Assembly: GCF_014203795.1 (NCBI RefSeq)
Contig: NZ_JACHJU010000001.1
Span: forward strand, 4,526,001 to 4,590,000
Length of the DNA: 64,000 nucleotides
From: Streptosporangium album
GTDB taxonomy: Bacteria; Actinomycetota; Actinomycetes; Streptosporangiales; Streptosporangiaceae
Direction of reading: 5' to 3'
Shown here: positions 1-64,000 of the stretch, piece by piece
Layout: each line of letters begins with the position of its first letter
How positions within the stretch are numbered: position 1 is the first letter of the stretch
Notes under the pieces: model-generated
Told to the model about the DNA's origin: nothing
The model's database searches: none
What the model saw: only the letters and a program-made list of their open reading frames with translations
Made by a program: the position numbers and the translations under genes

Positions 1-2
1 AG

Positions 3-437
3 GCGATCTCGGCCATCGCGCGGCGCACGCGGGAGATGGTCCGCCGTCACCCCTGGCTGGTGGACCTCGTCTCCCGGCGGCCGAATGCCAGCCCCAACGG
101 ACTGCGGCACGCCGAGCAGTCGCTGGCCGCACTGTCGGCCCTGCCCCTCACGACGGAGCGGAGGCTGTGGATCATCGCCGCGGTCGACGACTACACCATG
201 GGTTCCGTGATCCGGGAGGTGATGCACACACCGCGCAGGTACGGAGGGGCGGAGGCGGAACGCGACGAACTGATGCAGCCCTATCTGCGCGAGCTCGTCG
301 GCAGCGGTGAGTTCCCCCACCTCGCGCCGCTGCTCGGAGGTGGCGTCCCGAACGCCGGTGGCGGTACCGACGAGGACTTCGAGCGCGGCCTACGCTGGCT
401 GCTCGACGGTATCGCGGGGGATCTCCTCCGGGAGTGA
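3..437 (+). CDS. TetR/AcrR-family regulator, C-terminal part (5' end outside window)
   Basis: The reading frame is open from the first bases of the window to the TGA ending at 437, so this is the 3' end of a gene starting upstream. The visible 140 or so residues carry no DNA-binding helix-turn-helix. They look like the helical ligand-binding and dimerisation domain of a TetR-type repressor, including a WIIAAVDDY helix, a charged alanine-rich helix and a closing segment FERGLRWLLDGI, which is typical of the TetR C-terminal domain found on tetracycline-type regulators. The family identity is inferred from this C-terminal pattern only. It ends 127 bases before the stop of the convergent TetR gene at 565, and no hairpin was identified between them. 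Confidence 0.6.
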   Translation, partial: AISAIARRTREMVRRHPWLVDLVSRRPNASPNGLRHAEQSLAALSALPLTTERRLWIIAAVDDYTMGSVIREVMHTPRRYGGAEAERDELMQPYLRELVGSGEFPHLAPLLGGGVPNAGGGTDEDFERGLRWLLDGIAGDLLRE

Positions 438-564
438 TCGGCGGTCTCGTGCCGCCTCCACCGCGGCATTGGCGCGCAGGAGGAGGCGGCGGTCATCGGC
501 GAAGAGCGCCTCCGGCCAAGCCCGCGGAGGGTGTCCTGGGCTGGACCGATCTTGTGACGGCCGC

Positions 565-1113
565 TCAGGCCACGCCATCGAGGACCGCCGCCACCGCCGC
601 CGCGGCGAAGTCGTCGTCGAGGGGGAGCCCCCGGAAGACCACGCGGAGCCACACCGCGCCGGCGAGCAGATCCATGATCAGCATGGGGTCGGCCGTGTCG
701 CGCAGTTCGCCGCGCCGCCTCGCGCGGTCGAAGACGGCGGTCTCCCTGGCCAACCGGTCGGCGAAGAAGTGCTGGGCCGCCGTGGCGAGTTCGGGATGGT
801 GTACGGCGGCGCCGAGTGCCGCCACCGCGACGTCGGCCGCCGGAGGCTGGGTGAGCAGCGCGATCATCCCGTGGACCAGCGCCTCCAGGTCCTTTCGCAG
901 GCTGCCGGTGTCGGGCGTCTCCATCGCGAGCAGGTCGGTCTCGACCAGCGCGGCGGCGAGCAGCGCCGCCTTGGAGGGCCACCACCGGTAGATCGTGGTC
1001 TTGTTGACCCCCGACCGCTCGGCCACCCCCTCCACGGTCAGCCCCTCGTACCCCCTGGTGGCGAGCAGTTCGAGCGTCGCCTGGAAGATCTGCTGTCCCT
1101 TGCGCGGTGCCAT
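565..1113 (-). CDS. TetR/AcrR-family transcriptional repressor
   Basis: A complete TetR-type repressor of 182 residues, starting at MAPRKG. The N-terminal helix-turn-helix is clear: residues about 7-50 contain IFQATLELLATRGYEGLTVE, then VAERSGVNKTTIYRWWPSK, the recognition-helix signature of the family. The remainder is a variable helical effector-binding domain. An in-frame ATG 39 bases further upstream was not chosen because it would lie inside the palindromic operator at 1127-1144 and adds residues before the usual family start. The gene is divergent from the hydrolase at 1188 and the two share a 74-bp intergenic region holding that operator, so the repressor most likely controls itself and the hydrolase. 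The ligand is unknown. Confidence 0.9.
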   Translation of the reverse strand: MAPRKGQQIFQATLELLATRGYEGLTVEGVAERSGVNKTTIYRWWPSKAALLAAALVETDLLAMETPDTGSLRKDLEALVHGMIALLTQPPAADVAVAALGAAVHHPELATAAQHFFADRLARETAVFDRARRRGELRDTADPMLIMDLLAGAVWLRVVFRGLPLDDDFAAAAVAAVLDGVA

Positions 1114-1126
1114 GGGCCGACTATAG

Positions 1127-1144
1127 CAACGCAACGGTGCGTTG
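1127..1144. promoter_or_regulatory. Probable TetR operator (18-bp palindrome)
   Basis: The arms CAACGCA and TGCGTTG are perfectly complementary around a 4-base spacer, ACGG. The site lies between the divergent TetR gene (start 1113) and the hydrolase gene (start 1188), where a repressor could block both promoters. Binding by this TetR protein is inferred from position and symmetry. Confidence 0.6.
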
Positions 1145-1187
1145 TGTTTCAATGGGCACGCCGTACCGTCACACGTGGAGGTCAGTG

Positions 1188-1913
1188 ATGTTGCCCGTCG
1201 TCTTCATCCATGGAATCCGGGTCAGCGCGACCATGTGGGGTCCCGTTCTCGCCCGTCTCGACCGGCCCGCGACGGCCGTGGACCTGCCGGGGCACGGAAC
1301 CCGCCGCGGTGAGCCGTTCTCGATGGACGCGGCGACCTCGGCGGTGGCGGACGCGATCGACGCGCTCGGCGGCCGGGCCCTCGTGGCGGGGCTGTCGCTG
1401 GGCGGCTACGTCGGCATCGCCGCCGCCGAACGCTTCCCCGGCCGGGTCGCCGGGCTGATGGCCATGGGGTGCACGTCCAGGAGTACGGCGATGGCCGGGA
1501 TCTACCGGTCCGTCGCGTCGGTCGCCGCGCGTCACCCGTCGCGCGCCAACCGGGTCAGCTCCTCCGTCCTCCGCCGCCTCCTGCCTGGCGCGGCCGGGGC
1601 GGCGATGGTGGCGGGAGGGCTGTCGTGCGAGGTGCTGCCGCAGGCCGTCGAGGCCGTCACCGGACACGACCAGCTCGCGGCACTGGCCGCCTACCCTGGA
1701 CGCGTGTGGCTGGTGAACGGCGCCCGCGACCCGTTCCGGGTCGGCGAGCGCGACTTCCTGCGCGCCTGCCGGGACGGGCGGCTGATCCTGATCCCCTGCC
1801 GGGGACATCTGGGCGTGATGCGGGATCCGGGACCGCTGGCCCGGCTGGTGGGCGACCTGTGCGATCAGGCCGACCGGCCGGTGAGGGCGGTGGCGACGCC
1901 GAGTCCCAGGTAG
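1188..1913 (+). CDS. Alpha/beta-hydrolase fold protein
   Basis: A 241-residue alpha/beta hydrolase starting at MLPVVFIHG, chosen because GTGGAGGTCAG gives a good ribosome site just upstream; the open frame extends further back but through the TetR operator region. The oxyanion-strand motif FIHG is at residues 5-8, the nucleophile elbow is GLSLGG near residue 70, a candidate acid lies in NGARDPF and the catalytic histidine in CRGHLG close to the C-terminus. The substrate cannot be told from sequence; small-molecule ester, lactone or similar hydrolysis fits the family. It is divergent from a TetR repressor, so it is probably an inducible enzyme. Its last 49 bases overlap the 3' end of the convergent LysE-type gene. 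Confidence 0.85.
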   Translation: MLPVVFIHGIRVSATMWGPVLARLDRPATAVDLPGHGTRRGEPFSMDAATSAVADAIDALGGRALVAGLSLGGYVGIAAAERFPGRVAGLMAMGCTSRSTAMAGIYRSVASVAARHPSRANRVSSSVLRRLLPGAAGAAMVAGGLSCEVLPQAVEAVTGHDQLAALAAYPGRVWLVNGARDPFRVGERDFLRACRDGRLILIPCRGHLGVMRDPGPLARLVGDLCDQADRPVRAVATPSPR

Positions 1914-2485
1914 ACGATTCCGCTGAAGTTACGGAGCAGGCCTGAACGGCCGCGCAGTCGCGTGCCGAGCGCACCGGCGCTCACAGCGTAGATCATGTCG
2001 GAGACCAGGCCGAGGATCAGGAGGGTGCCTCCCAGGATCACGATCTGCAGGGGCACCGATCCCGCCTCCAGGTGCACGAACTGCGGCAGGAGCGCCAGGA
2101 AGAACAGGATCACCTTGGGATTGAGCACGTTGACGACCATGCCTTCGAGGAAGATCGCGCGCAGCGGCTGCGGCGTGGTCTCCCGGGCGGTGAGCTGCTG
2201 CCTGCGGGTCAGCGTCCGGACGCCCAGATAGACCAGGTAGGCCACCCCGGCCCACTTGATCACATTGAAGAGCGCGGCGGACCGGGCGACCACGTAGGAG
2301 AGCCCGGCCGCCGCCGCGGCGATGTGCACCAGGGTGCCGGTCTCCACGCCGAACGCGCTCGCCATCCCGGCCGCCCGGCCCTGGGAGATGGCCCGGGTGA
2401 CGATGTAGAGGTGGTTCGGCCCGGGCACCATGACCAGTGCCAGAGACGCCACCGCGAAGATCAGGAATGTGGACGTGGGGACCAT
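1865..2485 (-). CDS. LysE/RhtB-family amino-acid exporter
   Basis: A 206-residue integral membrane protein of the LysE/RhtB/CadD superfamily, the usual length for the family. It begins MVPTSTFLIFAVASLALV followed by the family hallmark VPGPNHLYIV, where the PGP motif sits at the end of the first membrane segment. About six hydrophobic helices follow, with NVLNPKVILFFLALLPQF marking the second conserved block (NPK in the middle helix). The open frame runs a further 200 residues upstream, but that part is low-complexity Ser/Arg shadow coding, antisense to the ATPase gene, so the ATG at 2485 is used. The likely role is efflux of amino acids or similar compounds. Its 3' end overlaps the convergent hydrolase by 49 bases. 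Confidence 0.88.
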   Translation of the reverse strand: MVPTSTFLIFAVASLALVMVPGPNHLYIVTRAISQGRAAGMASAFGVETGTLVHIAAAAAGLSYVVARSAALFNVIKWAGVAYLVYLGVRTLTRRQQLTARETTPQPLRAIFLEGMVVNVLNPKVILFFLALLPQFVHLEAGSVPLQIVILGGTLLILGLVSDMIYAVSAGALGTRLRGRSGLLRNFSGIVYLGLGVATALTGRSA

Positions 2486-2591
2486 GGGTCCGACCCTAGG
2501 CCCGCTCCGGTCCCCACTGTCAGGACCATTCACGGGTGCCGTCTGTGGACCATTCGGTTCACTGCCGGCATGTCGTGGCATACTCGCCGAC

Positions 2592-5342
2592 GTGGGGTGG
2601 CAGAAGGAGCAGAGCGTTCTTATCGGGCGGTTGGTGGAGCTCGACCGCCTGACAGCCGTCCTCGACTCGGCCGCCGGTGAGCTGGCCGGGGTGGCCCTCG
2701 TGGGCGGTGACGCGGGCATCGGCAAGACCCGGCTGGTGACGGAGCTGGGGGAGCGGGCCAGAGCCGCCGGCTTCGCCGTACTGGTCGGACAGTGCGCCGA
2801 GCTCGGCGACGCGCTGCCGTACCTGCCGCTGGCCGACGCCCTGCGCGGCGCGCGGGGAGAGCTGCGCGCCGCACTCGACGCCCGGCCCGTCCTCGGCAGG
2901 CTGCTGCCCGAGAGCGCGGACCTCGGCTCGGAGACCACTTCCGGTCTCACCCAGCAGCAGCTCTTCGGCTCGATGCTCGGATTCCTGGCCGCGCAGCCCG
3001 TGCTGCTGATCCTGGAGGACCTGCACTGGGCCGACCAGTCCACCCGTGACCTGCTGGTCTTCCTCAGCCGGATGCTGCAGACCGAGCGTGTCTGCCTGGT
3101 CGGCACCTACCGGACCGACGATCTTCACCGCCGCCACCCGCTGCGCCGGGTCCTCGCCGAGCTCAAGCGCCTCCCCTCGGTGACGGCCGTCGAGCTGAGT
3201 CCGCTCGACCGCGGCGAGATGGCCGACTATCTGGCCGCCCTCGGCGGCAACGACGCTCAGATGATCAGCGAGGTCCTCGATCGCGCCGAGGGCAACCCGT
3301 TCTACGCCGAAGAGCTCCTGGAGGCCGCGACCGAGGGCTCCGCGATGACCGACGGTCTGGCGGGCCTGCTGCTCTCCCGCGCGGAGCTGCTCTCCGACGC
3401 GGCCCAGCAGGTGCTCCGGGGTGCGGCCGTCGCGGGCCGCCGGGTCGACCACGACCTGCTCCGGGAGGCCTCCGGCCTGGAGGAGCTGGCCTTCGAGGAG
3501 GCCATGCGGGAGATCGTCTCGCGCGGGCTGCTCCGTCCCAGCGGGGAGTACGGCTACGCCTTCCGGCACGCCCTGCTCCAGGAGGCCGTCTACACCGACC
3601 TGCTGCCAGGTGAGCGGATCCGGATGCATTCGGCGTTCGCCGGCCTGCTCACCGCCCGGAAGGGGGCGGCCGCCGAGCTCGCCTATCACTACCTGGCCGG
3701 GCACGACCTCGCCGAAGCCCTGTCCGCCTCGGCCGAGGCCGGGCGGCGGGCCGAGCGTCTCGGCGCGCCCGCCGAGGCGCACCGCCATTTCGAGCAGGCG
3801 CTCGGCCTCTGGGACCGGGTCCCCGAGGCCGAGCGCCTCGCCGGGACGGACCGTGTCCGGCTCGTCCTGCGCACCGCCGCCGCGGCGGCCGACATGGGTG
3901 ACAACCACCGGGCCATCGCCCAGCTCCGGGAGATCCCCCCGTCGGCCGAGGCGAGTGAACGGCTCGCCTACTACCTCTACGACTCCGACGACGTTCCGGC
4001 GGCGATCGTGGCCGCCGAGGCGGCTGTGGCCGCGGCCCCTCCCGGGACCCCCGTCCTCGCCAGGGCGCTGGCCACCCTCTCCCGCGCGCTCAGCTGGGGA
4101 GTGCGGCAGCCGGAGGCCAGGCTCCTCGCCGACCGCGCGCTGGAGGTCGCCAGGGCCACGGGGGCGAGTGACGCGGAGAAGGGCGCGATGATCGTGCTGG
4201 GCTCCTGCGCGGAGTTCGAGGGTGATCTCGCCCGCGCGGAGGAGCTGTTCGGCGCCGCCGCCGTCCGGGACTCCGGCGACCTGGCCATGGACCTGCGCGC
4301 GATCTTCCAGCATGCCCGGATTCAGTTCGAGCGCGGCTCCATGACCGCCGCCGCCGTGGCCGCCGACCGGGGTGTCCTGCTGGCGACGGAGACCGGGCTC
4401 TCCTGGAGCACGTACGGAACCGACCTGCGGTTCCTCCAGTTCCTGATCCATTACATGGCGGGGGAGTGGAACCAGGCCCGGGAGACGGCCGCCGGATTCG
4501 GCACGCGTGTCGGCAAGACCCCCGAGGCCGTTCTCTCCTCCTTTGCGCTGTTCGTCGAGGTCGCCATGGGGATGCCCGTGGTCGAGGAGCGGCTGACCTG
4601 GCTCCGGCCGTTCTGGTCGGACTCCCTGGTCGCCTACATGTCCCGGGGGCTGGCCGCCGAACACGCTCTGTGGCGACAGGAGCCGGAGCCGGCCCTGGAA
4701 CACGCGACCGCCGTTCTCGACGCCACCGACCCCGCCGACGTGGGCAACGTCCGCATCAGCGCGGTCGCGCTGTGGGCGCTGGCCGATCTGGGCCGCTCCG
4801 ACGGCGCCGACGAGCTGCTCGCCCGCGCGCGGCGGGCGGCCCGGCCCAGGATGGGCTTCGAAGGGCACGCCTGGCTGGCGCGGGCGGAGGCCGAGTGGCA
4901 TCGCGTGCACGGCCGTGCCGACGTCGAGGCGTGGCGGGCGGTGGTGGAGGGGTTCGGTGCCGGGTCCGTCTACGAGACCGCGCGTGCCCGTTGGCGGCTG
5001 GCCGAGGCGTTGCTCGTCTCGGGCGACCGCACCTCGGCGCTGGAGGAGTGGGAGCGCGCGGTCGAGGCCGCCGAGTCGTTGGGCGCCCGGCCGCTGGGCG
5101 CCGCCCTGGCGGAGCTGGGCCGCCGGGCCCGGTTCACCTCGAGTCAGGCGGGGCCGCTCACCAGCCGCGAGCAGGAGGTGCTCGCACTGGTGTCTGAGGG
5201 GCTGCCCAACCGTGAGATCGGCGAGCGGCTGTTCATCGCGCAGAAGACGGTGAGTGTGCACGTCTCCAACATCCTCGGCAAGCTCGGCGTCTCCTCCCGC
5301 ACCCAGGCCGCCGCCGTGGCTCGCAGGGAGGGCCTGCTGTAG
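2592..5342 (+). CDS. Large LuxR-family (LAL-type) ATPase transcriptional regulator
   Basis: About 916 residues with the LAL/MalT-like architecture. An N-terminal STAND-type ATPase starts with IGRLVELDRL, has Walker A GGDAGIGKT (K45) and a Walker B-like LLILEDLHWAD near residue 140. The middle is a long alpha-helical TPR-like region, and a C-terminal LuxR helix-turn-helix (LTSREQEVLALV to the end) contains the typical NREIGERLFIAQKTVSVHV. The start is taken as the GTG at 2592 (VGWQKEQ); longer in-frame starts would run back into the divergent exporter gene and lack homologous-looking sequence. Such proteins are ATP-dependent activators responding to a ligand or partner protein. The target is unknown. 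It is divergent from the LysE exporter 106 bases away, which is a possible target. Confidence 0.9.
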   Translation: MGWQKEQSVLIGRLVELDRLTAVLDSAAGELAGVALVGGDAGIGKTRLVTELGERARAAGFAVLVGQCAELGDALPYLPLADALRGARGELRAALDARPVLGRLLPESADLGSETTSGLTQQQLFGSMLGFLAAQPVLLILEDLHWADQSTRDLLVFLSRMLQTERVCLVGTYRTDDLHRRHPLRRVLAELKRLPSVTAVELSPLDRGEMADYLAALGGNDAQMISEVLDRAEGNPFYAEELLEAATEGSAMTDGLAGLLLSRAELLSDAAQQVLRGAAVAGRRVDHDLLREASGLEELAFEEAMREIVSRGLLRPSGEYGYAFRHALLQEAVYTDLLPGERIRMHSAFAGLLTARKGAAAELAYHYLAGHDLAEALSASAEAGRRAERLGAPAEAHRHFEQALGLWDRVPEAERLAGTDRVRLVLRTAAAAADMGDNHRAIAQLREIPPSAEASERLAYYLYDSDDVPAAIVAAEAAVAAAPPGTPVLARALATLSRALSWGVRQPEARLLADRALEVARATGASDAEKGAMIVLGSCAEFEGDLARAEELFGAAAVRDSGDLAMDLRAIFQHARIQFERGSMTAAAVAADRGVLLATETGLSWSTYGTDLRFLQFLIHYMAGEWNQARETAAGFGTRVGKTPEAVLSSFALFVEVAMGMPVVEERLTWLRPFWSDSLVAYMSRGLAAEHALWRQEPEPALEHATAVLDATDPADVGNVRISAVALWALADLGRSDGADELLARARRAARPRMGFEGHAWLARAEAEWHRVHGRADVEAWRAVVEGFGAGSVYETARARWRLAEALLVSGDRTSALEEWERAVEAAESLGARPLGAALAELGRRARFTSSQAGPLTSREQEVLALVSEGLPNREIGERLFIAQKTVSVHVSNILGKLGVSSRTQAAAVARREGLL

Positions 5343-5366
5343 CCGCCCGCCGGGGCGGTGCGGCTA
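5340..5366. terminator. Bidirectional hairpin terminator between convergent genes
   Basis: TAGCCGC at 5340-5346 pairs with GCGGCTA at 5360-5366, with further GC pairing inside. The hairpin includes the stop codons of both convergent genes. It has no T-tract, which is common in high-GC actinomycetes. Confidence 0.55.
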
Positions 5367-5786
5367 GCCTTCGCGGGTGGCCAGGGCCAGGGTGCGGACG
5401 ACCTGGATGAGCTCGGCCGGGTCGAACGGCTTGGTGAGGTAGGCGTCGACTCCGATGTCGAGTCCCCGGCGCTTGTCGTCGTCCTGCGCCCGCGCGGTGA
5501 TCAGAACCACCCTGATGTGGCGGGTCCCCTCGTCACCCCGCAGCCTGGTGGCGGTCATCCAGCCGTCCAACCTGGGCATCATCACGTCGAGTGTGATCAC
5601 GTCGGGCATCACCTCAAGCACCCGATCAAGGCAGTCCTGCCCGTCGTAGGCGGTCTCCACCTGGAATCCCTCCAAGGTCAGGTTGACCGCGATGAGTTGC
5701 CGGATGACCTCGTCGTCATCCACCACCAATACCTTGCCCGGAACGTCGTCCACGGCCGTGAGGCTAACTCCTCCCAACCGGGTCAT
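5364..5786 (-). CDS. Stand-alone response-regulator receiver protein
   Basis: A single CheY-like receiver domain with no output domain. From the ATG at 5786 it is 140 residues: acidic triad DDDE near residues 23-26, phospho-acceptor D67 in ITLDVMMPR, T97 in VVLITARA, and K119 in YLTKPFD. All phosphotransfer residues are intact. An alternative GTG start at 5753 (VDDVPGKVL) lies 14 bases behind a GGAGGAG sequence and would give a protein closer to the bare receiver fold; the true start is not settled. No histidine kinase is adjacent. Stand-alone receivers act by protein-protein contact or within phosphorelays. Confidence 0.85.
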   Translation of the reverse strand: MTRLGGVSLTAVDDVPGKVLVVDDDEVIRQLIAVNLTLEGFQVETAYDGQDCLDRVLEVMPDVITLDVMMPRLDGWMTATRLRGDEGTRHIRVVLITARAQDDDKRRGLDIGVDAYLTKPFDPAELIQVVRTLALATREG

Positions 5787-6060
5787 GCGCGATTTTCGGC
5801 GGATGCGTACGGACAGGTATCCCCTGGGGACAGATGTCACCGGGAGTGAGCAGGTCTTCCCGGGCTCCTGCGACGGTCGGGACCGGCGAGGTGACCTCTG
5901 GTGATCCGTCGCCGATCCCCTGGCACGGCGCGGCCCTCGTCACCCGTGGACCTGTGGACAGTCCGGTGTTTCTCCACAGAGTTCGGTTCGGCTCCTTGAA
6001 GGGCTCTCCGCCCCGCGCATCCTGAGGCCTCGATCGTTCATCGAGCCAGGGAGGGCACGC

Positions 6061-7077
6061 ATGATCACGACAGTTCTCACCACCACCGTCCTTGTGACGG
6101 CTCTCACCGGGAGCAGCCCCCAGGCGCCGGCGGCCCGCCTCTGCTCGCAGGTCGCCGATGCCTGGAGACCTCTGCTGTCCGGCGCGGAGCTGCCTGACGG
6201 CTTCCAGACGTGGTTACGAGAAGTGGTGCGCTTCGCGCTCACCACCGCCTGCGAGCCTGGCCGCACGGGCCCGGAATCCCCGACGTCGGCCACCCGCGTC
6301 GGCACTGGAGACGACACTTCCGTCCCGGGCGCCCCCGGGACGGCGGATGCCGCCGAGTCCTCCAGATCAGGTGCGCTGGACATCGACGGACCTTCCGATC
6401 CTGCCCGAGGTGCGTCGACCGACATCAACGGGCTCTTCGGCCCCTCTGCGGACCCATTCCCCGACGCCATCGAACCCTCCGGCTCCGCAGGAGGCACGTC
6501 GTCCCCTGGCATCACCGCATCCTCCGGTCCTTCCGGACCCGCTTCCCCCGATGTCGCCGGTTCTTCCGGATCCCCGTCCTCCTCGCGGGGCCACCGGCCC
6601 GCCGTCTCCTCGGAGAAGCCGGCGGAGTTCGGAGCGACCCGTCCCCCATCCACGTCCTCCCGCTCACGCCGACTGTCGCCGGGGCAGACCGCGGTGGCGG
6701 CGGCGCTCCGCCACATCGGCAGGCCGTACGTCTGGGGCGGTGGTTCCGGTGAGGGCCCGACCGGGGGCGGCTTCGACTGCTCAGGACTTGCCCTGTACGC
6801 CTGGTCCAAGGCGGGGACCGCACTCAGCCACTACACCGGAAGCCAGTTCAGGCAGGGGCGCCGCGTGCCGTTCTCCCAGCTCCGTCCGGGAGACCTGGTC
6901 TTCTTCGGCGGCGGCACCGGAGACCCCACCCACGTGGGCGTCTATGTGAAGGACGGTGTCATGGTGCACGCGCCGAAGCCCGGAGACGTCGTCAGGACGA
7001 CGAACTTCGCCGACTCTCCCTACTACCGTGCGCGCTACCGTGGGGCCATCCGTCCGGGCTCCCGGACCTCCGCCTGA
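6061..7077 (+). CDS. Secreted NlpC/P60-family cell-wall hydrolase
   Basis: 338 residues. A short hydrophobic N-terminus (residues 1-16) followed by SSPQAPAA looks like a compact signal peptide. A Ser/Pro/Gly-rich low-complexity linker spans about residues 70-205, probably crossing the cell wall. The C-terminal NlpC/P60 papain-like domain (about 206-330) has the catalytic C240 in GGFDCSG, H291 in PTHVGVY and third polar residue H303 in MVHAPKPGD. Family members cleave peptide stems of peptidoglycan, usually D-gamma-Glu/diaminopimelate bonds. A strong ribosome site, GGGAGGG, lies just before the ATG. It stands alone as a single gene; its 220-base leader was inspected for a c-di-AMP (ydaO) riboswitch and none was recognised. 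Confidence 0.9.
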   Translation: MITTVLTTTVLVTALTGSSPQAPAARLCSQVADAWRPLLSGAELPDGFQTWLREVVRFALTTACEPGRTGPESPTSATRVGTGDDTSVPGAPGTADAAESSRSGALDIDGPSDPARGASTDINGLFGPSADPFPDAIEPSGSAGGTSSPGITASSGPSGPASPDVAGSSGSPSSSRGHRPAVSSEKPAEFGATRPPSTSSRSRRLSPGQTAVAAALRHIGRPYVWGGGSGEGPTGGGFDCSGLALYAWSKAGTALSHYTGSQFRQGRRVPFSQLRPGDLVFFGGGTGDPTHVGVYVKDGVMVHAPKPGDVVRTTNFADSPYYRARYRGAIRPGSRTSA

Positions 7078-7160
7078 CAGCGTCGGTGCCCCCGAGATCA
7101 CCTACTTCGCGCTGCGAGTGTCAGTTCCCCTCCAGATGCTGGTAATCTAATCACTCGTTG

Positions 7161-7232
7161 GCCCCCTTAGCTCAGGGGATAGAGCACCGGCCTCCGGAGC
7201 CGGGAGCGCAAGTTCGAATCTTGCAGGGGGCA
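7161..7232 (+). tRNA. tRNA-Arg, anticodon CCG
   Basis: A full cloverleaf can be drawn. The acceptor stem is GCCCCCT/AGGGGGC with discriminator A, the D-stem is GCTC/GAGC, and the anticodon stem CCGGC/GCCGG encloses loop CTCCGGA, which puts CCG at positions 34-36. The variable loop is short and the T-stem GCAAG/CTTGC carries loop TTCGAAT. It reads CGG codons. No CCA is encoded. Confidence 0.96.
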
Positions 7233-7281
7233 CTTGATCTTGACCAGCGGTTCCGGCCGCTGACCAGGGCAAACATTGTAC

Positions 7282-7321
7282 GAACGGGCGGGCCTCCAGT
7301 CTCACGGAGTCCCGCCCGTTC
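7282..7321. terminator. Hairpin downstream of tRNA-Arg
   Basis: GAACGGGCGGG at 7282-7292 pairs perfectly with CCCGCCCGTTC at 7311-7321 around an 18-base loop. It lies 50 bases after the tRNA and is a good candidate for its transcription terminator. Confidence 0.6.
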
Positions 7322-7686
7322 TCGTTGATGCTCGCTGGCCGTGGGCCAGTTATGGGCCACGATAGGGCTTGCATCCAAGCCTCGAACGGTGAGGCGGCCC
7401 CCCTGCCACCTGTGCTTCATCAGATGCGATTGAGGTCAGCGAGTCAGCAGATCCGCCGGATCAACCAGGTGCTGATCGATCGTCGGCGGCCACGATCAGT
7501 GTGATCGCCTGTGGTGCGCTGGATGGTGATGGACTTGTGGCAGTCGGCATGGCCCCCAGTCGTGGAAGGCTGCCCGGTCGAGTGAGTCGGTAGTGGACTG
7601 GTCGCCTGGCGGGCACGCCGGAAGGCCTCGCGCTCCAGAGCGGCCTGCAACTGCTGGGTCCGTCGCCATGCTGACGGGCCCAGCAC
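7322..7686. other. No supported gene; probable decayed mobile DNA
   Basis: Open frames here are short and their translations do not resemble any family I recognise. The position between a tRNA gene and a broken transposase suggests accumulated insertion debris. No attachment-site duplication of the tRNA 3' end was seen in this window. Confidence 0.4.
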
Positions 7687-8934
7687 TCAACACGGCCGGT
7701 CCCGGCCGCCGAGCAGTTCCAGGGTGCACGCGTAAGCAAGCGTCACTCTGTCTCGGCTGATAAGCGGAGCACTGGGTGCAGCCCTGACGTTCGCCTGTCT
7801 TTGACCGGTCACCGAACATGGTCGGGGGCGATCGCCGATCCAGTGCCTCGTACCTCGGCACCGGCTCGCTGAGCATCTTGAGAAGTGTCCGGTACGCGGC
7901 GGGTGTGCCAAATCCTGTAGAACGCCGACGCTACGGCCACACCAACCACGATTCGTTATGGAAGCACTACCTGCCGACCGACTAACGTGATGTTCGCCTG
8001 CCAGCTCACGCGGAACACGCCCGACCCCAGCGCGTCCGGGGCGGCCGACGGTCCGGGAGCGCTGGTCGCGTGATCGAGCCTGACCTTGACCGGCGGCTGG
8101 TCCACCAGCGAGCAACCGGCGGCCAGCAGCACGGCGCGCGGCGCCGTTACCCACCTCACGGGCAGCCGGGCCGGAACCGGCGGGCATTTGCCACGGAATC
8201 TCCCTTGCGAGCGGATGATTCAGCAGCGTGGGCTGGTTGCCCTTGACGATGAACAGGTAGTGGCCGCCCGCCTCGACGATCTGCCGGGCGTGTTCGTGCT
8301 GGGTGTGCAGGGCGTCAGCGGTGATCATCACGCTCGACAGATCCAGTCCGGACAGCAGGGGCGTGAACGCGGGGATCTCGTTGCTGGCCTCGACCTGCCG
8401 TTGGGCGAGGGCGGTCTGGGTGTCGTGGCGGGTGGCGGCCAGCAGGTGCACCGTGGTGTCGGTGGTGCGGCTGCCGCGCAGGGTCTTGCCGTCCACGGCC
8501 AGGCCGGCAAGCTCGGTCCGGCTTGAGGACCGGCTGCTCGTGGTGGCGGGTGGGGCGCATGCGGCGAGCGAGGCCAGGTAGCCGCAGGTGGCGGTGTCGA
8601 AGGCGTCGCCGTCCAGGCGGGCGAGGAGCCGTCCCAGGGTGCTGGCGGCCAGGCGTGGCGGGCCGGGCAGACCGGCTCGGGCGCGCAGCTCTGGGTCGTA
8701 CCCGGCGATGATGCGGGTGATCTTTGCCAGTGATGTTGCTCCGCCGAGTACAGCGAGCAGGGCTAACGCGAGCAGCGGGCCGAGCCGGTAGCGGCGTCCC
8801 CGGCGGCTGCGCGGGTCGGGCAGCGTATCCAGCACCTCGGCTAGGGCCGGTAGATCGAGCAGGTCGGTCAGTGGGGCGGCGACGGTGACGTGCTCCAGGT
8901 GGCGGGCGAGCACGTCGATCGGGGATGATGGCAC
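7687..8934 (-). pseudogene. ISAs1-family DDE transposase, C-terminal half destroyed
   Basis: The start is probably the GTG at 8934 (VPSSPIDVLARHLEHV). The first 250 or so residues (8934 down to about 8190) match the ISAs1/H-repeat transposase pattern: LLDLPALAEVLDTLPDPR, RYRLGPLLALALLAVL, then the first catalytic Asp in LAVDGKTLRGS, the second in MITADALHTQ, and YLFIVKGNQPTL. After IPWQMPAG the frame stays open but turns into unrelated arginine/glycine-rich sequence; the expected final block with RGHWGIEN and the catalytic Glu is absent from all frames nearby. The element is therefore inactive. A sequence in another frame around 7956-8110 (VDQPPVKVRLDH) may be part of a different gene that replaced the transposase end. 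Confidence 0.75.
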
Positions 8935-8935
8935 G

Positions 8936-9000
8936 CGAACGCGGCCCCTGTTCTTGATCGACTGGCGTAGACAGCCAACGATCATCAGGGGTCGCGTTTG
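8936..9000. repeat. 15-bp imperfect inverted repeat at the transposase start
   Basis: CGAACGCGGCCCCTG at 8936-8950 and CAGGGGTCGCGTTTG at 8986-9000 are inverted copies with two mismatches, separated by 35 bases. They lie directly upstream of the ISAs1-type transposase start. The outer copy may mark the IS end, and the pair could form a hairpin over the transposase promoter. Confidence 0.45.
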
Positions 9001-9198
9001 TCATGTGCATCCCGGGGTGCTCTCAACCGCCCCGTCTTGTCACGCCCACCGGGGCCTCAGCAGCCGAGAACGCTTCAGCCCTACCCGGGTTCTGCGTCCT
9101 CACGCGCCTGCTGAGCAGGGTGGCAGGAGAGAACGCGGCCGCCCTGCTGGGTGAGAGAGCGGATCTGCGCTTGCGGGAGTTCCTCCTCGGTGGCACTC

Positions 9199-9221
9199 TT
9201 TATTCCAGTTGTCGGAATAAA
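9199..9221. promoter_or_regulatory. Palindromic operator upstream of GH97 (shared with the ROK region)
   Basis: TTTATTCC, 7 bases, then GGAATAAA: a perfect 8-bp inverted repeat in an AT-rich island just 18 bases before the GH97 start. A 23-bp site matching it at 16 of 23 positions with the same spacing lies at 12503-12525, next to the ROK regulator gene, so the ROK protein is the likely binder (inference). Confidence 0.65.
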
Positions 9222-9239
9222 GCGGTGAGGAGGCCAGGC

Positions 9240-11099
9240 GTGCGGTGGACCGTGAAGTCGCCCGAGGGCTCGGTGGAGCTCGATGTGTCACTTGATGAGC
9301 GGGGCCGGCTCTTCTATGACGTACGGCGGCACGGCGTCGTCCTCCTTGAGCGGTCCAGGCTCGGGATCGAGCGGCAGGACGCGTCCTTCCACAACGGGCT
9401 CGCGCTGGTCGCCGAGCCGGCGGCGGAGGTGCGGGACGAGAGCTACACCGCGGTGCACGGAAAGCGCAGCGCGCTCCGCGAGCGCTCCACGGCGGCGACG
9501 CTCTCGGTGCGCGGACGCAACGGGGCGCCGCTCGATCTCGACTTCCGCGTCTTCGACGACGCCGTCGCGTTCCGCTACCGGTTTCCCCAGGGCTCCGGCG
9601 CCACGACGGTCACCAGGGAGCTGACGACTTTCGCCTTCGCGGCCGAGGGGCGTGCCTGGTCGCAGCCGACCTCGCCCTCGGACGGCGGCGGGCCCGCGCA
9701 CGAGAACCTCTACACCAACGGCGTGCCCATCGGCACCCCGACCGAGGCGCGCTCCTACGACCTTCCCTCGACTTTCGAGGTGAACGGGCAGTGGCTGCTC
9801 GTCTCCGAGGCCGGGCTCGACGCGACGTTCCACGGCACGCGGCTCGGCCCGACGCCGGTCGGGCGCGAGTACGGCATGCTCGGGCCCGACCCGGACGAGG
9901 GGCTCGGGCACGGCGATGCCCTGGCCACCTCGGCGTTGCCGTGGACGCTGCCGTGGCGGTTCGTCGCGATCGCGGACACCGCGGCCGAGCTGGTCGAGTC
10001 GACGGTCGTGTGGCACCTGGCGGAGCCCGCCAAGATCAAGGACACCTCGTGGATCAGGCCCGGACGCGTGTCGTGGAGCTGGTGGTCGGAGAACGCCAGC
10101 CCGCGCGACCTGGGCGCGCTGCGGCGGTTCGTGGACCTCGCCGGCGAGATGGGGTGGGAGTACTCGCTGGTTGACGCGAACTGGACGGTCCACGCGGAGG
10201 AGGAGATCCGCGACCTGGTCCGCTACGCCGCCGAACGGGACGTGCGGCTGTTCCTCTGGTACAACTCGGCAGGGCGGAACAACCCGTCGACCGAGGGACC
10301 GCGCGACCTCATGCACCTGCCGGAGGTACGGCGGGCGGAGCTGACGAAGATCGCGGGCTGGGGGATCGCCGGGATCAAGGTCGACTTCTTCCACTCGGAC
10401 AAGCAGGACGGGATCGCGCACTACCTCGGCATTCTGCGGGACGCGGCGGAGGCGGGGCTGATGGTCAACTTCCACGGGAGCACCATCCCGCGCGGGTGGG
10501 AGCGGACGTGGCCGCACCTGATGACGCTGGAGGCGGTGCGAGGGGCGGAGTGGTACCTGTTCGGGCCGTCGTTCGCGGAGGAGGCGGTGTGGCACAACAC
10601 CGTGCTGCCGTTCACGCGCAACGTGATCGGCCCGATGGACTACACGCCGGTGACCTTCGGCGACGCGCTGCGGCCTCGGCTGACCACGGCGGCGCACGAG
10701 CTGGCGCTCGCGGTGGTGTACGAATCGGGATTGCTGCACTTCGCGGACTCGCCCGAGTCGTACCGGGGGCAGGTGGCCGAGGTGCGCGAGGTGCTGCGTG
10801 CCGTACCGGCTGCCTGGGAGGAGACGGTCGGGCTGGCGGGGGAACCGGGCGACCACATCGTGCTGGCCCGCCGTACGGGAGGGACGTGGTGGCTGGCGGG
10901 CATCAACGGCCCGGCGGCCCGCCCGCCGGTCGAACTCGGCATCGGGCGTCTCGGCCCGCTCCGTGGCACCTGGCGCCTGGTCGCGGACGGCGCGGACCGC
11001 GACGCGGTGGCGGTGTCCGACGTCGAAGCGGGTGAGGTGTTCCGCGTGCCGGCCATGCCGGTGGGCGGCGGCTTCAACGCCCGCCTGCTCCCCGAGTAG
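9240..11099 (+). CDS. Glycoside hydrolase family 97 (alpha-glucosidase/alpha-galactosidase type)
   Basis: About 619 residues. The GTG at 9240 is chosen because AGGAGG sits six bases before it; the open frame to the left has no domain-like content. The N-terminal beta-sandwich (to about residue 260) is followed by a TIM barrel with GH97 marks: VSWSWWSE, VDANW, LFLWYNS, GIKVDFFHSD, VNFHGSTIPRG, MTLEAVRGAEW and GPMDYTP. Retaining GH97 enzymes use an Asp nucleophile in the position of D382 (IKVDFF); the inverting SusB-type enzymes lack it, so this is more likely an alpha-galactosidase-like retaining enzyme, with E431 as candidate acid/base. It has no clear signal peptide, so it is probably intracellular. 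It is likely controlled by the operator at 9199-9221. Confidence 0.88.
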   Translation: MRWTVKSPEGSVELDVSLDERGRLFYDVRRHGVVLLERSRLGIERQDASFHNGLALVAEPAAEVRDESYTAVHGKRSALRERSTAATLSVRGRNGAPLDLDFRVFDDAVAFRYRFPQGSGATTVTRELTTFAFAAEGRAWSQPTSPSDGGGPAHENLYTNGVPIGTPTEARSYDLPSTFEVNGQWLLVSEAGLDATFHGTRLGPTPVGREYGMLGPDPDEGLGHGDALATSALPWTLPWRFVAIADTAAELVESTVVWHLAEPAKIKDTSWIRPGRVSWSWWSENASPRDLGALRRFVDLAGEMGWEYSLVDANWTVHAEEEIRDLVRYAAERDVRLFLWYNSAGRNNPSTEGPRDLMHLPEVRRAELTKIAGWGIAGIKVDFFHSDKQDGIAHYLGILRDAAEAGLMVNFHGSTIPRGWERTWPHLMTLEAVRGAEWYLFGPSFAEEAVWHNTVLPFTRNVIGPMDYTPVTFGDALRPRLTTAAHELALAVVYESGLLHFADSPESYRGQVAEVREVLRAVPAAWEETVGLAGEPGDHIVLARRTGGTWWLAGINGPAARPPVELGIGRLGPLRGTWRLVADGADRDAVAVSDVEAGEVFRVPAMPVGGGFNARLLPE

Positions 11100-11149
11100 G
11101 GGCAGCGGCGGTCGCGCTTTACGGCCGGGCCGCCGGGCGGCGGTCGCCG

Positions 11150-12463
11150 TTAAGGCCGGGCCGCGAATCGTTCGTCGAGTATCAGGCAGGCCGCGCCGAT
11201 CGCCGCCACGTCGGCGCCCAGCCCGGTGCCCACGACGCTGAGGTCGTGGATCTCGCGCATGACGAACCGCTCGGCCACCATCGGCCTGAGCAGCGGCAGG
11301 TAGTGGTGCGCGGCCGGAGCCCAGGCAGGCCCCCCGCACACGACGAGCTCGGTGTCCACGAGATTGCCGATGGTCACGATCGCCCGGGCGAGCCGCCGCG
11401 CGGACCGGTGCAGGATCGCCACCGCCCGCTCGTCACCGTCGTCGGCCGCCCGGCACAGCGCCCCCACCCGCCTGACCGCCTGGACGAGCTGCCCGTCATC
11501 GGGCGAGGCGGGCAGCACGCCCGCCGCGACCGCCTCCTGGATGAGGAAGAGCGGTGAGCAGGCCGTGCCCAGGCAGCCCCGCTGCCCGCAGCCGCACGGT
11601 GGCCCGTCGACGTCGACGATCAGGTGCCCAATGTCGCCCGCGTTGCCGGACCGGCCGCGTACCACGATGTCGCCGCTGACCAGCCCCACCCCCACACCGG
11701 TGCCCAGATACAGGAAGGCGAAGTCGCTGTTGCCCGTCGCGCCGCCCGCCCACCGCTCGGCCACCGCCGCGGCCGTGACGTCCTTGTCGAGCACGACGGG
11801 CAGCCCGGTCGCCCGGTGCAGCCGGTCAACCAGCTCGACCCGATGCCACCCCGGCAGGTGCGGCGGATCGACCATGGCCCCGCCCGCGATGTCGAGGGGA
11901 CCTGGCGCCGCGATGCCGAGGCCGAGTATCCGGTCCCGCTCGATGCCCGACCCGGCCAGCAGGACGTCGAGAGCCGAGGCCATCCCGGCCATGATGACGT
12001 CGGCGTCCTGGGGGCTGGAGGTCTGCCTGCTGAAGTGGGCCACGAGGTTGCCGCCGAGGTCGAGCAGCACGTAGGTGATCGTGGCCGGGTCGATGTGCAC
12101 GCCGAGCGCGTAGCGGCTCGCGGGCACCAGCTCCAAGGTACGGCGAGGCCGGCCGAACCCGGTCGAGGACGTCCCGGTCTCCGCGATGAGCCCCTGGTCG
12201 AGCAGGCGCTGGCAGACGTCGGACACGGTCTGCGCGGCGAGTCCCGTCTCGACGGCCAGCTCCGCGCGCGAGCTCCCGGTGCGTGCGCGCCTGATCGCGT
12301 CGAGGACGACGGAGTCGTTGAAGTCGGCGACGTGTTCGAGGTTGGAGCCGCGCCGGAGGCCGGAGGAACGGGCAGGCGGCCCGCCCTCGCGCTTGGCTGC
12401 TTTTCCGATCGTGGTGGACTCCCGCCTGGCTGCTGCCACTGGTCCCCGTGCCCCCTCGCCCAT
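11150..12463 (-). CDS. ROK-family transcriptional regulator
   Basis: 437 residues. An N-terminal winged helix-turn-helix (about residues 45-110: SSRAELAVETGLAAQTVSDV, then a GFGRPRR wing) is followed by an actin-like ROK domain with the zinc motif H280 and CGCGQRGC (C290, C292, C297). The phosphate/sugar-site motifs are near the family consensus (DKDVTAAAVAE, AGDIGHLIV), with Asp in place of the usual Glu in AGEIGH. HTH-bearing ROK proteins are sugar-responsive repressors. It is divergent from the FAD-oxidoreductase/GH38 operon, with a 23-bp operator candidate in between, and convergent with GH97, which carries the same kind of site. The ligand is probably a breakdown product of the glycan used by the locus. 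Confidence 0.9.
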   Translation of the reverse strand: MGEGARGPVAAARRESTTIGKAAKREGGPPARSSGLRRGSNLEHVADFNDSVVLDAIRRARTGSSRAELAVETGLAAQTVSDVCQRLLDQGLIAETGTSSTGFGRPRRTLELVPASRYALGVHIDPATITYVLLDLGGNLVAHFSRQTSSPQDADVIMAGMASALDVLLAGSGIERDRILGLGIAAPGPLDIAGGAMVDPPHLPGWHRVELVDRLHRATGLPVVLDKDVTAAAVAERWAGGATGNSDFAFLYLGTGVGVGLVSGDIVVRGRSGNAGDIGHLIVDVDGPPCGCGQRGCLGTACSPLFLIQEAVAAGVLPASPDDGQLVQAVRRVGALCRAADDGDERAVAILHRSARRLARAIVTIGNLVDTELVVCGGPAWAPAAHHYLPLLRPMVAERFVMREIHDLSVVGTGLGADVAAIGAACLILDERFAARP

Positions 12464-12502
12464 CGTCGCGCCCTTCGCCTACCTTAGCCGACCCGTCATT
12501 GA

Positions 12503-12525
12503 CTTATTCAAGACGTCGGAAATAT
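12503..12525. promoter_or_regulatory. Operator between ROK gene and FAD-oxidoreductase operon
   Basis: Left half CTTATTC and right half GGAAATA, with the same internal AG..GTC as the GH97 operator at 9199-9221; the two 23-bp sites agree at 16 positions. Located 40 bases upstream of the ROK start and 43 bases upstream of the oxidoreductase start, where it could control both directions. Confidence 0.6.
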
Positions 12526-12567
12526 TGTAGATCCGCTTCGCTTGATTCGACCAGAAAGTCGGCATTC

Positions 12568-14802
12568 ATGATGCATCTCGCACACGCCGCCGATGTCACC
12601 GTGGTCGGCGGCGGCCTGGCCGGTGTCACCGCGGCCGTGAGCGCCGCGCGCAACGGCGCGAAAGTCGCCCTGATCAACAACAGGGGAGTGCTGGGCGGCA
12701 ACTCCAGCAGCGAGATCCGGGTGTGGGTGGTGGGCGCCACGGCGCACGGCGCCCAGAAGTTCGCCAGGGAAACAGGCCTGATGGGCGAGCTGTTCGCCGA
12801 GAACCAGTGGCGTAACCCGGAGGGCAACCCGATCCTGTGGGACCACGTCGTCCTGGACCTGGTGCGCGAGGAGCCGAACATCACGCTCTTCCTCAACACC
12901 GAGGTGCGCGAGGTCGAGGCGGACGGCGACGAGGACGACCGGGTCCTCCGCTCGGTCACCGGCTGGCAGTCCGGCTCGGAGCGGCTGATCAGATTCGAGT
13001 CGCCGATCTTCCTCGACTGTACCGGCGACGGTCTGGTCGGCCTGCTCGCCGGCGCCAGGTTCGCCACCGGCAGGGAAGACAGGAGCGTGTACGGAGAGGA
13101 ATGGGCGCCGGAGGTCGCCGACGACGACATGCTCGGCAGCACGATCCTCTTCTACACCAAGGACGCGGGACAGCCGGTGCGGTTCGTCCCGCCCGGCATC
13201 ACCAAAGACGTCCAGGCCTTCGACCTGCCCCTGCGCCGCCACATCGACCCCGGGATGAACGGCTGCGACTACTGGTGGATCGAGTGGGGCGGCGAACTCG
13301 ACGCGGTCGCCGACAACGAGCGCATCCGCGACGAGCTCTGGGGCATCGTCTTCGGCATCTGGGACTACATCAAGAACTCCGGCCGCTTCGACGCCGCCAA
13401 CCTCACGCTGGAGTGGGTGGGCACCGTCCCCGGTAAGCGCGAGTACCGCCGTTTCATCGGCGACCACGTGCTCACCCAGCAGGACGTCACCGGCCAGACC
13501 CGCTTCCCCGACACGGTCGGCTTCGGCGGCTGGTCCATCGACCTGCACCCGCCGGGTGGCATCTACGCCGCCGACAGCCCCTCCAAGCACCTGTTCGGCC
13601 CCGGCCTCTACGACATCCCGTTCCGCTCCCTGTACTCGGTGAACGTCCGCAACATGCTCATGGCCGGCCGCGACATCTCCGCCAGCCACGTCGCCTTCGG
13701 CAGCACACGGGTCATGGCGACCTGCGCGGTCGTGGGTGAGGCGGCGGGTACGGCCGCCGCGCTCGCGGTGCGCAGGGGTGTCACGCCGCGCCAGATCTCG
13801 GCCGCCCACCTGGACGAACTGCAGGCCATGCTGGTACGGCAGGACGCCTCGCTGCTGGGCGTGTCCTGGCAGGATCCGAGCGACCTGGCGCTGAAGGCCA
13901 CCGTCACGGCGTCGTCCACGCTGACCCGGCTGGCCGGTGACGCGGGTGCGGAGCCGGAGCGCCTCCCGATCGGCGAGGCCGATTTCGGCCTGCTCCTGCC
14001 CGCCGACCCCCGGGTCGACGTCGTGCGCATCGGCGTCGAGGCCGCCCGCGCGACCACCGCGGCGGTCGAGTTGTGGAGCACCGGCAGCGGACTGAACCAC
14101 ATCCCGGTCACGCTGCTCGCGACCCGGGAGGCGAGCGTCGAGCGGGCCGGGCGCGGCTGGCTGGAGGCCCGTTTCGATGACGTGCCCATGGAAGGGGGCG
14201 AGGTGGTCGTGGTCGTCCGGCGCAACGACGATCTCGCCGTCGTGGTCGGCGCGGGCCGCCCGCCGTACGGCGTGCTGGGGCTGCTCAGCAGGGACCCGGC
14301 GCTCGACCTGGGGACGCCGCAGAGCAACGCGTGGTCGGCCTTCGAGCTGCGCAGGCGCACGCCGCGGTTCGAGGTCGAGCCGGCCACTGCGGCGTACCGG
14401 CCCGATCAGGTCGCCGGCGGGCTGGCCCGGCCGTTCGACGGCCCCAACCTGTGGGCCTCGGACCCCGGAGGCGAGCAGCACATCGAGCTCCGCTGGCCCG
14501 AGGAGCGCACCATTGGCCGCGTCGAGCTGATCTTCAACGACGACGTCGACGAGGACCTGATCAACCTGCACCACCACCGCACGCCGTACCTGGTCATGCC
14601 CGAACTCGTGAAGGACTACCGGATCGAGGTGGAGCAGGCGGGCGGCTGGGAGACGGTCGTGGCCGTCACCGGCAACCGGGTACGGCGCCGGGTCCACGTG
14701 CTCGACACCGGCGCACGGGCGGGCGCGCTGCGCGTCGTGGTCACGGCGACCAACGGCGACGAGCGAGCCATGATCGTCGCCGTGCGGGTCTTCGAAAGCT
14801 GA
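12568..14802 (+). CDS. FAD-dependent oxidoreductase of glycan locus (FAD_oxidored type) with C-terminal beta domain
   Basis: 744 residues. An N-terminal Rossmann motif VTVVGGGLAGVTAAVSAARNG binds the ADP part of FAD; GVLGGNSSSEIRVWV and LDCTGDG further support the FAD_oxidored family (Pfam 12831 type). A second FAD-contact block around residues 355-425 reads RNMLMAGRDISASHVAFGS, then VVGEAAGTAAAL. After about residue 460 comes an unrelated beta-rich region with ANLW-like and LIFNDDVDEDLI motifs that could be a sugar-binding sandwich; that is inference. The first of two adjacent ATGs is used. It is the first gene of an operon with GH38 (19-base gap), downstream of the ROK operator. A plausible job is oxidation of a sugar or sugar derivative before or after glycosidic cleavage. 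Confidence 0.85.
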   Translation: MMHLAHAADVTVVGGGLAGVTAAVSAARNGAKVALINNRGVLGGNSSSEIRVWVVGATAHGAQKFARETGLMGELFAENQWRNPEGNPILWDHVVLDLVREEPNITLFLNTEVREVEADGDEDDRVLRSVTGWQSGSERLIRFESPIFLDCTGDGLVGLLAGARFATGREDRSVYGEEWAPEVADDDMLGSTILFYTKDAGQPVRFVPPGITKDVQAFDLPLRRHIDPGMNGCDYWWIEWGGELDAVADNERIRDELWGIVFGIWDYIKNSGRFDAANLTLEWVGTVPGKREYRRFIGDHVLTQQDVTGQTRFPDTVGFGGWSIDLHPPGGIYAADSPSKHLFGPGLYDIPFRSLYSVNVRNMLMAGRDISASHVAFGSTRVMATCAVVGEAAGTAAALAVRRGVTPRQISAAHLDELQAMLVRQDASLLGVSWQDPSDLALKATVTASSTLTRLAGDAGAEPERLPIGEADFGLLLPADPRVDVVRIGVEAARATTAAVELWSTGSGLNHIPVTLLATREASVERAGRGWLEARFDDVPMEGGEVVVVVRRNDDLAVVVGAGRPPYGVLGLLSRDPALDLGTPQSNAWSAFELRRRTPRFEVEPATAAYRPDQVAGGLARPFDGPNLWASDPGGEQHIELRWPEERTIGRVELIFNDDVDEDLINLHHHRTPYLVMPELVKDYRIEVEQAGGWETVVAVTGNRVRRRVHVLDTGARAGALRVVVTATNGDERAMIVAVRVFES

Positions 14803-14821
14803 CTGATGGAGAGAGAACACC

Positions 14822-17818
14822 GTGCATGACAACCGATTGATCGTCGAGGGACGACTGGCCCGTTTCGTTCAGCAGTTCCTGCCCGCCGCGCTGTACCGCG
14901 AGCGGCGACCGCTGGCCGTCGAGGCGTGGAACGTGCCTGGCGAGCCCGTGCCCGCGGCCGAGGCGTTCCAGGCCAGATACACCCCCATCACACTCCCGCA
15001 CAACTGGGGCACCCCCTGGGGCACGACGTGGTTCCACGCGACAGGACGCGTGCCTGACGAGCTTCCCGAGGGCACGCGCCTCGAGATCGTCGTCGATCTC
15101 GGCTTCCACGGCCGCCGCCCCGGCTTCCAGGTCGAGGGCCTCGGCTACCGTGCCGACGGCAGCCTCATCAAGGCCGTCGCGCCGCTGAGCCAGTACCTGC
15201 CGTGGAGCCTGGCCGAGCCCGTCGTCGACGTGTACGTCGAGGCGGCCGCCAATCCGGACGTCGCGGGTGAGTACACCTACGAGCCGACCGCGCTCGGGGA
15301 CAGGACCACCGCGGGCACCGACCCGATCTACCGGCTGAGGAGCTTCGACCTCGCCCTGCTCGATGTCGGGGTGTGGGAGCTCGCGCAGGACGTGTGGACG
15401 CTGGACGGGCTGATGCGCGAGCTGAGCGTCGACTCCTCGCGGCGCTGGGAGATCCTGCGCGCGTTCGAGCGGATGCTCGATGTCGTCGACCCGGCCGACG
15501 TGCACGGTACGGCGGGGCTCGGGCGGGACGCGCTCGTGGAGGTGCTCGCCGCCCCTGCCCCGGCGAGCAGCCACCGCGTCGTGGCGGTTGGGCACGCGCA
15601 CATCGACTCGGCGTGGCTGTGGCCGGTGCGCGAGACGATCCGCAAGTGTGCGCGCACCTTCGCCAGCGCCGTCACGCTCATGGACGAGAATCCGGACTAC
15701 CGCTTCGCCTGCTCCTCGGCGCAGCAGCTGGCCTGGGTCAAAAGGCACTACCCGCCCCTGTTCGAGCGCATCAGGAAGAAAGTGGAGTCCGGGCAGTTCA
15801 TCCCGGTCGGTGGCATGTGGGTGGAGCCCGACATCAACATGCCCGGCGGCGAGTCCATGGCGCGCCAGTTCGTGGCGGGCAAGCGGTTCTTCCTGGAGGA
15901 GTTCGGCGTCGACACGCTGGAGGCGTGGGTGCCCGACACCTTCGGTTACTCGGCGGCGATGCCGCAGATCATCGCGGCCTCAGGGACCCGCTGGTTCATG
16001 ACGCAGAAGATCTCGTGGAACCAGGTGAACGAGATCCCGCACAGCACGTTCCAGTGGGAGGGCATCGACGGCACGCGCGTCTTCACGCACTTCCCGCCAG
16101 CCGACACCTACGTCTCCGAACTCTCCGGGGCCGAACTCGCCCACGCGGCGCGGACCTTCAAGGAGAAGGGCGTGGCCGCGACCTCGCTCGTGCCCTTCGG
16201 CTGGGGCGACGGCGGCGGCGGGCCGACCCGGGAGATGCTCGCCGCGGCGAAGCGGCTGGAATCACTGGACGGCTCGCCGACCGTCGTGATCGACTCGCCG
16301 CGGGCCTTCTTCGAACAGGCGGAGGCCGAGTACGAGAACCCGCCCGTGTGGTCGGGGGAGCTCTACCTGGAACTCCACCGCGGCACGCTCACCACCCAGC
16401 ACCTGACCAAGCAGGGCAACCGCCGCGGTGAGCACCTCCTGCGCGAGGCCGAGCTGTGGGCGGCGACCGCTGCCGTGCGCGAGGGCGCCGCCTACCCCTA
16501 CGACGAGCTCGAGGAAATCTGGCACACGGTCCTCCTCCAGCAGTTCCACGACATCCTGCCGGGCACCTCCATCGCCTGGGTGCACGACGAGGTCGAGCAG
16601 AACAACGCCGCCCTGCAGGTGGCGCTCGCGCGGATTGTCGAAGAGAGCGTTCGCGTGCTGGTCGGGGAGGGCGAGCGGACGCTCACGGCGAACGCGCGGC
16701 CGTTCGCCGACGGCGGCGTCGCCGCGCTCGGCATCCAGGAGGGAGCTCCAGAGGGCGGGCCCGTGCCCCTGACCGAGGAGGGCGCCGGGTACGTGCTCGA
16801 CAACGGAGCCGTGCGCGCTGTGATCGACAGGAGCGGGCACCTCGTCTCCCTGCGGGACGCGGCGACAGGCCGCGAGGCGATCGCGCCTGGCGCTGTAGGG
16901 AACCTGCTGCTGCTGCACCGCGACGTCCCCAACGCCTGGGACGCCTGGGACATCGACGAGCACTACCGCCGGGTCGCCCGCAGGATCGACGAGGTCGACT
17001 CGCTCGAAACCCAGGCCGACGCCGTCGTCGTCACCCGCCGCTTCGGCGCCTCGACGATCCGGCAGACGCTGCGCCTGAGCTCAAGCGGGCTGGAGGTGGT
17101 CAACGAGGTCGACTGGCACGAACGCCACGCCCTGCTCAAGCTCGTCTTCCCCGTCGACGTGCACGCCGACCGCTTCGCCTCGGAGACGCAGTTCGGCCAC
17201 GTGTTCCGTCCCACCCACACGAACACCTCATGGGACGCCGCCCGCTTCGAGGTGTGCGCGCACCGCTGGATCCACGTCGGCGAGCCCGGCTATGGCGTGG
17301 CCATCGCCAACGAGTCCACCTACGGCCACGACGTGGTGCGCCACACCCGCGCCGACGGCGGCACGACCACCACGATCGGCCTGTCCATGCTGCGCGGCCC
17401 AAGGTTCCCCGACCCCGACGCCGACCAGGGCCAGCACACGATCACCTACGTGGTACGGCCCGCCGCGGGCATCCGCGAGGCCGTGGCCGAGGGGTACCGC
17501 GCGAACCTGCCCGCGCGTGCCGTACGCGGGGCACGGGAGGTGGAGCCGCTCGTGCGGGTCTCGCACCCGGCGGTGGTCGTGGAGGCGGTCAAGCTGGCCG
17601 AGGACCGCAGCGGCGACGTGATCGTGCGCCTGTACGAGTCGGAGGGGGCCAAGGCGTCCACGCAGATCAGAGCCGGGTTCGACAGCGGGGAGCCGCGCTT
17701 CGTCGACCTGATCGAACGAGACGTCGAGCCGCCCGCGAGTGCGGCCTTCGACGACGGGGCGGTGTCGGTGATGCTGCGCCCGTTCCAGCTGGTCACCCTG
17801 CGCTTCCCGCGGGGTTAG
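14822..17818 (+). CDS. Glycoside hydrolase family 38 alpha-mannosidase
   Basis: 998 residues, full length for bacterial GH38. The GTG start follows a GGAGAGAG ribosome site. A beta-sandwich N-terminal region precedes the GH38 catalytic core with zinc ligands in GHAHIDSAWLWP (H258, H260, D262 area) and the nucleophile D372 in VPDTFGYSAAMPQ; LHRGTLTTQH supplies the downstream zinc histidine. A middle helical domain (LLQQFHDILPGTSI) and a long C-terminal beta-sandwich (VVNEVDWHERHALLKL, YGHDVVRH) complete the family architecture. No signal peptide, so it acts in the cytoplasm on imported mannosides. Its stop codon overlaps the stop codon of a truncated lacI copy on the other strand. A shortened relic of a second GH38 gene lies at 24954-25034. 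Confidence 0.95.
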   Translation: MHDNRLIVEGRLARFVQQFLPAALYRERRPLAVEAWNVPGEPVPAAEAFQARYTPITLPHNWGTPWGTTWFHATGRVPDELPEGTRLEIVVDLGFHGRRPGFQVEGLGYRADGSLIKAVAPLSQYLPWSLAEPVVDVYVEAAANPDVAGEYTYEPTALGDRTTAGTDPIYRLRSFDLALLDVGVWELAQDVWTLDGLMRELSVDSSRRWEILRAFERMLDVVDPADVHGTAGLGRDALVEVLAAPAPASSHRVVAVGHAHIDSAWLWPVRETIRKCARTFASAVTLMDENPDYRFACSSAQQLAWVKRHYPPLFERIRKKVESGQFIPVGGMWVEPDINMPGGESMARQFVAGKRFFLEEFGVDTLEAWVPDTFGYSAAMPQIIAASGTRWFMTQKISWNQVNEIPHSTFQWEGIDGTRVFTHFPPADTYVSELSGAELAHAARTFKEKGVAATSLVPFGWGDGGGGPTREMLAAAKRLESLDGSPTVVIDSPRAFFEQAEAEYENPPVWSGELYLELHRGTLTTQHLTKQGNRRGEHLLREAELWAATAAVREGAAYPYDELEEIWHTVLLQQFHDILPGTSIAWVHDEVEQNNAALQVALARIVEESVRVLVGEGERTLTANARPFADGGVAALGIQEGAPEGGPVPLTEEGAGYVLDNGAVRAVIDRSGHLVSLRDAATGREAIAPGAVGNLLLLHRDVPNAWDAWDIDEHYRRVARRIDEVDSLETQADAVVVTRRFGASTIRQTLRLSSSGLEVVNEVDWHERHALLKLVFPVDVHADRFASETQFGHVFRPTHTNTSWDAARFEVCAHRWIHVGEPGYGVAIANESTYGHDVVRHTRADGGTTTTIGLSMLRGPRFPDPDADQGQHTITYVVRPAAGIREAVAEGYRANLPARAVRGAREVEPLVRVSHPAVVVEAVKLAEDRSGDVIVRLYESEGAKASTQIRAGFDSGEPRFVDLIERDVEPPASAAFDDGAVSVMLRPFQLVTLRFPRG

Positions 17819-17952
17819 AGCAGCTGGTCGATGAACTTCAGGAGGGTGGTCAGGTCGGCGGATGCCTGACCACCCGCCGTCGTGCGGCCGATGAAGAGCT
17901 TCGGCGCGGAGTCGCCCGCCGTGTCCGGCGAGATCAGGTGCTGTGCCGCCGC
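17817..17952. repeat. 136-bp direct repeat, left copy (truncated lacI 3' end)
   Basis: Matches 25038-25173 with only two mismatches seen by eye. On the minus strand it encodes the last 45 or so codons of the LacI regulator (stop TTA at 17815-17817), cut off at 17952 where the cassette gene's stop codon begins. Together with the right copy it brackets about 7 kb of inserted glycosidase and IS DNA. Confidence 0.9.
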
Positions 17953-17953
17953 C

Positions 17954-20900
17954 CTACCGGAGCACCAGGAGCCGAGGCGTCAACGGGGCGAGTTCGACCG
18001 GCGACGGGTCGAGTCGTTCGCCGCTGAGCAGGTCTCGCAGTTCGAGCGGCTGGCGACCGTGGAGTCTGACCGTCACCACCTCAGCCTGCGCACCATAATT
18101 CGTCGCTCCAACCAGCCAGCGCCTGCCATCGCTCACCGGCCGCCACTCGACGGTCGTCGGCGCACCGCCGCCGGTACGCTCCAACGTCACCGCGGCCAAC
18201 CGCCTCCGCTGCGCCAGGTCGAGCACGGCGGCCCCGATGTCGGCCGGGCTCTCGGCCGGGAGGACAGTCGCGTCCCGGAGCACGGCCGTACGGTCACCAG
18301 CCGGATGGGCCTGGTTTCGCTCGTTGAACGTCAGGGCGTCGGCACCTGCGACGACGAGTTGGACCTTCCGGGCCAGGACCTGAAGACCCTGCAGGCAGGC
18401 GGCCGACAGATGCGTCGTCCCGGGCGCGATCACCAGCTTTACCCCGTCGGGGACCTGCTGCCGGGACAGGCTGGACTCGGTGACGAAATGCACCGGGATC
18501 CCGTTCATCAGCAGGGCCTTGTACACCTCGCGCACCGCGGCCAGGTGCTGCGACGAGTACACCGACGAGGTCCGCGAGTACACGATGCCGACGCCGGACC
18601 CGGCGCCTTGCAGCAGGGCCACCTCGGCGGCGAACCGGTTCAGGTCCAGGCTGGTCCGGCCGGCCGCGGCGATCACGTCCGGCCGGTGCAACATGCTGCC
18701 CGCCAGGTTGGACGCCACCTCGGTGGTCCGCGCCCACACCCAGAACGTGGTGGCAGAACGCCCGTGCAGGGCGCCCTGCCACAGGTCCGCCGCGACGTGG
18801 GCCGCCTCGACCTTCGAGTACGACGTGCTGCGGTCGGGGATCACGTGGTCCTCGGAGTCGAACACCGGAGTCCGGGCGATGCCGGCCTGGAGGTCGTAGA
18901 ACGCGAACTTGCCCAGGAAGCCGTCGACGCCCTGTCCCGGATAGTTCGACGCGTCATTGCCCGACAGCTGGGAGAAGGTGGCCCACTGCTCGGGATCGGG
19001 TCCCCACAACAGATAGTTGCGGTCCTTCAGGGTGCTGCCGACCATCTTGGAATGCACCGGGATGTCGGGGGCAATGCTGTGGATCACCTCGGCCATCCAC
19101 GCGTGCCACGACGCGAAGGCCCTGGTGTTGAAGGTGGTCCAGTCGTAGCACTGCACTGTCGGCTCGACCGCCCGTACGCCGGGGGCCGGCACCTCGTCGA
19201 AGGTTCGGTACGCGGTGCCGTACACCTTGTTGAGCTCGGCGATGTCGCGGTAATGCGCGGTGAGGTATTGCGCCCATCCGCGCTTGGTCGACGCGCTCGT
19301 CGTGTCGACGTAGCGGGGTTCGTTGCTGAGGATCAGGCTGTGCAGCGCCGGCGACTTCGCGATTTTGGGGATGATCGTGCGCAGGAACGCCTCGATCACT
19401 TCCCGCGCCAACGGGTGGTGGACGTCGTACCCGTTCTCGGCCAGCACGAGTTCGGGATGCTTCGCCGTCAAGAAGGCCGGGAAGTACTGCGGTGCCAGCA
19501 GCAGGCTCATGGCGATGTTCGCCTCGGCCGCCGCCTCGAGCCAGCGGACCGGGCCCCGGTCGATCGCGTACGTTGACACGGCGTACTCGCCGCTCGCGGC
19601 GACCGTCGCCGCATCGTCGAAGCCGGCGTTGCCGGCGATGTTCGCCGGATCCGCCCCATCGGCTCGCGTGATGGTCAGCTCGTCGATCCACAGTGCCCCG
19701 ACCGGGCCCTCACCGATGATCGAGAAGCGGTAGGTCGACACGTTGCCGGGGGTGAGAGTGAACTCGACCTGCTGCCAGTCGTAGGTGCCTTCCGGCGGGT
19801 AGTACCGGGTGGCCCAGGTGGCGGTCGGGATCGACACCGCACGGGCGGTGACGTCCTGTCCCTTGATCCATGCCCGGACCCGGTAGGTGGCTCCGGGCTC
19901 GACCGTCAGCAACTGGAAGAACTGGCGGTAGCTGTTCGGCTTCTTCGGACCGGCGAACGACACTCGCAAGGCGGCGACGGAGTCGTGTGAGACCGACGCG
20001 TCGCGGGCGAATGTCACCGCCGCGTCCCCGACGCCCGTCGTGCCCCAACCCGGGATCGCGTCCGCCGGCACGATCGCGCCTTGCGGCCCCATTTCGAGGG
20101 CGCAGGTGTTGAAGCCGAGATCGGCCAGCTTGGGGATGTCGCTGATCACCTCGGCCCAGCCCATCGGGCCGCTGAACACGACCGGTTGGCCGCTTTGGGT
20201 GGTTTTGCCGTCGGAGACCGTGCCGGTGAACAGCCAGTCGTCGCGGCCGATCGGCCCGGTGACGTAGCGCGGCACTCGCATCCCCGTCGCCGTCCCGGCG
20301 ACCAAGGATCGCAACCGGGTCAGGAGTCGTTCGGCCATGCCGGTCATGGCGACTGTGTTGTACGTGGCCCGCCACCTCTGGCCGGCTGTGACGTCGTCGC
20401 GGGTGTAGCCGACGAACTTCTCCAGGGTGGTTGCGTCGACGCGTTCGTAGTGGGTCGGGATCGCTCGGTCTTCGCACCGGGCCAACAGGTCTCGAGCCGT
20501 TTCGACCGATGCGGCGACCTTGGCGATCTCCTGCGCGATCGCCTCGGCGGACATTGTCACCCGGCCGGTCGCCGCCAGGTCGATGGTGGTGCCACCGGTC
20601 AGGTCCTTCACCGAGGCGGTGATCTCGAGCTCACCGGCCGTCGTCGCGGTGATCGGGATCGTGAGCTGGAGAGTGGTGTGAGCCGGGATGGTCGCGGGGG
20701 TGGTGTTGCCGTCGGGGCCGATCACCTCGACCCGGCGGTCGGCATCGTCCCAGTTCAGTACTAAGATCGCCGCCTTGACCTGGGCCCCCACCTCGACCTG
20801 GTCCTCGTCGAGGGTGATCCAGGCCTGGCACGCACCCGACTCGGGCAGCGCCGCGAGCCGGACGAACTCCTGCGCCGACTTGCCGGTGGCGATGCCGGGG

Positions 20901-21586
20901 CGCCACTGGATCCAGCCCCGCCGGTTCGCGCCGTCGTTGTCGTTGACGATCGCGTTGAACAGCACCGAGCCGCCGGGACCGGGAGCGCCGACGCCGGTCG
21001 AAGCCCACGGGAACGCTGCCAGGTAATGGGTCTGGGTGCCGTCGCGCCGAGCGGTCAGGGTGACGTCGCTGACCGGCGAGGTGACCGAACCGTCGCTGAA
21101 GCGGTAGACCTCGGGACCACTGTCGAGCAACGCGAGGCCGTACTCCGGACCGTACCCGCCGGTGCTGTCCCCGAAGGCGATCTGGAACCCGTCACCCTGC
21201 CACTGGTTGGTGCCGCCGATCGGCCGGTGGACGTTGTCGGTCACCGTCGCCGCGACGTACAGCCGTTCCGCGTCATAGCCGAGCGCGAGGTCGGCCGACA
21301 GGTCGTCCTCGCCGGCCCACCCGGTGATCGAAACCTGGTTGTCGCGGCTCGGCAGATGGGCGCCGAACGCGTCGGCGAGGGCTCCGGATCCGCTATCGAC
21401 GGGCGTTGTGGTGAGTTTGGTGAGCGGGAGGTGCGCGCCCCGTCCGAGTAATGCCGTGAGCTGTTCGCGGGTCAGGAGGGTTGTCTGCGGATCGGCGGCG
21501 GCCCACTGGGCGGTGACCACCGGAAGCATGGCGGCGGTGGCGGAGATGCCGACGCCACGGAGGAAGGTACGGCGGGAGATTGTCAC
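17954..21586 (-). CDS. Tat-exported GH42-like glycosidase with CBM9-like N-terminal domain
   Basis: 1210 residues. A GTG start at 21586 overlaps the upstream stop (GTGA). The N-terminus has a twin-arginine signal (SRRTFLRG, then a hydrophobic stretch ending AQWAAA). Residues about 50-220 form a CBM9-like domain (LYVAATVTDN, NQWQGDGFQIAF, IVNDNDGANRRGW). A jelly-roll carbohydrate-binding segment follows (YRVRAWIKG, WIDELTI), then a GH42-like TIM barrel with LILSNEPRYVD as the acid/base region, and a C-terminal part resembling the GH42 trimerisation domain (VGIVYSRTSSVYSSQHL). Clan GH-A beta-galactosidase-type activity is the best guess; the linkage is unknown. The stop codon lies directly at the repeat junction, which marks the cassette's left edge. 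Confidence 0.8.
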   Translation of the reverse strand: MTISRRTFLRGVGISATAAMLPVVTAQWAAADPQTTLLTREQLTALLGRGAHLPLTKLTTTPVDSGSGALADAFGAHLPSRDNQVSITGWAGEDDLSADLALGYDAERLYVAATVTDNVHRPIGGTNQWQGDGFQIAFGDSTGGYGPEYGLALLDSGPEVYRFSDGSVTSPVSDVTLTARRDGTQTHYLAAFPWASTGVGAPGPGGSVLFNAIVNDNDGANRRGWIQWRPGIATGKSAQEFVRLAALPESGACQAWITLDEDQVEVGAQVKAAILVLNWDDADRRVEVIGPDGNTTPATIPAHTTLQLTIPITATTAGELEITASVKDLTGGTTIDLAATGRVTMSAEAIAQEIAKVAASVETARDLLARCEDRAIPTHYERVDATTLEKFVGYTRDDVTAGQRWRATYNTVAMTGMAERLLTRLRSLVAGTATGMRVPRYVTGPIGRDDWLFTGTVSDGKTTQSGQPVVFSGPMGWAEVISDIPKLADLGFNTCALEMGPQGAIVPADAIPGWGTTGVGDAAVTFARDASVSHDSVAALRVSFAGPKKPNSYRQFFQLLTVEPGATYRVRAWIKGQDVTARAVSIPTATWATRYYPPEGTYDWQQVEFTLTPGNVSTYRFSIIGEGPVGALWIDELTITRADGADPANIAGNAGFDDAATVAASGEYAVSTYAIDRGPVRWLEAAAEANIAMSLLLAPQYFPAFLTAKHPELVLAENGYDVHHPLAREVIEAFLRTIIPKIAKSPALHSLILSNEPRYVDTTSASTKRGWAQYLTAHYRDIAELNKVYGTAYRTFDEVPAPGVRAVEPTVQCYDWTTFNTRAFASWHAWMAEVIHSIAPDIPVHSKMVGSTLKDRNYLLWGPDPEQWATFSQLSGNDASNYPGQGVDGFLGKFAFYDLQAGIARTPVFDSEDHVIPDRSTSYSKVEAAHVAADLWQGALHGRSATTFWVWARTTEVASNLAGSMLHRPDVIAAAGRTSLDLNRFAAEVALLQGAGSGVGIVYSRTSSVYSSQHLAAVREVYKALLMNGIPVHFVTESSLSRQQVPDGVKLVIAPGTTHLSAACLQGLQVLARKVQLVVAGADALTFNERNQAHPAGDRTAVLRDATVLPAESPADIGAAVLDLAQRRRLAAVTLERTGGGAPTTVEWRPVSDGRRWLVGATNYGAQAEVVTVRLHGRQPLELRDLLSGERLDPSPVELAPLTPRLLVLR

Positions 21587-23073
21587 AGAGAGACCTCGAG
21601 ATAGCAGGTGCGGATGGTTGATGCGGCGTTGTACGAAGCGGCGACCGACCCGGGCTCGTCGGCCAACGCGACGGTGACCGCATTGCCGGCGAGGGCCAGC
21701 GGCGTGCGCTGACCGGTCAGGTCCACCCGGTCCGCGCCGGCCGTGGGCGGCAGCGTCGCCAGGGTGACGGTGACGTTCGTGCCGGCCCAGCTGGCCGGGG
21801 TGTGGATGGCGATGATGATCTTGATGCCGCCGACCAGGAACCCTTCGATAGAACCGGAAGCCCAGTCCCGGGCCGTCGTCAGTCCGGCGTCGTTGGTGTG
21901 GTCGTCGTAGGTTTCGGGCACCACGCCGCCGAAGAGATCCGCGATGGTGCTGAGGCAGACGCCGTGGGAGGTGAGCGAACCGTCGGCCTTGCGGAGGTAT
22001 CGACCGGCGTCGGTCGCCGGCGCCGAAGCGGGCGCCTGCCACGCGTACCAGAGAAGTTTGAACCCGTCGGGCAGCTGCGCGAGGCCGCGCGTGATCGCCC
22101 AGTGCAGGAGTCCGGGGTACACCAGGGCGGCCGCCGCCGGGCTGGTCGAGTAGCCGATCTCGGTCTGCCAGATCGGTAGCGACGACCCCAGCGCGGCGAC
22201 GCACGCGACGCGCAGCGACTCCAGGTCGGACGGCTTGTAGTAGTGCACGTCGAGCACGTCGACGCTGGACCACGCGTTCGTCTCGTTCAGGAGCGCGGTG
22301 AACCGCGCGATCGCCGCCGGCGAGGGCCAGCCGCCGTAGACGACCTTGCCACCATGGTTGCGGATCGCCGTTGACGCCGGCTTGTGTATCTGGTCGATGT
22401 ACTCGTACGGGCTGCCGTACCAGAACCCCGCCGACCAGTAGGCCTCGTTCCACACCTGGAAGTACTCGACGCCGTAGGTGCTGCGGAGGATCGTCACCAC
22501 GTGGTCGACGAACGCGAGCCATCTCGCCGGATCCGCCGGCGGCGTCTTGTCCTTGGGCAGCACCAGGTCCTCGTCCTGGAGGACCTCGCCGGTGCTGATC
22601 CGGGTTCGGGTCACCCGGCGCGACCAACCCGATCCGGCGTCGGCCTGGGCCGCACCGACCGCGTACTGCACGTCCCAATGCGACCATCCGTACGCGGTCG
22701 TCCGCGCGGCCCACGGAGCGGAGTAGGCCAGCACCGGGAGCAGGGTTACGCCGTTCGCCGCGGCGGCGGCGAACCGGGTGCCGAATGCGTGGATGGCGCT
22801 GTCGTCGTACGTCCCCCGGGTCGATTCGACCGCGGCCCAGAGTATGTCGCTGCGATCCCATGACATCCCCGCCAGCGCGCCGATGCTGGGGCCGGCGGCG
22901 GCGTGGTTGGTCCCGAGCAGTGTCCCCAGCGGCATCGGTGTCACGGCCGCGCTCGCGGGTCGCGCCGGTCCGGGGAGCCCGAGTACGGCGGTGGCCATCC
23001 CGAGACCTGCGCCCGCGAGGACGGCACGCCGGGGCACGGCGTGAGGAACGTTCGAGTGGGGGGCTGCGGTCAC
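21583..23073 (-). CDS. Tat-exported clan-A glycoside hydrolase (GH39-like)
   Basis: 496 residues from the GTG at 23073, which follows a GAAGGAG ribosome site; an upstream ATG would add a weak 20-residue leader. The N-terminus has a twin-arginine signal, VPRRAVLAGAGLGMA, and a cleavage-like PASAA. The body is a TIM barrel with the acid/base motif FQVWNEAYW (NE pair) and the likely nucleophile in LPIWQTEIGYS, the arrangement seen in GH39, GH5 and related clan-A families; it ends in a small beta-domain (VTVTLATLPPT). The exact family cannot be fixed by eye. It is translationally coupled to the GH42-like gene and both should be secreted, so they probably act together on a polymer outside the cell. 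Confidence 0.75.
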   Translation of the reverse strand: MTAAPHSNVPHAVPRRAVLAGAGLGMATAVLGLPGPARPASAAVTPMPLGTLLGTNHAAAGPSIGALAGMSWDRSDILWAAVESTRGTYDDSAIHAFGTRFAAAAANGVTLLPVLAYSAPWAARTTAYGWSHWDVQYAVGAAQADAGSGWSRRVTRTRISTGEVLQDEDLVLPKDKTPPADPARWLAFVDHVVTILRSTYGVEYFQVWNEAYWSAGFWYGSPYEYIDQIHKPASTAIRNHGGKVVYGGWPSPAAIARFTALLNETNAWSSVDVLDVHYYKPSDLESLRVACVAALGSSLPIWQTEIGYSTSPAAAALVYPGLLHWAITRGLAQLPDGFKLLWYAWQAPASAPATDAGRYLRKADGSLTSHGVCLSTIADLFGGVVPETYDDHTNDAGLTTARDWASGSIEGFLVGGIKIIIAIHTPASWAGTNVTVTLATLPPTAGADRVDLTGQRTPLALAGNAVTVALADEPGSVAASYNAASTIRTCYLEVSL

Positions 23074-23133
23074 GGGTTCTCCTTCGAACGGCGGCGACGT
23101 AGACACGATCAAGTCACGGGTAACTAACTCCAT

Positions 23134-23464
23134 CTTCCGGATTAAGCGGAGATTAGAGATCTGAACCGCCTCTCGTCAACGGACGCCGCGCGGCTCGCTT
23201 CGCTCCGCAACCGTTGGCCGGCGCCTCGGCTGGCGGGCGGCAGAGCACGGCTGGGAAATACTCTCTCGAAGCTGTCGAAAAGCTCCGGGCCGTACGAAGC
23301 GAGGGTGAAAGGTCGCCAAACCAGTGGGTGCGGCGACGTTAGGCGGGGCTGCTTTGGCGGTAATGCGCGCGGAGGTCTGTTCGCCGAGTAGCACGTAGCG
23401 GCCGAGGCCGGCCAGATGCTGGTGGCGGCTCTTGGCCCGCCGTCTTCATTTCTCGGCCGCTACG
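23134..23464. other. Intergenic region upstream of the cassette glycosidases; possible transposase debris
   Basis: About 330 bases between the Tat-exported hydrolases and the IS701-type element. The part nearest the hydrolase start is AT-rich and should hold its promoter (TTCCGGATTAAG region), though no clean palindrome was found. A minus-strand frame at 23176-23394 (LLGEQTSARITAK) may be the tail of a lost transposase, but I cannot name a family. Confidence 0.4.
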
Positions 23465-23468
23465 CTAG

Positions 23469-24919
23469 TAGTACTTCGTTAGATTGTCGATCACCTAGCG
23501 TGATCATTTTGAGAAGTCACTTCGGGATCATGTTGTCGTGACACCTGACGAGATGGCGCCGGTGCGCCCGCGGCTTGAGAAGTTTGCAGATCAGATGCTG
23601 CGGAGGGTGCTTCGTCGCCGTGATCAACTCGCCACCGGCGAGTTGTATCTGCGGGGGCTGATGCTGGACGGGCGGCGCAAGTCGATGGATCCGATGGCGG
23701 AGCGTCTGGGAGTTGACACCCAGCGGTTACAGCAATTCATGGCCGACTCGACCTGGGACTACGAACCGGTCCGGGAAAACCTCACACATTGGGCGCTGGA
23801 ACGGATCGGTCCGCAGGCGGTCGTCATCGACGATGTCGGCTTCCCCAAGGACGGCCCGAATTCTCCGGGAGTGGCCCGGATGTATTCCGGGACGCTGGGC
23901 AAGACCGGAAACTGCCAGATCGGCGTCAGCGCACATCTGGTCACCGATCATGCCTCGTCCGCGGTCAATTGGCGGCTGTTCATCCCCGAGTCGTGGGACC
24001 CGGCCAAGATCGAGGATCCGGTTCAGGCGGAAACGGTCCACAAGCGCCGCGACCGGTGCAAGATCCCTCAGGACGTCGGTCACCAGGAGAAGTGGCGACT
24101 GGCGTTAAACATGATCGACCAGATGTACGACGAGTGGGGAGTCGGCACCGATCTTCCGGTGGTCTTTGACTCCGGTTATGGCGATTGCACCGCTTTCCGG
24201 CTGGGACTGGAGGACCGCGGCCTGTCTTACGTGGCGGCCGTCTCCGATGATCTGTCGGCCTACCCCGGAGATGCGGTGCCTGAACTGCCGGAATACAGCG
24301 GCAAGGGGCGCCCGCCGAGACCACGCTATCCAGGCAAGCCATCGAATCTGCGCAATCTCGCATTGGCGGCAGGGCGGGCGAATCTGCGGCGGGTGACCTG
24401 GCGGCAAGGCACAAGGAAGACCAGCGGTAATCCAGGCGCGAAAATGCGATCACGCTTCATGGCTCTACCGGTTCTCTTGGCCAACAAAGACATCCCCCGC
24501 AACCCCGACGGCAGCCTGCCTGCGCGTTTGCTGCTGGTGGAATGGCCGGCAGGCGAATCCGAACCCACCGATTACTGGATCACCAATCTCCCCGCCGAGA
24601 CTCCGCTGCGCGAACTCGTCCGGCTCGCCAAGATCCGCTGGCGGATCGAGCATGACTACCGGGAGCTCAATACCGGTCTTGGCCTCAAGCATTTTGAGGG
24701 GCGGAGCTTCTTCGGCTGGCACCGCCACGTCACCCTGGCCGCATTAGCGCAGGCATTCTGTACCGAACTACGGCTAGACCCAAAAGTCCCTGCGCCGGCC
24801 TGACCTTGTATGAGGTTCTCGGCGAACTCCAGGCTTTACTCGCCACCTGGACCGGCGCTTGCCACGTATGCCATCAAATGTACGCGCCCCATAACACTTC
24901 GTAACTTAACGAAGTACTA
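23469..24919 (+). mobile_element. Complete IS701-family insertion sequence
   Basis: About 1.45 kb. Terminal inverted repeats TAGTACTTCGTTA (left, from 23469) and its inverse (right, ending 24919) are identical over 13 bases, and both ends are flanked by CTAG (23465-23468 and 24920-24923). A 4-bp CTAG target duplication is characteristic of IS701-type insertion. The right end also contains an inner hairpin, ACTTCGT/ACGAAGT. The transposase is intact, so the insertion looks recent. Confidence 0.88.
23538..24803 (+). CDS. IS701-family DDE transposase
   Basis: 421 residues from the GTG at 23538, a normal length for the family. The catalytic region is recognisable: first Asp in AVVIDDVGFPKDG, then GVARMYSGTLGKTGNCQIGVS, a second Asp in PVVFDSGYGD, and the closing IRWRIEHDYRELNTGLGLKHFEGRSF that carries the Glu and the family's Y-2-RELK-like motif, with WHRHVTLAALA after it. 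No frameshift or internal stop was seen. Together with intact ends and target duplication, the copy is probably still mobile or was until recently. Its codon usage is slightly less GC-rich than the neighbouring genes, as expected for mobile DNA. Confidence 0.92.
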   Translation: MTPDEMAPVRPRLEKFADQMLRRVLRRRDQLATGELYLRGLMLDGRRKSMDPMAERLGVDTQRLQQFMADSTWDYEPVRENLTHWALERIGPQAVVIDDVGFPKDGPNSPGVARMYSGTLGKTGNCQIGVSAHLVTDHASSAVNWRLFIPESWDPAKIEDPVQAETVHKRRDRCKIPQDVGHQEKWRLALNMIDQMYDEWGVGTDLPVVFDSGYGDCTAFRLGLEDRGLSYVAAVSDDLSAYPGDAVPELPEYSGKGRPPRPRYPGKPSNLRNLALAAGRANLRRVTWRQGTRKTSGNPGAKMRSRFMALPVLLANKDIPRNPDGSLPARLLLVEWPAGESEPTDYWITNLPAETPLRELVRLAKIRWRIEHDYRELNTGLGLKHFEGRSFFGWHRHVTLAALAQAFCTELRLDPKVPAPA

Positions 24920-24953
24920 CTAGTGACCAGGTCAAACTCGTACACCACCCATG

Positions 24954-25034
24954 ACCTCGCTCGTACCGTTCGGCTGGGGCGACGGCGGCGGGCCGCGACG
25001 AGCACCTGCTGCGCGAGGCCGAGCTGTGGGCCGC
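24954..25034 (+). pseudogene. Remnant of a second GH38 alpha-mannosidase gene
   Basis: Two short blocks match the intact GH38 gene. TSLVPFGWGDGGG (compare 16181-16222) is followed directly by EHLLREAELWAA (compare 16429-16465), with the intervening 200 bases and the whole C-terminal half deleted. The nucleotide match is high but not identical, so this is a paralogue relic rather than a fresh copy. It abuts the lacI stop codon in the same convergent arrangement as the intact GH38 and the left lacI fragment. Confidence 0.8.
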
Positions 25035-25035
25035 T

Positions 25036-26070
25036 TCAGAGCAGCTGGTCGATGAACTCCAGGAGGGTGGTCAGGTCGGCGGATGCCTGACCACCCGCCG
25101 TCGTGCGGCCGACGAAGAGCTTCGGCGCGGAGTCGCCCGCCGTGTCCGGCGAGATCAGGTGCTGTGCCGCCGCGTTGCCGAGCGCGGGCAGGTTGGGGTC
25201 GATGCTCGTGAGGAACCCTGATCGGCGTTCCGGCGGGTCCATGGAGAAGTGGTCGTGGCCCACGAGCGCCACGTCCTCGGGGATCCGCATGCCGTGGGCG
25301 CGCAGGCCGACGTAGGCGCCGTAGGCGATGAAGTCGTTGGCGCAGAAGATCGCGTCGAACTCGGTGCCCGCCTCGATCAGCTGGTTGACCGCCTGGAGAC
25401 CCCAGGCCTTGGACCAGTCGCCGTAGAGCGGCTCCACCGGCTGCCCCGCGGCGGCGAGGGTCTCCACGAAACCACGCGTGCGCAGCTCGGCGCCCCGCTC
25501 GCTGCCCTCCGCGATGTGCGCGATCTTCGTCCTGCCGAGCGACAGCAGGTGCTCGGCGGCGAGCCGCCCGGCACCGTGGTCGTCGGGCAGGAACGACGCG
25601 TCGGCGGGATTGTCGGACTCGCAGAAGGCGTAGGCGACGGGGCAGGACAACCTGTCAGAGATGGACGGGTAGAGACCCGACGGCCCGGAGCCGATGACCA
25701 GCACGGCGTCGACGTGGCGCGCTTCGAGCGCGCGGACGAACTGCGATCGCCGCTGGTCGCTCTCGGCGGCGTCGCACACGAGCGTGGCCAGGCCGCCCGC
25801 GGCCAGCCTGCGCTCCGCGCCGCGCAGCACCATGCTGCTGAAGATCTCCGAGGCGTCCTCGATGATGATCCCGACCAGCTCGCTCCGCCCTCGGGCGAAG
25901 GACTTGGCCAGCGCGTTGGGCTGGAAGTCGAGCCGCTCCACGGCGTCGAGGATGCGCCTGCGGGTCTCCTCGGAGGCGCGTCCGGTGTTGCTGAGCACCT
26001 TCGACACCAGCGACACCGAGACCCCGGCGGCTGCGGCGACATCCGCGAGAGTAGCGGCCTTGCGCGCCAT
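25036..26070 (-). CDS. LacI-family transcriptional repressor
   Basis: 344 residues from the ATG at 26070 (MARKAATLADVAAAAGVSVS). The N-terminal LacI headpiece is complete: VSLVSKVLSNTGRASEETR and the hinge helix NALAKSFARGRS. The periplasmic-binding-protein-like core follows (VGIIIEDASEIFSSMVLRGAE, FCANDFIAYGAYVGLRAHG, VALVGHDHF). A longer ATG-initiated frame to 26130 would put 20 extra residues in front of the headpiece and run over the candidate operator. It is divergent from the sugar ABC importer operon, with a promoter and an 18-bp palindromic operator between them, so it most likely represses the importer and secreted glycosidases and is induced by an imported saccharide. Confidence 0.93.
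   Translation of the reverse strand: MARKAATLADVAAAAGVSVSLVSKVLSNTGRASEETRRRILDAVERLDFQPNALAKSFARGRSELVGIIIEDASEIFSSMVLRGAERRLAAGGLATLVCDAAESDQRRSQFVRALEARHVDAVLVIGSGPSGLYPSISDRLSCPVAYAFCESDNPADASFLPDDHGAGRLAAEHLLSLGRTKIAHIAEGSERGAELRTRGFVETLAAAGQPVEPLYGDWSKAWGLQAVNQLIEAGTEFDAIFCANDFIAYGAYVGLRAHGMRIPEDVALVGHDHFSMDPPERRSGFLTSIDPNLPALGNAAAQHLISPDTAGDSAPKLFVGRTTAGGQASADLTTLLEFIDQLL
25038..25173. repeat. 136-bp direct repeat, right copy (3' end of intact lacI)
   Basis: Right-hand partner of 17817-17952, with two substitutions. Here it is the natural 3' end of the intact lacI gene, preceded by the GH38 remnant. Confidence 0.9.
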
Positions 26071-26106
26071 GAGTTCCTTTCCATCTCGGTGATAACAGGT
26101 TAAATC

Positions 26107-26176
26107 AACGTTTCTCCGGATACTTGACAAAGTAGCAGGATCGGCAAGACCATGACGATGGTCAAACGGTTGACCA
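26107..26176 (+). promoter_or_regulatory. Importer promoter with LacI-type operator
   Basis: TTGACA at 26124-26129 and GACCAT at 26148-26153 form a -35/-10 pair with an 18-base spacer. Directly downstream, TGGTCAAACGGTTGACCA at 26159-26176 is a palindrome with one mismatched pair and a central CG, the hallmark of LacI/GalR operators. An AACGTT core at 26107-26112 may be a second half-site nearer lacI. Occupancy at the start point would block importer transcription. Confidence 0.65.
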
Positions 26177-26288
26177 CCGCCACGAAACTCGCCGGCACGC
26201 CACTGCTGACCGCGTGAGCGCCGCGGTCACGACACCGCCCGAGCGTGACCGCCGTTTGCCGCACCATGCCCGCAAAAAGGGGTTCGTC

Positions 26289-27671
26289 ATGCTGCATCAC
26301 AAAAATCGGCGATTCGCCGGTATCGCGATGGCCGGAATCATAGCTCTCACCGCCGGCGCGTGTTCGTCCGGCCAGCCTGACACCGAGGCAGACCCGAACG
26401 CCAAGGTGACGATCCACGTCGGCAACATGCCCACCAAGGACAACCCCGACAACCTCGCCCTGTTCAACAAGCAGGTCGCGGCCTTCCAGAAGCTCCATCC
26501 GAACGTCACCGTGGTCGGCGAGGAGACCAAGTTCGACCCGCAGACATTCGCCGCCCTCGTCGCCGGCGGCTCGATGCCGACCACGATGCAGGTGCCGTAC
26601 ACCAACATCCAGCAGCTCGCCCTCAACGGCCAGGTGCGCGACATCACCGACCTCGTCAAGGGCGACGTGATGCTCTCGAAGCTCAACCCGGCCGTCGCCA
26701 AGCAGACGCAGAACGCCGAAGGCCGCACCTTCGGCGTCGTCTCCGCCGCCTACACGATGGCCTTCATCTACAACAGGGCGCTGTACAAGAAGGCCGGCCT
26801 CGACCCCGATGCCCCGCCGAAGACCTGGGACGAGGTGCGCGAGAACGCCAAGGCGATCAGCAGGGCGAGCGACGCGGCAGGCTTCATGATCGCGACGACG
26901 ACCAACTCCGGCGGCTGGATCCTCACCACGATGGCCTACGCCAACGGCAGCACCATCCAGAAGCGCGAAGGCGACACCGTCAAAGCCACGATCGACGCCG
27001 GCGGCGTGAAAGACGCGCTGACGTTCCTGCACGACGTGCGGTGGACCGACCAGGCCGCAGGCAAGAACTTCCTGATGAGCCAGGACGACATGCGCAACGC
27101 GATCGCCGCCGGGCGGATCGGGCAGACCGTGCTCGGCGCCGACCTCTACCGCGACCTCGTCGGCAACCGCGACATGCCCGGCGCCGACCTGGGCATCGCG
27201 CCGCTGCCGCAGTCGGCCGCCGGCATCGGCACCCTGGGCGGCGGCGACATCGCCGTCGCCAGCCCCAAGGCCAGCGCCGGTGAGGCGGCCGCCGCGATGG
27301 AGTGGGTGAAGTTCCGCTACCTGGGCCGCTTCCTCGACAAGCAGGCGGCGGTTGAGTGGGCCGAGACCTCCAAGGCGGGTGGCCTGCCCGTGGGCGCTCC
27401 CGAGGTGCCGCTGTTCTCGCCGGAGATCTACGACCGCTATCTGTCCTGGGTCTCCGGCTACGTCAACGTCGACCGGGCCAACTACAAGGCGTACTTCGCC
27501 AGCCTCGGCACGCTGCCGATTCTCGGCGAGCCGCCCGTGGCGGCGCAGGAGACCTACGCGCTCCTCGACGCCGTGACCCAGCAGGTGCTCACCAAGCAGG
27601 ACGCCGACATCCCCGCGGCGCTCACCCAGCTCCAGACGGACGCGCAGGCGCTGATCGATGCCACGCAGTGA
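26289..27671 (+). CDS. Sugar ABC transporter substrate-binding lipoprotein
   Basis: 460 residues from the ATG at 26289 (ribosome site AAAGGGG). A lipoprotein signal peptide, RRFAGIAMAGIIALTAGAC, puts the lipidated cysteine near residue 21, followed by the usual SSGQ linker. The mature part is a family-1 carbohydrate-binding protein: VTIHVGNMP, FQKLHPNVTV, FAALVAGGSMPT, the YTMAFIYNRALYKKAGLDP strand typical of these proteins, and KNFLMSQDDMRNAI. It captures an oligosaccharide outside the membrane and delivers it to the two permeases that follow. The gene overlaps the first permease by 14 bases. No ATP-binding subunit is encoded nearby; actinomycetes often use one shared ATPase (MsiK) for several importers. 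Confidence 0.92.
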   Translation: MLHHKNRRFAGIAMAGIIALTAGACSSGQPDTEADPNAKVTIHVGNMPTKDNPDNLALFNKQVAAFQKLHPNVTVVGEETKFDPQTFAALVAGGSMPTTMQVPYTNIQQLALNGQVRDITDLVKGDVMLSKLNPAVAKQTQNAEGRTFGVVSAAYTMAFIYNRALYKKAGLDPDAPPKTWDEVRENAKAISRASDAAGFMIATTTNSGGWILTTMAYANGSTIQKREGDTVKATIDAGGVKDALTFLHDVRWTDQAAGKNFLMSQDDMRNAIAAGRIGQTVLGADLYRDLVGNRDMPGADLGIAPLPQSAAGIGTLGGGDIAVASPKASAGEAAAAMEWVKFRYLGRFLDKQAAVEWAETSKAGGLPVGAPEVPLFSPEIYDRYLSWVSGYVNVDRANYKAYFASLGTLPILGEPPVAAQETYALLDAVTQQVLTKQDADIPAALTQLQTDAQALIDATQ

Positions 27672-28566
27672 CACCCTCCAGGGCGCGATGACCAGGTGGG
27701 TACGGCACGGTGGCGCGGGAAAGCTGTTGTTCACCGCCCCGCTGCTGATCGTGTTCGGTCTCTTCGCCTGGTGGCCGATCCTGCGGAGTCTGGTCCTCAG
27801 CTTCCAGCGCACCAACCTGGTCGCCGATCCCGCCTGGGTCGGGCTGCGCAACTTCAGCCGGGTGCTCGCCGACCCGCTGCTCGTCACCGCGGCCTGGAAC
27901 ACCGCGTGGTTCACGCTGCTGGCCCTGGTCATCGGCTTCCCCGTGCCGGTGCTGCTCGCCGTGTTCGTCGGGGAGCTCCGCCGTACCAGGACCATCGCCA
28001 GCGTGCTCGTCTACATCCCGATCATCATCCCCCCGGTGGTGGCGGTGCTGCTGTGGAAGCAGCTGTACGACCCGAGCGAGCACGGCCTGCTCAACACCGT
28101 GGCCGGCTGGGCCGGGCTGGGACCCTTTCCCTGGCTGCAGGGCGCCGAGACGGCGATGCCCAGCATCGTCGTCCAGGCGACCTGGGCGGGCTTCGGCACG
28201 ACGACGATCATCTACGTCGCCGCGCTGATGTCGGTGCCGCCCGAGCTCTACGAGGCGGCCGAGCTCGACGGCGCCGGTGTGCTGCGGCGGGTCTGGCACA
28301 TCACGCTGCCGCAGTTGCGCTCCGTCATCCTGCTCATGCTGATCCTCCAGGTGATCGGCACCTTCCAGGTGTTCACCGAGCCCTACGTCATGACCGGCGG
28401 CGGGCCGGACAACAGCACGATCACGCTGCTCATGCTGATCTTCAAATACGCGTTCGTCGTCGGCGACTTCGGCAAGGCGACGGCGCTGAGCCTGATGCTC
28501 GCCGTCTTCCTCACCGCCCTGTCCGCGGTGTACCTGCGGGCGACGAGGGGGTGGAAACGCTCATGA
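27658..28566 (+). CDS. Sugar ABC transporter permease, MalF type
   Basis: 302 residues, about six membrane helices. The binding-protein-dependent permease (EAA) loop is YEAAELDGAGVLRRVWHITLPQL, near residues 200-222, which docks to the ATPase. The N-terminal segment LLFTAPLLIVFGLFAWWPILRSLVLSF is typical for the first permease of CUT1-type sugar importers. The start at 27658 lies inside the end of the binding-protein gene; an ATG at 27688 (MTRWVRHGG) is an alternative start. Its TGA shares bases with the ATG of the second permease, so translation is probably coupled. Confidence 0.93.
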   Translation: MPRSDTLQGAMTRWVRHGGAGKLLFTAPLLIVFGLFAWWPILRSLVLSFQRTNLVADPAWVGLRNFSRVLADPLLVTAAWNTAWFTLLALVIGFPVPVLLAVFVGELRRTRTIASVLVYIPIIIPPVVAVLLWKQLYDPSEHGLLNTVAGWAGLGPFPWLQGAETAMPSIVVQATWAGFGTTTIIYVAALMSVPPELYEAAELDGAGVLRRVWHITLPQLRSVILLMLILQVIGTFQVFTEPYVMTGGGPDNSTITLLMLIFKYAFVVGDFGKATALSLMLAVFLTALSAVYLRATRGWKRS

Positions 28567-29441
28567 ACGAGCGTGGCATCCTGTCCACCAGCGAGCGCCG
28601 CCGGCCGGTGACCCGCGTGGTGTTCACGGGGCTGATCGCCGCCGTGCTCGCCTGCCTCGCGATCGTCGCGGCAGGGCCGATCCTCTGGCTGGCCAAGTCG
28701 GCGGTGTCGACCTCGCAGGACATCCTGCGCGACCCGTTCGGCTGGTGGCCCAGCGGGATCCGGTGGGGCAACCTCGCCGAGGCCTGGAACGGCATGGACA
28801 TCGGGCGCGCCCTGGCCAACACCGTCTACATCGCGGCGGGCAACTGGTTCTTCGGCCTTCTCGTCGCGTTGACCGGCGGTTACTCGCTGGCGATCCTGCG
28901 GCCGAGGTACGCCAAGGTGGTCTCGGCCGCGGTGATGGCGACCCTGTTCATCCCGGGTGTCGTCTCGCTCGTGTCGCTGTATCTGACCGTGATCGACGTG
29001 CCGGGCCTCGGGGCCAACCTGATCAACAGCTACTGGGCCGTGTGGCTGCCCGCCGCCGCGCACGCCTTCAACGTGCTGCTGGTGAAGAACTTCTTCGCCG
29101 AGTTGCCGAAGGAGGTCTTCGAGGCGGCCAAGGTCGACGGGGCCAACTCCTTCGACGTGTTCTGGCGCATCGTGCTGCCGATGTCGCGGCCGATCATCGC
29201 CGTCGTCTCCCTGCTCACGCTGGTATCGGCCTGGAAGGAGTTCCTCTGGCCGCTCCTCGTGCTGCCCTCACCCGATCTGCAACCGCTGTCCGTCGTGCTC
29301 TACAAGATCTCGGCCACCGCGGAGACCAGCACGCTCATCGCCGCCATGTTCATCGCGGTGATCCTTCCGCTGGTCTTCTTCCTCCTGTTCCGGAAGCAGT
29401 TCCTACGCAGCGCCGGTCGGGCCGGCGCCGTAAAGGGGTGA
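28563..29441 (+). CDS. Sugar ABC transporter permease, MalG type
   Basis: 292 residues, about six membrane helices, the second CUT1 permease. The EAA loop is VFEAAKVDGANSFDVFWRIVLPM, about residues 185-207; SWKEFLWPLLVL-like sequence follows, as usual for MalG-type proteins. The start ATG overlaps the first permease's stop (ATGA at 28563-28566). Four bases after its own stop begins the first secreted glycosidase gene, which places importer and secreted enzymes in one transcription unit under the LacI operator. Confidence 0.93.
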   Translation: MNERGILSTSERRRPVTRVVFTGLIAAVLACLAIVAAGPILWLAKSAVSTSQDILRDPFGWWPSGIRWGNLAEAWNGMDIGRALANTVYIAAGNWFFGLLVALTGGYSLAILRPRYAKVVSAAVMATLFIPGVVSLVSLYLTVIDVPGLGANLINSYWAVWLPAAAHAFNVLLVKNFFAELPKEVFEAAKVDGANSFDVFWRIVLPMSRPIIAVVSLLTLVSAWKEFLWPLLVLPSPDLQPLSVVLYKISATAETSTLIAAMFIAVILPLVFFLLFRKQFLRSAGRAGAVKG

Positions 29442-29445
29442 CCCG

Positions 29446-32400
29446 ATGAACCCACAGTTAACCCGTCGCGTGCTCGCTGCCCTGATCTCCGTGGTGCTGG
29501 TCTGGAGCGGCACCGCCGCTCTCGCCGACACTCGGCTCCCGTACTCCAACACCTTCGACGCGTGGAGCATCAGCAGGAACGGCTCCGCCGAGGTCGCCTT
29601 CACCGCCACCCCCCAGGGGCACACCGGCTCGGCGCTGCGGATCGTGAACCAGACGCCGAGCAGCCCGGACACCTTCGGGCAGATCGCCCAGACGGTGCCG
29701 GTCAAGCCGGGCACCCTCTACCGGTTCACCGCCTGGATCGCCTCGGAGGGCCTGTCGAAGACGGCCGCACTACAGGCGGTGCTCAGCCCCGACACCACCC
29801 AGCGCTACAACTTCCCGATGGGCGTCTACGACTGGCGCCAGGTCTCGTGGACCTACACGACCCTGGCCACGCAGACCAGCTTCGCGCTCCGCCTCGTGTC
29901 GCAGGACGTGACGCCTGGCGTGCGCCTGGACGACTTGACCATGACCGAGGACGGCAGCGGGCAGAACCTGCCGGCCAACGCCGGGTTCGAGCAGCACTCC
30001 ACCTACTTCGGGGTCATGAACGACTCCCTGCTCTTCGATCCCGGAACGGCCTCGCTCGAGCTGTTCACCGACGCCCAGAACCCCGCTCCCGCAGGCTGGG
30101 CCGTACGGGATGTGCGCGGGACTCAGGTGGCGAGCGGGACGGCCACCTTCACCGGCGGGCGCGGCGTCGTGAACCTCGCCTCGCTGCCCAACGGCTACTA
30201 CACGTTCGTGTCGGGCACGCTGAGCGCTAGCTTCGGCATCGTGCCGCCGATGCCCGCCGCCGCGGCCGGCTCGCCGTTCGGGGTCGGGCTGCACGGCTAC
30301 GAGCAGGAGCTCATCGACGGCATCGCGCGCATCGGCTACACCCATTCGCGCAACGACGTGGCCTGGTCGGTCGTCGAGAAGCAGGCAGGCATCTACACCT
30401 TCGACCGGTACGCCAACGGGTTCGCCGCGTTGCACGCCGCCGGGATCGAGCCGCTGCCGATCTCCAGCTACCGCAACCCGCTCTACGACGGCAACCGCAC
30501 GCCGAGCTCGCCCGAGGGCCTGGCCGCCTACGGACGCTTCACGGCCGCCGTCAACCAGCACTTCAAGGGCTACACCCAGGCGACCGAGGTCTACAACGAG
30601 TTCAACATCAACTTCAACGACGGCCTCTGCGGACGCACGCCCGCCTGCTACGCCCAGCTCCTCCAGGCCGCCGCCGACAAGGTGGATTCGCAGAACCCGC
30701 AGGCCCGGCTCGTGGGTCCGGCGATTTCCGGCGCCTCGGCCGACTATGTGCGCCAAGTGCTCGAACTGGGCGGCGCCGCCGTACTGGACGCCGTGTCCGT
30801 CCACCCGTACCGCCACCCCAGCCCGCCGGAGGGGATGGACGCCCAGATGGCGTCGCTGAGCCAGACCATCGACGAAGCGGCCGGCCGCTCGCTCCCGCTG
30901 TGGCTCACCGAGTACGGCTGGCCGACCCACACCGCGGGCGGCACGACCGACGCCATGCAGGCCGACTATCTGGTGCGCTCGGCGGTGCTCTCCCTGGCGG
31001 GCGGCGCCGACCGGCTCTACTGGTACGACGCCCGCGACGACGGCACCGACCCGAACAACCAGGAGCACAACTTCGGCGTGTTCGAGGTACGGCGCGCCAC
31101 GGCCCGCTACGCCGCCGAGCCCAAGCCCGCCGCGGTCGCGCAGGCGGTGATGGCGGCCGAACTCGCCGGACGCACGCTCACCAAGCGCGACACGCTGGAC
31201 GCGACGACCTACTCCTTCCGCTTCAAGAACGCCGCGAACGACCTCAACCGCGTCATGTGGGCGTCGAACGGCCCCAAGACCGTGACGCTCCGCACCAGCC
31301 AGGCGCTCACGCTCACCGACCAGTACGGCGTGCGGACCACGCTGACCCCGCACGCGGGCGCCGTCGAGGTGACGCTGACCGAGCACCCGATCTACGTCCG
31401 CGGCCAGGTGGACGCCGTCACGGTCGACCCCGCTCCCGCGATCACGCTGAAGACCTCGGCGACCGTCGCCGACGGTGAGAGCATCGAGGTCCGTGCGGTC
31501 GTCGACCGCACCGGCGAGAACTGCCGCGCGGTCCCCGCCAAGGTGGCGATCACGCTGGAAGGGCAGCGCCGCGACGTCAGGGTCAGGGGTTGCGGCACCG
31601 GCGAGGCCGTCTTCGACATCCCCACCCCCGCGGGCGGCAAGGCGAGCTGGCTCACCGGCTGGGCCTTCGCCGGGACCGAGACGGTGGCGCGCCTGGCGAC
31701 GCCGACGATCCGGATCACCACCCCGGTCGTCGCCACCATCCGGGTCAACCTCGTCCGCGACGGCGGTTACCGAGCCGAGGGGGTCGTCTCCCTGTCGAAC
31801 ACCTCGCGCAAGACCCCGGTGACCCTCGACGGCCTGTCCTGGGTCCTCGGCAAGGAGTCGGGCACGATCGCCGACACCACCACGCTGCAGCCGGGCAAGA
31901 AGGCCGAGCACACCATCCCGCTCCCGTCATTGCGCGTGTGGGAGCAGGGCTACCTCGACGTGTCGATCGGCCTGCGGGGCCGTACCGGCCTGAAACTGCG
32001 GCAGTCCGTGGGCGCAGGTCCCATCGAGCCGGACGACGCCACCACGGTCGCGCCGATCGACCTGGCCACCGACGCGAAGTGGTTCCGCTACACCGCCGAC
32101 TGGGGCGGAGCCGCCGACCTCAGCGGTCCCGTGAAGATCACCGAGACCGCGACGGGGCTGAGAGTCCAGGCCGCGGTCCAGGACGACGTGTTCACCCAGA
32201 AGAACCCGGCGGGCAACCTGTACAACGGCGACTCCATCCAGCTCTCGCTCTCGCCCGCGCTGCCCGGCGCCTCGACGGAACGGACCGAGATCGGCCTGGC
32301 GCTGACGCCGGGCGGTCCCGCCGCCTACACCTTCGCCGCCTTCGGCATCGCGATCACCGGCCCGACCCCCACGGAACGGCTCACGGTGACCAGGACGGGC

Positions 32401-32601
32401 ACGACCACCGCCTACGACGTCGTCCTGCCCTGGCAGAGCCTGGGACTCAACGGGCCCCCGGCCGACGTGTTCGCCCTGTCCCTGCTGGTGAACGACGACG
32501 ACGGCCCCGGCCGGAAGGGCTACCTGGAGTGGTCGTCCGGCATCGGCCACAGCAAGGACACCGGGCAGCACTTCCCCGTCCGGCTCACCAGCGGGCTCTG
32601 A
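29446..32601 (+). CDS. Secreted clan-A glycosidase-like protein with CBM9-like C-terminus (paralogue 1)
   Basis: 1051 residues. A Sec signal peptide spans about residues 1-27 ([16 protein letters not shown], cleavage near ALADT). A jelly-roll carbohydrate-binding domain follows (about 35-170: [19 protein letters not shown]). The central TIM barrel (about 275-560) has candidate acid/base E385 in TEVYNEFN and nucleophile E489 in [11 protein letters not shown]. Beta-domains lead to a C-terminal CBM9-like domain (about 860-1050) with [12 protein letters not shown] and [19 protein letters not shown]. The barrel resembles GH39/GH5-type clan-A enzymes but I cannot assign a family. It belongs to the importer operon and probably releases the saccharides that the importer takes up. 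It is closely related in layout to the next gene. Confidence 0.78.
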
Positions 32602-32613
32602 AGGGTGACGATC

Positions 32614-35600
32614 ATGAAGGCTTCTGTCGCCGCCCTGGCCGCCGTGGTGCTGGCCTGGGGTGGATTCACGGGTACGGCGTCCGCCGACACGGGCGATTCG
32701 CACACCTTCGCGTCGTGGACGCAGTACGCGACCGGAGGTACCGACATCACGGTCACGGCTGACACGCAGGCCCCGCACGGCGGCGCGGCCGCGGTGAAGG
32801 TGGTCAACGCCACGCCGAAGGCCTCGAACGCCTACGGCGGCATCCTGCAGACCGTCACCGTCGCACCGTCGACGACCTACCAGTTCAGCGCCTGGATGAA
32901 GGCGGGCGGCCTGCCTTCCGGCTCGGCCGCCCAGTTCGTGCTGAGCCCGGACTGGAGCGTGCGGCAGTGGTTCCCGGCAGGCAGCTACGACTGGACCCGG
33001 TTCACCTGGAGCTACACCACGACGGCCACGCAGAGCAGCCTCGCCCTGCGCCTGCTGCTCCAGGACGCGGGCTCCCTCTGGCTGGACGACCTGACGATCA
33101 CCGCGCCGGGCTCGCCGGCCAACCTGGCCGCCAATCCCGGCTTCGAGCAGTACGCGACCACGCCGCCGGTCATCCCCGCCCAGCTCGGCATCGCCAACCC
33201 GGACCTTGTCTTCACCACCGGCCCCGCGTCGATCACCATGACGAGCAACCGGCCCAGCGTCGACTGGAAGGTGACCGACGCGGCCGGGCAGGCCGTGCGC
33301 GACGGCACCCTGGCGATCAGCGGGGGAGCGGGCACCCTGAACCTCCCCGATCTCGGCCACGGCTACTACGGCCTCGAACTGACGACCTCCGGGCTCACCA
33401 GGAAGACGTCGTTCGCCGTCCTCCCGCCGCAAAACGACAACGCGCAGAACGCCGGTAGCCCCTTCGGCATCGCCTGGCACGCCGCGGCGCTCAACCTGGA
33501 CCAGTTGCCGACCATGGACGAACTCGGCGCCTCCTACGTGCGCTTCGACGTCTCGTGGAGCTCGGTGGAGAAGGCCAAGGGGATCTACGCGATTCCCTCG
33601 CTCATCCGTGAGAGGTTCGACAAGATCGTGTCGATGGGCCTACGGCCGCTGGTCATCCTCAACTACCGAAACACCTTCTACGACGGGGGCAAGACTCCCA
33701 GCACTCCGGAGGGCATCGCGGCCTTCGCCGCGTACGCGCGATTCATCGCCCAGCAGTTCGGCACCGCCGCGGACTACGAGGTGTACAACGAGTACAACGG
33801 CACCGGCTTCAACGACGGCGCCTGCGGTACGACGGCCGACTGCTACCTGCAACTGCTCAAGCCCACCTCCGCGGCGATCCACGCCGCGGTACCGGGCGCC
33901 GTGGTCGCCGGTCCCGTGCTCGCCGGGGTCGACCTCGCATGGCTGAAGCGGCTGTTTGAGCTCGGCGGCCTCGACCACGTCGACGCCGTCAGCGTCCACA
34001 CCTACGCGCGCAACGCGGCGCCGGAGGGCGTCACCGCACCCCAGCTGGCCTCGCTGCACACGCTGATCCGGCAGTACAACAACGGGCAGGACAAGCCCCT
34101 GTGGCTCAGCGAGACCGGGTGGAACACCGCGAACCCGGGGGTGAGCGAGCAGCAGCAGGCCGACTACCTGGTCAGGGACCTGGCTCTCAACCTCCAGACG
34201 GGCGTCACCCGCGAGTACTGGTATGACTTCCTCGACGACTGCGCGAACGCCGACGACAAGGAATGCAGGTACGGCCTGCTGCGCGACATCAACAGCGGCC
34301 AGTCCGTCGCGGCGCCCAAACCGGCCTACGTGACCTACGCCGTGCTCACCCGCCAGCTCGCCGGATACCGGCCGACCAGGCTGGAGACCCTCGCCTCCGG
34401 CGCGTACTCCGCGCTCTTCACGAACTCCTCCGGCGCGACGATCCGGGTGCTCTGGGCGACCAAACCGCAGGCGGTGAACGTGACCGCGGCCGGTGCCGTG
34501 ACCGTGACCGATCGCTGGGGGGTGTCGAACACCACGAACGGCTCCGTGGAGCTCGCTCTCACGGAGCACCCGGTCTACCTCTCCGGCGCCGTCACGGCCG
34601 TCACCAGCCCCGGCGTGCCCACCGGCGGGCAGGACCCGCCGCCGGTCCGGGCGAAGCCGTGCGGGCCTGCCCCTGCCGTCTATCGTGCAGGCTACCCCGC
34701 AGTGGCGGCCGCGGGAGAGTCCGTCGACGTCACGGTCAAGGTCGACTGCCGCCCGCAGCGCAACGCCGAGCCCGTGACCGTCACGTTCGCCACCCCCGAC
34801 CGCGCCCACAGGGTGCTCGTTCCGTCCGTGTCGCGGAAGCTGAGCACAGCGACGCTGAGCATCCCGGCGCCGGACACGACAGGAAGCTCACCGTACACCA
34901 TCGACGTGCTGGTCAACGGCGATGTGGTCGCTCGACTCACAGGCGACGTGCCGGTGGTGGACAATCGTGTGTCCGTCGAGGTGCGACCCACCTTCACAGC
35001 AGGTGCCCCGGGGGCGCAGGTCGTCATCGGTAACGCGAGCACGTCGACGACACTCACCGCGACACGCGTCACCGCGCGCATCGGAGAACGCGCGGTCGCC
35101 TCCAGCAAGCGCCTGGACATCGCGCCGGGCCGGTCCGCCACGGTTCCGCTCGACGTGACCGGCCTGCCCGAGTGGACGAGGCTGCCGATGAGTGCCGAGG
35201 TCAGGTTCGGCGACGGCATCACCCGGACGGTGAACGGGAACACCGCCCTGGCTCCCGCACTGCCCGACGAAACCGCGGACCCACCCGTCGCGGACCTGGC
35301 CACGTCGGGAACCATCGTCAACGTGGCAGGCGACGGCATCTCCGGCGCAGCCGACCTCTCCGGCCGGATGTGGGCGAGCCACACAGACGACACCATCACC
35401 ATCCACGCGATCGTCACCGACGACGCGCACACCACGACCGCCGATGTGGCGAGTCTCTGGACCACGGACTCGATCCAGTTCGCCTTCGCCACGAAAGAAC
35501 GGTTCGAGTTCGGCGCCGCCCGGCTGACAGATGGCACGGCCGCCGTGTACGGCTACGCCGGTCGAAGCGGAAGGATCACGGACGCCACGGCCGTGATCAC

Positions 35601-35808
35601 CCGGGATGAGGCGGCGAAGAAGACGGCCTACGCGGTCACCCTGCCCAAGGAACTGATCGGCGTGTCCGCCACGGACACCGTCGTCGACTTCTCCTTCCTG
35701 GTCAACGACAACGACGGGCACGGCCGGACGGGCTACATCGAGTGGGCTTCAGGCATCGGAAAGTCCAAGGACGTCGGACAGTACCTCCCAGTCGTCCTGG
35801 CCGAGTAG
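32614..35808 (+). CDS. Secreted clan-A glycosidase-like protein with CBM9-like C-terminus (paralogue 2)
   Basis: 1064 residues from the ATG at 32614 (ribosome site AAGGG; a GTG nine bases earlier is also possible). It has the same architecture as the preceding gene: signal peptide (ASVAALAAVVLAWGG, cleavage near ASADT), jelly-roll CBM (YQFSAWMKAGG, LWLDDLTI), a TIM barrel with E393 in YEVYNEYN and E500 in LWLSETGW, a two-Cys loop (GACGTTADCY) also found in paralogue 1, and a CBM9-like tail (IQFAFATKERFEF, FLVNDNDGHGRTGYIEW). The two genes probably arose by tandem duplication and then diverged, which suggests different linkages or chain lengths of one polymer. It is the last gene of the operon; no clear terminator hairpin was seen after it. 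Confidence 0.78.
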   Translation: MKASVAALAAVVLAWGGFTGTASADTGDSHTFASWTQYATGGTDITVTADTQAPHGGAAAVKVVNATPKASNAYGGILQTVTVAPSTTYQFSAWMKAGGLPSGSAAQFVLSPDWSVRQWFPAGSYDWTRFTWSYTTTATQSSLALRLLLQDAGSLWLDDLTITAPGSPANLAANPGFEQYATTPPVIPAQLGIANPDLVFTTGPASITMTSNRPSVDWKVTDAAGQAVRDGTLAISGGAGTLNLPDLGHGYYGLELTTSGLTRKTSFAVLPPQNDNAQNAGSPFGIAWHAAALNLDQLPTMDELGASYVRFDVSWSSVEKAKGIYAIPSLIRERFDKIVSMGLRPLVILNYRNTFYDGGKTPSTPEGIAAFAAYARFIAQQFGTAADYEVYNEYNGTGFNDGACGTTADCYLQLLKPTSAAIHAAVPGAVVAGPVLAGVDLAWLKRLFELGGLDHVDAVSVHTYARNAAPEGVTAPQLASLHTLIRQYNNGQDKPLWLSETGWNTANPGVSEQQQADYLVRDLALNLQTGVTREYWYDFLDDCANADDKECRYGLLRDINSGQSVAAPKPAYVTYAVLTRQLAGYRPTRLETLASGAYSALFTNSSGATIRVLWATKPQAVNVTAAGAVTVTDRWGVSNTTNGSVELALTEHPVYLSGAVTAVTSPGVPTGGQDPPPVRAKPCGPAPAVYRAGYPAVAAAGESVDVTVKVDCRPQRNAEPVTVTFATPDRAHRVLVPSVSRKLSTATLSIPAPDTTGSSPYTIDVLVNGDVVARLTGDVPVVDNRVSVEVRPTFTAGAPGAQVVIGNASTSTTLTATRVTARIGERAVASSKRLDIAPGRSATVPLDVTGLPEWTRLPMSAEVRFGDGITRTVNGNTALAPALPDETADPPVADLATSGTIVNVAGDGISGAADLSGRMWASHTDDTITIHAIVTDDAHTTTADVASLWTTDSIQFAFATKERFEFGAARLTDGTAAVYGYAGRSGRITDATAVITRDEAAKKTAYAVTLPKELIGVSATDTVVDFSFLVNDNDGHGRTGYIEWASGIGKSKDVGQYLPVVLAE

Positions 35809-36051
35809 CGGCGCCACCAAAAGTCCCACTATGTCCAGATGTGTCGCGCGATAGCGTGCGGACATGCTCGATCCTGAGGCCCCTACCAGGTGGGTGGCTA
35901 CTGGCTCGAGGCTCGGCCGTGAGAGAAACGATCGAGGAACACAGGCCCTCGCTTAGCGCGGAGGCCCGGGTAGATCTGCGCTGTGCCCCGAGCAGGGCAC
36001 GGCGTACATCTACACCTTCTCTACCTGCGGTTTCTCGTGGAACGTTGACAC

Positions 36052-36138
36052 TCGCAGTACACCCTTCAGGTAGGGATTACCCTTGCCGGTCTTGCCGCCC
36101 CGGCTCCTGGGCCCCGATTGGATGGTGCGGGGACACAG
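36052..36138 (-). pseudogene. IS110-family transposase fragment
   Basis: A single 29-residue stretch, LCPRTIQSGPRSRGGKTGKG followed by NPYLKGVL, matches the conserved C-terminal block of IS110-type transposases (GLCP...GKTRKGNPYLR). Nothing else of the transposase remains on either side, and the frame then runs into unrelated sequence. A relic of a former insertion. Confidence 0.7.
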
Positions 36139-36139
36139 C

Positions 36140-36343
36140 TTGGCCGCGGATCTTGTTCTTCTTGCCGTCCTCGACGTGACCCTTGTCGATGACGGCCTCG
36201 TGCCGGGTGGCGTCCCAGAACAGTCCGTCCACCTTGGAGAAGTCGTCCCACCAGTCTGGGGCCCTGACCGTTCTGTTGTGCTCGGCCAACCAGGACCCCG
36301 CGGTCTTTCTGGCGTCGGCGACGGTGAGCAGCACTTTTCGCAC
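36140..36343 (-). pseudogene. Truncated hypothetical gene, 5' part only
   Basis: From a GTG at 36343 (AAGGA ten bases upstream; a longer ATG start at 36403 is possible) the frame reads VRKVLLTVADARKTAGSWLA, with WWDDFSKVDGLFWDATRHEA further on, and stays protein-like to IRGQAV near 36140. It then meets the IS110 fragment in another frame. The composition looks like a real coding sequence. I do not recognise the family. The natural C-terminus is missing, presumably lost with the IS110 insertion. Confidence 0.5.
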
Positions 36344-36494
36344 GATGCCGGATTCCTTCGCTTGATTGCGACAAATGATGGCCAAAATGACCGTATCGGA
36401 CATCCGATTCGGAAGATGGCGCTTCCGATGACTCCCGTCACGCCGGCCACGTCCCGCGAGTCCCCCCGCGGCCGGTGGCCGCCGGGGGGGGACG

Positions 36495-37649
36495 TCAGCT
36501 TCCGGACCTGAGGGGCCGGAAGAAGGCGCGCAGCTCGTTGGCGACCTGTTCGGGTTCCTCATGAGCCATGAAGTGTCCTCCGCGTTCCGGGGTGCTCCAG
36601 TGGCGCAGGTCGGTGCAGATGCGTTCGGTGAGGCTCCTGGGGATGTTCGCGTAGGCCGGTTCGTTGCTCAGCGTCACCGCGCTGGGCACCGTGATGTTCG
36701 GGACCGGTCTGTTCTGGGGGTAGTCGTAGTACTGCCGGAAGGATGAGCCGATGGTGCCGGTGGCCCAGTAGAGGGTCGCGACCGTCAGCAGGGTGTCCTT
36801 GTCCCAGCGGGTCTCCAGGTCGCCGCCGCAGTCGCTCCAGTCGCGATACTTGTCGATGATCCATGCGACGAGTCCCGCCGGGGAGTCCGCCAGGGCGGCG
36901 GCGATCGTGTCCGGCCGGGTGCACATGATCTCGCTGTAGCCCCGGTCCGTGGCGTCGTACGCGCTGAGGGCTTCGAGGTACGCCTCCTCCTCGGCGGTCG
37001 GCGGCTGCTCCCGGAAGTCGGTCGTGATCACCGCGGAGGTGACGTGGACGCCGGCGACCTCGCCCGGGTAGAGGGCGCCGAGCCACTGCGTCACCCCGCC
37101 CCCGATGTCACCGCCGAAGGCCCCGAAGCGCCGGTAGCCGAGGGTCCGGGTCATGAGCGTGTGCCAGGTCTCGGCGACGCCCCTGCGGGTGAACGGCCCC
37201 TGCGGCAGCTCGGAGTACAGGAAACCGGGCAGCGAGGGAATGACCACGTCGAACGCGTCGGCGGGGTCACCGCCGTGGCCGGCCGGGTCGGCCAGCCGCT
37301 CGGCGACTCGCAGCATCTCCACGAAGCTGCTCGGCCAGCCGTGGGTCAGGATCAGCGGCAACGGCGCGGGCGCGCCTTCGGCGCGTCTGCCGCGTAGGTG
37401 CACGAAGTGCACCTGCCGTCCGGCGATCTCGGCGATGTGATGCGGGTAGGCGTTGAGCGCCGTCTCGGCCGCGCGCCAGTCGAATCCGTCCGCCCAGTAG
37501 GTGACGAGCTCGCGCAGGTAGCCGGGATCGGCCCCGGCGGCCCAGGAGGTGGTGTCGGACGCCGCCGTGAAGAGGGTGCGGGCGAGGCGCGTACGCAGGT
37601 CGTTCAGGACATCATCGGATACGGAGATCTGAAAAGGCTTGGCTGTCAT
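36495..37649 (-). CDS. Epoxide hydrolase (EHN-domain alpha/beta hydrolase)
   Basis: 384 residues, full length. The N-terminal epoxide-hydrolase domain (residues 1-110: FQISVSDDVLNDLRTRLART, YWADGFDWRAAE) precedes the alpha/beta-hydrolase core with oxyanion motif LTHGWPSSF (102-110), nucleophile D181 in GAFGGDIGGG, and the catalytic histidine in GGHFMAHEEPE near the C-terminus. Such enzymes resemble microsomal and juvenile-hormone epoxide hydrolases and open epoxides to diols. It is monocistronic, followed on its strand by the truncated gene and IS110 relic. Its natural substrate cannot be predicted. Confidence 0.93.
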   Translation of the reverse strand: MTAKPFQISVSDDVLNDLRTRLARTLFTAASDTTSWAAGADPGYLRELVTYWADGFDWRAAETALNAYPHHIAEIAGRQVHFVHLRGRRAEGAPAPLPLILTHGWPSSFVEMLRVAERLADPAGHGGDPADAFDVVIPSLPGFLYSELPQGPFTRRGVAETWHTLMTRTLGYRRFGAFGGDIGGGVTQWLGALYPGEVAGVHVTSAVITTDFREQPPTAEEEAYLEALSAYDATDRGYSEIMCTRPDTIAAALADSPAGLVAWIIDKYRDWSDCGGDLETRWDKDTLLTVATLYWATGTIGSSFRQYYDYPQNRPVPNITVPSAVTLSNEPAYANIPRSLTERICTDLRHWSTPERGGHFMAHEEPEQVANELRAFFRPLRSGS

Positions 37650-37897
37650 TGTTCCTTCGTTCAGGAGCGCTCGACGGGCGGGCGCTCCTGAGTGCCGGTC
37701 AGACAGACGCGGCGGCCAGGAGTGCCCGGACAGGGTGGTTCGTGGTCATCGGGCTCACCTCCTCGCGTTACGTGACTTGGAAGACTATATCCCTATCGAT
37801 TTCACAGATCATGACTTTACGGCCGTTCCGGGGTGGCCTGCGGCCTCATCTCGGCGAATCCCCCTGCTCGGCAGGCCGTCGTCTCGAGGAAATTCGA

Positions 37898-38286
37898 GTG
37901 CGCGCGCCGTACGCCGGACGTTTCCATGGAGATCAACGCTACGGCCGGAAGGGGAGGGCGACGCTGGTCCTCATCGACCGGCCGCACCTGGATCCCAACC
38001 CGTTCGACGCCGACCCGGCCGACCCGCCGGACTGGGGGACGGCATGTACGAGGGCATGTCCTATGTCTATCTGGACCCGTCCGGCGCGCCGCGGTGCTGG
38101 GGAGACGGTGAGGTGCAGGTCTTCTGCGACTACCGGCAGAGAGCCGCGACCGCCCGGATCTCCCGGCACGAGGTCCTGGCCGGTCTCACCGCCGTTCCGG
38201 CCCCCGCCGACCTCAACCCCCTCGTCTGGCGGCGGAATGGACAGAAGAGACGCACACGGTCAGAAGGACGGCAGGCCGATGGGTGA
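37898..38286 (+). pseudogene. Hypothetical gene with a probable one-base frameshift
   Basis: From a GTG at 37898 (GAGGAA ribosome site) one frame reads VRAPYAGRFHGDQRY, then RATLVLIDRPHLDPNPFDA and DPADPPDWG. The next frame then continues seamlessly with DGMYEGMSYVYLDPSGAPR, WGDGEVQVFCDYRQRA and ISRHEVLAGL to the TGA at 38286. The switch lies in the run of five G at 38034-38038; one extra G would join both halves into a protein of about 129 residues. It could be a true pseudogene, a sequencing or assembly error, or programmed slippage. I do not recognise the family. Confidence 0.55.
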
Positions 38287-38309
38287 GCCGGCCCCGCTTC
38301 CGCGGGCGT

Positions 38310-39476
38310 TCAGAGCTCCGGGAGGGGGCGGTCGGCCTTGGTCAGCTCGCTGAACAGGTTCTCCCACAGCGGCGTGACGGTGGCGGGGGCGTAGTCCCGC
38401 GCGGTGCGCACCGCGGCGGTGCCCAGGCGCAGGCGCAGTTCACGGTCGGCGATGAGCCGCATCAGCGACCCGGCCAGCGCGTCGACGTCCTGGGGCGGGA
38501 CGAGCAGGCCGTCGACCTCGTCGGTGATGACGTCGCGCGGGCCGGTCGGGCAGTCGAAGGCGACGACCGGCAGGGCGTGGGACATCGCCTCGATCATGAC
38601 CATCGGCAGTCCCTCGAACCGGGAGCTGAGCACGTACACCGACGCCTGGGCCAGTTCCTCGTCCAGCCGGTCGGTCCGTCCCATCAGCGTGATGTTGTCA
38701 CCCATCCTGCGTTCCTTGACGAGCGCCCGCAGGTGCGCCTTCTTCGGGCCGGTGCCGTAGATCCGCAGCCGCCAGTCCGGATAGCGGCGCACGACCTGCT
38801 CGAACGCGGGGATGAGCAGGTCGAACCCCTTCTGCGAGACCAGCCGCCCGGCGGCGATCACCAGCCTGTTCTCCTGGCGCGAGGGGGTCTGGTCGAGGGT
38901 GTGGATCGCGTTGGGGATCCGCACGACCGGGGTGCCGGGCAGCAGGGCCTGATAGTCCCGGCGGTCGGTCCCGGTGAGCACCGCGACCGCGTCCAGCCGG
39001 CCGTAGTGGCGGGCGATCTCCCGGCGGACGGTGTCGGGGTGGGTGGTCAGGTTCATGTGCTCCTGCGCGATCCGCACCACGCTCACCGGAGTACGGCGGG
39101 CGGAGATGAGGTTCAGCGCGGGACGGGTGGTGACCAGGACGCCGTCCCGCACCCCGGAGACGTAGTCGATGACGGCCTTCTCCACGCGCTCGGTGAAGTA
39201 GGACGCCGCGAACTCGCCCTGCGGCACGATCTGCCCGCGGACCTTCCGCCAGACCCGGCGTCCCACCGAGTCGGGCCGGGCGCCGTCGCGCTGGTCGACG
39301 AGCGGGACGATCTCGACACGCGGGTCGATGGGGAACTGGGGTGTGTCGCGGCGCCGTACCACGCTGGTGATCTCGACGTCGTATCCCGCGGAGACCATCG
39401 CGTTGGCCTGGTTGACCACCGTGCGGATCGTCCCGCCCATGCCGTAGGCGTGCAGGAGCATGTAGCGGATCCTCAC
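38310..39476 (-). CDS. Family 4 glycosyltransferase
   Basis: 388 residues with a GT-B fold. The N-terminal acceptor domain starts MRIRYMLLHAYGMGGTIRTV, containing the GG(T)-type loop. The C-terminal nucleotide-sugar domain has VIAAGRLVSQKGFDLLIPAF, RIYGTGP, and the EX7E motif in SSRFEGLPMVMIEAMSHALP, the retaining GT4 signature. Its start overlaps the stop of the sulfotransferase gene by four bases (ATGA), so the two are co-translated. The pairing of a glycosyltransferase with a sulfotransferase suggests synthesis of a sulfated glycolipid or surface glycan; that pathway is inference. Confidence 0.92.
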   Translation of the reverse strand: MRIRYMLLHAYGMGGTIRTVVNQANAMVSAGYDVEITSVVRRRDTPQFPIDPRVEIVPLVDQRDGARPDSVGRRVWRKVRGQIVPQGEFAASYFTERVEKAVIDYVSGVRDGVLVTTRPALNLISARRTPVSVVRIAQEHMNLTTHPDTVRREIARHYGRLDAVAVLTGTDRRDYQALLPGTPVVRIPNAIHTLDQTPSRQENRLVIAAGRLVSQKGFDLLIPAFEQVVRRYPDWRLRIYGTGPKKAHLRALVKERRMGDNITLMGRTDRLDEELAQASVYVLSSRFEGLPMVMIEAMSHALPVVAFDCPTGPRDVITDEVDGLLVPPQDVDALAGSLMRLIADRELRLRLGTAAVRTARDYAPATVTPLWENLFSELTKADRPLPEL

Positions 39477-40357
39477 GGGCGCCGGTCCGCAGGCTCGGGC
39501 AGGTAGCCCCAGGTCCGGCAGATCGGCCGCAGCACCTCCGGTATCTCCTCCGGGGCGGGGAGGGCGCGCCCCCGCTGCACGGTGCCCGACTGGATCTTGT
39601 CCTTCCAGTCGCCGAGCCCTTTCCGCAGGACGGCCTGCTCACCGTAGGAGAGCATCCCCGGCTCCCAGGGGATGTTCAGGAAGTCGCAGATGCGGCGCGT
39701 CTGGTCCTCGGGAGACTCGGTCAGGTCCTCGTAGCGCAGGGTCAGGCCGCCCAGCGCGCGTCGTGCCCTCTGGGTCGCCTTCATGTAGCGCAGGGCGTCC
39801 AGCGCGGCCTCCTCGGCGTTCCTTCTGTCCGGGTCGGCCTCGTGCCACGACTTCGCGATGGAGGCCGGGTGGCGCAGGAGGAAGACGAACCGGGCGTCGG
39901 GCCAGCAGGCGGCGATCCGCTGGAAGGCGAAGGCGTTGGCCGGGGTCTTGTCCACGACGTGCTTCTTGCCGCTGCGCACCAGCTCCCGATGCAGCACCCG
40001 ATCCCACAGCAGATGCTCCAGGTCGGCCTGGTTGTGTCCGAGGGCGTCCATCGCCTTCTCCGCGAGCGGGGTGCCGAATCCCACGGCCAGCCGCCGTACG
40101 TGCAGCTCATGGGGGGCGTGCAACATCGAATGGGCGTTGAGCACCGCCCGCAGCAGGGTGGAGCCCGACCTGACAGGGGACAGGACGAAGACCGGAGCGA
40201 CCAACAGCCGATCAGCGCCCGGATCGGCGGGAGGCCGGACCAGATCGTCGGGCGCGACGGAGGGCGCGGCCGATGTGTGTCCCGCTTTTCCTACCCGCTT
40301 GACCTGAAATCCGGCGAACTCGCTGAGAGCTTCGTTGACCCTGTACTTCCAGTTCAT
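39473..40357 (-). CDS. PAPS-dependent sulfotransferase
   Basis: 294 residues. The 5'-phosphosulfate-binding loop is SPVRSGSTLL at residues 60-69, and the 3'-phosphate-binding region is VFLLRHPASIAKSWHE, with the Arg and the following Ser. VVDKTPANAF and LTLRYEDLTESPEDQTRRIC complete the sulfotransferase pattern. It transfers sulfate from PAPS to an unknown hydroxyl acceptor. It is first in a two-gene operon with the GT4 enzyme. No signal peptide; it is cytoplasmic. Confidence 0.88.
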   Translation of the reverse strand: MNWKYRVNEALSEFAGFQVKRVGKAGHTSAAPSVAPDDLVRPPADPGADRLLVAPVFVLSPVRSGSTLLRAVLNAHSMLHAPHELHVRRLAVGFGTPLAEKAMDALGHNQADLEHLLWDRVLHRELVRSGKKHVVDKTPANAFAFQRIAACWPDARFVFLLRHPASIAKSWHEADPDRRNAEEAALDALRYMKATQRARRALGGLTLRYEDLTESPEDQTRRICDFLNIPWEPGMLSYGEQAVLRKGLGDWKDKIQSGTVQRGRALPAPEEIPEVLRPICRTWGYLPEPADRRP

Positions 40358-40523
40358 GCCCCATGACGCTATCCAGCTTTCCTGGCATTTTCCTGAGCGT
40401 GATCTCCCTGGTGGGGGCTCCCTGCCGGTCCGGCGGCTCTCCGGGCGACCCGGTGACTCCGCAGGTGGAGCCGCTTCTCCGGCCGATGGCCGGGCCCGGC
40501 GGCCGAGGCGGCCACCGGACCGT

Positions 40524-41342
40524 TCACGGTGCCGCCGACCTGCGCAACGCCGTCCTGGTGGTGTCCTCGGGGTAGGGCGACAGCCGTACGGCCTCCCGGA
40601 CGCTCATCCGGCCCGCGGCCACCTCCTCGCAGAGCCCGGCGACGGTGGCGATCTCGTCGCGCTGGGCGACGACGGACCCGCGGTCCATCGGGTCCCCGTG
40701 CCCGGGGACGACGACGGCGCCCTCACCGGCGAGCCCCAGCACCCCGTCGACGGCGGCCGGCCATTCGAGCGGGTAGGCGTCGCCGTAGGCCGGTGGCGCA
40801 CCGTTCTCCACCAGGTCCCCGGCGAACACCACGCCCGCGTCCGGCACATGGATCACCAGGTCGTTGCCGGAGTGACCGCGGCCGAAGTAGGTCATGACGA
40901 CGCGCCGCCCGCCGACGGCCGGCTCCGCCCGGTCGGCCACGAGGTGGTCCGGCAGCACGATCTCCGTACTGGCGATGTCGTCGGCGATGTCCGCGCGCCC
41001 CTCCTCCCGGTAGCGCCGCGCCCAGGCGTCGCGCGTCCCGGCCCCGTCCTCGACCAGGTCGGACCGGCAGCCCTCATGAGCCCAGACGGGGCACTCCAGG
41101 AACGGTCGCGTGCCGAAGCTGTGATCGAAGTGCGAGTGGGTGATCGCCACCGTCCACGGATCCCGGGTGATCCGCCGCACCTCCGCGGCGAGCTCCGCCC
41201 CCTGCCGTTCGTCCCCGCGCGTGTCGACCACCAGGCAGCCACCGTCGCCGAGGACCAGCCCCACCGACAGGTCAAGCTCGGCGTATCGCCGGACCAGCAC
41301 CCGATCGGCCACTTCCACCCATCGACCTTCCATGGACGGCAT
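40524..41342 (-). CDS. Metallo-beta-lactamase-fold hydrolase
   Basis: 272 residues. The metal-binding motif ITHSHFDHS (H69, H71, D73, H74) is intact; further ligands are in WAHEGC-like and GHSGNDLVIHVPDAGVVFAGDL, with the Asp of GDL bridging, and a final histidine in VVPGHGDPMD. The layout fits the glyoxalase-II-like or cyclase-like MBL families rather than a true beta-lactamase. An internal ATG four codons in (MEGRW) could also be the start. No operon partner is clear; a broken membrane-protein gene lies just upstream. The substrate is unknown. Confidence 0.88.
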   Translation of the reverse strand: MPSMEGRWVEVADRVLVRRYAELDLSVGLVLGDGGCLVVDTRGDERQGAELAAEVRRITRDPWTVAITHSHFDHSFGTRPFLECPVWAHEGCRSDLVEDGAGTRDAWARRYREEGRADIADDIASTEIVLPDHLVADRAEPAVGGRRVVMTYFGRGHSGNDLVIHVPDAGVVFAGDLVENGAPPAYGDAYPLEWPAAVDGVLGLAGEGAVVVPGHGDPMDRGSVVAQRDEIATVAGLCEEVAAGRMSVREAVRLSPYPEDTTRTALRRSAAP

Positions 41343-41419
41343 TCTCCACGGGTCGCCGGCGTGCCGTCGAACGGCAGGCCGGTGGGTTCCCGCTCATGAC
41401 CGGCCGCAGTGCCGGCAGC

Positions 41420-41566
41420 GGCCGTGTCTGCGCAGGTGGTAGGCGAGGGCGGCGGCGGCCAGGGGAAGCCGGATCCGCCGAGCGCCCAGTGCAGGCCGAG
41501 CAGACCGTAGAGCACCGACCACAGTGCCGCGGCATAGCCGGCCCAGGCGGGCAGACGGGACCTCAT
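41420..41566 (-). pseudogene. 5' fragment of a small membrane-protein gene
   Basis: Starting at 41566, MRSRLPAWAGYAAALWSVLY, continuing GLLGLHWALGGSGFPW, resembles the N-terminal membrane helix of an actinomycete membrane-protein family. After about 36 residues the frame dissolves into Pro/Thr-rich sequence without further helices. It looks truncated or frameshifted. Confidence is limited by the shortness. Confidence 0.4.
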
Positions 41567-41634
41567 CGAGGGTTTGGGGTCAGCAGGACGGCCACGCTGG
41601 ACCGGGTCACGACGGGCACCGGAAGCGCCGTGCT

Positions 41635-42294
41635 CTACCCCCGCAGGTACGTCACGACCGCGAGGACGCGGCGGTGATCGTCCTCGGCCGGGGGCAGGTC
41701 GAGCTTGGTGAAGATGCTGCCGATGTGCTTGCCCACGGCGGCTTCGGACACCACCAGGCTTCTGGCGACGGCCGCGTTGGACCGGCCCTCGGCCATCAGC
41801 GCGAGGACCTCCCGTTCGCGGGGGGAGAGCCGTTCCAGCGGGTCACGGCGGCGGCGCAGTAACTGCCTGACCACCTCGGGGTCCACGACCGTCCCGCCGC
41901 CGGCGACGTTGAGCAGCGCGTCGACGAACTCCTCCACGTCGCCCACCCGGTCCTTGAGCAGGTAGCCCACTCCGGTGCCGTCACCGGAGTCCAGGAGTTC
42001 GCTCGCGTAGGTCTGCTCGACGTACTGGCTCAGCACGAGGACCGGCAGGCGCGGGTCCGCCGAGCGGAGCGCCACCGCGGCCCGCAGCCCCTCGTCGGTG
42101 AAGCCGGGCGGCATCCGCACGTCGGTGACCACGATGTCCGGGGCATGCGCGCCCACCGCCTCGACGAGCCCTCCGGCGTCGCCCACAGCCGCCACCACCC
42201 GGTGCCCGAACCGGTTGAGCAGCCCGGCCAGCCCCTCGCGGAGCAGCACGCCGTCCTCGGCGATGACTATTTCGAGGGGTCGATCGACGTGCAA
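41635..42294 (-). CDS. NarL/LuxR-type response regulator
   Basis: 219 residues. Receiver domain with acidic pair in IVIAEDG, phospho-acceptor D58 in DIVVTDVRMPP and K in YLLKDRVGD. The C-terminal LuxR-type helix-turn-helix is RLSPREREVLALMAEGRSN, then AVARSLVVSEAAVGKHIGSI. The gene start overlaps the 3' end of the upstream sensor-kinase gene by 28 bases, so kinase and regulator form a two-component pair in one operon, kinase first. The signal and regulon are unknown. Confidence 0.95.
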   Translation of the reverse strand: MHVDRPLEIVIAEDGVLLREGLAGLLNRFGHRVVAAVGDAGGLVEAVGAHAPDIVVTDVRMPPGFTDEGLRAAVALRSADPRLPVLVLSQYVEQTYASELLDSGDGTGVGYLLKDRVGDVEEFVDALLNVAGGGTVVDPEVVRQLLRRRRDPLERLSPREREVLALMAEGRSNAAVARSLVVSEAAVGKHIGSIFTKLDLPPAEDDHRRVLAVVTYLRG

Positions 42295-43544
42295 GGGATC
42301 TCCATGCGTAGCAGGGTCGGCCCGCCATGCGGGCTGGAAAGCATCAGTCTGCCGTTCACCACCGAGACCCGGTCGGCCAGCCCCGCCAGGCCGGTGCCCT
42401 CCGACACGTCCGCGCCGCCCGCGCCGTCGTCGCGGATCTCCACGACCAGCCGGGCACCGTCCAGGCGCCCGGTGACCCAGGCCCGGCGGGCGTCGCTGTG
42501 CTTGGCCACGTTCGTCAGTGCCTCGGAGACGACGAAGTAGGCGACGGACTCCACCACCTCGGGCAGCCGTACGGGAAGTTCGACGGAGACCTCCACGGGC
42601 ACAGGCGAGCGGTCGGCGAGGTCGGCGACGGCCGCCGACAGTCCCCGGTCGGTGAGGATCTGCGGGTGGATCCCCCTGATGAGGTCGCGGATCTCGGCCA
42701 GCGCGAGCTTCGCCTGTCCGTGCGCCTTGTCGACGAGTTCGGCCATCTCCGACCCTTCCGTCAGCTTGGCCAGGCCGAGTGTCATGGCCAGCGCGACCAG
42801 CCGCTGCTGGGCGCCGTCGTGCAGGTCCCGCTCGATCCGACGCCGTTCGACCTCGAAGGCCTCCACCAGCCGGGTCCTGGACCGGGTGAGCTCGTCGAGC
42901 CGCTGCCCCATCTCGGTCTCCCGGGGGGCGAGGAGCAGCCGGGCCAGCATGCCGTGGGCCGTGGCGAGCAGCGTCAGCGGGTAGAGGGCCAGGGCAAGCC
43001 AGATCAGCCCGACCGCGAGCGCCACGAAGGCCTCCAACTCCGTGTTGACCAGCCAGAACTTCAGCACTCTGAACTCACCCGCCTGGGCCCGCAGGACCGG
43101 TGTCAGGATCATCGACGACGGCATGCCGAGGCCGAAGACCACCGCCAGCAACTCGATCGGCCAGAGCACGGTGACCAGCAGGACCACATAGGCCAGCTCC
43201 CGCCAGGTGGCCTGCTCCTGCAGGCGGAGGCTGATCCACTCGCGCAGCCCCGGCAGGTCGGGCATGCGGTGCGGGGTGGCGGCCGGCTCCGGGTCGATGA
43301 TCCGCAGCCGCCGGCGTTCCAGCGCGGCCACCGGTATCCCGCTGAACCCCAGCGCCAGCAGCAGCGGGATGCCCACCAGCAGCACCGCGAGGATGGTGCT
43401 CGTGAACAGGGCCAGGAGGAACACCACCAGGACGACCTCACCGAGGAGCACGCCGGTGACCAGATAGGCCAGCGAGCGCCACGGCCAGGAGGTCAGCAGC
43501 AGGTCCCGCCGGGTGAGGGCCCGCCAGGCCGCCGATGACTGCAT
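42267..43544 (-). CDS. Sensor histidine kinase (HisKA_3 type)
   Basis: 425 residues from the ATG at 43544. The N-terminal half has membrane segments at about residues 25-60, 118-140 and 175-200. The dimerisation/phospho-acceptor helix is RRRIERDLHDGAQQRLV with H242. The ATPase part includes the N-box SEALTNVAKHSDA and the glycine box DDGAGGADVSEGTGLAGLADR. This is the NarX/DesK-like class that pairs with NarL regulators, matching the overlapping gene downstream. The membrane segments may sense envelope or lipid changes; that is an inference from the class. Confidence 0.94.
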   Translation of the reverse strand: MQSSAAWRALTRRDLLLTSWPWRSLAYLVTGVLLGEVVLVVFLLALFTSTILAVLLVGIPLLLALGFSGIPVAALERRRLRIIDPEPAATPHRMPDLPGLREWISLRLQEQATWRELAYVVLLVTVLWPIELLAVVFGLGMPSSMILTPVLRAQAGEFRVLKFWLVNTELEAFVALAVGLIWLALALYPLTLLATAHGMLARLLLAPRETEMGQRLDELTRSRTRLVEAFEVERRRIERDLHDGAQQRLVALAMTLGLAKLTEGSEMAELVDKAHGQAKLALAEIRDLIRGIHPQILTDRGLSAAVADLADRSPVPVEVSVELPVRLPEVVESVAYFVVSEALTNVAKHSDARRAWVTGRLDGARLVVEIRDDGAGGADVSEGTGLAGLADRVSVVNGRLMLSSPHGGPTLLRMEIPCTSIDPSK

Positions 43545-43678
43545 CCCCCGACGGTACGGCCTACACCGGCATGCTCCCCAACGGGCTGGGACTACTCCTG
43601 GAGTATGGCCAGGCATACCCGGAAGACTAGGTTCCGGGGTCCTGCGCGCGGCACCCGTGCGACGATCTCATTGAGGCC

Positions 43679-44290
43679 ATGAACGAGACAGTGGTGGCCC
43701 CGGACCTGCGGGCATTCATGTCGGTGGCGCTGCGCAAGCAGGGCGTGGTGGGTGCGGTCGCGCCGAGCTCCCCCGCCCTGGCGAGGGCCCTCACGGCGGT
43801 GGTGCCGACGCGCGGCACGCCGGTGGTGGTCGAGCTCGGCCCGGGGACCGGCTCGATCAGCGAGGTCATCCGGGAGCGGCTGCCCCCGGGTTCCCGGCAC
43901 CTCGCCGTCGAGATCGAGCCGGTCCTGGCCGCTCACCTGCGCCGGACCAAACCCTGGATGGAGACCATCCAGGGCGACGCCGCCGACCTCGGCGCGCTCC
44001 TGGCCGGTGCCGGGGTGGAGCGGGCGGACGCGGTGGTCAGCACATTGCCGTGGTCGCTGTTCCCCGGAGGGCAGCAGGAACGGATCCTCGGCGAGATCGG
44101 CCGGATCCTCGACCCCGCCGGTGCCTTCACCACCGTGACCTATCTGCACGCCGTACCGCTCGCCGGAGCCAGGGCCCTGCGGCGGCGGCTGCGGGCGACC
44201 TTCGACGAGGTGCTGACCACCGGGCCGGTCTGGCGGAACCTGCCACCGGGGATGACGTATGTGTGCCGGAGGCCAGTAGCCCGTGTCTGA
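43679..44290 (+). CDS. SAM-dependent methyltransferase (phospholipid N-methyltransferase-like)
   Basis: 203 residues. The SAM-binding motif I is VVELGPGTGSISEVI, followed by the acidic LAVEIEP strand and QGDAADLGALL; DAVVSTLPWSLFP is the motif IV region. The N-terminal FMSVALRKQGVVGAVAPSSPAL matches the pattern of the PmtA-like/rRNA-adenine-methylase-like group often annotated as phospholipid methyltransferase, and the length fits. Catalysis on phosphatidylethanolamine is likely but not proven. It is divergent from the two-component operon (134 bases between starts), which could be its regulator. Confidence 0.85.
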   Translation: MNETVVAPDLRAFMSVALRKQGVVGAVAPSSPALARALTAVVPTRGTPVVVELGPGTGSISEVIRERLPPGSRHLAVEIEPVLAAHLRRTKPWMETIQGDAADLGALLAGAGVERADAVVSTLPWSLFPGGQQERILGEIGRILDPAGAFTTVTYLHAVPLAGARALRRRLRATFDEVLTTGPVWRNLPPGMTYVCRRPVARV

Positions 44291-44525
44291 CCTGCTCGGA
44301 CAGCTCTCTCCGCCGCTGCTGCTGGCCGTCGCCGGGCTGCTGATCGGTGTCGTCCTGGTCATCATCTGGGTGACCCGCGTCAGGCCGAAGGCCGGCGGCG
44401 GGGCTCAGTCGAGGACGCGGCCGACCATCCGGGCGTACATCCGGCCGGGGCTGGGCGTCGACGGCGGGTTGAGGAAGCCCGGGAGCATCGGGAGGTCCAC
44501 GGCGAAGGGCTGCAGGCGCTCGTAG
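44283..44525 (+). CDS. Possible small membrane protein
   Basis: A GTG at 44283 overlaps the methyltransferase stop. The first 35 residues, with SPPLLLAVAGLLIGVVLVII as a single membrane helix, look genuine. After about residue 40 the frame runs antisense through the protein-kinase 3' end (stop at 44525) and the sequence there is shadow-like. It may be a real short gene coupled to the methyltransferase, or a chance frame. Confidence 0.3.
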   Translation: MSDLLGQLSPPLLLAVAGLLIGVVLVIIWVTRVRPKAGGGAQSRTRPTIRAYIRPGLGVDGGLRKPGSIGRSTAKGCRRS

Positions 44526-45298
44526 AGGGTGTCGGCGCCGGTGGGACGCCGGTCGGGGTCCTTCTCCAGGAGATCCTCGATCAGGCGGTTCAGCTCCGGC
44601 GGGACATCGGGGACGGCGGGCGGTCGCTCCTTCACCTGGCGTTCGAAGACGGCGTACTCGGTGGGTCCGGTGAAGAGCTGCCTGCCCGTCAGCATCTCGT
44701 GGATCACACAGCCGAGGGCGTAGAGGTCGCTGCGGGGGCCGGAGAGGCCGCGCTGGATCTGCTCGGGAGCCATGTAGGCCGGGGTGCCGAGGATCTGCCC
44801 GACCCGGGTGAACCGGGTCGAGTCCGCCTCGCGGAGCATGGCCAGGCCGAAGTCCAGGACCTTGACGCTGCCGTCGGGGCAGAGCATCAGATTGGTCGGT
44901 TTGAGGTCGCGGTGGTAGATGGAGAGCGCGTGGGCGGCCGACAGCACGGCACACGCCTGAGCGGCGATCGCGGCCGCCCAGGGGACCGGGAGCGGGCCGT
45001 GCTCGCTGACCAGGTCGGCCACGGTGACGCCTTCGATGAACTGCATCACCTGGAAGAGCCGCTGGTCGAAGGTGCCGAAGTCGTAGAGGACCGGCGCTCC
45101 GGGGTGCTCCAGCTTCGCCAGGATGCGGGCCTCGCGCAGGAAACGCCGGTTCAGCTCCTCGTCCGGCCCGCTGAGCAGGCGCAGGAACTTGACGGCCACC
45201 TTGCGGTCGAGGTGCTTGTCGTGGCCGCCGTAGACAGCGCCCATGCCGCCCTGGGCGAGGGGGAGGTCGTCGAGCACGTATCGGTCACCGATGACCAT
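44405..45298 (-). CDS. Serine/threonine protein kinase (Hanks type)
   Basis: 297 residues, essentially a kinase domain alone. ATP loop LAQGGMGAVYGG (residues 14-25), K37 in VAVKFLR, catalytic loop HRDLKPTN with D131, D149 in DFG, activation-loop end APEQ, and PEQIQRGLSGPRSDLYALGCV. All catalytic residues are present. No transmembrane or PASTA sensor domain follows, so it is a cytoplasmic kinase. A DNA methylase gene is immediately upstream on the same strand (27-base gap), and a PP2C phosphatase is divergent beyond that, which would allow phosphorylation and dephosphorylation of shared targets. Confidence 0.95.
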   Translation of the reverse strand: MVIGDRYVLDDLPLAQGGMGAVYGGHDKHLDRKVAVKFLRLLSGPDEELNRRFLREARILAKLEHPGAPVLYDFGTFDQRLFQVMQFIEGVTVADLVSEHGPLPVPWAAAIAAQACAVLSAAHALSIYHRDLKPTNLMLCPDGSVKVLDFGLAMLREADSTRFTRVGQILGTPAYMAPEQIQRGLSGPRSDLYALGCVIHEMLTGRQLFTGPTEYAVFERQVKERPPAVPDVPPELNRLIEDLLEKDPDRRPTGADTLYERLQPFAVDLPMLPGFLNPPSTPSPGRMYARMVGRVLD

Positions 45299-45325
45299 CC
45301 GGCCCTCCCCTGGACGTGTAGCGAA

Positions 45326-47224
45326 TCACACCCCTTGGTCGCACGGCCGGAGGTGGCCGTCAACCAGTCCGTCAAAGCCTAGCCGGATCAGCGTTTCCCC
45401 CAGTGCCGTCGTCTCTCGCACCCGGTCCTCCAGTGCGAACAGCTCACGGAAGGCCACGCCGTACCGTCGCTGGTCGGCGAGGGGGAGCATCGGCACCCGG
45501 GCCCGCCGCACGTCCAGGCGGCTGGAACTGGGGTGGACGCGGGCCGCGTCGGCGGAGCGGAGGAAGCCGGCCAGGAAGTCGGCGTCGAGCCGGTGCGGGT
45601 CGACGCGGTAGAGGGTGAGCTGCGGGCCGAGCGCCGCGCCGCTCCGCGTGATCACCCGGACCGTGCCCAGGGCGGTGGTCACGACGTCGCCGGGCCTGAT
45701 CATGACCAGTGCGGGGTCGAGGGTGGTCCTTCCGGAGGGGGGCGTGCCCAGGGCGGTGTCGTCGGCGGTCAGGACCGGGAGCGGTCCCTCGTCGGCCGAC
45801 ATCTTGGGCGGGGCCTGCAGGATGGTGATCAGGCCCGCCTTGGCCAGCTCACCGACGGTGGTGGTCGGCAGGTCCTGCCGCTCGTTGAGCAGCTCAAGCG
45901 CCGGAGGGGCTTCCGGCAGCATGGCCGAGGTGTCACGGAAACGGTCCAGCGCGTCGGCGAAGTCGCGCAGGAAGTCCGGGCCGCCCAGCTGCGGGCGGTG
46001 CCGGGCGGGGGTGAGGTCCACCTCGTCGTCGAGCAGGTCGATGATCCGCACGGTCCGGCTGTCGCCCGACAGCTCGACCTCCGGATTTCGGGCGTAGGCG
46101 TGCCAGGCGGGTTCCACGGCCGACAGGTCCTCGCTCGCGTCCACCATCAGGAGCTGGGACGCGGGGCGCCCTCCGTCGGGGCGGCGCAGGATCCACAGGT
46201 CGGGACCGCCCAGGCCCAGCGTGACCACGGCCCGGAGCGCCCCGCTGCGCAGCAGGTTGCCCCGGATGCGCTTGCCCGGCCGGCGGCCGGCGGCCGCCGC
46301 CGGCATCAGGATCACCACCAGGCCGCCCGGTCTCACGTGGGCCAGGCAGTGCTGGACCCAGGCCAGCTCGGACTCTCCGCGTGGCGGCAGGCCGTACTCC
46401 CATCGGGGGTCGCCGGTCAGCTCCTCGTAGCCCCAGGCCCGCTCGTTGAACGGCGGGTCGCAGACGACGGCGTCGGCGAGCTCGCCGGTCAGGCCGTCCT
46501 CACGCAGCGAGTCGCCGGCCACGATCCGCGCCTTGGCCCCGCGCAGCAGCAGCCGGACCGCCGCGAGCAGCGCGTTCGTCTCGTTGCTCTCCTGGCCGAG
46601 CGAGGCGCCGGCGTGCAGGAGGAGGGTTCCGACGCCGCAGGCGGGGTCGAGGACCATCCCGGTGCCCTGACCGGCCAGCCGGGACATGAGGGCGGCGACG
46701 TCGTCCCGGGTCACCGAGAGCTGGCGGGAGTGGGCCTCGACGTAGCGCTCGCAGAGGAACTCGAAGGTGTCCAGCGGGCCCCGTTCGGCGGCCAGTTCGG
46801 CCACCAGCCTGACGAGCGCGAGGTCGTCCAGCCGCAGGTCGGGGGAGCCGGGAAGATCCGTCGTCGCGGCGGTCAGGCCGGTGAGAGACTGTGTGCCGTG
46901 TTTCCGCCACACCTCCGGCTCCCTGTGCAGGAACAACAGGAACGCGCCGACCCTGCCCACCAGGTCGCCCAGGCGCAGGTCGTCGACCGAGGTCCGCAGC
47001 CGCTGCCAGACCAGGTCGCCGAGGGAGACCTCGAACGACTTGCCGTTGCGGCGCAACCACGCGGCGATCTCGGGCAGGGAGAACAGCGGGCTGGAGGCCG
47101 TGCCCCCCACGGGCTGGGGAAAGTCATCGTGGCGGCGGCGCCAGTTGCTCACCGCGGCCCGGCCGACGGAGGCGAGCCGGGCGATGTCGCCCGCGTTCAC
47201 CGTGATGTCCTGGCTCTCCTCCAT
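45326..47224 (-). CDS. Orphan N6-adenine DNA methylase, HsdM-HsdS-like fusion
   Basis: 632 residues from the ATG at 47224. An N-terminal helix-turn-helix (DIARLASVGRAAVSNWRRRH) resembles a winged or AlpA-like domain. A HsdM-like helical region precedes motif I LDPACGVGT (192-200) and motif IV DPPF (256-259), which marks amino-methyltransferases. The C-terminal third (TTTVGELAKAGLI, RPGDVVTTALGTVRVI, ARVPMLPLADQRRYG) resembles half of a type I specificity subunit. No restriction subunit is nearby, so it is an orphan methylase or regulatory DNA modifier. It shares an operon with the protein kinase and is divergent from a PP2C gene 84 bases away. Confidence 0.85.
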   Translation of the reverse strand: MEESQDITVNAGDIARLASVGRAAVSNWRRRHDDFPQPVGGTASSPLFSLPEIAAWLRRNGKSFEVSLGDLVWQRLRTSVDDLRLGDLVGRVGAFLLFLHREPEVWRKHGTQSLTGLTAATTDLPGSPDLRLDDLALVRLVAELAAERGPLDTFEFLCERYVEAHSRQLSVTRDDVAALMSRLAGQGTGMVLDPACGVGTLLLHAGASLGQESNETNALLAAVRLLLRGAKARIVAGDSLREDGLTGELADAVVCDPPFNERAWGYEELTGDPRWEYGLPPRGESELAWVQHCLAHVRPGGLVVILMPAAAAGRRPGKRIRGNLLRSGALRAVVTLGLGGPDLWILRRPDGGRPASQLLMVDASEDLSAVEPAWHAYARNPEVELSGDSRTVRIIDLLDDEVDLTPARHRPQLGGPDFLRDFADALDRFRDTSAMLPEAPPALELLNERQDLPTTTVGELAKAGLITILQAPPKMSADEGPLPVLTADDTALGTPPSGRTTLDPALVMIRPGDVVTTALGTVRVITRSGAALGPQLTLYRVDPHRLDADFLAGFLRSADAARVHPSSSRLDVRRARVPMLPLADQRRYGVAFRELFALEDRVRETTALGETLIRLGFDGLVDGHLRPCDQGV

Positions 47225-47308
47225 ACTTGGCCACAGTAGTTCACTGTGCCTTAACGGTCTACAACACCTTTGCTTGTGAAGTGCTTCAACCAATGCTTTA
47301 CTGCCTTC

Positions 47309-48106
47309 ATGGCACTGAACGAAGGATTGGCCCTGCGCTACGCGGCCCGCTCCGACGTAGGAGTCCGCCGCGAGGCGAACGAGGACTCGGGCTACGCGAG
47401 CGCTCGCCTGCTCGCCATAGCCGACGGCATGGGCGGTCATGCGGGCGGGGAGGTCGCCAGCTCACTTGCCGTCACCGCCATGGCGTCCCTGGACGCCGGT
47501 CTTCCGGACAGCGGTGTCGACCTGGTCGCCGCCCTGAAGGGCGCGGCCACGGACGTCAACCACACGCTGCACGACATGAGCGAGCAGGACCCCACGTTAC
47601 GGGGGATGGGCACCACCCTGACCGCCATGTTGTGGGACGGCGCCACCTTCGCCCTCGCCCACGTCGGAGACTCCCGCGCCTACATGCTGCGCGGCGGCGC
47701 CCTCTACCAGATCACCCATGACCACACCCTGGTCCAGTCGCTGGTGGACGAGGGCCGCATCACCCTGGAGCAGGCCGCCGAGCATCCGCGCCGGTCCATG
47801 GTGCTGCGGGTCCTTGAGGGCACCGGTGACGGCGAGCTGGACCTCTCCCTGCGCGAGGCCCAGCCGGGCGACCGCTACCTCCTGTGCTCCGACGGCCTGA
47901 CCGGCGTGGTCGGCCCGGAGACCCTGTTCAACACGCTGACCGAGATCGCCGACCCCGGCGAGGCCGCCCGGTGGCTCATCGACCTGGCCAACCGGGGCGG
48001 TGGCCCCGACAACATCACCTGCATCGTGGCCGACTTCGGAGCCCACCCCGTCTCCGCCGAGCGGATCGTCGTGGGCGCCGCGGCCGAGAGGAAGCTGACG
48101 CCCTGA
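47309..48106 (+). CDS. PP2C-type protein phosphatase
   Basis: 265 residues. All metal-site motifs of the PP2C/PPM family are visible: RREANEDSGYA, LAIADGMGGHAGGE, FALAHVGDSRAYMLR, LLCSDGLTGVV and GGGPDNITCIV. It resembles mycobacterial PstP but lacks a membrane segment, so it is cytoplasmic. The start ATG at 47309 is used; in-frame codons upstream have no conserved sequence. It is divergent from the methylase/kinase operon and probably reverses phosphorylation by that kinase or others. A close paralogue lies at 58496-59257. Confidence 0.95.
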   Translation: MALNEGLALRYAARSDVGVRREANEDSGYASARLLAIADGMGGHAGGEVASSLAVTAMASLDAGLPDSGVDLVAALKGAATDVNHTLHDMSEQDPTLRGMGTTLTAMLWDGATFALAHVGDSRAYMLRGGALYQITHDHTLVQSLVDEGRITLEQAAEHPRRSMVLRVLEGTGDGELDLSLREAQPGDRYLLCSDGLTGVVGPETLFNTLTEIADPGEAARWLIDLANRGGGPDNITCIVADFGAHPVSAERIVVGAAAERKLTP

Positions 48107-48107
48107 G

Positions 48108-48132
48108 GCCGCCTCGCCGAGCGGGAGGCGGC
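48108..48132. terminator. Bidirectional hairpin terminator
   Basis: GCCGCCTC at 48108-48115 pairs with GAGGCGGC at 48125-48132 around a 9-base loop, exactly between the stop codons of the convergent PP2C and purC genes. No T-tract. Confidence 0.65.
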
Positions 48133-48136
48133 GTGA

Positions 48137-48967
48137 TCACCAGGTCATGCCGGTGATCCGCTCGTACGCCTCGATGTAGCGGGCCTGGGTGACCGCCACG
48201 ACCTCGGCGGGCACCTCCGGGGCGGGCTCCTTCTTGTCCCAGCCCGTGCCGGTCGCCCAGTCGCGGACATACTGTTTGTCGAACGAGAACTGCGCGTGAC
48301 CGGGCTCCCACCGGTCGGCGGGCCAGAACCGCGAGGAGTCGGAGGTCAGCACCTCGTCGCCGAGCACGAGCGTGCCGTCGCCGGCCCGGCCCAGCTCGAT
48401 CTTGGTGTCGGCGATGATCACACCCCGCTCCGCGGCGAGCTCGGATCCCCGCCGGTAGACCTCCAACGTGATCCGCCTCAGCTCCTCGGCGACCTCCGGG
48501 CCCTCCAGGGAGACCACGTCGTCGAAGGCGATGGGTTCGTCGTGCTGCCCGAGCGGCGCCTTGGTACTCGGGGTGAAGATCGGCTCGGGGAGCCTGGACC
48601 CGTCCACCAGACCGGGTGGCAGCGGCACGCCCGAGACCGCCCCCTGCGCGCGGTAGTCCTTCAGCCCGCTGCCGGTCAGGTAGCCGCGCGCGACGCACTC
48701 GACCTGCACCATCTCCAGTTTCCGGCACCGTACGGCGCGGCCCTCGAACTCGGCGGGCACATCGGTGGCGGAGATGACGTGGTTGGGCACGATGTCGGCG
48801 AGCTGGTCGAACCACCACAGGGACAGCTGGGTGAGGATCTTCCCCTTGTCGGGGATGGGTGTGGGCAGGATGACGTCGTAGACCGACACGCGGTCGGAGG
48901 CCACGAGGATGATGTCCCCCCGGTCCTCGTATACGTCGCGGACCTTCCCGGAGTGGAGAAGCTTCAC
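48137..48967 (-). CDS. purC: Phosphoribosylaminoimidazole-succinocarboxamide synthase (SAICAR synthetase)
   Basis: 276 residues from a GTG at 48967 (AGGGAG ribosome site). The family signature is complete: LLHSGKVRDVYE, ILVASDRVSVYDVILPTPIP, QVECVARGYLTGSGLKDY, VIIADTKIELGR, GDEVLTSDSSRFWPADRW and SFDKQYVRDW. It joins aspartate to CAIR in de novo purine synthesis (step 8 in the usual numbering). It is monocistronic here; other pur genes are not in the window. The open frame continues upstream but without conserved sequence. Confidence 0.97.
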   Translation of the reverse strand: MKLLHSGKVRDVYEDRGDIILVASDRVSVYDVILPTPIPDKGKILTQLSLWWFDQLADIVPNHVISATDVPAEFEGRAVRCRKLEMVQVECVARGYLTGSGLKDYRAQGAVSGVPLPPGLVDGSRLPEPIFTPSTKAPLGQHDEPIAFDDVVSLEGPEVAEELRRITLEVYRRGSELAAERGVIIADTKIELGRAGDGTLVLGDEVLTSDSSRFWPADRWEPGHAQFSFDKQYVRDWATGTGWDKKEPAPEVPAEVVAVTQARYIEAYERITGMTW

Positions 48968-49297
48968 CGTGCTCCCTGCTCTTGCGCGATCTCGTCGGCC
49001 GTGGGAGGCCGTTGATCGCTGATCAAAACGTACGTGCCGCACGCGGAGGCCATCCCGGCAGGTGCGGACCGGTTGTGCGTAGACGAGGGAAAGTATAAGG
49101 AGGTGAGGATCGTCTCCACAGGCGCGGGGCCACTTCCTCGATCCCACCCGGGAGGCCACCGGGTCGCCTTCGGATCGCGGGGGACGCGGTTCGGCCGCCG
49201 GCTCGGCTCCGTCTCGCCGCGGTAGGTCCACGCCGTCTTCGGGCTCACCCGGATCCCGGAGACGGGGCGGTCGCCTGTTCGAGGTGCGTGGTGGACT

Positions 49298-49945
49298 TCA
49301 ACGCGTGAGAGCAAGGGAGCGGATCTGGTCGAGTATGGACGGCCAGAGGGCTCTGGGCAGGTCGTGACCCATGCCGGGATAGGTGACCAGCTGTGCGCCG
49401 GGGATGGCGGCCGCCGTGGCCTGGCCGGCCTTGAGCCGGATGACCGGGTCGTCCTCACCGTGCAGGACGAGGGTGGGGATCCGCACCTTGGCCAGTGCCC
49501 TGCGCCGGTCCCCGGAGACGATGACCGCGGCGCGCTGGCGCGCGTCGCCCTCGGGGGTGCCGGGGTTGCGCTCATAGGATCGGCGGCCGATGTCGCTCAC
49601 CTCCTGCTCGTCAAAGGGGCAACGCGGAGAGCCGATGAGCTTCTTCATCGCCACCGCCTCTTGCGCCGCCTGGTCTGGGCTGGTCACCGGCATGCTCGAG
49701 ATTTTCATGATCGCTTTTAAGGTGGCCATCTTGGGTATGGTGCCGATCCGGGCCCCCGGGGTGGACATGATCGAGGTGAGGGTGCGCGCCCGGGAGGGGT
49801 GCCGGATGGCGATGATCTGAGCGATCATCCCGCCCAGCGAGGTGCCGACCAGGTGCGCGGACTCCCACCCCAGCGCGTCCAGCACCGCGACGGCATCCTC
49901 GGCCATGTCCTCCAACCGGTACGGCGCCGAAGACGGGCGGGTCAT
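49298..49945 (-). pseudogene. Alpha/beta-hydrolase gene lacking its 5' part
   Basis: The remaining 215 residues begin PYRLEDMAEDAVAVLDALGW and contain the nucleophile elbow VGTSLGGM, the acid region VLHGEDDPVI and the catalytic histidine in GMGHDL. The first 70-80 residues expected in this family (the oxyanion HG strand and the RDTG-type block) are missing. On the template strand an in-frame stop lies only a few codons before the present ATG, so nothing longer can be made. The break coincides with the break in the divergent TetR gene at about 49945. It is likely non-functional unless the short form folds. Confidence 0.75.
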
Positions 49946-49947
49946 GC

Positions 49948-50280
49948 ATCACCACCGAGGCGGGACGGTCCGCCGGCTCGTTCTACAAGCACTTCGCGAG
50001 CAAGCAGGAAGTGCTCCAGGCGCTGCTGGCCGACTGGCTCGCTCAGGCGGGCCGGGGACTGTCAGTCCATGAGGCGGGCGACGACCTGTCACAGCAGCCC
50101 GCCCTGCGCGCCCGGGTGGCCACGTACTGGCACACCTACCGGGCGCACCTCCCCGAGATCCAGGCGCTGGGCCAGATCGCCGGTGGCGGCGAACCCATCG
50201 GCCGGACCCTCGGGGACGACGAGGCGATCGACACCCTCACCGGGCTGCTCCGGCACGGCCTCACCGGTCCCCGGTCGTAA
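49948..50280 (+). pseudogene. TetR-family regulator gene lacking its 5' part
   Basis: The frame opens inside the helix-turn-helix, with ITTEAGRSAGSFYKHFASK as the recognition-helix region, and continues as a TetR ligand-binding domain to the TAA at 50280. The first helices of the DNA-binding domain and the start codon are absent. Together with the hydrolase fragment on the other strand this shows a deletion that removed both 5' ends and the shared promoter region. Confidence 0.8.
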
Positions 50281-50379
50281 CGGCTCACGGCGCCGCCCGC
50301 GACGGCGTGACCCGGCCGGTCGCGCCGCCCTCGAAGCGTCGCGTCATGTCCCGGCGGGTCAACCGCTCCGGCACCTCCG

Positions 50380-53300
50380 CTACGGCTCCGGCGACAGGCG
50401 GTCGGCGGCCTGCTCGATGGCCGTGCTCACCCGGTCGGCCAGCAGGCCGACCGCGCCGACCGCCCTGGTCACCGGGTCGTCCTCAGCGCCGCCGAGTGCC
50501 TTCTGACGCAGGTAGGCCGTCTTCACCTCGGCCCACCGCCCGGCCTGCCCGGCTGTCATGGTGCCCCGCAGCTCGGCCAGCTTGAGCAGGTTGGCCTCGG
50601 CGCCGGAGGTGAGGGTCCGGGCCTCGCCGAGATAGTGATCGTCGATCACCGCCTCCAGTTCGGCCTCGTTCATGACCGGGACGATCCTGGCGGCGAGCTT
50701 GTTCATGTTCCGGTAGGAGCCCTGGAGCTGGAACGGAGGTTCGGTCCTGGACGCGTCGGACTGGGCGGCCGAGGCGATGTAGGCCCGGTTGCCGGCCAGC
50801 ACCACCCGCTGGACGCGGAGCAGGTGGCGCAGGACCGGGAGGATCTCGTCGAGCTCCGCGGCGGAGTACGGGTGGGAGAGCCGGTCGGCCCGGGCGGTGG
50901 GATCGCCCTGCGCCAGCCGTACCAGGAGACGGACGTCACCGCGGTCCCGCGTGGACAGCGGGGCGAGGAACGGGTTGGAGGTGAGCGCGTTCTCGACGTA
51001 GCTCAGCGCGAACAGCTCCTCCTTGCCGGACAGCACCTCGCCGAGATTCCACACGTCGGCACGGTTGGCCAGCATGTCGGGGATGCGGAACCGCGTGCCG
51101 GACTCGGTGTACGGGTTGCCCGCCATGCAGACCGCGAAGCGCTTGCCGCGCAGGTCGTAGGTGCGGGTCTCACCCTCCCAGACACCCTCCATCCGCCGCT
51201 GGCCGTCGCACAGCGAGATGAACTTCTGCAGCAGCTCGGGGGAGGTGTGCTGGATGTCGTCGAGGTAGAGCAGCACGTTGTTGCCCATCTCCAGGGCGAA
51301 CGAGATCTTCTCGACCTCCTGACGTGCCGTCGCGTCGGGTGCCCGCGCCGGGTCCACCGAGGTGACCAGATGCCCCAGGGCGGGGCCGCTGACCTTCACG
51401 AACATCAGGCCGAGCCGGCTGGCGACATACTCCATGAGAGTGGTCTTGCCGTAGCCGGGCGGCGAGACGAGCAGCAGCATGCCCATCTGGTCGGTCCGCT
51501 TGGCGTCACCGGCCGCGCCGATCTGCTTGGCCAGGTTGTCGCCGATGAGCGGGAGATAGACCTCGTCGAGGAGCTCGTTGCGCACGAAGGCGCTCAGCAC
51601 CTTCGGCCGATACTCCTCCAGACGCAGGCGTGCCCGCTCGGCGGCGACCAGGTCGTTGCGCCGCCGCTGGTAGGCGCGGTAGGCGGGGACACGGTGCTCA
51701 CGGAAGTGCCGGGTCCGGCCGAGGAACTCGTCCAGGCGCAGCTCCAGCGCGCGCCCGGTGATCCGCGGGTGCGTGCCGAGCAGCCCCTCGACCGTGGTGG
51801 TCAGGGCCGCGGGGGAGTCGTACCGGGCCACCTCGCACAGCCGTACGGCCACCGCCTCCGGCAGCTCGGCCGGTGACTCGAACGCCCCCAGCCACGCCTC
51901 GGCCAGCCGGTGACGCCCGGCGAGGTCGTCCCCGAGCGCACGCAGGTCGTCGTCGAACTCCTGGCCTGACGCCCCCAGCGCCCGGTCGAACCGCTCCAGC
52001 AGCGACCGTGCCCCCGCGCTCGTCACGAACCCCGGCGGCTCACCGGCCAGCTCCTCGAAGAGGTACTCCCCGGCGAGCGCGGGGACGTCCTCGCCGCCCT
52101 GCCCGCCCGCGCTCTGGGAGGCGCCGGGCGCCGGGGCCGCCCGGCCGTCCCCGGCGGCCACGCCTCCCGCCGTGTCGCCCGCGGCGCCGCCGAGACCGGC
52201 CATGAAGGTCGCGATGGCCGAGCCGAGCGCGCGGCGCGTCTCCTCCACAGCGCCGACCCGGCCGAACAGGGAGCGTGCCCGCGCCAGCGAGACCGCCCGG
52301 GTGCTCCAGGTCACCCGGGAGGGCTCGTCCACGCCGAAGGCCCAGAAGAGCTGGGCCGCCGCCCTCGCCGCAGGGGGGTAGCGCAGCAGGCCGGCGTCCG
52401 TGTGCAGCCGCAGCAGGGCCGCCAGGATCGCGGTCGCGTCGTGGTCGTGCACGCCTCGCTCGTAGCCCTCGTCGTAACGGGCCTGCGCCACCGTGCGGAC
52501 GATCTCCAGCAGGCCGCCGCCGGCGTCCGCCGCCGCGCGCAGCGTGTCGAGCGTGACGGCCGACTCGCCCGCGCTCAGCGTGCCGGACTCGGCGCCGGCC
52601 AGGATGGCGGCGGCCAGGTGCTCGCCCCGGTAGACCTCGGCCGTCTCGGAGACCAGCGACTGGTTCCAGAACGGAAGGGTCTCGGCGAACGTCTCGTCGC
52701 GCACCGGCGAGCGGTAGTCGGTGCCGGTTATGGCGAACGCCGGCCGGCCCTCGTGCGGCACCAGCGTGAGCTCGGTGGCCTGGGTGTTGACGGCGAACCG
52801 GTGCGGTCCCAGGCGGATCGTCTCGCCGCCGTCGGCGTACAGGTCGAGCCGGTCGCGCAGGGCGCGGCCCGCCTCCTGGCGGGCGGACTTGATCCGGCCT
52901 TCGAGCTCCTCGGCCCGGACCGCCTCGCCCAGCGCGCGCAGCTCCCCGGTCACGCCGTGCAGCTTGACGATCATCGGATCGGAGCCGAAGTAGGTGTTGA
53001 CCTCGTCGAGCGATCCGAGCCCGGCCGCCCGGCGGCGCACACCGGCCAGGATCCGGGTGGCGGATTCGGCCAGCCGGTCGGCCTTGCGGGCGCGCTCGTC
53101 CAGCAGCGCCTGCCGCCGCGCGGAGAACACCTCGTAGACGTCCTCCCGCTTGGCCGCCAGCCGGGCCAGGAAGTCGTCGAACTCGGCGAAGCGCGACTCC
53201 AGGCCCTCCAACTGGAGCATCAGCCGGCCGAGCTGCTCGTCGCAGCGCTCGGGGGTGCCGGCCATCGCCAGCGCCCCGGTGATCGCCTGTCCCAGCAGCG

Positions 53301-55455
53301 CGAACTCGGCCGCGAACGCCGCCCGGCCCTCGCTCGACAGCAGCTCCCCGCGGCGGGCGTCCAGCGCGGCGCGGGCCCGGTTGATCCCGCCGAGCACCTC
53401 GCCGACCCGTTCCAGGATCGCGGTCCGCACGGTCGCGTCGGCGATGTCGAGCGTGCCGACCACCTCGACCACGACCTCCAGGCCCTGCGACTGCCCGGTC
53501 AGCCGCTCACCGATCGGCCCGGCCTCGGCCACCGTCGTGATGGCCCCGGCGTCGGAGACCAGCCGCTCGACCTCCGCGTGGTAGCCGGCGAAGGCGTCCT
53601 CGCCCCGCAGGAAGCCGGCCGCGCGCTGCGCGGTGGCGTCGAGTTCGGTGTCGAGTTCCGCGCGCAGCCCGTCGATCCGGCCGGTGTCCACGTAGCGCAG
53701 CTCGCGCAGGGTCACCAGACGTCCCTGGGCCCGCCGCAGCTCGGCGAGGTGGGTGATCCACTCCTGCGCGGAGCGGGGCTCCTGCGCGTGTGCCCGCCGT
53801 ACCAGGGAGAGGATCTCACCGGCGGTGGTCTCCAGCGCGGTCGCGGCCTGCTCGGTGAGCGACTGGACCTTCTCGAACTCCTCCAGCACCTGCTCGGCGG
53901 AGGCCCGCACGTCGGCGAGCGGACCTCGCAGGCCGTGCTCGCCCAGCCAGTGGTAGTGGTCGAAGGCCCGGGCGCAGGCAGCGATCAGCGCCTCGAAGAC
54001 GGGGACCGACGGCGCCATCTCCTCGATCATCCGGGCCACCGAGAGGCAGTCGGAGATCCCGCGCACCAGTTCGGCGTTGCCGATCCGTTCCAGCGGCCCG
54101 GTACCCGCCGGCTGGGCGGCGGCGTGCAGGTCCGACACGTATGGCGTCTGCCAGACCTGCATCGGGTGGACCCGGGTGGGCTCGTCCGAGATCGCCTTGA
54201 AGACGATCAGCGTGCCGTCGTCGAACAGCGAGTAGCCGTGGCAGGACAGGGGGGTGGAGACCTCCTTGCGGATCACGTTGTACGGCAGCAGCAGCGACCG
54301 GCCCTCGGCGTGGGCGTGGAAGACGTAGAGCACGTCCTCGCCGTTGCCGGAGCGGATGACCCGCTCGAACTCCAGGTCGGAGACGTCGGTGTCGAAGGTC
54401 TTGCTGACCCCGGTGGACAGGTGGTAGCCGCCGGGGAAGATGATCCCCTGGTCCTCGGGGAGACGCTGGCAGGCCTGGCCGATGCCGTCGAGGCGGACCA
54501 CGCCCTTGGTCTGGGTGTTGAAGACCAGGTGACGCCACTCGGTCTCGTTGTAGGGACGGACGCGCAGCAGGATCAGCGGGCCGACCCTGGCGTGGCAGAC
54601 GTCGGCGTCGGCGAGGCTCTGCAGCGGTTCGGCGACCGGCTCACGGTAGACGCCCTCACCGGTCTCGGTGTTGTTCTCGATCTTGATGGTGAGGTCGCCG
54701 CCGACGGTCTCGACGAACACCTCACCCTGGATCGAGATGTGCGGGTGGCGGCCGAGCACGTGGTCGTCGCGGGTGGCCGGGATCCACTCGAAGTCATGCG
54801 AGGGTGGGAAGACGTGGTCGCGTTCGCCCCGGTCGTCGATGTAGGTGAGGGCGCCGTCCACCCCCACCTGCCAGCGCAGCACGCGGATGTCCTGCGGTCC
54901 CGTCTGGAAGACGGCCAGCATCCTGCCCTCGATCCGGCGGAGCTGGAGCAGCCGTGTCTCCCGGTAGTAGCGGTAGAGCTCGGCGAAGTCCCGTTCGAAC
55001 TGCGGATGCCGGAACAGCGGTGCGGGATCGAACCGGAAGGCGTCACCGTCCAGGCCGCCCCCGGCGCCCGCCGTTCCCCGCACGAAGGTGTGCATGGAGA
55101 AGACGTCCCCGACGGTCGTCTCGGGCTTCAACCCCATGAACACGTTGTAGCCGAACAGGATGAGCCCCTGCCGGTGGTCGTGTCCGTCTCCCGCCCCCTC
55201 GCGCGGGCCGGCCGTCCCGCCGAGCGCCACGATGTCACGGGGGACACAGTTGTTCTCGGTGCGGATCCGCTCGGTGCCGATCAGGCGGAGCTCGGTCCCG
55301 CCGAAGACCTCAAGGCGCCGGGCGTTGAGGGTCTCGGACTGCCGGGCCAGCTCGGCCGCCCGCTCGGCGAGCCGGGCGCGGAGCACCTCGTAGGTGCCCG
55401 CGTCCAGCCCTGAGTGGCCGCCCGGAGCGTCGACGACCTCTGTCACGGGCGTCAC
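50380..55455 (-). CDS. Giant AAA+ ATPase, DUF3686 'DNA repair ATPase' family
   Basis: 1691 residues. The N-terminal half carries the DUF3686-like region, a beta-rich domain (about 55-460: LILFGYNVFMGLKPETTVGD, HPHISIQGEVFVETVGGDL). A long helical coiled-coil-like part (about 480-900) follows, and the C-terminal AAA+ module has Walker A SPPGYGKTTLMEYVA (K1337) and Walker B VLLYLDDIQH (D1399, D1400); the arginine-rich GNPYTESGTRFRIPDM region probably holds sensor and finger residues. The family is annotated as a DNA-repair ATPase, but I know of no direct demonstration. A GTG start overlaps the flotillin stop (GTGA), so production is coupled to the flotillin. The gene-pair context suggests a membrane-scaffolded remodelling ATPase. 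Confidence 0.85.
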   Translation of the reverse strand: MTPVTEVVDAPGGHSGLDAGTYEVLRARLAERAAELARQSETLNARRLEVFGGTELRLIGTERIRTENNCVPRDIVALGGTAGPREGAGDGHDHRQGLILFGYNVFMGLKPETTVGDVFSMHTFVRGTAGAGGGLDGDAFRFDPAPLFRHPQFERDFAELYRYYRETRLLQLRRIEGRMLAVFQTGPQDIRVLRWQVGVDGALTYIDDRGERDHVFPPSHDFEWIPATRDDHVLGRHPHISIQGEVFVETVGGDLTIKIENNTETGEGVYREPVAEPLQSLADADVCHARVGPLILLRVRPYNETEWRHLVFNTQTKGVVRLDGIGQACQRLPEDQGIIFPGGYHLSTGVSKTFDTDVSDLEFERVIRSGNGEDVLYVFHAHAEGRSLLLPYNVIRKEVSTPLSCHGYSLFDDGTLIVFKAISDEPTRVHPMQVWQTPYVSDLHAAAQPAGTGPLERIGNAELVRGISDCLSVARMIEEMAPSVPVFEALIAACARAFDHYHWLGEHGLRGPLADVRASAEQVLEEFEKVQSLTEQAATALETTAGEILSLVRRAHAQEPRSAQEWITHLAELRRAQGRLVTLRELRYVDTGRIDGLRAELDTELDATAQRAAGFLRGEDAFAGYHAEVERLVSDAGAITTVAEAGPIGERLTGQSQGLEVVVEVVGTLDIADATVRTAILERVGEVLGGINRARAALDARRGELLSSEGRAAFAAEFALLGQAITGALAMAGTPERCDEQLGRLMLQLEGLESRFAEFDDFLARLAAKREDVYEVFSARRQALLDERARKADRLAESATRILAGVRRRAAGLGSLDEVNTYFGSDPMIVKLHGVTGELRALGEAVRAEELEGRIKSARQEAGRALRDRLDLYADGGETIRLGPHRFAVNTQATELTLVPHEGRPAFAITGTDYRSPVRDETFAETLPFWNQSLVSETAEVYRGEHLAAAILAGAESGTLSAGESAVTLDTLRAAADAGGGLLEIVRTVAQARYDEGYERGVHDHDATAILAALLRLHTDAGLLRYPPAARAAAQLFWAFGVDEPSRVTWSTRAVSLARARSLFGRVGAVEETRRALGSAIATFMAGLGGAAGDTAGGVAAGDGRAAPAPGASQSAGGQGGEDVPALAGEYLFEELAGEPPGFVTSAGARSLLERFDRALGASGQEFDDDLRALGDDLAGRHRLAEAWLGAFESPAELPEAVAVRLCEVARYDSPAALTTTVEGLLGTHPRITGRALELRLDEFLGRTRHFREHRVPAYRAYQRRRNDLVAAERARLRLEEYRPKVLSAFVRNELLDEVYLPLIGDNLAKQIGAAGDAKRTDQMGMLLLVSPPGYGKTTLMEYVASRLGLMFVKVSGPALGHLVTSVDPARAPDATARQEVEKISFALEMGNNVLLYLDDIQHTSPELLQKFISLCDGQRRMEGVWEGETRTYDLRGKRFAVCMAGNPYTESGTRFRIPDMLANRADVWNLGEVLSGKEELFALSYVENALTSNPFLAPLSTRDRGDVRLLVRLAQGDPTARADRLSHPYSAAELDEILPVLRHLLRVQRVVLAGNRAYIASAAQSDASRTEPPFQLQGSYRNMNKLAARIVPVMNEAELEAVIDDHYLGEARTLTSGAEANLLKLAELRGTMTAGQAGRWAEVKTAYLRQKALGGAEDDPVTRAVGAVGLLADRVSTAIEQAADRLSPEP

Positions 55456-57488
55456 TGCTTGCCGGAGCCGAGAGCGGCGGCCGGAGCCTCGGCGGGTTCA
55501 GGCGTGCCGCCCAGCAGGTCACGCAGCCTGTCGGCGTCGGCGCCGCCCGAATTGATCAGTTTCACCAGCAGCGCGGAGAGGGAGAGGTTGCGCACGTCGG
55601 CGGTGTCGAGCGAGCCGGCCATCCTGCCCAGGTCGGCCGGCAGGCTCTGCGAACCGTCCAGGTACGGCCCGGCCAGCACCTGGGCGACGTCGGAGTGCTG
55701 CACGAAGCCGTCCACGACCTTGCCCATGCCGATGGAGCCCACCACCCGGTCGAGGAACACGCTGTCGCCGCCGACGATGTCGATGTTGGCCTTGGACAGG
55801 CCCGCCGACAGCACCTCGGCCTGCGCCTCGGCGACCTTGAGCTGGACGTTCACCCCGGCGAGGCGGATCTCCCTCTCCGCCTCCAGCCGCAGGCGGTACT
55901 CCTCGTGGCCGCGGCTCGCCTCGTCCAGAGCGGCTAGCGCCGCCGCCTTCTCGGTCAGACCCTCGGCCTCGGCCTTGAGCTTCTCCCGCACCCCCATGGC
56001 GGAGGCCAGAGCCTTGGCCTGGTCGCCCTCGGCGACGGCCAGGGCCTTCTCCCGCTCGACCTGGGCCTCGGCGCGGCCGACCTTCTCGATCGCGGCGGCG
56101 TCCCGCTCGCGCACCTGCACCTCGGCCAGACCGGCCGCCGCCGCCTCGGCCTGGACGCCCTCGGCCAGGCGGATCTTGGCGCGGGCGTCGAGTTCGGCGG
56201 CCTGTTGCCGCGACTCGGCCAGCACCAGCACCTCGCGCGCCCTGTGCCGGGACGCCGCCTCCGACGCCTCGGCCGCCTTGATGTCCTTGACCAGGCTCTC
56301 CTGCGCCTCGGCCTCGGCCTGGATGATCACGGCCTGGCGGGTCCGCTCGGCTTCCTCGACGACCCGCAGGCGCTTGATGTTCTCCTCCTGCTCGGCGACC
56401 GTCTTCTCCACCGCGATCCGCTCCCGCATCACCTCGGCGATGGAGCGCTTCTCGCCTTCGAGCTCCTTGTCCTTGGAGATGCGCGACAGCTCGGTCTCGC
56501 GCTCGCGGGAGATGACCTCCAGCATGCGGTCCTTCTCGATCCGCTCGGACTCGATGGCGATGACCCGCTCGCGGTTCTTGGCCGCCACGGCGATCTCGCG
56601 GGCCTGGTTCTCCTGCTGGATCCCGAGCTGCTCGTCGGTGCGCAGGCCGGCGGCCTGCGCCTTGAGCCGCTCCTCGGCCTGGACCTTGGAGATCTCCGCC
56701 TCCTCGCGGGCCCGCATGGTCTCGACCTCGCGCCTCTGCTTGATCTCCGCGTCGGCCTGGCGGCGCTCCAGCTCCAGGATGGCCTCCCGCGCGTCCACGT
56801 TCTGGCGGGTGATCTCCTTCTCCTCGTGCCGCTGGAACTCGTTGGTCCGCACGTGCTCGATGGCGGTCAGCTCGGTGATCTTCCTGATGCCCTGCGCGTC
56901 GAGGATGTTGTTCTTGTCGAGAGAGGTCAGCGAGGTCTGCTCCAGGTAGTCGATGGCCGCGTCCTCAAGGCTGTAGCCGTTCAGATCGGTGCCGATGACC
57001 TGGATGATCTGGTCGCGGAACTGGTCGCGCTGGGTGTAGAGGTCGACGAAGTCGAGCTGCTTGCCGACCGTCTTGAGAGCCTCGGAGAACTTGGCGTTGA
57101 ACAGCTCCTGCAGCGTCTCCTTGTCACTGGCACGCGCGGTGCCGATGGCCTGGGCGACCTTGACCACGTCCTCGACGGTCTTGTTCACCCGGACGAAGAA
57201 GGTGATCCGGATGTCGGCCCGGATGTTGTCCCGGCAGATCAGGCCCTCGCGGCCGGTCCGCGCGATCTCGATGGTCTTCACCGAGATGTCCATGACCTCG
57301 GCCCGGTGGAACACGGGCAGCACGACCGCGCCGGTGAAGGTGACGTCCACCTTGTTGACCTTGGAGATGATCAGTGCCTTGCCCTGCTCGACCTTGTTGA
57401 ACAGTCTGCTGATCATGATCAGCAGACTGACGACGACGAGAAGGATGACGGCGAGAAGAATGCCCAGCCCTGTGGAGATGACGTCCAT
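55452..57488 (-). CDS. Flotillin-like SPFH/band-7 protein (YqiK/FloT type)
   Basis: 678 residues. An N-terminal membrane helix (residues 5-26: LGILLAVILLVVVSLLIMI) is followed by an SPFH/band-7 domain (about 30-210: VEQGKALIISKVNKVDVTF, DNIRADIRITFFVRVN, IDYLEQTSLTSL). A very long Glu/Ala/Arg-rich coiled coil spans about 215-560, with a short C-terminal region (GGDSVFLDRVVGS, ALLVKLINSGGAD) of the flotillin type. Flotillins oligomerise into membrane rafts or scaffolds. It sits between a YqiJ-like membrane protein (12-base gap) and the DUF3686 ATPase (overlapping start), so the three proteins probably form one membrane-associated complex. Confidence 0.93.
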   Translation of the reverse strand: MDVISTGLGILLAVILLVVVSLLIMISRLFNKVEQGKALIISKVNKVDVTFTGAVVLPVFHRAEVMDISVKTIEIARTGREGLICRDNIRADIRITFFVRVNKTVEDVVKVAQAIGTARASDKETLQELFNAKFSEALKTVGKQLDFVDLYTQRDQFRDQIIQVIGTDLNGYSLEDAAIDYLEQTSLTSLDKNNILDAQGIRKITELTAIEHVRTNEFQRHEEKEITRQNVDAREAILELERRQADAEIKQRREVETMRAREEAEISKVQAEERLKAQAAGLRTDEQLGIQQENQAREIAVAAKNRERVIAIESERIEKDRMLEVISRERETELSRISKDKELEGEKRSIAEVMRERIAVEKTVAEQEENIKRLRVVEEAERTRQAVIIQAEAEAQESLVKDIKAAEASEAASRHRAREVLVLAESRQQAAELDARAKIRLAEGVQAEAAAAGLAEVQVRERDAAAIEKVGRAEAQVEREKALAVAEGDQAKALASAMGVREKLKAEAEGLTEKAAALAALDEASRGHEEYRLRLEAEREIRLAGVNVQLKVAEAQAEVLSAGLSKANIDIVGGDSVFLDRVVGSIGMGKVVDGFVQHSDVAQVLAGPYLDGSQSLPADLGRMAGSLDTADVRNLSLSALLVKLINSGGADADRLRDLLGGTPEPAEAPAAALGSGKQ

Positions 57489-57500
57489 GTGGTCCCTCGG

Positions 57501-58094
57501 CTAGATAGGACGGTGGGGATCGAGTTCCGCGTCGTACGGCATCACCCAGAAGAACTCGCCCGCTGCGTCGTAGGCGAATATCAGGGCGGTGCTGCCGGCG
57601 TCGAAAGCGTCGTCGCCGACCTGACGGACTTGCACGAGAGCGGAGGAACCGTCCGCGGCGGTGACCTCGGCCTGCCCGAAGTCCCTGCCGACCCGGCCGG
57701 TACGGATGACACACGTCCGGCCCACGAAGTCGGTGCGGGAGGGGAGCCGTTCCTTGGAGGAGGCGCGGCGCAGCGGCAGCAGGATCAGGCGGGTGCCGGC
57801 CCAGGCGCAGACGAGTGCCGCCGCCAGCACGCCGATCAGCACGAGGGTGCCGCTGAACAGCACCCCGCCGACCAGGCTGACGAACCAGGCGATGACCACC
57901 ATCAGTGACACGGCCACCGCGATCGGCGCCCCGCCCAGCCCGAGACCGCTGAGGAATCCCGCCGACTCGTCGATGTCGCCGTCGAACCCGATGCCGCTGG
58001 CCACCGCGAACAGCCAGTAACCGACGACCACCACAAGGAGGAATGTGAAAAGGACTGTCGGGAAAGCTAAAACCGCATCGACGAACTGACCCAT
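57501..58094 (-). CDS. YqiJ/NfeD-like membrane protein with OB-fold tail
   Basis: 197 residues. Three hydrophobic segments (about 10-33 FPTVLFTFLLVVVVGYWLFAV, 56-80, and 82-105) are followed by a small soluble beta-domain (about 118-170: DFVGRTCVIRTGRVGRDFGQ, EVTAADGSSALVQVR) that looks like the OB-fold of YqiJ/NfeD proteins. Such proteins are regular partners of flotillins. It is the first gene of the operon; the 130 bases upstream are unusually AT-rich and should carry the promoter. AGGGGA is the nearest ribosome-like sequence, a little far from the ATG, so the start is not certain. Confidence 0.85.
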   Translation of the reverse strand: MGQFVDAVLAFPTVLFTFLLVVVVGYWLFAVASGIGFDGDIDESAGFLSGLGLGGAPIAVAVSLMVVIAWFVSLVGGVLFSGTLVLIGVLAAALVCAWAGTRLILLPLRRASSKERLPSRTDFVGRTCVIRTGRVGRDFGQAEVTAADGSSALVQVRQVGDDAFDAGSTALIFAYDAAGEFFWVMPYDAELDPHRPI

Positions 58095-58225
58095 TGGCGT
58101 ATGAGATCCCCTGTTGACGTGCCCAGCGACGCTCCCCGAGCGTATGTGAATGACTATACAAACTTAAAGATTAGATAAAGGGGATAGTTCCCGAAAAGGA
58201 AGAAAAGTTGCCGCATACGCGAGAA

Positions 58226-58262
58226 GGCCGAGGTGCCGGAGCGATACTCCGGTTCCTCGGCC
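58226..58262. terminator. Strong hairpin terminator
   Basis: GGCCGAGG pairs with CCTCGGCC, and inside it CCGGAG pairs with CTCCGG around loop CGATA. It lies downstream of the microprotein/PP2C unit on the minus strand and upstream of the YqiJ-flotillin-ATPase operon promoter, separating the two units. Confidence 0.75.
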
Positions 58263-58283
58263 GCGGGGAGCTGCGGGGGAGGG

Positions 58284-58376
58284 TCAGGCGGGCCGGGTGA
58301 TCATGTAGGCCAGGCCGACGAGGATCACGACGGGGATGAGCCACACGATCGCCTCGATGGCGAATTCCTTGTACAT
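58284..58376 (-). CDS. 30-residue single-pass membrane microprotein
   Basis: From an ATG at 58376 with GGAAGGG upstream, the protein reads MYKEFAIEAIVWLIPVVILV and ends GLAYMITRPA. One membrane helix fills most of its length. Start, ribosome site, stop and a terminator hairpin 22 bases after the stop all support a real gene. It lies between the PP2C gene and the YqiJ-flotillin-ATPase operon, all on the minus strand. Its function is unknown; small partner or regulator of a membrane complex is a possibility only. Confidence 0.6.
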   Translation of the reverse strand: MYKEFAIEAIVWLIPVVILVGLAYMITRPA

Positions 58377-58495
58377 GCGGGACGCCCTTCCGGAGCGATG
58401 GTCGCCAAGGAGTACGGAGAATCCGACGATAGCGGCCGACCAGCGCCGTGACCAGGACCCCGCACCGGACTCTCCGGCGCGGCCCGGGAGTGTGC

Positions 58496-59257
58496 CTACG
58501 AGGGGACGGCCGAACCGACCACCACGGGGGTGTCCGTGCCGGGTCCCTCGACGACGTCCGCCACCACGCAGGTGATGTTGTCGGGACCGCCCGCCTCGCA
58601 CGCCAGCCCGATGAGCTGCCGGGTGACCTCGCCGAGATCGTCGACCTCGGCGAGCACGTGGCGGAGCTGGTCGGCCTCGACCACCCCCGACAGGCCGTCG
58701 GAGCAGAGCAGATAGCGGTCACCGACCTCGGCGTCGCGCAGGGAGAGGTCGGGGTCGATGGCGTCGCCGCCGTCCAGAACCTGGAGCAGGATCGACCGGT
58801 GCGGGTGCCGGGCGGCCTCCTCGGCGGTGATCCGGCCGTCGTCCATCAGCGTCTGGACCAGGGTGTGGTCGTAGGTGATCTGGTAGAGATCACCGTTGCG
58901 GAGCAGGTAGGCGCGGGAGTCGCCGATGTGGGCGAGGGCGACCCGCGGCCCGTCCCAGAGCATCAGGGTCAGGGTGGTGCCCATGCCGGTGAGGCTCGGG
59001 TCCTCCTCGACCAGCTCGCGCAGGCGCTGGTTGGCCTTGCGGACCCCGGCCTCGGCCGAGGCGACCAGATCGTCGGGTTCCTCATGGTCCAGGGCGGCGA
59101 CCGTGGCGATCGCCGCCGAGCTGGCGACCTCGCCACCGACATGGCCGCCCATCCCGTCGGCTACGGCGAGTAGCCGGGCGCCGGCGTAGGCCGCGTCCTC
59201 ATTGCCCTGGCGGACCCGGCCGACATCGGAGCCTGCCGCATAGCGGAGCGTGATCAT
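58496..59257 (-). CDS. PP2C-type protein phosphatase (second copy)
   Basis: 253 residues from the ATG at 59257 (a GTG two codons upstream is also possible). PPM-family motifs: RVRQGNEDAAYAGARLLAVA, DGMGGHVGGE, VALAHIGDSRAYLLR, LLCSDGLSGVV and GGPDNITCVVADV. Roughly half its residues match the PP2C at 47309-48106, including the DHTLVQ.L.D.GRIT block, so the two are paralogues. It is cytoplasmic without a membrane segment. It is upstream of the microprotein and the flotillin/ATPase operon, and divergent from prfC. Confidence 0.95.
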   Translation of the reverse strand: MITLRYAAGSDVGRVRQGNEDAAYAGARLLAVADGMGGHVGGEVASSAAIATVAALDHEEPDDLVASAEAGVRKANQRLRELVEEDPSLTGMGTTLTLMLWDGPRVALAHIGDSRAYLLRNGDLYQITYDHTLVQTLMDDGRITAEEAARHPHRSILLQVLDGGDAIDPDLSLRDAEVGDRYLLCSDGLSGVVEADQLRHVLAEVDDLGEVTRQLIGLACEAGGPDNITCVVADVVEGPGTDTPVVVGSAVPS

Positions 59258-59486
59258 CTTCACACCACTGCAAGGTCGAGTTGCACGAGTAGGTCGCTTT
59301 CGGGCAGTTGGGGCGGGCATAGGGCGAACCGAGTTGTTCCACAATCCACTGAACGCCATGGTGACGCAAGCGACCCGGGGAAGTGTTGCCACATCTGTTG
59401 ACAGGTGTGGCTGCGCGTAAGCTGTTTCAGCGCCCCGCGGACCGACGGGGGGCTCCCCACCTTACGCACGGCTAGGAGACCAGGAA

Positions 59487-61070
59487 ATGACCGCGATCCT
59501 CCAGGAGGCGGCTCGGCGCCGCACGTTCGCGGTGATCAGCCACCCCGACGCCGGTAAATCGACCATGACCGAGGCGCTGGCACTGCACGCCTCCGCGATC
59601 AGCGAGGCCGGCGCGGTGCACGGCAAGGCGGGCCGCCGCGGTGTGACCTCCGACTGGATGGACATGGAGAAGGCCCGTGGCATCTCCATCACCTCCGCCG
59701 CCCTCAGGTTCGAATACCGAGGGCACATGTTCAACCTGGTCGACACCCCCGGCCACGCCGACTTCTCCGAGGACACCTACCGGGTCCTGGCCGCGGTCGA
59801 CTGCGCGGTCATGCTACTCGACGCGGCCAAGGGCATGGAGCCGCAGACCCTGAAGCTGTTCGAGGTCTGCCGGCACCGCCGGATCCCGGTCATCACCTTC
59901 GTCAACAAGTGGGACCGGCCCGGCCGCGAGGCGCTGGAGCTGCTGGACGAGATCCAGGAGAAGACCGGCCTGCGGCCCACCCCGATCACCTGGCCGATCG
60001 GCACCGGCGGCTTCTTCCACGGCGTGGTGGACCGGGTCGCCGACCGTGCGGTCCGCTACACCCGCACCCCCGGCGGGGCCACCAAGGCCATCGAGACGGA
60101 GCTCAGCCCGGAGAAGGCCCTCGCCGAGATCGGAGAGGACTGGGAGCGGGCCAGAGACGAGGTCGACCTGCTCTCGGCGATCGGCTCCGACCACGACCAG
60201 AAGGCGTTCGAGGCGCACGAGTCCACTCCGGTGCTGTTCGGTGCCGCTCTGAACAACTTCGGCGTCGGCCGGCTGCTGGACGCCATGGTCGACATCGCCC
60301 CCGCGCCGGCGCCCCGTGCCGACGTCAGGGACGACCCGCGCCCGCTGGATCGGCCGTTCTCCGGGTTGGTCTTCAAGGTGCAGGCCAACATGGACCCCTC
60401 GCACCGTGACCGGATCGCCTTCGTCAGGATCTGCTCGGGCCGGTTCGAGCGGGGCATGGTGCTCACCCACGCGGCGACCGGGCGTCCCTTCGCCACCAAG
60501 TACGCCCAGTCGGTCTTCGGCCAGGAGCGTGCGACGATCGAGGAGGCGTTCCCCGGAGACGTGGTCGGCCTGGTGAACGCCACGGCCCTGCGCCCCGGTG
60601 ACACTCTTTACGACGGCCAGGCGGTCGAGTTCCCGAGAATCCCGAGCTTCGCGCCCGAGCACTTCTGGACGGCCCGCTGCCGTGACTCCAGCCGGGCCAA
60701 GCAGTTCCGCAAGGGCATCGAGCAGATGGAGGCCGAGGGCGTCGTCCAGGTCCTCCGCTCCGACATCCGCGGCGACCAGTCGCCGGTGCTGGCGGCGGTC
60801 GGCCCGATGCAGTTCGACGTGGTCAAGCACCGGCTGGCCGGCGAGTTCAACACCGAGATCGCGATGGACCGGCTCGACTTCAGCCTGGCCCGGATCACCG
60901 ACGCCGAGTCCGCACCGGTCCTGGCCCGCCAGCGCGGGGTGGAGGTCTTCACCAGGGCGATCGACGGGGAACTGCTGGCGCTGTTCACCGACGAGTGGCG
61001 GATGCGCGGTGTGCTGCGCGACCACCCTGACCTGGTGCTCAAGGCCCTGCTCGCCGACACCCGCGGCTGA
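59487..61070 (+). CDS. prfC: Peptide chain release factor 3
   Basis: 527 residues, the standard RF3 length. GTPase motifs: G1 SHPDAGKST (19-26), G2 region ARGISITSAAL, G3 DTPGHADFSEDTYR, G4 NKWDRPG. The C-terminal domains include FSGLVFKVQANMDPSHRDRI and IPSFAPEHFWTARCRDSSRAKQF-type sequence characteristic of RF3 rather than EF-G. RF3 removes RF1/RF2 from ribosomes after termination by GTP hydrolysis. A good ribosome site (AGGAGACC) lies upstream. A perfect 11-bp hairpin follows the stop. Confidence 0.97.
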   Translation: MTAILQEAARRRTFAVISHPDAGKSTMTEALALHASAISEAGAVHGKAGRRGVTSDWMDMEKARGISITSAALRFEYRGHMFNLVDTPGHADFSEDTYRVLAAVDCAVMLLDAAKGMEPQTLKLFEVCRHRRIPVITFVNKWDRPGREALELLDEIQEKTGLRPTPITWPIGTGGFFHGVVDRVADRAVRYTRTPGGATKAIETELSPEKALAEIGEDWERARDEVDLLSAIGSDHDQKAFEAHESTPVLFGAALNNFGVGRLLDAMVDIAPAPAPRADVRDDPRPLDRPFSGLVFKVQANMDPSHRDRIAFVRICSGRFERGMVLTHAATGRPFATKYAQSVFGQERATIEEAFPGDVVGLVNATALRPGDTLYDGQAVEFPRIPSFAPEHFWTARCRDSSRAKQFRKGIEQMEAEGVVQVLRSDIRGDQSPVLAAVGPMQFDVVKHRLAGEFNTEIAMDRLDFSLARITDAESAPVLARQRGVEVFTRAIDGELLALFTDEWRMRGVLRDHPDLVLKALLADTRG

Positions 61071-61077
61071 CCGTCCG

Positions 61078-61114
61078 GTACGGCCCGCGCGGGACCGCCC
61101 GGGGCGGGCCGTAC
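61078..61114 (+). terminator. Hairpin terminator after prfC
   Basis: GTACGGCCCGC at 61078-61088 pairs perfectly with GCGGGCCGTAC at 61104-61114. It starts seven bases after the prfC stop and ends 18 bases before the start of the next gene, separating the two transcripts. Confidence 0.75.
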
Positions 61115-61132
61115 ATGGTGAGATATGTCGTT

Positions 61133-62113
61133 ATGAGCACAATTAAGTGGGGAATCCTGGCGACCGGCGGGATCGCCGCCACGTTCACCGAGGACCTGAA
61201 GCTCCTGCCGGACGCCGAGGTGGTCGCGGTCGGGTCCAGATCCGTCGAGTCCGCCCGGGCGTTCGCCGACCGGCACGGCATCCCCCGCGCCCACGGAAGC
61301 TGGGCCGAGCTGGCCGCCGATCCCGATGTGGACATCGTCTACATCGCCAACACCCAGAACGCCCACTACGACGCCGTGCTGACCTGCCTGAACGCGGGCA
61401 AGGCCGTCCTGTGCGAGAAGGCCTTCACGCTCAACCGGGCCCAGGCCGCCAAACTGGTGGACCTCGCGCGAGAGCGCGGGCTGTTCCTCATGGAGGCCAT
61501 GTGGACACGCTGCCTCCCGGCCGTCCGGAAGATCGTGGAGCTGGTCGAGGGGGGAGCGATCGGCCCGGTCGGCACCGTCCACGCCGATTTCGGGATCTCC
61601 GCCGACGTCGGGCCCGACCACCGGCTCCGCGATCCCGCCCTGGGCGGCGGCGCCCTGCTCGACCTGGGCGTCTACCCGGTCTCGTTCGCCCACCTCATGC
61701 TCGGCGAACCCGCCAAGGTGCAGTCCTGGGGCCGGCTGACCCCCGAGGGAGTGGACGAGAACACCGGTATGCTGTTCGGCTACGACAACGGCGCGGTCGC
61801 GCTGCTCTCCTGCGGCATCACCACCAACGGCCCGGTCGTCGCATCGGTCTCCGGCCCGCTCGGCCGGATCGAGGTGCCGGGCCCCTTCTTCCGGCCCGAC
61901 ACCTTCACCCTGCACCGCAGGGACGCCGAGCCGGAGACCTTCCACGTCCCCTACGAGGGGGTCGGCATGCTGCACGAGGCCGCCGAGGCCATGCGCTGCC
62001 TGCGCGAGGGCCTGCTGGAGAGCCCGCTCGTGCCCTGGCAGGCGACGCTCGACGTGATGGGTCTGCTGGACGAGGTCCGTGCGCAGGTGGGGGTGCGCTT
62101 CCCCGGCGAGTGA
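61133..62113 (+). CDS. Gfo/Idh/MocA-family oxidoreductase
   Basis: 326 residues from MSTIKWGILATGG at 61133; an in-frame ATG at 61115 abuts the terminator stem and is less likely. The N-terminal NAD(P)-binding fold has GILATGGIAATF and DIVYIANTQNAHYDAVLTCL. The catalytic CEKAFTLN is the family's EKP motif with Ala in place of Pro. The C-terminal substrate domain includes HRLRDPALGGGALLDLGVYP, which matches trans-1,2-dihydrobenzene-1,2-diol dehydrogenase and sugar-dehydrogenase relatives (DLGxYP motif). It oxidises or reduces a sugar-like or diol substrate; which one is unknown. Confidence 0.93.
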   Translation: MSTIKWGILATGGIAATFTEDLKLLPDAEVVAVGSRSVESARAFADRHGIPRAHGSWAELAADPDVDIVYIANTQNAHYDAVLTCLNAGKAVLCEKAFTLNRAQAAKLVDLARERGLFLMEAMWTRCLPAVRKIVELVEGGAIGPVGTVHADFGISADVGPDHRLRDPALGGGALLDLGVYPVSFAHLMLGEPAKVQSWGRLTPEGVDENTGMLFGYDNGAVALLSCGITTNGPVVASVSGPLGRIEVPGPFFRPDTFTLHRRDAEPETFHVPYEGVGMLHEAAEAMRCLREGLLESPLVPWQATLDVMGLLDEVRAQVGVRFPGE

Positions 62114-62198
62114 GGTCGTGCGGGGCGCGGAGGTGAGGGTGTTTCCGCTGCCCTTTGAGGTGTTTCCCGGGTGGGCCCGAGGGGTTTTCGCTGTCCGC

Positions 62199-62230
62199 GC
62201 TGTGGGTGTTCCGGGCTGTGGGTGTTCCGG
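62199..62230 (+). repeat. Perfect tandem repeat of a 16-bp unit (two copies)
   Basis: GCTGTGGGTGTTCCGG occurs at 62199-62214 and again at 62215-62230 without mismatch. Looser versions of GTGTTCCGG and GTGTTTCCC occur before and after it. The tract lies after the oxidoreductase gene and leads into the large inverted repeat. Confidence 0.8.
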
Positions 62231-62250
62231 GTTTTCGGTGTTCGCGCTGC

Positions 62251-62364
62251 GGTGGGTGGGTGTTCCGGCCGGCCGTCGCAGTCACCGTCCGGTGTTTCAG
62301 GCCTCCGGCCTGGCGGGCGCGGTGGTTGCGCTTTTTTATAAGCCGGCCGGAACACCCACCCACC
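62251..62364 (+). repeat. 23-bp perfect inverted repeat with inner terminator-like hairpins
   Basis: The arm at 62251-62273 (GGTGGGTGGGTGTTCC plus GGCCGGC) is exactly inverted at 62342-62364. The 68-base loop holds a smaller hairpin, CAGGCC/GGCCTG, and GCGC-TGGTT-like stem followed by six T, which is a rho-independent-terminator-like feature. It may end the oxidoreductase transcript, or be a small mobile repeat. No protein gene is supported from 62114 to 62600. Confidence 0.7.
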
Positions 62365-62400
62365 TCCGCGCCACTCCGTCTCGCCGTACGGCGTGCGGAC

Positions 62401-62455
62401 CGTAGCCGCTCCCTTTCCGGCCGCCCAGTGGGCTCGCTGACGCTGAAGCAATCCG
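62401..62455. repeat. 55-bp imperfect inverted repeat, left arm
   Basis: Inverted match to 63946-64000 at the window's end. A core of 19 bases (CTGACGCTGAAGCAATCCG) is identical and the rest is about four-fifths identical; weaker similarity continues inward for about 50 bases more. The two arms flank the fused phosphotransferase/MurJ fragments. Confidence 0.75.
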
Positions 62456-62609
62456 CGCCGGGGCCGTTCAGGATGACTCGCCGTAGCTTGCAGCCTCGCT
62501 CTCCCGCCACTTCAGGGTCGCTCGCCGTAGATCGATGTTGCACGGTGCCGACCTTCCGCAGTCCTCTCTGCCCGCCGTACCCGTCGATGAGGGAGACGAT
62601 CCTCGGACC

Positions 62610-62878
62610 GGCATAGCTGATCTGGTCGCCAGCGGCCACATCGGTACCGATGTCGCGGACTGGCTGGCGGCATGGTTCGACCACCTTGCCCCCTACCTGC
62701 CAGACCAGCCGCGGCTCCGCCTCCTGCATGGCGACGCCGGTCGCACCAACCTGCCGGCCGATTCCGAGACCGGGAAGTTGACCGCCCTCATCGACTGGGG
62801 AGACGCATCCTGGGCCGATCCCGCGACGGACTTCGCGAAGCTGCCCCTCCGGGCAGTCACATATGCGCTGCGGGGCTA
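62610..62878 (+). pseudogene. Aminoglycoside/choline phosphotransferase-like gene, C-terminal fragment
   Basis: The frame shows the APH-family catalytic block LRLLHGDAGRTNLPAD (HGD-x4-N Brenner motif) and LTALIDWGDASWADPATDFA, with the metal-binding Asp. The N-terminal lobe that binds ATP is missing, and after YALRGYL the sequence changes into MurJ-like coding at about 62878. What remains cannot be an active kinase. Confidence 0.75.
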
Positions 62879-63780
62879 CCTGGCTGCTGGACGCCTACAC
62901 GGCGGCGAACGTCACCCCCAATGCCATCTACGAACTGGTGACAGGCGGCGCGCTGGCCGGCGTGATGGTCCCGTTGCTGGTCAGAGTGGCCGCCGATAGC
63001 GACATCGACAGTGATCTGTTCACCCGGCGGCTCCAACTGCCCTACGCCGTTATCGCGGTGACGGTCATCACCGGGGTGCTGCCCAGGATGAGCAGGTCCG
63101 CGGCCGACCATGATCTCGCCCGGATCACCGCCGATCTGTCCCAGAGTCTCCGGCTGACCGGCGTCGTGCTGGTGCCGGTGGCCGCCGGGCTCATCGTGCT
63201 CGGCCCGCAACTCGCAACCGTGCTGTTCGCCCATGGCAATGCCTCACCCGCCGCGGCCCAGCTGACCGGCTCCGTGCTCGCCGCCTACGGATTCGCGCTG
63301 GTCCCCTTTGCCGCCTACCAGGTCATGTTGCGAGTTTTCTACGCCCTCGGCGACCCCCGCACTCCGGCGCTGCTCAGCGTCGGGGTCTCGGCCGTCACGA
63401 TAGTCACCTGCCTGGCCGTTACCCGGCTCACATCGGGGCCGGACCTGGTCATCGCGCTCGCCGCGTGCTCCGCCATCGCCTATACCGCCGGACTTCTCGT
63501 CACCGCCCAGGTGCTCCGTCGCCGGATCGGCCGGGTCGACGGACATCGGCTCCTCAGCACGCACACCCGGATGCTGATCGCCGCGACTCTCGCCGGGCTC
63601 GCCGCCGCCGGTACGGTAGGCGCCCTCAGCGCGGCCGCCGGGACGGACTGGGCAGGCTCACTCGTCACCGTCTGCGCTGCGACCCTCGCTGGAGGGGGGC
63701 TCTACGCACTCGCCGCACGCGGGCTCCGCATCACCGAGTTCACGTCACTGACCGCAGCCTTGCGGATCGGCAACACCTGA
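62863..63780 (+). pseudogene. MurJ/MviN-like lipid II flippase gene with 5' and internal deletions
   Basis: 305 codons read MurJ-like sequence: LLDAYTAANVTPNAIYELVT and ALAGVMVPLLVRVAADSD match the N-terminal conserved loop, then the frame jumps directly to LPYAVIAVTVITGVLPRMSR, which lies about 200 residues later in normal MurJ. LATVLFAHGNASPAAAQLTG, QVMLRVFYALGDPRTPALLS and several membrane helices follow. Full-length proteins have 500 or more residues and 14 helices; here the first helix and several middle ones are absent. The frame itself is open, so a short protein could be made, but it is unlikely to be a flippase. It is fused at its 5' side to the phosphotransferase fragment. Confidence 0.75.
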
Positions 63781-63945
63781 CGACAGCGATCGGATACGCC
63801 GACCTCCACCCGAGGATGGACGGTAGCGACCCGACCCGGCCGCCCCTCACCCTTGAGATGCCCGCGCTTCCTACGGCGCCCGACCTTGCGCTCCTTTCAG
63901 AGGTGAGGCTTCAGCTGCGGCGATCAGCGCTGCGCCGGTCTGTCA

Positions 63946-64000
63946 CGGATTGCTTCAGCGTCAGTGGGTCCGCTGGGCGGTCCGGAAGCGAGCGGCTACG
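63946..64000. repeat. 55-bp imperfect inverted repeat, right arm (runs to window end)
   Basis: Partner of 62401-62455. Because the match reaches the last base of the window, the repeat may be longer. Both arms, read outward, share a translation with DCFSVS, so they may be copies of one small coding fragment. The stretch 63781-63945 holds no gene I can support. Confidence 0.7.

Follow-up and report, generated by a model that had tools for sequence, protein, structure and literature searches.

The membrane-protein, flotillin and ATPase genes that lie side by side in Streptosporangium album constitute one co-inherited membrane unit. By analogy with the FtsH-HflKC system, the giant DUF3686 ATPase of this unit is probably a motor that remodels complexes held at a flotillin scaffold, in this case without a protease. 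Annotated records name the proteins of the DUF3686 family DNA-repair ATPases, a label that steers experimenters in the wrong direction.

The triad locus

The window analyzed here is a 64,000-base stretch of the S. album genome with a GC content of 70%. An initial annotation had described three minus-strand genes in the order membrane protein, flotillin and ATPase, joined by a 12-base gap and then by a GTGA overlap, and the sequence confirms all three sets of coordinates as well as both junctions:

58095..58192, minus strand: AT-rich leader, putative promoter region of the operon
57501..58094, minus strand: YqiJ/NfeD-like membrane protein gene, 197 amino acids; open, complete ORF
57489..57500, minus strand: 12-base spacer between the membrane-protein and flotillin genes
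55452..57488, minus strand: SPFH/band-7 flotillin-like gene, 678 amino acids; open, complete ORF
55452..55455, minus strand: GTGA overlap of the flotillin stop (TGA) and the ATPase start (GTG), a presumed site of translational coupling
50380..55455, minus strand: DUF3686 ATPase gene, 1691 amino acids; open, complete ORF

Third-position GC values of 0.86-0.95 in the three genes match the expectation for real genes in DNA of this composition. Their arrangement is no chance event, and the close spacing recurs elsewhere. With ORF starts assigned mechanically, flotillin and ATPase are separated by less than 100 bases at 115 of 144 loci, and a 4-base overlap is found in 15/44 loci from the same family, 14/79 from genome contigs, 1/11 from plasmids and 0/10 from the wider phylum. 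The S. album genome as a whole has one match to DUF3686, two to PspA and seven to Band_7; of these seven, the triad flotillin has the lowest score.

AT-rich DNA and the gene of a PP2C phosphatase are found upstream of the operon, and the next likely same-strand gene downstream encodes a hydrolase, whose start side is 434 bases off. A leader block of the form GGGAACTAT...CTTTA...CTTTAT-like is, as judged by eye, common to six of the 43 relatives listed (L143, L144, L150, L152, L155 and L167), and L183 is without the sequence. A sigma-70 scan of the leader region found no promoter, and no stress link was found at the triad locus.

Pairing and co-inheritance of the three genes

To count how often flotillin accompanies the ATPase, DUF3686 loci were gathered from four samples: a plasmid collection (11 of 12 records, with record H6 left out), genome contigs (the best 80 of at least 550 confirmed relatives, in at least 594 pattern stretches, and thus leaning toward close relatives), the same family (45 regions in 44 other genomes, drawn from 100 family genomes) and the phylum (10 regions in 8 other genomes, drawn from 396). 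A flotillin gene was called upstream if it lay on the same strand and less than 2500 bases away. By this definition, and wherever upstream sequence exists, it is present at 11/11 plasmid loci, at 79/79 loci among the best 80 from genome contigs, at 44/44 family loci and at 10/10 phylum loci. Six genes present in two samples were then collapsed, and L064 and L185 were dropped, whose contigs begin at the ATPase. At every one of the resulting 138 distinct loci with upstream sequence, a same-strand flotillin precedes the ATPase. These loci span five phyla, and 11 loci lie outside Actinomycetota (L042-L046, L049-L051, L102, L123 and L127). Flotillin matches reach at least 280 bits at 137 of the 138 loci, and the remaining one, L181, is a remnant with 23 bits. 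The ATPase is broken at L187, where the gap is 2013 bases.

Long open frames in several genomes suggested fusions of flotillin with the ATPase, a possibility that was rejected from the ORF tables of L089 and L132. The flotillin of L089 is split over two frames, which looks like the result of a frameshift and not of a fusion; in L132 the long frame crosses the flotillin gene.

A membrane-protein gene stands beside the flotillin at 118 of the 138 loci; four offer no sequence at this position and 16 are without the gene. Thirteen of these 16 belong to Streptomyces, and 14 have no close upstream ORF with two hydrophobic helices. One of the 16, G046, has a copy on a different contig. Because flotillin is found at 138/138 loci and the membrane protein at 118/138, we regard flotillin and ATPase as the strict core of the system. 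The proposal that a YqiJ/NfeD-like gene adjoins the pair therefore stands for most loci, but not for those 16, and the Pfam YqiJ models fail to support the name.

Many of the longest ORFs in GC-rich DNA are antisense artefacts, and a codon-position filter was therefore applied before neighbouring genes were clustered at 141 loci. ATPase and flotillin occur at all 141; under this coarser criterion, the membrane protein is found at 90. The next cluster, a regulator of the PucR type (GGDEF_2 plus HTH_30 by Pfam), occurs at 39, and no other cluster exceeds 14 loci (those of six loci or fewer were identified in part only). A profile for this regulator matches at 41/146 loci. At 29 of them the gene is divergent and less than 1500 bases from the first operon gene, always in Streptomyces or phylum-sample genomes and never in the family sample; no such regulator was found in a Pfam scan of 14 window proteins. 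The eight other cluster representatives are an ABC ATPase, a TrkA-N protein, an FAD enzyme, a protein kinase, a CBS protein, a solute-binding protein, an MFS-plus-sigma frame and a dehydrogenase. Neither a repair gene nor an evident defence gene is among the nine representatives of these larger clusters. The initial annotation had tied the ATPase to flotillin rather than to repair genes, and had named DUF3686 genes mostly without flotillin as the outcome that would speak against this link. The neighbourhood survey it called for found flotillin at all 138 loci, in strong support of the proposed coupling.

Inheritance within the family is nearly all-or-none. Among 100 family genomes the triad is complete in 44 and wholly absent in 54, and the two exceptions are a genome with a decayed DUF3686 fragment (G023) and one with a borderline membrane-protein match (G048, E 9.5e-4). 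Counted singly, DUF3686 is found in 45 genomes, flotillin in 44 (E 1e-20 or better, with 11 first-look candidates scored per genome) and the membrane protein in 45. Of the 31 genera with more than one sampled genome, seven contain both triad states, from which we infer that the whole set was gained or lost several times. At the G023 locus (L181), a piece of the membrane-protein gene runs into a piece of the flotillin gene and the ATPase frame is reduced to 238 residues. These remnants of all three genes point to joint decay. This pattern points to a set that functions as a single piece, and to an ATPase that is more likely to work at the membrane than in DNA repair.

Pairwise distances for ATPase and flotillin at 130 loci correlate with an r of 0.891, compared with a shuffled maximum of 0.27, and the two trees share 57 well-supported splits. 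However, of the 93 ATPase splits with good support, 19 are at odds with supported splits in the flotillin tree, and at only 77 of the 130 loci do both proteins have the same nearest relative. These two counts weigh against a motor that acts at the flotillin scaffold.

DUF3686 itself occurs in 45/100 family genomes and 9/396 phylum genomes, the window's own genome being included in both counts. This patchy presence, together with carriage on plasmids, resembles that of defence genes, and the triad could be viewed as an anti-phage system on a mobile cassette; a defence role had been suggested at the outset. That suggestion found no support. PADLOC gives matches to IetA at the level of the P-loop only (best E 0.0017), relatives are encoded by none of 74 viral candidates, and evident defence genes are missing from the nine cluster representatives. 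We consider this role very unlikely.

Anatomy of the encoded proteins

The 197-residue membrane protein consists of N-terminal hydrophobic stretches and a C-terminal soluble part. It has no Pfam match at all and no sequence match in PDB. YqiJ_N and YqiJ_OB match neither this protein nor, at an E value of 0.1, any of 14 linked relatives, two of which match NfeD weakly. A family HMM matches E. coli YqiJ weakly (22 bits), and hhalign pairs the family with YqiJ at a probability of 83.6% (E 8.2e-6). By these weak profile matches, the protein may be YqiJ-like.

The flotillin matches Band_7 at 24.7 bits, just above the cut-off of 23.6, and has no sequence match in PDB. Only 18 of 62 linked flotillins match Band_7 at an E value of 0.01. 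A profile built from 140 linked flotillins matches E. coli YqiK with 186.7 bits over residues 10-441 of 553, leaving the C-terminus of YqiK outside the match. The window flotillin has an N-terminal hydrophobic segment and, from about residues 565-600 onward, a C-terminal tail (IVGGD...GKVVDGF) that is conserved in the ATPase-linked flotillins, and an IVGGD-like motif, [IVLF]GG[DES], occurs in the last 220 residues of 136/137 linked flotillins. This tail may be a docking site for the ATPase; YqiK was the sole unlinked flotillin in the comparison.

The ATPase matches DUF3686 (PF12458) with 704.7 bits (cut-off 25) over model positions 1-448 of 448, DUF7902 with 103.6 bits, AAA with 27.4 bits (cut-off 21.2) and AAA_5 with 26 bits (cut-off 22). 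Its parts are as follows:

53950..55353, minus strand: DUF3686 domain, residues 35-502
within the DUF3686 domain, minus strand: beta-propeller by structure prediction, with strands at about residues 57-436
52840..54096, minus strand: long helical, coiled-coil-like middle, about residues 454-872, with DUF7902 at 620-703
52435..52449, minus strand: HDHDA motif, residues 1003-1007
50536..51588, minus strand: AAA+ motor, about residues 1290-1640, with Walker A at 1331, Walker B YLDDIQ (D1399, D1400), sensor 1 N1447, candidate arginine finger R1465 and candidate sensor 2 R1582, the last two labels being our own assignments

Residues G1336, K1337, T1338, D1399, D1400, N1447, R1465 and R1582 are each kept in 145/145 ATPase sequences, a count that includes six duplicate loci and leaves out the incomplete rows L181 and L186. 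In the same set, H1003, D1004 and D1006 of the HDHDA motif are invariant and H1005 is kept in 129. With its catalytic residues intact, the motor looks active.

Sequence comparison of the ATPase with PDB gives weak matches in the P-loop region only, to VCP-like ATPases, Rix7, NVL, proteasome Rpt3, a cell-division protein and RuvB. When the motor domain is compared by fold, the best VIA-align matches are the MoxR AAA+ proteins NorQ and CbbQ. Foldseek places RuvB chains beside NorQ and CbbQ. The predicted fold of the motor appears MoxR-like.

A DNA-repair ATPase, as the database name has it, would be in keeping with the Pfam description of PF12458, with the partial RuvB match at the P-loop and with the second rank of RuvB by Foldseek (E 6.9e-8). 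However, the RuvB likeness in sequence is confined to residues 1307-1361 and scores 24.5 bits, below the cut-off of 27, and RuvB is absent from the 50 VIA-align entries listed. Since flotillin always precedes the ATPase and none of the nine neighbour-cluster representatives is a repair gene, a function in repair seems highly improbable. Repair and defence readings alike find little support.

The likeness of the motor to NorQ and CbbQ makes it reasonable to consider a MoxR-type maturation chaperone, which would insert a cofactor into, or activate, a membrane enzyme assembled on the scaffold, in the way that NorQ and CbbQ serve their own clients. However, a VWA partner is not detected by Pfam among the 14 window proteins or the nine cluster representatives. 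Foldseek also ranks RuvB chains next to NorQ and CbbQ, and fold likeness shows no function. We regard such a chaperone as rather improbable.

Proposed action and relation to known systems

Operons that combine CesT/Tir-PspA, band-7/flotillin, YqiJ/YuaF and AAA+ ATPase genes have been described from genome comparisons (Ravi et al., 2024; PMC11237479), as have more widely distributed abbreviated forms that lack the CesT/Tir-PspA dyad, some of them with an ATPase, for which cooperation with a distant PspA was proposed. The window triad is an abbreviated operon of this type. Like its published counterparts, it combines a protein of weak YqiJ likeness, a band-7/flotillin protein and an AAA+ protein with propeller and coiled coil. 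The larger operon differs in its dyad, which the abbreviated form lacks by definition; no PspA was found among the window proteins scanned. The coupling of flotillin and ATPase is therefore already in print (PMC11237479). What is new here is the DUF3686 link, the locus counts, the co-loss, the MoxR-like motor with intact residues, the branch of flotillins without the Flot domain and the PucR-type regulator. The name 'DUF3686' was not found in the literature searched, PMC11237479 (without supplements) included, 'DNA repair ATPase' and 'flotillin' were not found together, and we found no bench experiment on the ATPase or the gene set. Therefore, the initial view of a little-described system holds at the bench, but not for the operon as such, which was described computationally in 2024.

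This literature also raises the possibility that the ATPase is a Vps4-like partner that recycles PspA polymers encoded elsewhere, with flotillin merely docking them. Single-sequence queries proved too insensitive (two PspA queries missed each other), and PspA was sought with a profile of six sequences. PspA adjoins 2/146 loci, on the Pseudomonas plasmid pQBR103 and on a Hymenobacter plasmid, and the profile that finds these two proteins includes both of them. The gene is clustered there with one for a YjfI or Tir-type chaperone. These clusters, the operons of Ravi et al. with their distant-PspA proposal, the two PspA genes elsewhere in the window's genome and a weak likeness in sequence between the P-loop region and classical AAA proteins (VCP-like, Rix7, Rpt3) all favor such a partnership. 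Nevertheless, PspA rarely adjoins, even if a very distant one could escape the profile, whose first version gave E. coli YjfJ 50 bits and E. coli PspA only 17. The motor fold also ranks nearer to MoxR proteins by VIA-align, and Vps4 is not among the entries listed, although this is mere absence from a list. PspA is a possible client, but recycling of PspA as the function of the ATPase is unlikely.

Given the strict pairing, a motor that looks active and the precedent of another SPFH system, the ATPase most likely acts on complexes held at the scaffold. The flotillin would build this scaffold at the membrane's inner face, with help from the YqiJ/NfeD-like integral protein at loci that have one. 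The C-terminus of the ATPase would form a MoxR-like AAA+ ring, presumably a hexamer, that follows the long helices of the middle region, and the N-terminal propeller may recognize either a client or the scaffold. ATP would then drive assembly, disassembly or pulling, in whichever direction the motor acts. The trigger is probably envelope stress. The missing stress link at the locus and the scarcity of adjoining PspA genes speak against the proposed action as a whole. Adjacent genes indicate a shared pathway but not contact, and physical contact between the two proteins is likewise presumed in this proposal. More tentatively, the triad may be a non-proteolytic counterpart of FtsH-HflKC, a self-contained, horizontally moving cassette in which the altered C-terminal tail of a flotillin cage docks a propeller-bearing MoxR-like ring for ATP-driven remodelling of membrane protein complexes that needs neither PspA nor a protease.

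The role of bacterial flotillins is a long-standing question, and a motor never found without its own flotillin in 138 loci offers an unusually clean route to it. The counts, the DUF3686 link and the regulator are of value in themselves, and the unit permits a direct test of what bacterial flotillins are for.

Several related systems have been treated in the literature. Reports cover a B. subtilis SPFH protein by which PspA is positioned at the membrane (PMC8581546), SPFH genes in Pseudomonas aeruginosa (PMC13086221), SPFH-NfeD operons (PMC2636767) and PspA contexts (PMC9239133). A YqiK relative has been knocked out, in a paper whose main text never has the word ATPase (PMC1468410). The yqiJ-yqiK gene pair of E. 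coli resembles the triad in its order of membrane protein and flotillin, but no ATPase follows yqiK. Furthermore, YqiJ matches YqiJ_N and YqiJ_OB, whereas the window protein matches neither, and YqiK has the Flot C-terminal domain (PF15975), which is found in 0/62 linked flotillins (62 of the 140 scanned, E 0.01). HflKC-FtsH, treated along with the flotillin cage in PMC11260169, likewise joins an SPFH assembly to AAA+ hexamers, which for the triad are presumed. However, FtsH is a protease, whereas Pfam reveals no protease domain in the DUF3686 ATPase and VIA-align places its motor closest to another AAA+ type. NorQ and CbbQ, which represent that type, are small proteins with VWA partners (in the listed entries, NorD), whereas the DUF3686 motor shares its chain with a propeller and long helices.

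A conserved ATPase motif and a small upstream ORF

Two short features, one inside the operon and one just outside it, are preserved among relatives:

52435-52449, minus strand, HDHDA motif (ATPase residues 1003-1007)
58284-58376, minus strand, 30-residue ORF on the upstream side of the gene for the membrane protein

Residues H1003, D1004 and D1006 of the motif are invariant, being present in all 145 of the aligned DUF3686 ATPase sequences, and our guess is that the motif resembles a metal site. The ORF has counterparts at four related loci (L143, L144, L150 and L167), with 81-100% identity over 27-30 residues. This retention suggests that the ORF could encode a genuine small membrane protein.

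Decayed and broken copies of the operon

Two related loci carry damaged copies:

L181 (remnant locus in a genome of the family sample), 11292-12521, decayed copy of the whole operon
L089 (related locus), 7817-14824, broken flotillin frame running into the ATPase

At L181, fragments of both the membrane protein and the flotillin share a single frame, and the initial portion of the ATPase comes after them. At L089, the first part of the broken flotillin reading frame continues in frame with the ATPase, and the break is probably a frameshift.

Genes surrounding the operon

The following genes lie near the operon in the window or, for the regulator, at a related locus:

44405-45298, minus strand, Ser/Thr kinase
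45326-47440, minus strand, adjoining N6 DNA methylase
47270-48106, plus strand, first PP2C-type phosphatase
58496-59392, minus strand, second PP2C-type phosphatase
L103, 5923-6990, PucR-type regulator (GGDEF_2, HTH_30)

The kinase (Pfam Pkinase, 157.9 bits; top PADLOC family PD-T4-6) and the methylase, which is similar to type I methyltransferases, are a possible defence pair. The two phosphatases flank the region, and the second has a likeness to Stp1/IreP that, at 220.8 bits, falls under the cut-off of 230.

At 41 of 146 loci, a profile search places a PucR-type regulator with GGDEF_2 and HTH_30 domains close to the operon; at 29 of the 146 it is divergent from the operon and within 1500 bases, in Streptomyces and in genomes of the phylum sample. 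Where present nearby, this regulator is a candidate controller of the operon.

On the Pseudomonas plasmid pQBR103 (L042), the operon is located inside a large gene cluster that encodes YjfI, PspA, a rhomboid protease, DUF2491, DUF350 and DUF1190 proteins, and also holds a glutathionylspermidine synthase-like gene. In E. coli, yjfI-yjfJ-yjfK-yjfL-yjfM-yjfC forms a separate cluster.
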